From Mermis nigrescens (lineage: Eukaryota; Nematoda; Enoplea; Mermithida; Mermithidae): a DNA stretch of 64,000 nucleotides. The stretch covers positions 1 through 64,000 of the forward strand of contig JAVLUZ010000261.1 of NCBI GenBank assembly GCA_036768485.1, given 5' to 3'. Positions 1-64,000 of the stretch are shown piece after piece; position 1 is the stretch's first letter; each line of letters starts with the position of its first letter. The notes under the pieces were generated by a model. It was not told the DNA's origin and ran no database searches. It saw only the letters and a program-made list of their open reading frames with translations. A program made the translations under genes and the position numbers.

Positions 1-768
1 ACTAGCAAAGAAAAATGCTCCGATGGAACAAAAAAGATGAATATACTTGGAATTGTGGATTATTATGGATGTATAAAGGAGGGGACTAGGAAAAATCTAC
101 CTAAAGTCGGAAAATCTGCTAAAAATCACACTTTCTCTAAGCAACGCAAAAAATCGATGTATATTCTGCGGCCAACACATTAAAATAAATATTCAACCAT
201 AACAATGATTGAAACAGCAGCACGTTAGCTATGCAGTAGCTATGGGAAATGATATTAAGTAAACTAACAGTCTTCCAAGCCAATTGAATGAAATAGCAAA
301 CATCGAAGACAATTGAAGACATGGTTGGTTTAAAACAGTAGGAAACGCGTAAGTTGACTTGAAACAGACTAAATGTAGATACACTAGCATGCCCGAAACG
401 ATTGTGTGCACTAATCAATCGGCTCCTGCTTTGCTTGCTATAATGCTCATAACAAAATAAAACAACTTTAAATACAATACCTCTTAGTTTTCTATCAATC
501 AAGTGCCAGCAATTTAAAAAAGCAACCTTGATAGATTTCGTTTATACACTCTTATCTGAAACTTTGAACATTATTTAAAAAAGACACTTTATTAGAGGCC
601 GCAGAATATACATCGATTTTTTGCGTTGCTTAGAGAAAGTGTGATTTTTAGCAGATTTTCCGACTTTAGGTAGATTTTTCCTAGTCCCCTCCTTTTACAT
701 CCATAATAATCCACAATTCCAAGTATATTCATCTTTTTTGTTCCATCGGAGCATTTTTCTTTGCTAGT
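1..768. repeat. Foldback (long inverted repeat), copy 1
   Basis: Bases 1-173 reappear as a nearly perfect reverse complement at 597-768, separated by a ~420-bp AT-rich spacer. The outer tip reads ACTAGCAAAG and the inner edge GGCCGCAG. The left arm begins at the window edge, so its outer limit is unknown. A diverged relative lies at 44164-44970. The structure fits a foldback DNA element or a palindromic MITE. The ORFs inside are short and have no recognisable content. Confidence 0.85.
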
Positions 769-1081
769 ACACTACTTTTAATTAGCGTGATTTCAGTACA
801 TCAGTCAGTAAACACAATCAGTAACATGCCACAATAATGACAACAGTCCAAGAACGCGGAAAACAATATTGTTCTTAACATCAGCATTATCCTTTTTAAA
901 CAAGACAACCTTATTGACACCATCCATTTTCAAATTGAAACTCCATTAAGTTATTTCTTCTTAATGTGTGCAGTTCACTTATAATCAAGCACAAATATTT
1001 AACCAATGAATTCACATTGCAAATCCTCACTCAATCAATACACAAGCACAATGTGTTGTGACTTTTGAAATTGAAAACACC

Positions 1082-1160
1082 CAATTTTCAATTTTCAAAT
1101 TGAAAATTGGATCAATTTTCAAATTGAAAATTAAGTCAATTTTCAAATTGAAAATAGGGT
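1082..1160. repeat. Tandem array of a palindromic 20-mer
   Basis: The self-complementary unit TCAATTTTCAAATTGAAAAT occurs about three times head to tail, with a partial copy at the start. Each unit could form a hairpin. The flanking sequence (769-1540) is AT-rich and shows no gene. Confidence 0.8.
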
Positions 1161-1539
1161 GTTTGAATTTGCGATAAAGAAAATAATCAAAAGATAGTCA
1201 CTTGGTTTATTTAAGCCGAGTAATAAAATAACGACCGTCCACCAATTCCAAACTAAACGCGACTAATCTGATCACTATGAAAAAGTTTTGAAAAATGAGC
1301 TTGCAAAGCGAGAGTTGTAAACCAAGAGAAACTTAAAGTTAAAACCTACCATTAAATTATTAAGAGAATTATAAAAGATTTTAAACTTTAAGAAAATGGA
1401 AAAGGCGGGATGTTGGTAAATTAGAAGACAAAGTTTTTCGGCAAAAATTCAAAAACTTCACGCAAATATCAAATGTAAGGAACACTAACGCTTTGATTTG
1501 GTAGTAAAATAAATTTGTAGTATAGACTACATATTAACA

Positions 1540-3720
1540 ACAAATGAATAGTGCAAACTTTACACAACTACAAGGTGTAGAGAATACTAACAGTTTACGG
1601 CTTATTAATGTACATGATTACAATAAAGCTGCATATCTTTGTCGACTTCTGTGCACAGTAGTGTGATTGCTGGTTCATTTTGAACCACTTTTGCAGGCAA
1701 TTTACATCAATTAAACGATAGCTCTCCATGTGCAAGATTTTGTGAAACATATTATAAACACGGCTAAGAAGGATTTAACTTTAATGCAGCCCATTTAAGA
1801 CAAAATTACATCTCTTCAATGATCTAAGGACACTTGAACATAATTTTTAAATCACTTCAGATTACTTTTGAGGGTAAACAAACTCACTTAATTGATGTCT
1901 CACATATGAATCCTAGAAAATTTCTTGACTTCAGTTACAAAGTCTCTGCAAGTCTATCGAATTAAGGTTAACACGTAATGTAAACTTTACACAAACACAT
2001 AGCGTAAAGAATATTTTAGTCGGATTCGTAATTTTGATATTGCTCCGATATTACTTTCAACATTTATGGAAAAATAAGTCTCCATAATGTTTTAAAGACA
2101 ATAAACATTAGGTTTAAACCAATTTGCAATACTGCTGAGTGTAAGCAAGCGCGTCCAACTGACGTATATATTTCATTCCCTGTAAATTTTTATATCTCAG
2201 GAAAAAATTTCGGTTTTTGCAATGCTCTAGAACAAAGGCTAACATGCAGTGTAAAAAATTACTCGGATATTATGATCAACATTCATGAAAAAATTATGTC
2301 TCTACAATGGTCTGAGGACATATAAACAATGAGTGTAAACTACTTTACATCACTGTTGGATGTAAACAAACGCACCTACGTGACGTCTCACATTTGATCC
2401 TTTGAAAACTTCTAGACTCCAGGAAAAGATTAGGTTTCTGGAATGCTTAAAAACGAAGATAAATACATATGTAGTGTAAACTTCATGTAAACACCTAGTG
2501 TAAAGAAGATTTTAGTCAGATTCGTAATTTTGATATTGTTCCGATATTACGATTAATATTTATGAAAAAATTAAGTCTACATAATGTTCTATGGGCAAAC
2601 TAACAATTGGTGTAAACTACTTTACAACACCGTAGAGTGTAAACATATGCGCCAGACTGGCATAACAAATTTGGTTCCTGGTCCATTTCTAGACATGATA
2701 AACGTGTCCCTGACTCGTAACCGGAGAAGCAGGCAAAAAAAACAAGACAGAAACGCATTTTAAACTCCAAATTTTTGACTTTACATTCGCTAAATATTAA
2801 TGTATTGACAATTTGCTTTGACATGCACCCGATATAAAGCACTTTATTTTTATTCTATTAGACTTATCCCGACTTCTGGACGGAGAAAGTGGCGAACAAA
2901 AAACGCAACAAAAACGTATTTTCCATCATTTAGAACACTGTAAACTTCAAAATTCCGTACCGAACTCCCCATTGAGTTTAAAGAAATTCGGTTTGGTACA
3001 ATTTGTAGCTTTTAAATCGTAGTACATTCCTGTGTGCCAAAATTCTGTTGCAAAAATTATTTGGTATGATTTATCAATCAAACTTCGGAAAAAACGTGTT
3101 TTTTCGCCCATTTTTTACCTCTGATTTCGAACTTTACACCCCCATAAATAACTCAATATTGCGTTTTTTTAAATGCAGTTTGCTGCGATGTTTAGCCCCT
3201 GAGAGGCACTTTATTAATGCTGTCTTCGATTTACACTGACTCATAAGCGGAAAAATTTGGCAGAGAAATCTTAGTTAAAATCCGTTTTTTACACCATCAA
3301 CTAGAGTGTAAACTTTAAACCCCAGGATCTAACTCACCATAGAGCATAGAAGACTTTGCTTATATGCAGAATGTAGCCCTTGATCCGCTCTACATTTCTG
3401 TCAGAAAACATCTTAAAAAACTCATAACCGGAGTTAGTATCGGACATAGGCAGGTTGAAAACTCGACCAAAAAGTGCTTTTTCACCCCCAGATTTTCGCA
3501 CTCTTTACACTGCCATTCGATAACTAATGCGAATTTCAAAAAACAAAAAAAGTGTCATCTGTAGAATTCATCCCTCTATTATCCTATCCTGTTCAGTCCT
3601 TCAAGTCATCAATACTCAGTTGTCCACATGCCGCAGTAAAAAGGTCCCAAAATTTGTCCTATGTTATAACGTTACACAAAAACTTTACACCTTCTTTACA
3701 CAGTCAGTTTTGAGTTTCAA
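1540..3720. repeat. Decayed tandem array, ~245-bp unit with GTGTAAAC motifs
   Basis: Blocks starting near 1765, 2010, 2255 and 2500 share phrases such as GATTCGTAATTTTGATATTG and repeated GTGTAAAC/TTTACAC words. Alternate units (2010 and 2502) are the most alike, which suggests a ~490-bp higher-order repeat. Weaker copies of the TGTAAACTT word continue to about 3700. This looks like an old satellite or the inside of a repetitive element. No coding content was recognised. Confidence 0.6.
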
Positions 3721-3865
3721 GAAAAACAAAAAAACACGGGCAGCGAATTTTTTTATTATCTTTCTTTTAAAAAAAACCGCACCTTCCAGAAATGTCCCGT
3801 TATAGCTGTAGGGGGTGCACAGGTGTTGGGGGTACCCAAGTATATTATAGGTACGCGCTAACGCG

Positions 3866-4264
3866 CTACCTAAGATTAGTAACAATAGGCTCGGTGCAAT
3901 TATTTTCGGTTTTTATGCTTAAGCCATTATTGCACTCTTCATCAGAGGCTAATTTATGCGGCTCAGAACCAGGGTCCTGGTTATTTGACTTATTAAGGGT
4001 GTGCGCATTATCGATGATCGTATCATTATGTAAATTATCTCTAACAGGGTTAGCATAATTATTAATGATCGATCGCGCATTGTTAAGTATATACTCGTCG
4101 TCAGAATGTGAAACACGCGAAGCATGTAATGACGAGGGTAATTTGTCATTATTTGTACTCGAATTAGAGTCAGCAAGTACGGTTTTTTGTTGGCAAACCA
4201 AATTAGAAGGAGTCAAAGGCTTTTTCTTCACCGGAGACGTTTTTAAAGTTTTCTTACCAGCCAT
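3866..4264 (-). CDS. Unidentified ORF, possible first exon or TE ORF
   Basis: This is a 132-codon ORF rich in Asn, Ser and Lys. The N-terminus MAGKKTLKTSPVKKKP is basic, and the C-terminal half is polar and probably disordered. The start context (AAAA before ATGG) is good for an animal gene. The stop falls inside CTTAG|GTAGCG, a plausible splice donor, so it could be the first exon of a longer gene running toward lower coordinates. It may equally be the start of a retroelement ORF. No domain or catalytic motif was seen and no function can be assigned. Confidence 0.3.
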   Translation of the reverse strand: MAGKKTLKTSPVKKKPLTPSNLVCQQKTVLADSNSSTNNDKLPSSLHASRVSHSDDEYILNNARSIINNYANPVRDNLHNDTIIDNAHTLNKSNNQDPGSEPHKLASDEECNNGLSIKTENNCTEPIVTNLR

Positions 4265-4545
4265 TTTTAGGTATGAAAACGTCTAAAAATGTAATGTTTG
4301 GTAAAAGAAATTTGACCAATTCGGAATTCTGCGAAAAATGTTTCGAATTTAACCGTTTTTTGAGATCGAAAAAGGTATCTTCACGTATATAGTATTCACT
4401 TACACTTGGTAAGCTGTAACTAACGTGAAAATCAAAAGATATTTGTAAGACTAAGTGTGAGCAGCGTACAGCATGCGAGCTTAGATCACATGTAGGCAAA
4501 AAACCTATGTGGCAAAATATATCGTCGAGGGAAAATGATGAGAAA

Positions 4546-4662
4546 TCGTCGCCTGAGGGTCGACGGAAATGGAAAGTTGTCGTCGCCAGAGGGTCGACGG
4601 AAATGGAAAAATAATAGTGTCCTCAATACCTTCGTCGCCAGAGGGTCGACGGAAATGGAAGA
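4546..4662. repeat. Short tandem repeat, GTCGCCAGAGGGTCGACGG unit
   Basis: Three near-identical copies of a ~30-bp unit ending GGTCGACGGAAATGGAA lie at about 4546, 4577 and 4631. The spacing is uneven. The ORFs that run through it are products of the repeat. Confidence 0.75.
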
Positions 4663-4927
4663 ATATGAACGACTTTGCCAGGATATACAAAAGCTTTGCC
4701 ACGAACGCTTACCTAAATGCGCACTGCCACGAACACGGTCGACACAATAACAGAGGTGAACGAAACGTTACACATAGTTTAGATAGCCAAAAATATTGAT
4801 TTTTGGGTATTTAAATTATTTTTAAGATGACTGACCAGTTCGGTTGTAGCTAGCAACCTCGAAGGGGGAAACTTCCAGTATAAATACAAAGGATAAATAT
4901 ACTGAATATAAATACAGGGACCTCCAG

Positions 4928-5989
4928 TATAAATACAATGAGGATCCGCTCTATGTCTACAAAATCAACATAGAAACGGATGTATGTATTCACCTTCGGG
5001 ATTTACTTAGGTACCTAAATCTGCTCTTAGCGCTGGTCCCAATCGCGTAGTCAAATAACAACTTCGATTTTCTGGACCCTTGTAGACCTACGGCTTCCGA
5101 CTCCCTCAGTCCTAATATTGCTGACCGCTTTTCGTCGGGAGTCTCAGCAGCTACGCCCTAAATCCTAACACTCGTACCTACCTAAATCCCGGAATGCCGC
5201 CAGGTCAGTTGACCTATCTCACCCCAGCTCAAGTTGATAAATTAACTTATTTTCTTAGTTTACACTTGTCTTGAAATGCTTTTGGTTCCTAATCAGTGCA
5301 GCACTCTAGACCTTAAATACAGCAACAGCGAGCTCTCATCTGGTCAATCATCATAAATAATTAAATAAAGTTTTTGGCTAATTTTAGAGTTGAGAAAAGA
5401 TTATTGAATTTTGAGCGAAATAAATAATTAAACAGTATTCACCATTCCTTTCCACTATTAATAGAAGTCCTCGACGATGTAAAGGCGACCAATATATTTA
5501 GGAAAAAATCATACACTGCCATATAATACAACAAACTCACTAAAATCGACCAATTCATAAATGCCAAATTTACATGTCTCAATTGGCGTCCATCGACGCT
5601 CACAAAAAATAGAACTGAACGATATTATAGGTTATGTAAAAACTAATATGGAACACGAACGTTGGCGTCCATCGACGCTCACAAAAAATAGAACTGAACG
5701 TAAAATAATACAATATATCGCGTTTTACTAAAATGATCATAATAATGCAATGAAATCGTACATTCAATAACTCTTACAAAGCAAATTACTGATGTTAGCA
5801 TATACGTAACTCTGGTTTACCCGACAAGTATCTAATAGAATTTTGTAATAAAAATTAGGGATTAAGTGGGAAGACCGAAGGCATAGCCCACAGTGCACTA
5901 TCGTTGATAGCTACTAGTATTGGCTATTTGAGTAGCTACCGCGACCTGCTAAGGCAAGTTCGCCAAACCGCGTAACTCTCGTAGTTACA
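4928..5989 (-). mobile_element. LTR-like repeat a, same family as the Gypsy-2 LTR
   Basis: This ~1.06-kb block is homologous to 53694-54744 and, inverted, to 6723-7775. Shared landmarks are CTTAGCGCTGG near 5030, the segment CCTAATATTGCTG near 5110, AGTTGACCTATCTC near 5210 and GGGAAGACCGAAGGCATAGC near 5870. In element orientation (minus strand) it begins TGTAACTACGAGAG at 5989. No internal retroelement sequence adjoins it, so it looks like a solo LTR. No clear target duplication was found at its lower edge. Confidence 0.7.
5583..5699. repeat. Direct repeat inside LTR a
   Basis: A ~39-bp segment starting TTGGCGTCCATCGACGCTCA occurs at 5583 and again at about 5661, with some 40 bp between. 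Only this LTR copy shows the duplication clearly. Confidence 0.8.
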
Positions 5990-6722
5990 ATACTCCAACA
6001 GGCATTGAAGCCGATGACGAGCAAAGACGGGCTATAGCGGCATGCCTACCATGCTCACCAGGCAAGCCAATGACGAGCTAAGACGGGCTATTGGTATGCC
6101 TACCACGCTCACCAGGCAATTATGCTCACCAATCGATCGAGCACATGTGTTGTTCTCTTGGTGTTGCATTTGAGCGGTATTGCACGCCGCCTTTTCAACG
6201 GCGCTGCAGTCGGGTGTTAACCTGTGAGTTTATGCTTTGGGTGGGCATGAAACTCAGCCGATCTCGTTTTTGTTTGAGCGCTGGTTCGGCTCGCGAAAGC
6301 AACCGAACACTGATCAGTGGCGGACCTTCAGGTCTGCCCAGTTTTGTGAGACTCTTACATACTTACATATGTAGGTACTACATAGGTAAAGTCTGTTTCA
6401 TTTAACTTTGCCGTTTTCTTTAAATTTTTCCGCAAGAATCAGGCTGCAAAAGTTGTTAAAAATTTTGATTTTGTAATGCGACTGTACAATGGCATACAGT
6501 TGTAATTGAGAAGCCTAAAAACCGGGCAGGTCCGAAGACCCGCCACTGTGCAGCATTCGGTCGCTTGCGCGAGCCGAACCAGTGCTCAATTACCAAAAAC
6601 TTCGCGCTATTCAACCTGGAGATGAAACGCCATCTCGACGGGTTAAAGCGCAAAAGAAACGCAAAATCTATAATTAGCGCGCCCGAGCCGCAAAATGAGC
6701 TGACAGGAAAGCACATCCATAA
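5990..6722. repeat. Inverted-repeat centre between two head-to-head LTRs
   Basis: At 6005-6118 a ~60-bp unit containing GACGAGCAAAGACGGGCTAT is repeated twice. Further in, 6277-6325 and 6540-6587 are inverted copies of one segment built around GGTTCGGCTCGCG and CAGTGGCGG. The whole 4.9-7.8 kb region can therefore fold on itself around ~6.4 kb. The short ORFs here (for example 6091-6405) follow the repeats and are not taken as genes. Confidence 0.65.
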
Positions 6723-7775
6723 TGTAACTGCGAGAGTTATACGGTGCGAACTCGTTCCATTAGTTCGCACAGGCCTTCGACAACAGCTTGGTATTGTATC
6801 GGTTAACATAGCCAATTGCGAGTTGACATCTGCGGATGGGTGAGCTCGTTGCTATGCCTTCCATTCTCATATAAATCCCTAATTTTTATTACAAAATCTT
6901 TTAGATACCTGTTCGGTAAAACAGAATTAAGTATATGATAATAGTAATTGTTTTACTTGATTACCGCTTGTCGTATTCTAGAAGCTTCGATTTGAATTAA
7001 AAGTTATTTTGTCTAATGTTAATTTGACTTAAACTTTCGTTTTACTGTATTGATCCCGTGATGGTATGTTAGTAGTTGAGTTTTGACGAAGTCGTCGTTT
7101 GTTTTATTTTATCGTTAGTGACTTTTGTTTTTGCTTTCCGGCATCCGCCGAGTGTACATATCTGAATAAAATATAAAACCAACCCAGGGGTTATCTATAC
7201 CGAGGGTGTGGAAGGCCGGCTATCCCTACGTCGAGGGTTTCTTTGATTTTGGTGGAGAGGAAAGATGAATATTTTTGATTGTGTATTTACTCAAAATTCA
7301 ATATTCTTTTATCAACCCGAAAATTAGCTAGAAATCTTATTTAATTATTTATGATGATTGATCAGCTTAGAGCTCGTTGGTGTTGTTTTCAAATTTCATT
7401 GTTCTACTTACATTAGGAACCAAAACATTTCGAATCAAGTGTAAACTTTGAAAACAAGTTAATTTATCAACTTGAGCAGGGATGAGATAGGTCAACTGAC
7501 CTCGCGGCACTTCCGGGGTTTAGGTAGGTACTCTATGATCTAGGGCGTAGCTGCTAAGACTCCCGACGAAAGCGCAGTCAGCAATATTAGGACTGAGGGA
7601 GTCGAAGCCGTAGGTCTACAAGGGTCCAGAAGATCGAAGTTGTTATTGACTACGCGATCGGGACCAGCGCTAAGAGCAGCTTAGGTACTTACGTAAGTAA
7701 ATCCCGAAGGCAAATGTCAGGCCGGTCCGTATCTGCGTCGACTTCGTAGGCGCAGTGCGAACCCCTACATTTACA
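6723..7775 (+). mobile_element. Solo LTR b, Gypsy-2 family, inverted relative to LTR a
   Basis: It runs from TGTAACTGCGAGAG to CATTTACA, giving TG...CA ends and ~1,053 bp, matching the LTR at 53694-54744 in the opposite orientation. The four bases ATAA flank both ends. The sequence before it (GAGCTGACAGGAAAGCAC) continues after it within a short tandem array, as expected for insertion into that array with a 4-bp duplication. No gag or pol sequence is attached. Confidence 0.75.
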
Positions 7776-7885
7776 ATAACAGCGAAACGTGCTGTTGGGA
7801 AAGCAAGTCTTAACAGCGAAACGAGCTGACAGGAAAGCACGTCCATAACAGCGAAACGAGCTTCTGGGAAAGTGTGACGACTACA
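7776..7885. repeat. Short tandem array, AACAGCGAAACG unit
   Basis: The phrase AACAGCGAAACGNGCT recurs three times (near 7780, 7813 and 7847) with GGGAAAGC or GGAAAGC between. A further copy lies before the solo LTR at about 6695, so the LTR split this array. From 7885 to 8560 I see no gene. Confidence 0.7.
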
Positions 7886-8559
7886 TGTCTACAGTAACCC
7901 ATTTTACTGTATGAATCCTGTTTATATATAGGTACATAGTTACGTATACAACAAAGGGCCGGTTGTTTACAAGCCAACTGGTACCTATTACTGTAAGGCG
8001 GAAGTCATATTGCATTATCACCATTGAGTGGGCGGTTGCTTATCGATTGCCCGGGCTATGTCTGTTACATTTTCTCTCCCCTTTAAATATGAAGTTCTAT
8101 CCTCTGAGTTGTAGGCAAAGTAGTTTGAGGCCTGAGTGTAAATTTTGTCGTCACTCTAAAGCTAGGTTGTATCGGCGGAAAAGTTAAGGAAAATGAAGCA
8201 GATACTGTAGCTAAGAAATTGTAGAAAAAATCGTCCGCGGCCCGTGCCTTTTTAATAATGTTTGCCACGGCATGGCGATAGCGCTGTGTCCGATCATTCA
8301 TATTATTATTGGACGGTATTCACTGATAATTTATTGTTAAAAGGACTTTTAATCATTTTTCGGGCAACTTTTCAGGTCTGTAAGATTATATAATTTTTGG
8401 TAACGTTTCAGGAATTCGGGCGGATGATTTTAGTCTTCTTAATCAATAGGTATCCTTTTTAATCAGTAACTCAAACATGTACTTTTGAGTCTAAAGTTCA
8501 ACGCTGGCGTCGCTCAGCGAGTCTGCATCGTCAGCGACGGGGCGTTGAAGACCATGATA

Positions 8560-9200
8560 TGGACGCTTACGTTCTACTGTAGTTGGTCAATCGTAGTAGA
8601 TCACAGCGGCGCTGCGTTTGCAATTTCCGTGACAAGAACTGTACATGGTTAGCATAATTTCTAGCGTTCTATTGAAGCGTTAAACTAAACCGTTCGTCTG
8701 CGGATGATATGCCGACGAGTTAATATGTCGAACTTTGCACAATTGACAGACTTGCTGAAATACTTCGGCCATAAATGGTTTTCCCTATCAGAGAGAATCT
8801 CTTTTGGCTCGCCGAAACGACTAATGATCCGATCCATTGATACTCGAGCGACTGTCTCTGCTCGGATGTCCGGAATGGCCGCAGCTTCGGCCCACTTAGT
8901 GAATTGGTCGATGAATATGATGTGTCGGTTGTCTCTGGGTGTAATAGGAAGGGGACCCATCGTGTCAACAACCCAGCAATCAAAAATTTGTCCAACCGGT
9001 ACAGGTTTCATGGGTTGGGCGTGAGAGCGTTGATTGTTTGGCTTCCGTCTTTGGCAAGGTAGGCACTGCTTGCAATATTCCCAGATGTCAGTTCGCATTC
9101 GTGGCCAGTGAAATCGTTCACGGACCTTATCGAGTGTTCTTGCAAAACTGAGGTGCTCAGCGAGAGCATCTTTGTGCATTGTGTCTAATTATTCTCGCAC
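8560..9200 (-). pseudogene. Gypsy-1 integrase, decayed
   Basis: The longest open stretch is 8685-9179. It contains the N-terminal HHCC zinc region (His residues in MHKDALAEHL and ERFHWPRM, then CKQCLPCQRRK) and the start of the DDE core, with Asp in VVDTMGP and Asp in ILSDR. Beyond about 8760 the frame changes, and the codon where the third catalytic residue is expected, after YHPQTNGLV, is a TAA stop at 8680-8682. Downstream sequence is decayed. It belongs to the minus-strand Gypsy-1 element whose RNase H, RT and protease follow at higher coordinates. This copy cannot make active integrase. Confidence 0.85.
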
Positions 9201-9414
9201 TCGTCGCCTAGGTACTGCCACTCTCGGTCTTTTTTTACGTCTGGAAGATATTTAAGTAAGCCGTTATCTAATATGTTATTCTCAGCTGCTTTTAGTTTTT
9301 CTGCATCTAAGCCATCTGTTTCACGGTCAGTCTAAAATAATCGATAAATTGGACCTAGGAATGTGTCCTTACGTTGCGCTAATGTCCAATCTCTTGCTAA
9401 ATCATTTGCTATAT

Positions 9415-9756
9415 TTATAACATTAATTTTTTTGAATTGGGCGGTCCATATTTCTCTCTAGGTACTGATAAACTTCGTAAGCCTTTGCGTTCCACTAATA
9501 CGTTTTGTAAGCATTTATGTTCTGCTGATGAGCTTCGTAAATATTTGTGTTCGGTTGATCTGTGTTTTACTGATTTTGTGCTTGGATCAACCGAGTCTAT
9601 TATTTTGCTAATCGCTTCTGGACTCATTGGTAACCGTGACAACGCGTCTGCATTTTCGTTTTCCTTGCCCCTTCGATATATAATTTTAAAATCATATTCC
9701 TGTAGGGAGATTACCCATCGAACCAAGCGTGGAGAGGCGACATCATGGATTTTAAG
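9415..9756 (-). pseudogene. Gypsy-1 RNase H, C-terminal part
   Basis: The frame reads through VRWVISLQEYDFKIIYRRGK and NADALSRLP, the typical end of a Ty3/Gypsy RNase H domain with its conserved Asp-Ala-Leu-Ser-Arg. It is separated from the N-terminal part (10661 onward) by the hAT-like element at 9757-10652. Removing that insertion and one target duplication makes the two pieces continuous through the [10 protein letters not shown] region. After the RNase H end the linker to integrase holds stops. Confidence 0.85.
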
Positions 9757-10652
9757 TAGAGCTGTGCCGGGGCCAGGCCCCGGCCCCGGCCCCGGCGCCG
9801 GGGCCTAGGCCCCGGCCCCGGGCCGGGGCCAGGCTGGCCCCGGCACCGGGGCCGGGGCCAATGTTAGAGTCGATTATAATGTAGAAACTAGATAATGTTT
9901 TGGGCAGATTTACCTTCAAACTCAATTTCAAGCAAACCACAGATCTTGCTAATTCAAATCTTTATTTCACTATGTCAGATTGGTGCAAACTTCTAGTTAA
10001 TAATCAAAATTGACATATTTTAAATTGCAATTCATATAGACGAGCATTTCCAGCTTGCTTGGTAGCAGACAGCTACGTCTATCAGAACAAATAGAATAAT
10101 AAGCCTAAAAAAGTGCAAAGTAAAGCACATTGAGGAACGCATCCAAGTCAGATGAGTTAAATCCATACATGGGCAGCTCAAAAATTCTAGAAGGTCCAAA
10201 ATTTTTCAAAGTCAAAAAGTGCCTGATAACATATGGTAGAGCGAAAAAAACACAGTTTTCTCGCGTTTCTCTGAGAGCTATCCATTAGCATCAAAAAACA
10301 GCAGAAAAACAGAAAAAATTCTTACTGAAAATTAAATTCTGGGGGGTCTAGCGGATTTTTTTTGGGGGGGAGAATAACAATTCTGGGGGTCTAGATCCCC
10401 CGATGCCCATGTTCTGTTATATCTTGTAATCCCAACAAATATTAACGCTTGACGTGCATATCTACAAGCAAGAATTTATGCATAGGTACATATAAGGGGT
10501 AGGGCAGGGTCGTACTATAAGCATGGTAAAGCACGCTATTATTGGCCCCGGCCAGGCCCCGGCCCCGGCCCCGGCCCCGGCCCCGGCACCGGGGCCTAGG
10601 CCCCGGCCCCGGCCCCGGCCCCGGCAAAAAAGGCGGCCCCGGCACAGCTCTA
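9757..10652. mobile_element. hAT-like non-autonomous element A with GGCCCC arrays
   Basis: The 896-bp element starts TAGAGCTGTGCCGGGGCC and ends with the exact reverse complement, an 18-bp perfect TIR. It is flanked by the 8-bp duplication ATTTTAAG (9749-9756 and 10653-10660). Just inside each end is an array of GGCCCC/GGGGCC hexamers (about 9766-9860 and 10545-10640). The middle is AT-rich and shows no transposase. TIR sequence and TSD length point to the hAT superfamily. It sits in the RNase H region of Gypsy-1. Confidence 0.92.
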
Positions 10653-10660
10653 ATTTTAAG

Positions 10661-11065
10661 TAGTCTTATTGGTGCGTGATCAGTCAGTAATGTAAATTTG
10701 TGTCCATAGATATACGGGCGGAATTGTTTTATTGCCCATACTATAGCCAGCGCCTCTTTCTCAATCGTAGAGTAGTTCGCTCAGCTTTCGTTAAAGTTCT
10801 TGATACAAATGCTATAGGTTTTTCTTGACCATCAGCAATATGAGCTAATACTCCTCCCACTCCGTATCCACTTGCATCAGTTTGTATTATGAATGCTTGC
10901 GTATAATCTGGAAATGCGAGAGTAGTCGCTGTTTCGAGATTATTTTTAATTTGCTTGAAGTTTTTGTCACATTCTCGAGTCCATTCAAACTTTTGACCTT
11001 TTCGTAATAGCTTGTTTAATGCTGCTGTTTTGGATGCAAAATCTCGAATAAATGCCGGTAATAAT
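10661..11065 (-). pseudogene. Gypsy-1 RNase H, N-terminal part and RT connection
   Basis: The minus strand encodes the connection region after RT (KGQKFEWTRECDKNFKQI), then the RNase H start with IIQTDASGYGVGGVL (first catalytic Asp) and a [17 protein letters not shown] helix (catalytic Glu). At least two frameshifts occur, one after LRLRKR and one near 11055. The RT end of this piece is cut by hAT-like element B. Confidence 0.85.
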
Positions 11066-13270
11066 TAGAGCTGCACTCGGGTACCCGAATGGGTACCCGA
11101 GTATCCGAGTACCCGGGTATACCCGGGTACCCGAATCCCCTGATATAAACTGGAAAATTTGCACTGCAGTTATGCAATATATATGTGCTAAGAATTGAAT
11201 TAGGAAGCTAGAAACATATTGTTTCTAAAGTGCGACTGAATCACAATGTAAATGTGATTTGATATAATCAACCGTAAAATGTTAAATAAGCGAGTCTGTT
11301 TATATTTCCTATTATTAAAATATATCGCGCATACGGTCTAGGCATATTCCATTATTCAGCTCTTTAGTTACATTATTTTATTTGTGCCTTTATTCTTCTT
11401 ATTCTTCCTTGCAAACAAATTTAAACAAGAAATTATCTGTTAGCGACGCTTTTTTATAATTCATTCACTTCTGTGACCATTATATAAATTTAAACTGCAA
11501 CTTTCATTCACATCGTGCGCGCAACTGTTTTAGTTAGACCTGGTTCAAAGCCTATCGATGTTCCAAATGCAGTCAGCCATAGGCGTAGCCAGGGGGCATT
11601 GGGGGTACCTGCCCCCCCGAAATTTTTCAGAAATATTGCTGATTTTTTTGTTGCAATAATGTATGTCCAGAAAACTAAGTTCAAAAAGGCAAAAGCTTCA
11701 AAATTTTCCGCGCCGAGTCATTATTTATTGCTATATAGATCCAACAAATTTAAAAGCTGATTCAGCTAAAATAATCCAGCACTCCACATCACTTTAGTAA
11801 TTTAATGCACTATTTGTTCGTTGAATGAAACTGCGCATGCTTGTTGAGCATGATAGTAAAAGTGCGAAAATGATTGTGAACCAGTTTGTCTATTCTCTGC
11901 TTTGTTTGTCTTTTGTGTACCAGTTTGTTTATTCTTTGCTTCGTTTATCTTTCTTTACAAGGACACATAATCCTATTTTAATTGGAAGGAATGGCCAGAT
12001 AATCTTATGTTTTTGCGCATTTCTTGTTCTATGAACTGCATTTTGTTAATTAGAAGGCCACAAATGGGCCTGAGAAGGGTAAGGACAAAATTTTCATGGA
12101 TACATCTTTCTATATCTTATTGGCAGCGACCCGTTGCTGCGCTATGTACTCAGCAGAGGTCGAAAAGCGCATTTCAGATCAGTTTGTGCAATGTAGGAAT
12201 TAATCAATTTTAAGTGTTTTTGGGCTTGATTCCGAACCGAGATTTGGCCGATTTTGCGAAAATTTTAACGTTACTATTCAACATTAAAACTTTCTTTTAC
12301 AAAATTTTCCGGGACTCTGCCCCGGATCCCGCTCGCCACCTCAGACGTCCCGCAGCCATTAAATCTCGTTGTACATGTGCAACGAGATTATAGGGAGAAC
12401 AAGCCAGGTAAAAGGATTAGGAATTTCTAAAAATTTCCGGCGTTTCGCGCCGGCATTAATTTGTCTGTTTTGTATGTTTTAAGCGGTATAAATTGAGTTT
12501 AATGTGCAAAAACGTCAAAATTTTCCGGCGCATAGCGCCGCCAGTTACTGTTCTTTCTTTTTGTAAAGCTCCAGCATTGCGTTAAAAGCCTGTATCACTC
12601 AGAATATCTTCAGTCAAAGGTAGTAATTCGCTGTTTTCTTCTTAGAAGCTTGAATTGTCAAAACTGTTTTGTACAAATTTGGTAATTTTCCGCTCTATCA
12701 GATTATTAGTATTCACAGAGCTACAAACTATTAAGGGTTGAAAAATGACTAAATTTCTTGGCACTTTGCGCCACTTATGAATTCCGAACTGTTTGTCAAT
12801 AGAAAGGCCGTAAATTCTACATGAAAACGTTTATGCCCCCCGAACCAAAATTCTGACTACGTCTCTGCAGTCAGCTCCAGATAGACTTTGACTTGTTTTT
12901 GAATAAATTTTCATTTCCGGTTGATTTCAAAATTGCTTTTCGTCAATGTGTTTTCCTGCTTCAAATGTTTAAATGACGCTGTGAAGATACAAAACCTGCT
13001 TCACAATTTTTTGCTTTGAATTATGAAAATGACTTAAATTTAATTAAATGCATACGAATTCTTCAGATTAAAGCCTTAATTCAATTTAATCTTGCATTAA
13101 TTTTTCAATAATTTTACTGCTTAAATATCACTTTGCCCTAGACCTCACTGTCAACCGTAAATAAACGAAGTTCACTGCATTCTCTTTTATCTAAGGTCCT
13201 ACCCGGGTATACCCGGGTAATGAAATAGCCAGGTACCCGGGTAGTAAAATTTGCAAAGTGTGCAACTCTA
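11066..13270. mobile_element. hAT-like element B with GGGTACCC arrays
   Basis: Ends are TAGAGCTGCAC and, inverted, TAGAGTTGCAC. An 8-bp duplication GTAATAAT flanks it (11058-11065 and 13271-13278). Inside the left end (11080-11140) and right end (13199-13250) lie arrays built from the palindromic words GGGTACCCG and CCCGGGTA. The 2,205-bp element has no transposase ORF and carries a second hAT-like element at 11578-12867. It interrupts the Gypsy-1 frame directly after the LGLVNYY motif. Confidence 0.92.
11578..12867. mobile_element. hAT-like element B2, nested inside element B
   Basis: The left end CATAGGCGTAGCCAG and inverted right end CAGAGACGTAGTCAG match at 12 of 15 positions. The 8-bp duplication CAGTCAGC is present at 11570-11577 and 12868-12875. 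Runs of G or C follow the TIRs. Inside are several short GC-rich hairpins (TTCCGGCGTTTCGCGCCGG near 12437, TTCCGGCGCATAGCGCCG near 12522). Short ORFs show no transposase motif. Confidence 0.85.
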
Positions 13271-13278
13271 GTAATAAT

Positions 13279-14060
13279 TAACTAAGCCTAGGAAGCTTTT
13301 AAGCTCAGTAACCGATGTTGGTCTTGACATCTTTTCTATAGCAGCCACTTCTGATGGGTTGACTTTTAGCCCATTTTGATCGATTATATGTCCTAAATAA
13401 TTAACTTCCGGCAATGCAAACTCGCACTTTTTCAGCTTGAGTGTTAGTCCAGCTTCTTTTAATCGATTAAAGACATTTTGTAGGTCTTCTAGGTGGAATG
13501 GTAGGTCTTTCCCACAAATGAGTATATCATCTAGGTAAACGGAGCATTTTTTCCAATTTAAGTTATGTAACACTCGTTCCATTGTTCGTTGGAATGTGGC
13601 TGGGCCGTTGAACAGGCTAACTGTTAAAAGCTGTTTTTGGTTAATCTGTTTCAATTAATTCTATCTGATGGTACCCCTGTTCGAGGTCGAGTGTTGTGAA
13701 AATTTTAGCTCCTTTTAATTGTCCGAAAATATCGTCGATTCTTGGTAATGGGTATGCGTCTTTTGTTGTGAGTTCATTTAATTTTCTGTATTCAAAGCAG
13801 AAACGCTTAGTCCCATCTTTTTTGTCAGCTAAAACGATTGGTGAACTACATGGACTTTTTGAGGGACGTATGATTCCATCGTTTAGCATACGGTTAATAT
13901 GTTCTTCAACGACTTGGCGTTTAGCAAATGGTAATCCGTAGGGTGGTTGAGAAACGGGTCTATGATTTCCTGTATCGATTCCATGTTTAATTATTTTTGT
14001 TCGTCCTAAGGCGCATCCGATTCCAAAAATTTCGCGATTTTCGGTCAAAACTGATATTAA
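13279..14060 (-). pseudogene. Gypsy-1 reverse transcriptase, frameshifted
   Basis: Two overlapping frames (13641-14048 and 13268-13654) together cover most of a Ty3/Gypsy RT. The first has the N-terminal fingers (MLNDGIIRPSKSPCSSPIVL), the LRKLNELT-like motif and TTLDLEQGYHQIEL with the first catalytic Asp. The second has FNGPATFQRTMERVL, the active site VYLDDILI with both Asp present, and LGHIIDQNGLKVNP. The frames do not join cleanly near 13650, where a few residues are missing, so the copy is broken. It continues toward RNase H beyond hAT-like element B. Confidence 0.9.
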
Positions 14061-14225
14061 TGATTTTTGACCTTCTGGCGATAATATATGCTGTAATTTC
14101 TCACTTATTTCTTTTTAAAATTCTTTTTCTGCTGATATATTTTCTGCTTCTATCTGAGTTTGATGCTTATTTTTCGCCACTTTAACCAGAGTTGCGATTT
14201 TCCTGTTTGCATAAACCGTCACTGG

Positions 14226-14465
14226 TTAATTGGTCACATTAACAATTGGTATCTGACTCATAAGATTGCTTTTTGTTATTTTTAGCCGATAGCTTGGTAT
14301 ATAAAGTGAATTAGAGCGGCGAAATTTGTCATATGCACTTATATTTATCCAGGAATCAGAATCGTAAACAATGGCATTTTTGTATGAAACATTCGCTAGA
14401 CATATGGATGTAGGAGGTATTTTGACTGTGTCTCTCATCAGAGCAGTCGCGTGAATTTCCTCCAT
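14226..14465 (-). pseudogene. Gypsy-1 protease-RT linker fragment
   Basis: This open stretch lies between the protease and RT frames of Gypsy-1. It contains CLANVSYKNAIVYDSDSWI and reads like the spacer that follows the protease in Ty3/Gypsy polyproteins. The assignment rests on position, not on a motif. Sequence to 14049 continues in other frames toward RT. Confidence 0.45.
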
Positions 14466-14553
14466 CTCATCATTAAAGTCATTTTGAAGCGATTTTTCAT
14501 ATTGAAATTGTGCACGTATTTCTTCTTTTCTTTGTAAATGAGCTAGTTCTTGA

Positions 14554-15314
14554 TTAACTAGCTGTGGATTGTTTTTTCAATTTTTTTCTTTGTTGACATG
14601 CTACTTCCGCTAAAACGTGTTCATGATGCTGTAAGTAAGACTTGAGTTCATTGCGCTTGAGAAAATGAACAATAGCATCATCAAATGAAATTAAACGATT
14701 TTCCATGTCAATTAAAATGCACGGTCTGCTTTCACATATTTTTAGCATGCCATCCCACCCCAAAATGAGTGGGTGAGGGCAGCATTTCATCACATAGGAT
14801 AAAATCGGAAAAATCTTTCCGTTTATGATAAAATTTTCAATAACTGCTCCTTCCACTCGCATAGCATGACTCGTAATTCCGAGTATTTGAATATTTTCAT
14901 CATATGGTAGCTGTTTTGGCATTTTGCGATAGCCATCATTAATTTTGCAGCACCTGTGTCAATTAAAGTTTCATATTTGAGTCCATAATCTAAGGTTAGC
15001 CATACTATTGGGTCTGAATTAAGCTTAGAATTAGTGTGATGGGCGTAATAAATTGGATGACGAACTCGTAAGTCAATAGGTCGATCTTCTCTATTTCTGG
15101 GGTTGTGCATAGCCGTACCTGAGTTGCGACGTGGCATATGTTGTCTTTGTCGCGTGGAACATATCGCCACTAGGCAACGACATAAGACAGCGACCAAGCC
15201 GCAAGACCACTCAAAAGCTAGACAACAAATCCCATATCGAAGCCCAAAATAGGTCGCAAGTATAACGATGATAAGAATAACGATCCAAAAAACTGCGCTC
15301 GTTAAGCTGTCCAT
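14554..15314 (-). pseudogene. Gypsy-1 protease region with hydrophobic leader
   Basis: Two frames (14823-15314 and 14554-14922) make up this part. The upstream frame begins with a hydrophobic segment (VFWIVILIIVILATYFGL), then a basic region and the aspartic protease motif TLIDTGAAK. The downstream frame continues with the flap-like region and PLILGWDGML, typical of Gypsy proteases. A frameshift separates them near 14920. No gag with zinc knuckles is seen before TSR1 starts at 15697, so the element is truncated at its 5' end. The hydrophobic leader is unusual for this position and may come from flanking sequence. Confidence 0.75.
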
Positions 15315-15696
15315 AAATCCTTCTGTTAGAGATGAGAATATGAGAATAAGTGCGCTCCACCCTGTGCTAATCCGCTAACTGACTGTCGCATTTGATATAT
15401 TGATAAGCCGTTGATATCTTCAATGCCGTCACGCAGACTGTACCTGTAGATGTTCTGTGAAAGTGATTTTGCTTTTCGTCCCTTTTCCACTTCATTCTCA
15501 TCAAGTTAGTCTCAACTTTTCCATTTTCCCAAAGATTGTCTCAATTTCTGAACAAAAATATTAAGCCTTTTGATTTATTATTTTTTATCCACTTTGCTGT
15601 AATCTTTCCACATATTAGAAAGTCAGTCGGCTTCCATTATTTGTCTTATATTAATTATAAACAAATCGCTATCAGTCTTAACGCCAAATTGCCTGA
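15315..15696 (+). promoter_or_regulatory. Probable TSR1 5' flank and promoter
   Basis: This 382-bp gap lies between the truncated Gypsy-1 and the TSR1 start codon. It holds two arthropod-type initiator words, TCAGTC at 15623-15628 and 15672-15677, the second only ~20 bp before the ATG. No clear TATA box is placed 25-30 bp ahead of either. The assignment is by position and weak motifs only. Confidence 0.35.
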
Positions 15697-49546
<33,850 letters not shown>

Positions 49547-49623
49547 AGATATCGTTCCGAATTTTAATACAAAAGTGCTAAGGAAACTGTGTAATACGAA
49601 ACAGGGTTTTATACATATGTAGG

Positions 49624-49862
49624 CATAGATGGGCGGCACCAAAGTTCTTGGGGATCGGGGGTGCAAGATTTTTTCGATGGTCAAAAATGGCGTTAAAAAT
49701 GGCGGTATGGCGAAAAAACATCATTTTCAAACGTTTCTCATCGAGCACTATCCATTGGCATCAAAAAATTGCGCAAAAAACAAAAAAAAGTTTCAAAAAT
49801 TGAATTCTGGGGGTATTTAGGTTTTTGGGGGTTGCATACCCCTACCCCCACGCCCAGGTATG
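49624..49862 (+). mobile_element. MITE family 1 copy just after TSR1
   Basis: It begins CATAGATGGGCGGCACC 78 bp after the TSR1 stop codon and ends CGCCCAGGTATG. The flanks TATGTAGG and TGTATAGG are only partly alike. It may supply or disrupt 3' UTR sequence. Confidence 0.83.
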
Positions 49863-50171
49863 TGTATAGGTATGTGAATTGTAAAGGTAATTTGCAATGG
49901 TAACGTAGCGCATGTAGTAAGTCTGGTTGGCTGTACGCCATGCCACATGAACGTCGTAGGGCCTGGAGTTGAAGGGTGTTCAGCTTCGGTGAGTAAAAAT
50001 CGAATCATCTTTGACTATAAAACTATTTGCATGCACCGTTTTAAATGATTTATGTATATTTTGGAGTAAATATTGACATTCTTGGCGTTTCGCAAATGCT
50101 TGACGTTAATTTAAGTATCGGAAAGATGATATAACGTTGCGGCCACACGTGGAGGGTATATTCCCCAGAAG

Positions 50172-50436
50172 CACACTCTGGGCGTGGGGGGTATGCACCC
50201 CCAGAAACCAAAATACCTCCCCCCCCAGAAATCAAAATACCCCCCCCAGAATTCAATTTTTGAAAATTTTTTTCGTTTTTTTTCGCAATTTTTTGATGCC
50301 AATGGATAGTGCTTGATGAGAAACGTCGAAAAATGGTGTTTTTATCGCCATACCACCATTTTTAAGGCCATTTTTCGACTTTCAAAAAATCTTGCACCCC
50401 CCCCCTCCGCCAGAATTTTCTTGCTGCCCACGTATG
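50172..50436 (-). mobile_element. MITE family 1 copy with duplicated G-run
   Basis: The 265-bp element is flanked by a perfect CCCAGAAG duplication (50164-50171 and 50437-50444). The phrase CCAGAAATCAAAATACC occurs twice near its left end, a small internal duplication. Confidence 0.92.
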
Positions 50437-50445
50437 CCCAGAAGG

Positions 50446-50630
50446 CCTAATTTCCCCCAGAAAGCAACATACTCTCCCCAGAATTGAATTTTTGAAAAGA
50501 AAATTTTTCGCAATTTTTTGATGCTATTGGATAGTGCTCGATGAGAAACGTTAAAAATGGCTTTTTTCCATGAGACCAATTTTTGACCTTTGCACCCCCC
50601 CCTCCTAGAATTTTGGTGTAATACCTATAA
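50446..50630 (-). mobile_element. Truncated MITE family 1 copy
   Basis: It abuts the copy at 50172-50436 and shows the same interior (GGATAGTGCTCGATGAGAAA) but lacks a clear left end. Confidence 0.7.
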
Positions 50631-50994
50631 TCTATTTCTCGAAACCTTGCGCATAAAAATAAACTTTCAGCACTCGAGCGAGTAGCTGCAAAAGTGTGTT
50701 GTAAGTAGTGATGTAAAAGATCATCTGGATCTGATCTTTTTAACCAGATTCAGATCCAGATCCAGATCATCTGGATCTGGATCTGGTTATTTTCTGATCT
50801 GGTTATCTGATCTGTATCTGGATCTGCCAGAAAATCAGAACCCGATCTTTATCTGGATCTGGATCTGTTTGGTCAAGTTATATCTGGTTAAACAGATCAG
50901 AAAGTTATTCTTGCACGATGGTAGGTATTCTTTCTGTTTTACGATTTACTGTAGATAGGTTATTTAATTAGTCGTAGCCTTACATGCATGGATT

Positions 50995-51450
50995 GTGTCC
51001 CAACAGCCCTACCAGTCCCAACAGCCCCACTGTCCCAACAGCCCACCATCCCAACAGCCCCACCAAAAAATCCCAACAGCCCCACCTATAAATCCCAACA
51101 GCCCCACCCATCCCAACAGCCCCACCAGTCACAACAGCCCACCGTCCCAATAGCCCCACCAATAATTCTAACAGCCACACCAATCCCAACAGCCCCACCA
51201 ATAATTCCAACAGCCACACCAATCCCAACAGCCCCACCAATCCCAACAGCCCCACCAATCCCAACAGCCCCACCAATCCCAACAGCCGTACAAATCCCAA
51301 CAGTCCCACCGTCCCACCAACCCCACCGTTCCAACAGCCCCACCGTCTTAACAGCCCCACCAATAATCTCAACAGCCCCACCAGTCTCAGGAACCCCACC
51401 TATTCCCAGGTTGATCCACCGTTTCAGCAGTCCTACGGTTCCAACAGTCG
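50995..51450. repeat. 18-bp minisatellite, CCCAACAGCCCCACCAAT
   Basis: About 25 copies of the 18-bp unit and shortened forms. ORFs across it (Pro/Thr-rich on one strand, Gly/Leu-rich on the other) reflect the repeat. Confidence 0.93.
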
Positions 51451-52119
51451 CACTGTCCTAAGCACACATAAGCGTGGGGGAAGGGATGTTTAGAGTTAAA
51501 CCCCCAACCCGAAATTCTGGTAATCCCCCAAATTATGTTAGACCCCCAGAACTTTATTTTTAGCACATTTCTCGGTCACTTTAAGCCAACAGACCTACAG
51601 AATTTGTTCGCTGCCAATGTTGGTTCCAACTGTCCCACTGTTATAATCATAGATGCACAGCACGATCGGTCTGGAGAAGGAGTTTTGAGCCAAAAATTGA
51701 CCTCAAAACTGGTATTAATGTTAAAATTGCGTAAAAAACTACGCTAATCCACAGTTTCTGGCTATTTTGAAGCAGATAGCGTGAAAGTTTTGATTTTCAT
51801 TTAATTTTAGCACTTATCTTTCCTTTTTCACTAAAACATTTTTTATTTTTTCTGGCAGTGTAAAGTAGACCATAATGAGCAGGAATCCAATCTTGCGAAA
51901 TGACTCGAATGAGGCAAAATCCTGAATTGCGCACAAATGCTGAAGCTTCAATTCTGGCAGGTTTACCAGTTTCTCAGGTAGTCTTATTCTGAAAATGTAA
52001 ACATGCACACTCGTTTAAGGTCTTGATGAAATATACGAATTCGGTAAATAGTCAAAAAAATATCTGTCATAAACAATTAATATTGCCTGATTTTATTATA
52101 TCGTATAATAGCGATTGCA

Positions 52120-52380
52120 GTAATGGTGAGGCTGCTGGGATTACTGGTGGGGCTGCTGGGACGGTGGGGCTGTTGGAACGGTAGGGCTTTTGGGATTGGT
52201 GGGGCTGTTAGGATTGGTGGGGCTGTTGGGATTGGTGGGGCTGTTAGGATTTGTGGGGCTGTAGGGATTGGTGGGGCTGTTGGGATTGGTGGGGCTGTTG
52301 TGATTATTGGTGGGGCTGTTGGAACGGTGGGACTGTTGGGACGGTGGGGCTGTTGGGACTAGTGAGGCTGTTGAGACATC
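52120..52380. repeat. Same 18-bp minisatellite, inverted
   Basis: About 13 copies of GGGGCTGTTGGGATTGGT, the reverse complement of the array at 50995-51450. Outside the two arrays are inverted words TGCATGGATTGTGTC (50985) and TGCATGGGTGATGTC (read inverted from 52388), so the pair may be the ends of a nested element. Confidence 0.9.
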
Positions 52381-53693
52381 ACCCATGCACGCGGGAGTGG
52401 GGAGAGGGGTCTGCTCGGGGTTTTACCCCCTAGATCTGTGCTGACCCCCTGAATGGCCAAAAAGTGCCGCTGACCCCCATAATTTTTTCCTTTCAGAAAA
52501 ATTTTTGAAGCTCTGCAGAAAAGTAACTTAAGTGATAAAAATGTATTGAAGGTTGTTTTTTGACATAAATTATCATCAGAATTGACCTTTGAGAGACTTT
52601 TTTGCCTAAAAATGGGAAAATCTTAAATTTTTTCGAAATATCTTTGTTGAAAAAGTTGTTTCAGTCGATTCGCAACATCGAGAAACGTCTAAAAACTTAG
52701 TGCCCATGGGCCATTTTTATCGCTTTTTTGATGTTTGAAAAAAAAATTTGACCTTGACACCCCAGAATTTCTATCCTGTACATGTATAGTTTTAGTAGGT
52801 GCATCTGTCATTTTTTATGAATTTTAACAGCGTTTTTCTTTGTAGAATTGAAATTAAGCTAATTTATTCATAGTATTGCATTTTGTGTTGTTAGGTAAAT
52901 GTATTGTTTGTTATTTGACAGTGATCCCCTGAAATAATACACCCTTTCTTTCTTACAAGCGATCGAAAGAAGCATTTGTTTCTCCTGTTTAACCACAATG
53001 TTGCCAAATTCCAGACATCTCACGTTCCTGTGAAAATTCAATGCCGTTTCGTTTATAAAGTTGTCAATTAAAGCTGTTGTAATAATTTTTACATTTTTAT
53101 GCCTCAATTTCATGCCCATTGGTACTTTTTAGACAATTTTACTGATATCATTATTATGCAAAAGCTCTAAAATGCAAATTTTCCTTGGCTCTGTCCCAGA
53201 CCTCTCTGGGGGAGGCTCTTATATTAGTCCTGCCACCCAAGACTCCCCAATCCATGTGGGCTCGGGCGCTTTACGTCCTCCTTTTCAGCAATACAAATTG
53301 CTGCACAAAAAAAATTTTTATCTGGATCTGTATCTGTATCTGGATCTTTTTAAATTTTGATCTGGCAAAACGATCTGGATCTGGATCTGGCTATTTTCTG
53401 ATCTGGTTATCTGATCTGGATCTGGATCTGTCAGAAAATCTGAACCCGATCTTTATCTGGATCTGGATCTGGGTAAAAATCTGGATCTTTTACATCACTA
53501 GTTGTAAGCAACGTACTGTAATACAATTTTACATAGCAAAACTTCATATGCTTACCAGTTGCTATGCACGGTATCATAACTTGCTTCACTTTAAACCGCA
53601 TTTCTAATCGATTTGCATTGATCCGGAAATTGTAATCCATGCACAAGGTTTCCTGAAATAGATTTTCCATATTGTATTTTGTCGGGTAATATT

Positions 53694-54744
53694 TGTAAAT
53701 ACAAAGGGTGCCCTATGTATGTATACGGAATCAACATAGGACACGGATGTATTTGCCTTCGAGAGTTACTTAGGTACGTAGGTACTTAAGTCTACGCTTA
53801 GCGCTGGCCCCGATCGCGCAGCCTGGGATCGCTTTGGATGTTTGGACCCTTGCAGACCCTACGGCTTTGATCCCCTCAGCCCTAATATTGCTGGCTGCTT
53901 CTGGTCGGGTGATCTCAGCAGCTACGCCCTAAGACCTAAGGCTACTTACCTAATCTCGGAATTTGCCGCGGAGGTCAGTTGACCTATCTCAAAGCTCAAG
54001 TTGAATATTTAACTTCTTTTCAAGGTTCGATTCTAACATAAATGTTTTTGGTTCCTAATACGTGTAGCACAATAGACTATGAAAACAACAACAATGAGCT
54101 CTACACTGATCAATCATCCTTAAAGATTAGATAATATTTTTGATCAATTTTTGGTTTAAGAAAAGATTTAAGACTTTCGAATAAAAGTAGCAATCACACG
54201 GAAATTACCTATCCTTCCACTCAGATGAGCTGAAATCCTCGACGTGGGCAATTATCGACCTAACCCTCGGTATATCCAAAAACCCCTGGGTAGGTTTTTC
54301 TTCAATTTATTCCAAACGCAGAATACACGGCCTATAGCCGGACACAAAATAAAGCAAAAGAAGAACGAAAACGTACGGACTATATACACGTACGGTGGCC
54401 AACCAGACTGCCAACAACACTAACTACATTGGCCTCAAGAGACCATTACAGTTAAATAAACAAAGTTCAAATTAACGTAATACTGATACACTTTTATCTC
54501 AGATCGAATGTTATCGATTACACAAGCGGTATGCATGAAACAGTTACTATTATCATACACTTAACTCCATGTTGATGGACAAGTATCTAAATCTTTTTTA
54601 TTATTGAAAATTGGGGAAAAAGTGGGAAGACCGAAGGCATAGCCCACAGTACACTATCGTAGATAGCTACTAGTATTGGCTATGTGATGTCTACCGCGAA
54701 CTGCTAAGGCAAGTTCGCCTATACGTGTAACTCTCGCAGTTACA
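53694..54744 (-). repeat. 3' LTR of Gypsy-2
   Basis: On the minus strand it starts TGTAACTGCGAGAGTTACAC at 54744 and ends with TTTACA at 53694, giving TG...CA ends and ~1,051 bp. Two homologues at 4928-5989 and 6723-7775 confirm the limits. In the plus direction it contains CTTAGCGCTGGCCCC near 53797 and AAGCTCAAGTTGAATATTTA near 53993. Confidence 0.88.
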
Positions 54745-54756
54745 CTCCCCCACGTA
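54745..54756 (-). other. Polypurine tract of Gypsy-2
   Basis: The minus strand reads GTGGGGGAG directly before the LTR start TGTAAC. This is the normal position and composition of the plus-strand DNA primer in LTR retroelements. Confidence 0.75.
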
Positions 54757-55538
54757 TAGAAAAAAATTAGAAACGAAGTGAAGAATTTTTCGGGGTCAAC
54801 CAACGCCAATGGCGTCTGCCACGCTTCTACAACTCGGCACTCCGGCGTTTGCAACGCCTCTACTCTGGCGTCTGCAACGCCTCATCCTGAGCAAACGTGA
54901 AAAAAACGAAAATAAAAGAACAAAAAAAATAACAAATAGCGATAACAAATAACGGTCAATGCATGACCTCGTTCGCACTCAGGAAAACTCTCAAGCAACA
55001 CTCTCAATGGCGCTAGGTATAACTATATTGTTGCCCGAGTAATGATGGACTCCAGTCTTGGACAGCATTGCATAATATTCGATCTCGCTGCCCAGTTAGC
55101 CTCCTTCAGTCCCCAGGTAATGAGAAAAATTTTGAATTGAAAAAGTTTAAGATTGGGTGTAAATTAACCCCTTGTCCGTTAAAGAGTTAAGATACCATAA
55201 TAGTAACACCGCTATTTGAGCAAAAAATTAAGATACGGAATGATAAGGCAAGATTATGCTGAGCAAAATTAAAGACACTGATGAGTTGAAACAAGAGGTA
55301 ATGATAAAACGAAAAATGGCAAATTATGCGAGATAACTGGGAAAATAAGAGCACCGTCAAAGAAAAATTTACAGCAAGAAAGAAAAAATGACAAGAGAAA
55401 AATTACACAGAAAATAAACGATACGTGAAGTCCTGGGATCCACATCAGGACGAAAAACGAAAAATGACAAAAAAGCTGCTGGTCGAATTCGACGCCTAAC
55501 GCAGAGTTCCAAAAAGTTCTGTGCGCCGAACTTGTGAA
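54757..55538 (-). other. Gypsy-2 region between ORF3 and the 3' LTR
   Basis: This stretch includes repeated AACGCC/GGCGTC words near 54800-54890 and short ORFs with no recognisable content. It is probably the 3' untranslated part or a decayed end of ORF3. Confidence 0.5.
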
Positions 55539-57041
55539 TTAATAGTGATCCTGATAATTGGCCTTCAAGCCACGTGGTTTTCTGCAACGTCGTTGACGTT
55601 GAAAATAGTCACGATCCGATTCAGGTTCGCGACGCATATTCAAACGCTTGCGATACTGGTATGGCGAGTGCCTACGCCCGTACATATGTTGGCGTAAGCG
55701 TTGATGTGGATTGACGGGTCGATCATCGTCTTCCTCTTCATCGTCGTCCTCATAGTCGTCTGCGTAATGACGCGGTATAGATTGCACCGGAGTGAATAAT
55801 TGCTCCGGAGTAAAACCAAATGTTTGTTCACGTGAAGATTCGCATGGACGCTGTTGTGATTGCGTAACAGGCCACGGTTTAGGCAATAGTGGACCTGGTC
55901 GAGGTTGTGGTTGATAGACCCCGGTGGCTGATTGATCTTGCTCCAATGGTGAACGATACGATTGGTCCCATTGTTGCCGTTGACAGGATTGCGACCAGCC
56001 CTGATGAGTTTTGCGGTTTGACTGTGGCGGACGGCGATATTCATAAGGCTGCTGCTGTTGCGGGCGCAACAGATGACCAGCATCGGCCTGTGAATATGCC
56101 TCGGAACGCTGATGCGATTCCGTAAATTGCTGTTGCCGCCGTTGGGTCTGCGGTCGTGTATGTGTCTGTATGTGTGGTTTTACTGGTGCCTGTGATTGTA
56201 CTTGTGATTGTGAGTGATGATGCATTTGAGCATATTGTTGCCGGGATGACTGCGGTTCTTCCCGCTTAGATCCTCTTTGGCTTGAACGTGCTCTTAATTT
56301 AGCTGCGACTTCAGCTTGAACAAGTCTTCTGACTCGTTGCTTTTCCAAATTCTTTAACCGACGCAGGGTATGCTCGGATTTCGTATCATAAAATCGATTC
56401 AATTTAGCCTTATGCTCGTCTTCCAACATATGTCGAACATCTGAGGTTTTGGCGAGAGAACTGGCGGCACATAATTTTGTCGCACGCCTTTTCATCTCTG
56501 AAGCAAGATTTTCACAATTGCGTTGTTCGATCGTCATGCGTGCTCGACGCATTTCAATTTGTGCCTCCAGAGATAGATTGACTTCGGGCATATCAAGGCT
56601 TGCTGAGGATCTACTTGGGTCCTGCAAGGATGCCTACCGTCTCTCTTTTTGAATTTTCTCTAACTCACCTTGAATTTGGTGTTTAAGGTAAAACACAGAT
56701 TTTTGGCGACCTCGGAAACGGTCAAATTGAACCGGAACTTCAAGTGGCGGATCAGTTGCTAAGCGAATTTGACGAATCATGTTATGTAAAATGGATGGAT
56801 TTTCGATTCGCCTCGTTAACTCCGGGAATTCCGGGAAGGCCTCTCTTGGCGAAGGTGTGTAAGATTTTCCAAGGAAAGCTACGCGCAACATACAACGTAG
56901 CTGCTCCACCATGCGCCAGCCTATTGCGGCATTGCCGTAGGCATACGCATAAAAGTGGAACTTTCTGTCCAAAAATTCCAAAAGCACTCTAGCGCGCATG
57001 ACGTCTATTGTTGAGAAGATCGTCATGAGTCGATACTCCAA
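55539..57041 (-). pseudogene. Gypsy-2 ORF3, C-terminal helical and Gln-rich part
   Basis: Two open stretches (56634-57041 and 55539-56627) share one frame and are separated by a single TAG at about 56634. The first (VLLEFLDRKFHFYAYAYGN, VPVQFDRFRGRQKS) has no known domain. The second begins with a charged helical region (LRRLKNLEKQRVRRLVQAEV) that could form a coiled coil. A Gln/His/Pro-rich segment follows, then an acidic run (YEDDDEEEDDD) and a basic tail. There is no transmembrane segment, so this is not an envelope protein. The composition suggests a nucleic-acid- or protein-binding region. Function unknown. Confidence 0.6.
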
Positions 57042-57699
57042 ATCGTATAACGATTGAAATCTCGGAAGGTATCAAAAATACGGACCATTTGACGCATTGA
57101 TATTAAGATCGGAGATAAATGATCTGGCGCCGGTGACATTCTGTGCGGTAAAAATTCTGGAAGAATCTGGTGCGCAATGCCATCAGTCACCACACTCGGT
57201 GCGTCAAGGTGTGGGTGCACTACCAGATAGTGTAAAGGAACTTCGTACAGCATCATTCCGGTTGTAATGAAAAAGCGGGTGCGCACAAAAATTGGTCAGG
57301 GTAAAATAATTGGTTAAAAACGCTTATTTTGCTGATAAATCGAGGTGCCGGCGCACAATCAACATCAGCCAAAGGTTGTGCAATTGTAGACCAATCTAAA
57401 GGACGCGAGGGTGTGTCAGTTGTAGCCGCGTAATGCAGATGTGCTGCGTACACCCGGTCAAAGTGCACTTGGGCACACTCGACCAACTGGTCATACAGAC
57501 GCATTCCTGCAACTTCACCCAGATAAGAGCATAACTCGTGCAATACGTCAGGCGCGATATAGCACGGTGCTTCACGCGTCATGGTTTCCATCATGTTGAA
57601 AAAATGTTGCACATAACGCAAGCATGGCCATAGGAGCCGTGAAACAAGTAGTAGGTGCCACTGAACTCGACATGCCTTGTGGCGCGGATTGGGACGCAA
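57023..57699 (-). pseudogene. Gypsy-2 ORF3, middle part, frameshifted
   Basis: Two frames (57253-57699 and 57023-57286) continue the reading region. They contain PDVLHELCSYLGEVAGMRLY and YEVPLHYLVVHPHLDAPSVV. A shift near 57280 and another near 57040 connect them to their neighbours. The sequence looks like a folded, mostly helical protein. No family is recognised. Confidence 0.5.
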
Positions 57700-58177
57700 T
57701 TTGCATGGACAACACTGCTTGCTGTACTTCCTGTGCGGGTAGTGAGCATTGTGGTAGCGGTGGGAAGCCTATAATTTCTGTCATGATAACGTCTGGTTCA
57801 GGTTGACGCTCTACCCAATCCGGCTGAGAAGTCGGTAAAGGTAGGAGCGAACTGAAGCCCAAGGGTGCCTGCTTGTCCGCCGCAAGCGATTGTGAAACAA
57901 TCAGTTGCGAAACGGTAGTAGCCCCTTTTTGAGCCATTGCCGCGTGTGTGGTACGCGGTGGCGACAAGTTTGCTTGCCTTTCCGATTCAGCATCGGATAA
58001 CGCCATGACTAAATGTTTAGGAGACAAATCGTTGTCCTCTGTAGAGATAGATTGTTCTATTCCAACCATAGGAGAATCGTAAGGAATATCAGTTTGCAAA
58101 GAAATCGCAGATGCTGGGGTACTTGAGCTGGTTGGTTTGGACTTAGGTTCGGTGTCAGGCGCATGAACCGGGCCCAA
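57572..58177 (-). pseudogene. Gypsy-2 ORF3, Pro/Ser-rich linker
   Basis: A 201-codon stretch rich in Ser, Pro, Thr and Ala (KPTSSSTPASAISLQTD, then many Gln). It lies in the same frame as the segment before it (58196-59089), separated by one TAG near 58196. It is probably a disordered linker between the exonuclease-like domain and the helical part. Confidence 0.55.
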
Positions 58178-58195
58178 AACTGAGTCGGCAATTGC

Positions 58196-59543
58196 CTACG
58201 ATCCCTGAACTTTTAGATCAGGATTATTGAAAACATTAGTATGAGCCAACGCTTCCGTTACAGAGGCAACGGTGGTGGCTGCGGCTATGGCCGCTGGTGT
58301 TTGTGGAGCTGGTCCGTAAAAGTCCTCTACTGTGACTAATTCTCCGCCATCAGAATCAATGGAGACATCAGTTGCCGTGCTGGTCGACTGGCCCCGTGAT
58401 GGCTTGCGAGACGACAATGGTATACGCCGTCTGGTTTTCAGTTCGCTAGCTTTAACGTGCAATTTGTCGCCTTTAAACGAAATTGGCATAGGTTTTCTAT
58501 CGTCGGTAATGCAATTATTTTGCGAGCAGCCTTCTATCAATATGAAAACATCGATAGTAATCAGGGCATCCATCGCTAAATAATGTTGCATATCCCGAGT
58601 TAGTGGTAAGCTCCACGCCTGACCAAAATTATCAGGCGCGTTTGGATCAATAGCCATGTCAAAGAAAAATTCAGCCAAGCGCTTTAAGGTGTGTGAATGC
58701 GCTGTAATATGGAGACGGTGAGTGAACAATCTCGCCAAAGGCTGTATAGTTATCAATAAAATTCGCACTAAACGGATCTTTCCAATGCCGTTGATTTCGA
58801 ATCTTGGCATCAGGAATTGCCAAAATTTCTTCGAAAGTTGGGCCGTAAACATGAGAATATGCAAGTCTGTCTTGCGTGGGGTCGTAACAGACCATATATA
58901 CGTTCGGTAGACGCGTTTTGAGCAGCTGATGAAGCCCAAACGGAGGTTTTGGGAACTTAGCAATGTTTCAGCAGAACACATGACTGTTTGCGCTAGCAAC
59001 TTGGACATAGCGAATGAATGGGCCATGGAGGTCCTGATAGGTGGGACATAGCTGCTTAAAACGCAAATCTCAGCGGCCTTTTTGGTCATTCACAAATTCC
59101 GAATCGTAGCCCAAAAATAACATGCCATTGGTCATGTTTGATGGCTGAATCAAAGCCAAAATAGCTCCAAAAGACTCCTGGTCATTGGTGATCAAAACAG
59201 TGGATAGAAGTCTCTTCTTTGGCACATGAAGGGTAGCCAAAGGGAATCTATCAAACCTGTTCTCCCACCAGAGCTCTTGGTCATTTATACGTTTACTGTG
59301 ATTTGTGGCTACATGTGATGTTTTATGCTCTATCATTTTTGCGGTAAGTGCCTCTAGACCGCCAACACGACTCATCATTTTGTGGCACAGCGGGTCTGGT
59401 AGAACCAACCCCCGCTCCAAAGCCATATTTGTCAAAGCCAAACAAAACTCATCTAGGGACACGGGATTGCGCCCCTCAAATTTGAATCGGCGACCAGCTG
59501 CTTCCAGCAATGCCTCCTTGCTTGGAGTACCTTCAGCAGCCAT
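58196..59543 (-). pseudogene. Gypsy-2 ORF3, DEDDy 3'-5' exonuclease-like domain
   Basis: From the ATG at 59543 one frame runs to 58671 with two internal TGA codons (near 59070 and 58960), then shifts and continues in the frame of 58196-59089. Motif I is MLFLGYDSEF, with the Asp-x-Glu pair. A strand-rich part follows (IRYVQVASANSHVF), then MVCYDPTQDRL, a candidate motif II. Motif III is WSLPLTRDMQHYLAMDA, with the Tyr and Asp of the DEDDy type, as in RNase D, WRN and Nibbler-like nucleases. The ~60 residues before motif I and the basic Ser-rich tail are unassigned. It lies downstream of integrase, where some Gypsy elements carry env. Stops and a frameshift make this copy inactive. Similarity is judged by motif pattern only. 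Confidence 0.72.
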
Positions 59544-60763
59544 GGGTCTGCAAAAGGGAAAACATTAGCTAATGGTACGGCATGTGCTGTTTTAGAGACA
59601 TTCAATAAACGTATAAGCGCACAGTCCTTAGCTTTTTGCTCCCTGCCCGGTAATTCCTCAAAACTTATTACTACTGCCGGAGCTAGAGGGCAATGTGGTA
59701 ATTTTACCAACACAAAATCGCCAGGGATATACACATGTTTTTCGACAATTAAATCTGAGTAGGGTAGTTTGGGCTCAGGCAGAAGTCTATTCCGGTGAAC
59801 GAGATGAGTGATTAGAGGATTATAGACATATGCAATTTTCGCAGTTTCAGGAGTAGGTAAATCAATAATTCTATATGGTCCAACACGTTTAGGTGATAGT
59901 TTACCGATTTCAGGTTGAATTACTGAGGTATTATTAAGGTAAACTATATCCGAGAGAGAAAAATTTGTTTGAGTTACGGATTTGTCATATTGAGATTTTT
60001 GTTGCTTACGCGCTTGAGCTAGATTTTTAGATGCGATTCCGTGTAGATCTTGTAAAGTCAGCTTTAAGTCAATAACATATTTTTCTGCAACAGATGGTAA
60101 ATTTGGATTCATTACAAAGTGATTTATGAGAAGAGTGTCAAAGGGAAATGCTGGTTCGCGACCATAAAGCATTTCAAAAGGAGATATATTAGTTGATGAT
60201 TGCGGAGTCGCGCGGTATGCGAATAACACGAAAGGTAGAAATTGCTCCCAATCATACTGGGAACGCGCGCTCAGCTTAGACAAACCATCAATCAAAGTGC
60301 GATTATAACGTTCCATTAACCCATCACACTGGGGATGATATGGGGTTGTAAATATTTTTTGAACGTTTAGTAGTTTACAAACTTCTGAAATTAGGGTAGA
60401 TGTAAAGTTTGAACCCTGATCTGTCAAAAATTTCTTGGGAACACCATAACGTGGGATAATTTCTCGAAATAACAAATTTGCAATTGTTGTTGCTTTTATG
60501 TCAGAAACAGCAAAAGCTTCCACATATTTGGTAAAATAATCCATAAAAACAACAATTTGGTCATTTCCGGAGGGAGATCGCGGCATATGCAAATAATCAC
60601 ACGCAATGAGTTCAAAAGGTGCGGATACTTTGATTGGTTGCAATGGAATGGATGTGGAATTTAATGCGACCTTACGTTGTAAGCACACATCACAATTCCT
60701 ACACCACGCGATCACATCATTTTCCATGCGCGGCCACCAATAATGCATTTGTATGGCGGGCAA
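59453..60763 (-). pseudogene. Gypsy-2 integrase
   Basis: The 436-codon open stretch includes the Cys pair of the zinc region (NCDVCLQRK), with its His residues partly upstream across a TGA stop near 60788. The DDE core carries Asp in LIACDYLHMP, Asp in FLTDQGSNFT and Glu in GLMERYNRTL, all present. The C-terminal GPY-type module is LSPKRVGPYRIID with HRNRLLPEP. This is the least damaged domain of the copy. It overlaps the start of ORF3 by ~90 nt in another frame. The catalytic triad looks intact, but the upstream stop and broken RT make a working polyprotein impossible. Confidence 0.93.
59548..59566 (-). promoter_or_regulatory. Candidate splice acceptor before ORF3
   Basis: The minus strand reads TTTTCCCTTTTGCAG|ACCC immediately before the ORF3 ATGG, a strong pyrimidine tract and CAG. 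In errantiviruses the env ORF is made from a spliced mRNA whose acceptor lies just before env. The same arrangement is inferred here. The donor would lie at higher coordinates or outside the window. Confidence 0.6.
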
Positions 60764-60787
60764 GATTTTGCGCGATGAAAAATGAGC

Positions 60788-61681
60788 TCAGAAAATAGAG
60801 TCATGAAATTCGGTTAATATAAAGCGACACAAAGATTTGGGTATGACTATTTGATGTACGACAGTTGGTGAACGTTTAGGTTGGAATCTGCGAAAAAGTA
60901 CATCGTTCATGAGAAAAAATTCGTCACGATATTTTTTCGTTGTTAAGTCATTTAATGCAATGCGAATTTTATGTAATTCGTCATCTGCACGTTGCTCAGC
61001 GAGTAAACGCGCAGGTGTTAGCATTTCAGCTTTTTCAGCATCAGTAAGTAACAGGCGTTCACAAAATGTAGGTGGTTTTGTATTGGTAGGATCGATTTGC
61101 GCAGTAGGATTATTATTTTGCGCATTTGGATGATTAATTGGTGCAGTAGGCGCATGATCGCGCGATCGGTCAGGTGGAACCGATTCATCATCTGACTGAA
61201 AATCTTCCGATTCTAAATTTGCGATGTTAACAACATTTTTGCGCTCCAATTTATATTTTCGTTCTGCATGATCGTATTCAGGGTGTCGTGAAAGAAGATC
61301 AGCTGCGCAGTTATATGCACCAGGAACGTAAACAATATCATATTCGTATTCTTGTACTTTGAGACCCCAACGGCGTAAACGACTCAATGGGTCTTTAATG
61401 TTTACTAGCCAAGTTAATGCTTGATGATCAGTTTCGACAATGAATTTTTTACCGTAAAGATAATGTCGATAATGCTTGATGGCCCACACTACCGCTAATG
61501 CTTCTTTTTCTGAAGTAGCATAGTTACATTTGGCAGAATTTAGCACGCGACTAGCGTAGCTAAGAATAAAACGATTTTTGGATGGTAAGTGTTTTTGTGT
61601 CAAAATAGCACCTAACGCATAATTACTGGTGTCAGTTGTTAAAATGAATTGGTGCTCATCATCGAATTTTGGTAGTTGCAA
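60788..61681 (-). pseudogene. Gypsy-2 RNase H and integrase N-terminus
   Basis: RNase H motifs appear in order: FILTTDTSNYALGAIL (Asp), TSEKEALAVVWAIKHYRHYL (Glu), VETDHQALTWL (Asp) and AADLLSRHP. A linker rich in Asn, Pro and Thr follows, then LTEFHDSIF, the start of the integrase zinc region, which is interrupted by TGA. It joins RT upstream through a one-base frameshift near 61815. Confidence 0.92.
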
Positions 61682-61707
61682 AATAGGTGGGAAAGTAAAT
61701 GCTTTCT

Positions 61708-62577
61708 TCAGAAGCTCAAAGGCGGTTTGGTGTTCAGCCTTCCAGCAAAATTCGACATCTTTACGAAGAAGATGGAATAACGGTTTAGTGATTTTGGCAA
61801 GATCTTTAACGAATTTTTAAACCATTGGACTAAGCCAAGGAATTTCTGCAAGGATTTAACGGTTTTTGGTATGGGAAACGAGAGTAAATCTGCGAATTTG
61901 GACATATCAGGAGCGATGCCCATTGCACTTATGCAGTGGCCAAGAAATTTTACCTCTGCATGCGCAAGATGGCATTTATCAGGCTTTACACGTAAGTTTG
62001 CTTTTTTAAGAGCAATAAAGACATTCTCAAGATCTTTTAAATGTTCTTTGAAAGTGCGCAAAAAAATAATTATGTCATTGATGTAAACGAGACAAGATTT
62101 CCAATTTAGGCCTGCGAGCATGAGCTCCATTAGCCTTTGGAAATCTGCGGGCGCATTTTTTAGGCCAAAAGGTAAAACTTCATTTTCGTAATGACCAACA
62201 GGGCATATAAAAGCAGTTTTTTTGCGAGATTTATTATCTAGTGGAATTTGCCAGTAACCAGATTTTAAATCTAATGTGCTAAAATATGCAGCATTGCCTA
62301 AGGTATCGAAATAATTGTCTAATTGTGGAAGAGGATAAACTTGTGTTTTAGTAACGTCATTTAACCATTGATAATCAACGACCGGCCTAAGGGAACCGTC
62401 CTTTTTCCCAATGAGAAATAATGGACTTGCCCATGGGCTAGTTGTAGGTCGAATAATTTTATCCGCAAGCATTTCATTTATAATTTTCTGCATGGATTCT
62501 CTTCTAGAATGCTCAACACGATAAGTTTTTCCAACAACGGGCGGATTATCCCCTGTGTCAATATGATGTTTCATCAA
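61708..62577 (-). pseudogene. Gypsy-2 reverse transcriptase
   Basis: Fingers and palm are recognisable: DKIIRPTTSPWASPLFLIGK, FSTLDLKSGYWQIPL (first catalytic Asp), PFGLKNAPADFQRLMELML and LGHCISAMGIAPD. The active site that normally reads Tyr-x-Asp-Asp reads YINDI (near 62077), so one catalytic Asp is Asn. A one-base loss in an A-run near 61815 shifts the frame before the connection domain. The upstream join to the protease region is also frameshifted, near 62650. Confidence 0.93.
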
Positions 62578-62627
62578 GGGGGTACGTCCGAGAGGTTCGT
62601 TTTTTAATGCAAAAATTGAGTCGTGTT

Positions 62628-63290
62628 TTAAACATAGTTCACGAATTTGTCAAAAGATGAAACATGCGACACAACTTCGGCATCAGAAGTTAAAGAACCT
62701 ATTATTTCACCAGAGTCGATGCGAATTGGCGCTCTAGAGATGTTACAAACGCGAACAGGTATTAGAGGTTGTGAAGCATCGACTATAGACGGAGCAACAA
62801 AAAGTGAGGTTTTTTCCATAAAATCTGGATTTGGTTCGAATAATGCAAAATCAAAATTGCAAGAACCGTGACTTATATAGCCAGGTGTAATTAATTCATG
62901 CCTAGGTTGTATAATAACAGGCTCAGGTAAGAAACATGCACACACACAACACCAGAGGTAGTTGTGTTGGGTTTCACGCAAAATTTCAATTTTTCATGAG
63001 ATGAGAGTAAATTAATCTTTATGCCGTTTATAAAAGCACAGCGCTCAATAGGATTAACCCAAATGAGTGCGGATTCACAAAAATCATATCCTAAGAGCAT
63101 GTCTTCCAGCAAGTGATGAATTATAGATACTGAGGTAGAAATAGATTGTTCCACAATGGTTAAAGTCATATTTACTTTATACCGAACTACAGCGGTGATT
63201 TCGCCTACACCATGTACAACTTGTGAGACTTGTTTAGGTGGTAAATTAAACTCAAGACGTTAGAATGCAGATGTGGTCATCATGGTGACC
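62628..63290 (-). pseudogene. Gypsy-2 protease and following spacer
   Basis: After the protease motif (see gag-pro entry) the frame continues over a TAA near 63260 through VSQVVHGVGEITAVV and LLEDMLLGYDFCESALIWVN, the usual protease C-terminal strand. A shift near 62950 leads into 62628-62981 (HELITPGYISHGSC, EVVSHVSSFDKF), which bridges to RT. Confidence 0.8.
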
Positions 63291-64000
63291 TGTGAACCCA
63301 TATCTATGAGAACAGGTACGTCAATGCCATGAACTTTAATGAGAATGGTGGGTAAATTTGTCCCAGCATGGCTTACAATCGGAATATTAGGATCTAAAGT
63401 CTTAGATGCAGGTAGATTGATTTTTTCATAAGTTGCGAGACGACGTTGTAAACGTTCGTACTCTTTGAGAAATTCTTGTGACACGAATAGATTGGGACGC
63501 ACGCTAGATTCTGGCCCTTTTGCAGTAACCGTGTTTACATCATGAGGAGATGTAAGGGTTGGCTGCGGTGGGGGCACATTCATGGTGGGTTGGTTATCCG
63601 CGGTGTATGTGACATACAGGTGGTTGAGATTGTTGTCGCTGCGGTAATTTGAGTTGTAGTATGTGCCACGCTGTTCATTAGGGAACTGCACGAAAGGTGT
63701 ATTTTGTCGCGATTGATTATTATAACGATTATCGTAAATCAAACTTTGATAATTAGCACGCGAATTTTGGTAATAATCATTACGATTTTGCCTAAAATTC
63801 GATCATGTTTGCTTAGGATCAAAGCAATTATCATTATTTGCATAGTTAGATGAACGATGTTGACTAGAGTTACGATATCATAATTGAGATCGATGTCTAC
63901 TTTGCAAATTTGAACGCGATGGCGAACGATTTTGGCGCAAAAAGAACGCAATTGGCTGCGATTGCGAGCCATAGAATTATTACTTCGATCAGGTTGGGTA
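63260..64000 (-). pseudogene. Gypsy-2 gag C-terminus and protease start
   Basis: The stretch 63260-63742 encodes a polar, Asn/Gln/Tyr-rich region (YNNQSRQNTPFVQFPNEQRG) and then the protease active site VPVLIDMGSQVTMM. The usual Asp-Thr/Ser-Gly is Asp-Met-Gly here (63299-63301). Upstream (63739-64000) is an Arg/Ser/Asn-rich gag tail in more than one frame, with a stop. No zinc knuckle was seen before the window ends. Confidence 0.78.

What the first reader, a model, noticed from the sequence alone, without database searches (positions are those of the whole stretch)
58196..59543. 3'-5' exonuclease-like domain in the env position of a Ty3/Gypsy element
Downstream of integrase and upstream of the polypurine tract and LTR, Gypsy-2 carries a reading region with DEDDy exonuclease motifs: YDSEF, a candidate VCYDPTQDRL, and PLTRDMQHYLAMDA. 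The motif order and the Tyr-x3-Asp signature are known from RNase D, WRN exonuclease and Nibbler/EXD-type proteins. Retroelements normally carry env or nothing here. A captured host nuclease could act in RNA processing or on host small-RNA defence, but that is inference.
Basis: partly seen in the sequence, partly recalled or inferred. Interest (0 to 1): 0.9.

Follow-up and report, generated by a model that had tools for sequence, protein, structure and literature searches.

The report
Exonuclease gene in a Gypsy retrotransposon
A Ty3/Gypsy jumping gene carries, where a virus would keep its envelope gene, a long gene with an exonuclease-like domain that is kept by selection and shared with other jumping-gene lineages of the same genome; a similar arrangement is published for rotifers, so this is a new variant rather than a new kind.

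Summary
Confirmed and extended. On the minus strand, between integrase and a 3' LTR, ORF3 starts at 59543 and holds the three DEDDy exonuclease motifs in order. The window copy is broken. ORF3 really runs to 55539 (1385 codons in two naturally open copies), not 58196. The exonuclease region is family-wide in the window's own genome (41 DNA matches; 108 protein matches, 105 without a stop) and under purifying selection (dN/dS 0.118). Gypsy-2 alone never reaches Pfam's exonuclease cut-off. But two other Gypsy lineages of this genome carry a clear PF01612 ORF in the same place (6 of 6 inspected follow an integrase). Gypsy-2 matches them (hhalign 94-95%), and they match WRN, Egalitarian and EXD2. 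A strong splice-acceptor-like site ends 4 bases before the ATG. DEDDy ORF3s are published for bdelloid rotifer LTR elements (PMC5408684), so the kind is known. New here: another host (nematode-type telomere repeats), an ORF3 with about 1000 extra residues, measured purifying selection, and PWWP domains on related integrases. Catalysis, expression and function are not shown.

The parts
55539..59543 (-). ORF3 of the Gypsy-2 element (env position), broken in this copy: in-frame stops at 59072-59070, 58970-58968, 58198-58196 and 56636-56634 plus frame changes; 1385 codons in naturally open copies
59548..59567 (-). splice-acceptor-like tract TAATGTTTTCCCTTTTGCAG, ending 4 bases before the ORF3 ATG
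   Evidence: best of 476 AG sites on the element strand and rank 7 of 6233 on both strands of the window under a simple score of my own; TGTTTTCCCTTTTGCAGACCCATG or the same shifted by one base in 37 of 39 copies
59094..59108 (-). exonuclease motif I, YDSEF (D147, E149)
   Evidence: E149 in 39 of 39 copies, D147 D in 34 and N in 5 of 39
58863..58892 (-). exonuclease motif II, VCYDPTQDRL (D229)
   Evidence: D229 in 39 of 39 copies; invariant in 7 of 7 sequences of three lineages
58565..58606 (-). exonuclease motif III, PLTRDMQHYLAMDA (Y324, D328)
   Evidence: Pfam PF01612 E 0.15, below cut-off; first of 1549 frames; Y324 39 of 39, D328 D in 37 and N in 2 of 39 copies
   Evidence: the same frame is open again to 57572
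59453..60787 (-). integrase end of pol
   Evidence: Pfam rve and H2C2
59549..59722 (-). PWWP-like stretch at the C-terminus of integrase
   Evidence: PF00855 E 0.046 here and 0.022 in another copy, both below cut-off; above cut-off in relatives
60788..61816 (-). RNase H part of pol
   Evidence: PF17917 1e-33
61708..62649 (-). reverse transcriptase
   Evidence: PF00078 7.6e-33
53694..54744 (-). 3' LTR (end by the last TTTACA, approximate), preceded by a short purine tract GGGGGAG at 54751-54745
   Evidence: two related LTR copies in the window

Best explanation
Gypsy-2 is a multi-copy Ty3/Gypsy LTR retrotransposon whose third gene encodes a divergent DEDDy-type 3'-5' exonuclease-like domain (about residues 130-345) followed by about 1000 further residues with a Q-rich, charged end. 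Shown by calls: position, motifs, homology to other Gypsy ORF3s and through them to WRN/Egalitarian/EXD2/MUT-7, family-wide presence, purifying selection. Inferred: ORF3 is made from a spliced subgenomic RNA, as retroviral env is; the enzyme is active and trims 3' ends of RNA or single-stranded DNA during the element's life cycle, the likeliest targets being the element's own RNA or cDNA ends, or host small-RNA precursors. The window copy itself is broken.
For: Place: downstream of integrase, ATG inside the end of the integrase frame, upstream of the LTR. Conservation. Open ORF3: 2 of 39 fetched copies; 25 of 108 rows have an open frame of at least 1373 aa (counted). Selection: among 16 copies open over 400 codons (15 distinct), mean dN/dS 0.118 for residues 131-370, 0.225 for 1-130, 0.289 for 346-400; 0.125 uncorrected over 1385 codons for one pair of open copies. 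Homology. Acceptor. All five catalytic residues present in 16 of 16 copies open over 400 codons.
Against: Gypsy-2 ORF3 alone stays below Pfam's cut-off (E 0.15 and 0.24, and no hit in three whole or nearly whole ORF3s), and its direct profile match to cellular DEDDy proteins is only 43%. D147 is N in 5 and D328 is N in 2 of 39 copies. Two of the six other-lineage copies lack an intact motif I (K for E in L051, Y for D in L054). No activity, expression or splicing data. Both fold predictions, of broken-copy pieces, were uninformative (pLDDT 43 and 40). dN/dS rests on 16 of 39 copies chosen because they are open, some closely related. Two protein-database searches with window pieces found no relative, though only proteins of similar length to each piece were candidates.
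Confidence: 0.8

Rival explanations
1. A nuclease fold used only to bind nucleic acid, as in Egalitarian, EXD1 or Maelstrom: ORF3 would be an RNA adaptor for export or packaging of the element's RNA, in the way that CERV of the nematode Gypsy element Cer1 is needed for genomic RNA export.
For: Egalitarian is among the closest solved relatives (2.7e-8). Long extra C-terminal part with Q-rich and charged stretches. D-to-N changes in 5 and 2 of 39 copies. CERV is a non-env protein made from a spliced RNA and required for genomic RNA export (PMC10309623, passages). PMC5408684 calls Maelstrom and EXD1 catalytically inactive RNA binders; that Egalitarian is an RNA adaptor, and the exact place of the CERV exon, are recalled.
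Against: All five catalytic residues kept in 16 of 16 copies open over 400 codons, and motif II and III residues invariant in 7 of 7 sequences of three lineages; a binding-only protein need not keep them.
Confidence: 0.22
2. ORF3 is an env-like membrane protein and the motifs are incidental.
For: Position downstream of pol and a splice-acceptor-like site, as for env. The highest 19-residue hydropathy, 1.68, is near the usual threshold for a membrane span (about 1.6, recalled), and one lineage A ORF3 reaches 2.06.
Against: The 1.68 peak is exonuclease motif III itself, and outside residues 130-345 the maximum is 1.31; the 2.06 peak (L053) also lies within the exonuclease domain. Homology to exonucleases.
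Confidence: 0.02
3. The nuclease reading is an artefact of motif spotting in a decayed stretch, or the region is a separate insertion.
For: Window copy broken; Pfam match below cut-off; no homologue found with two window pieces.
Against: Family-wide and under purifying selection; cross-lineage homology.
Confidence: 0.02

Closest known systems
DEDDy ORF3 of bdelloid rotifer LTR retrotransposons Juno1/2 and Vesta2/5 (Rodriguez, Kenefick and Arkhipova 2017, PMC5408684; main text read, part of the references)
   Same: DEDDy 3'-5' exonuclease ORF downstream of pol in LTR retrotransposons, in more than one lineage of the same genome.
   Different: Those clades carry a dUTPase between protease and RT (none found here), LTRs of 159-551 bp (here about 1050) and a motif changed to DEED (here DEDD). 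The paper's cloned-ORF variation test, near neutral, was on env-like and GDSL ORF3s, not on DEDDy ones. Sequence relation to the bdelloid ORFs was not tested: no bdelloid sequence was at hand.
DEDDy ORFs of Penelope-like Athena/Terminon elements (PMC5408684; PMC6431247, passages)
   Same: Retroelement-borne DEDDy exonuclease whose role is not established.
   Different: A different retroelement class (Penelope-like, endonuclease-deficient).
WRN exonuclease, Egalitarian, EXD2 and MUT-7-type cellular DEDDy domains
   Same: Motifs I-III and their order; profile matches.
   Different: Extra sequence between motif I and the next conserved strand in all three retroelement lineages; the retroelement ORF3s match each other better than these.
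CERV of Cer1, a C. elegans Ty3/Gypsy element (PMC10309623, passages)
   Same: Non-env extra protein of a Gypsy element, made from a spliced RNA, possibly in the same host phylum.
   Different: The passages report no obvious homology of CERV outside nematodes; the word exonuclease does not occur in its main text. The two were not compared by sequence.

Membership tests
DEDDy 3'-5' exonuclease (Pfam PF01612) | Motif I D-x-E | tested here: met
   D147 D in 34 and N in 5 of 39 copies, E149 in 39 of 39; both in 16 of 16 open copies. Not intact in 2 of 6 other-lineage copies
DEDDy 3'-5' exonuclease (Pfam PF01612) | Motif II Asp | tested here: met
   D229 in 39 of 39 copies; invariant in 7 of 7 sequences of three lineages; same column as the WRN and RNase D Asp
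DEDDy 3'-5' exonuclease (Pfam PF01612) | Motif III Tyr-x3-Asp | tested here: met
   Y324 39 of 39, D328 D in 37 and N in 2 of 39; invariant in 7 of 7
DEDDy 3'-5' exonuclease (Pfam PF01612) | Score over the Pfam cut-off | tested here: not met
   Gypsy-2 itself 11.6-12.3 bits against 23.6, or no hit. Five of five sister-lineage ORF3s scanned pass it, and Gypsy-2 matches those. So it is placed near the family by that link only, not filed as a Pfam member.
DEDDy 3'-5' exonuclease (Pfam PF01612) | RNase H-like exonuclease fold | tested here: inconclusive
   only broken window pieces were folded, pLDDT 43 and 40
DEDDy 3'-5' exonuclease (Pfam PF01612) | Metal-dependent 3'-5' nuclease activity | not testable with these tools
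   needs bench work
Ty3/Gypsy LTR retrotransposon | RT - RNase H - integrase order | tested here: met
Ty3/Gypsy LTR retrotransposon | Two LTRs | tested here: inconclusive
   3' LTR identified by two related copies; the 5' end lies outside the window and was not fetched
Bdelloid Juno/Vesta elements | dUTPase between protease and RT | tested here: not met
   no family reported at E up to 10 in the three frames covering 63802-62628 of the window copy; a decayed copy, so with caution
Bdelloid Juno/Vesta elements | Bdelloid host | tested here: inconclusive
   (TTAGGC)4 has 4904 reverse and 12 forward matches with an array at one contig end, backwards control 0; TTAGGC is the nematode telomere repeat (recalled). 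Other telomere repeats were not counted
env glycoprotein | Transmembrane anchor | tested here: inconclusive
   hydropathy of one open ORF3: maximum 1.68 at motif III, 1.31 outside residues 130-345; no dedicated predictor was run

The most novel reading that the evidence does not exclude
In a nematode, Ty3/Gypsy elements encode their own 3'-5' exonuclease as a counter-silencing tool: it trims or competes for the 3' ends (for example RNA tails or small-RNA 3' ends) on which nematode secondary siRNA amplification depends, mimicking or blocking the host DEDDy enzyme MUT-7. Together with PWWP-like domains on integrase for chromatin targeting, these elements would carry both a targeting and a counter-silencing module. 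The silencing-pathway details are recalled, not taken from a call.
Probability: 0.15. Interest if true: 0.92.

Novelty: new variant of a known kind. Interest (0 to 1): 0.6.

Why it matters
The rotifer paper left open whether enzymatic ORF3s help the element at all (its variation test covered env-like and GDSL ORFs). Here a DEDDy ORF3 is under clear purifying selection and such ORFs occur in at least three Gypsy lineages of one genome, which argues that the gene does something useful for the element. If the host is a nematode, as its telomere repeat suggests, the question of what a retroelement exonuclease does moves next to one of the best-studied RNA-silencing systems in animals.

Tried and rejected
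Protein-database searches with the motif-III frame and the N-terminal piece found nothing; the integrase search gave 66 relatives at E up to 1e-5, most of them unnamed, and did not identify the host. Three viral-contig scans found nothing. NCBIfam gave only weak unrelated hits to one of seven pieces. Rfam (gathering threshold) and tRNA scans of the window were empty. PDB searches with three single window pieces gave two chance matches for one piece and none for the others. Two single-sequence fold predictions of window pieces failed, so no fold search was made. SL1 RNA was not found, but the control rang nowhere either, so this says nothing. Searches for the copy number of lineage B and for TTAGGG did not complete. 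Rejected: chance motif, separate insertion, env-like protein (see rivals).

Considered and left open: capture from this host. The PF01612 matches on C728 and C147 may be host genes, but were not fetched or placed in a tree. The exonuclease tree has 16 sequences and moderate support; unrooted, lineage A falls on the side of the cellular proteins, so it does not prove that the retroelement domains form one clade, and it does not date a capture.

Full report
What is there. The element lies on the minus strand: reverse transcriptase, RNase H and integrase in that order, then ORF3, about 800 bases of untranslated sequence, a short purine tract and a 3' LTR beginning at 54744, recognised because two related LTR copies lie near the start of the window. 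The 5' end is outside the window. Motifs I and II are in one frame, interrupted by two TGA stops; motif III is in another frame. A codon-usage scan trained on pol gives a best-scoring frame that follows the ORF pieces down to 55539, although many ORF3 scores are below zero because codon use differs from pol. ORF3 has 46-48% G+C, pol 38-39%.

More than chance. The window's pieces were searched apart. The motif-III piece matches Pfam PF01612 at E 0.15, below the cut-off, and with a profile of seven cellular DEDDy domains it is first among 1549 open frames of the window. Pairwise it stands out against three of those seven domains and not against the other four. The pieces with motifs I and II are not significant with that profile. 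On the window alone the case would have stayed suggestive.

Other copies. The window's own genome (524 Mb, 860 contigs) holds 41 matches to the exonuclease region, the window included, at 88-100% identity and mostly over all or nearly all of the 1369 bases; 40 of 654 first-look candidates were scored. With a protein query there are 108 matches (108 of 2700 candidates scored), 84-100% identical over 377-380 of 380 residues, 105 of them without a stop; these are the best-ranked ones, so the proportion is not a census. In 25 of the 108 rows the open frame is at least 1373 aa. I fetched 39 stretches, 37 of them distinct; one repeats the window copy (C411). ORF3 is wholly open in 2 of 39 and open over the first 400 codons in 16 of 39. 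The splice-acceptor string is present in 37 of 39, one of them shifted by a base; of the other two, one has a changed site and one does not align there. In the window it is the best of 476 AG sites on the element strand under a simple score of my own making.

Selection. Among the 16 open copies (15 distinct), mean dN/dS is 0.118 for residues 131-370, 0.225 for 1-130 and 0.289 for 346-400, the first and last ranges overlapping. For one pair of copies open over all 1385 codons the uncorrected ratio is 0.125, and at most 0.33 in any window of 100 codons. At the five catalytic positions over all 39 copies: D147 is D in 34 and N in 5; E149, D229 and Y324 are kept in 39; D328 is D in 37 and N in 2. 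Choosing open copies and related copies limits how far these ratios go.

The link to exonucleases. Whole or nearly whole open ORF3s still do not reach Pfam's cut-off. The answer came from the genome: PF01612 has 22 matches there, all over the cut-off, 19 of them in open frames of 285-547 residues; Gypsy-2 copies are not among them. I fetched six of the 19; all six lie downstream of an integrase frame (three of the six integrase frames were also scanned with Pfam, the others recognised by eye). They fall into lineage A (L049, L050, L053) and lineage B (L051, L052, L054). Five of the six ORF3s were scanned with Pfam and score 1.2e-6 to 3e-10. Gypsy-2 aligns with one B member at E 1e-10 and with one A member at 2e-9 by BLASTP, and by hhalign at 95.5% and 94.1%, where 20 column-shuffled versions reach at most 1.8%. 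Its direct hhalign match to cellular DEDDy domains is 43.4%, while A and B reach 97.6% and 97.9%. The joint alignment, six of whose seven sequences are A or B, matches WRN exonuclease (1.9e-12), Egalitarian (2.7e-8), NrnC (4.4e-7), EXD2 (6.3e-6) and MUT-7 (2.5e-5) in the PDB. Not everything fits: L051 has K for the motif-I Glu and L054 has Y for the motif-I Asp. All three lineages have extra sequence between motif I and the next conserved strand. The integrase tree groups Gypsy-2 with P0001, P0002 and P0003 and then with B (0.98), apart from A; the exonuclease tree agrees in outline, with B and Gypsy-2 split from A and the cellular proteins (0.84).

Host. The genome has 4904 reverse and 12 forward exact matches to (TTAGGC)4, none to the backwards control, with an array starting at base 2 of one contig. 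TTAGGC is the nematode telomere repeat (recalled). A nematode is therefore likely, not proven; TTAGGG was never counted.

How it may work. The protein would be made from a spliced RNA. Outside the exonuclease region nothing in it looks like a membrane anchor by hydropathy. Kept catalytic residues and low dN/dS argue for an enzyme acting on 3' ends of RNA or single-stranded DNA; which ends is open. The main rival is a binding-only use of the fold, as in Egalitarian, or an RNA-export role like that of CERV of Cer1 (PMC10309623, passages).

What is known. Rodriguez and colleagues (PMC5408684, main text) reported RNase D-like DEDDy ORF3s in bdelloid LTR elements, acquired at least twice there, and shared with Athena elements, and discussed RNA 3'-end processing or a silencing role. 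A later paper calls a DnaQ-like exonuclease domain a well-known accessory of LTR elements, citing that paper among others (PMC6338049, passage). The listings of my full-text searches showed me no DEDDy ORF3 in a non-rotifer Gypsy element, but I read only the papers named here, the searches matched words only, and the library lacks most subscription papers and all preprints. Hence: a new variant of a known kind.

Noticed in passing
window 59549-59722 (-); L051, L052; P0001, P0002: Integrases of lineage B and of two database relatives carry a C-terminal PWWP domain over Pfam's cut-off (PF00855: L051 1.2e-12, L052 1.6e-10, P0002 3.7e-10, P0001 6.9e-7); Gypsy-2 shows it only weakly (0.046 and 0.022, below cut-off) and lineage A's L049 not at all. 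It would be a built-in chromatin reader, comparable to the chromodomain of chromoviruses (recalled). The listings of two paper searches (papers not read) showed no PWWP-bearing retrotransposon integrase.
   Followed up: partly
own genome C411:271381-272749 (L002, L010) and window 58196-59564: A second locus is 100% identical to the window's exonuclease region: an uncollapsed haplotype contig or a duplication.
   Followed up: no
39 Gypsy-2 copies, residues 147 and 328: The only changes seen at the five catalytic positions are D to N (5 and 2 copies of 39), unclear whether decay or an inactive subfamily.
   Followed up: no
window 8685-15374 (-): A second, different and more decayed Gypsy element; GC-rich repeats lie within it at about 9754-9870 and 10533-10655.
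   Followed up: no
window 4930-5997 and 6851-7715: Two further LTR copies of the Gypsy-2 family, one on each strand, the second partial; no ORF3-like sequence was found in window 1-55000.
   Followed up: partly
window 51166-51344 and 52146-52324: Inverted pair of CCCAACAGCCCCACC-type minisatellite arrays, 801 bases apart.
   Followed up: no
own genome C728:217089-219569 and C147:10885-11184: Further PF01612 matches in short open frames that may be exons of host DEDDy genes (best E 3.1e-12 and 3.1e-6); they would be needed to test host capture.
   Followed up: no
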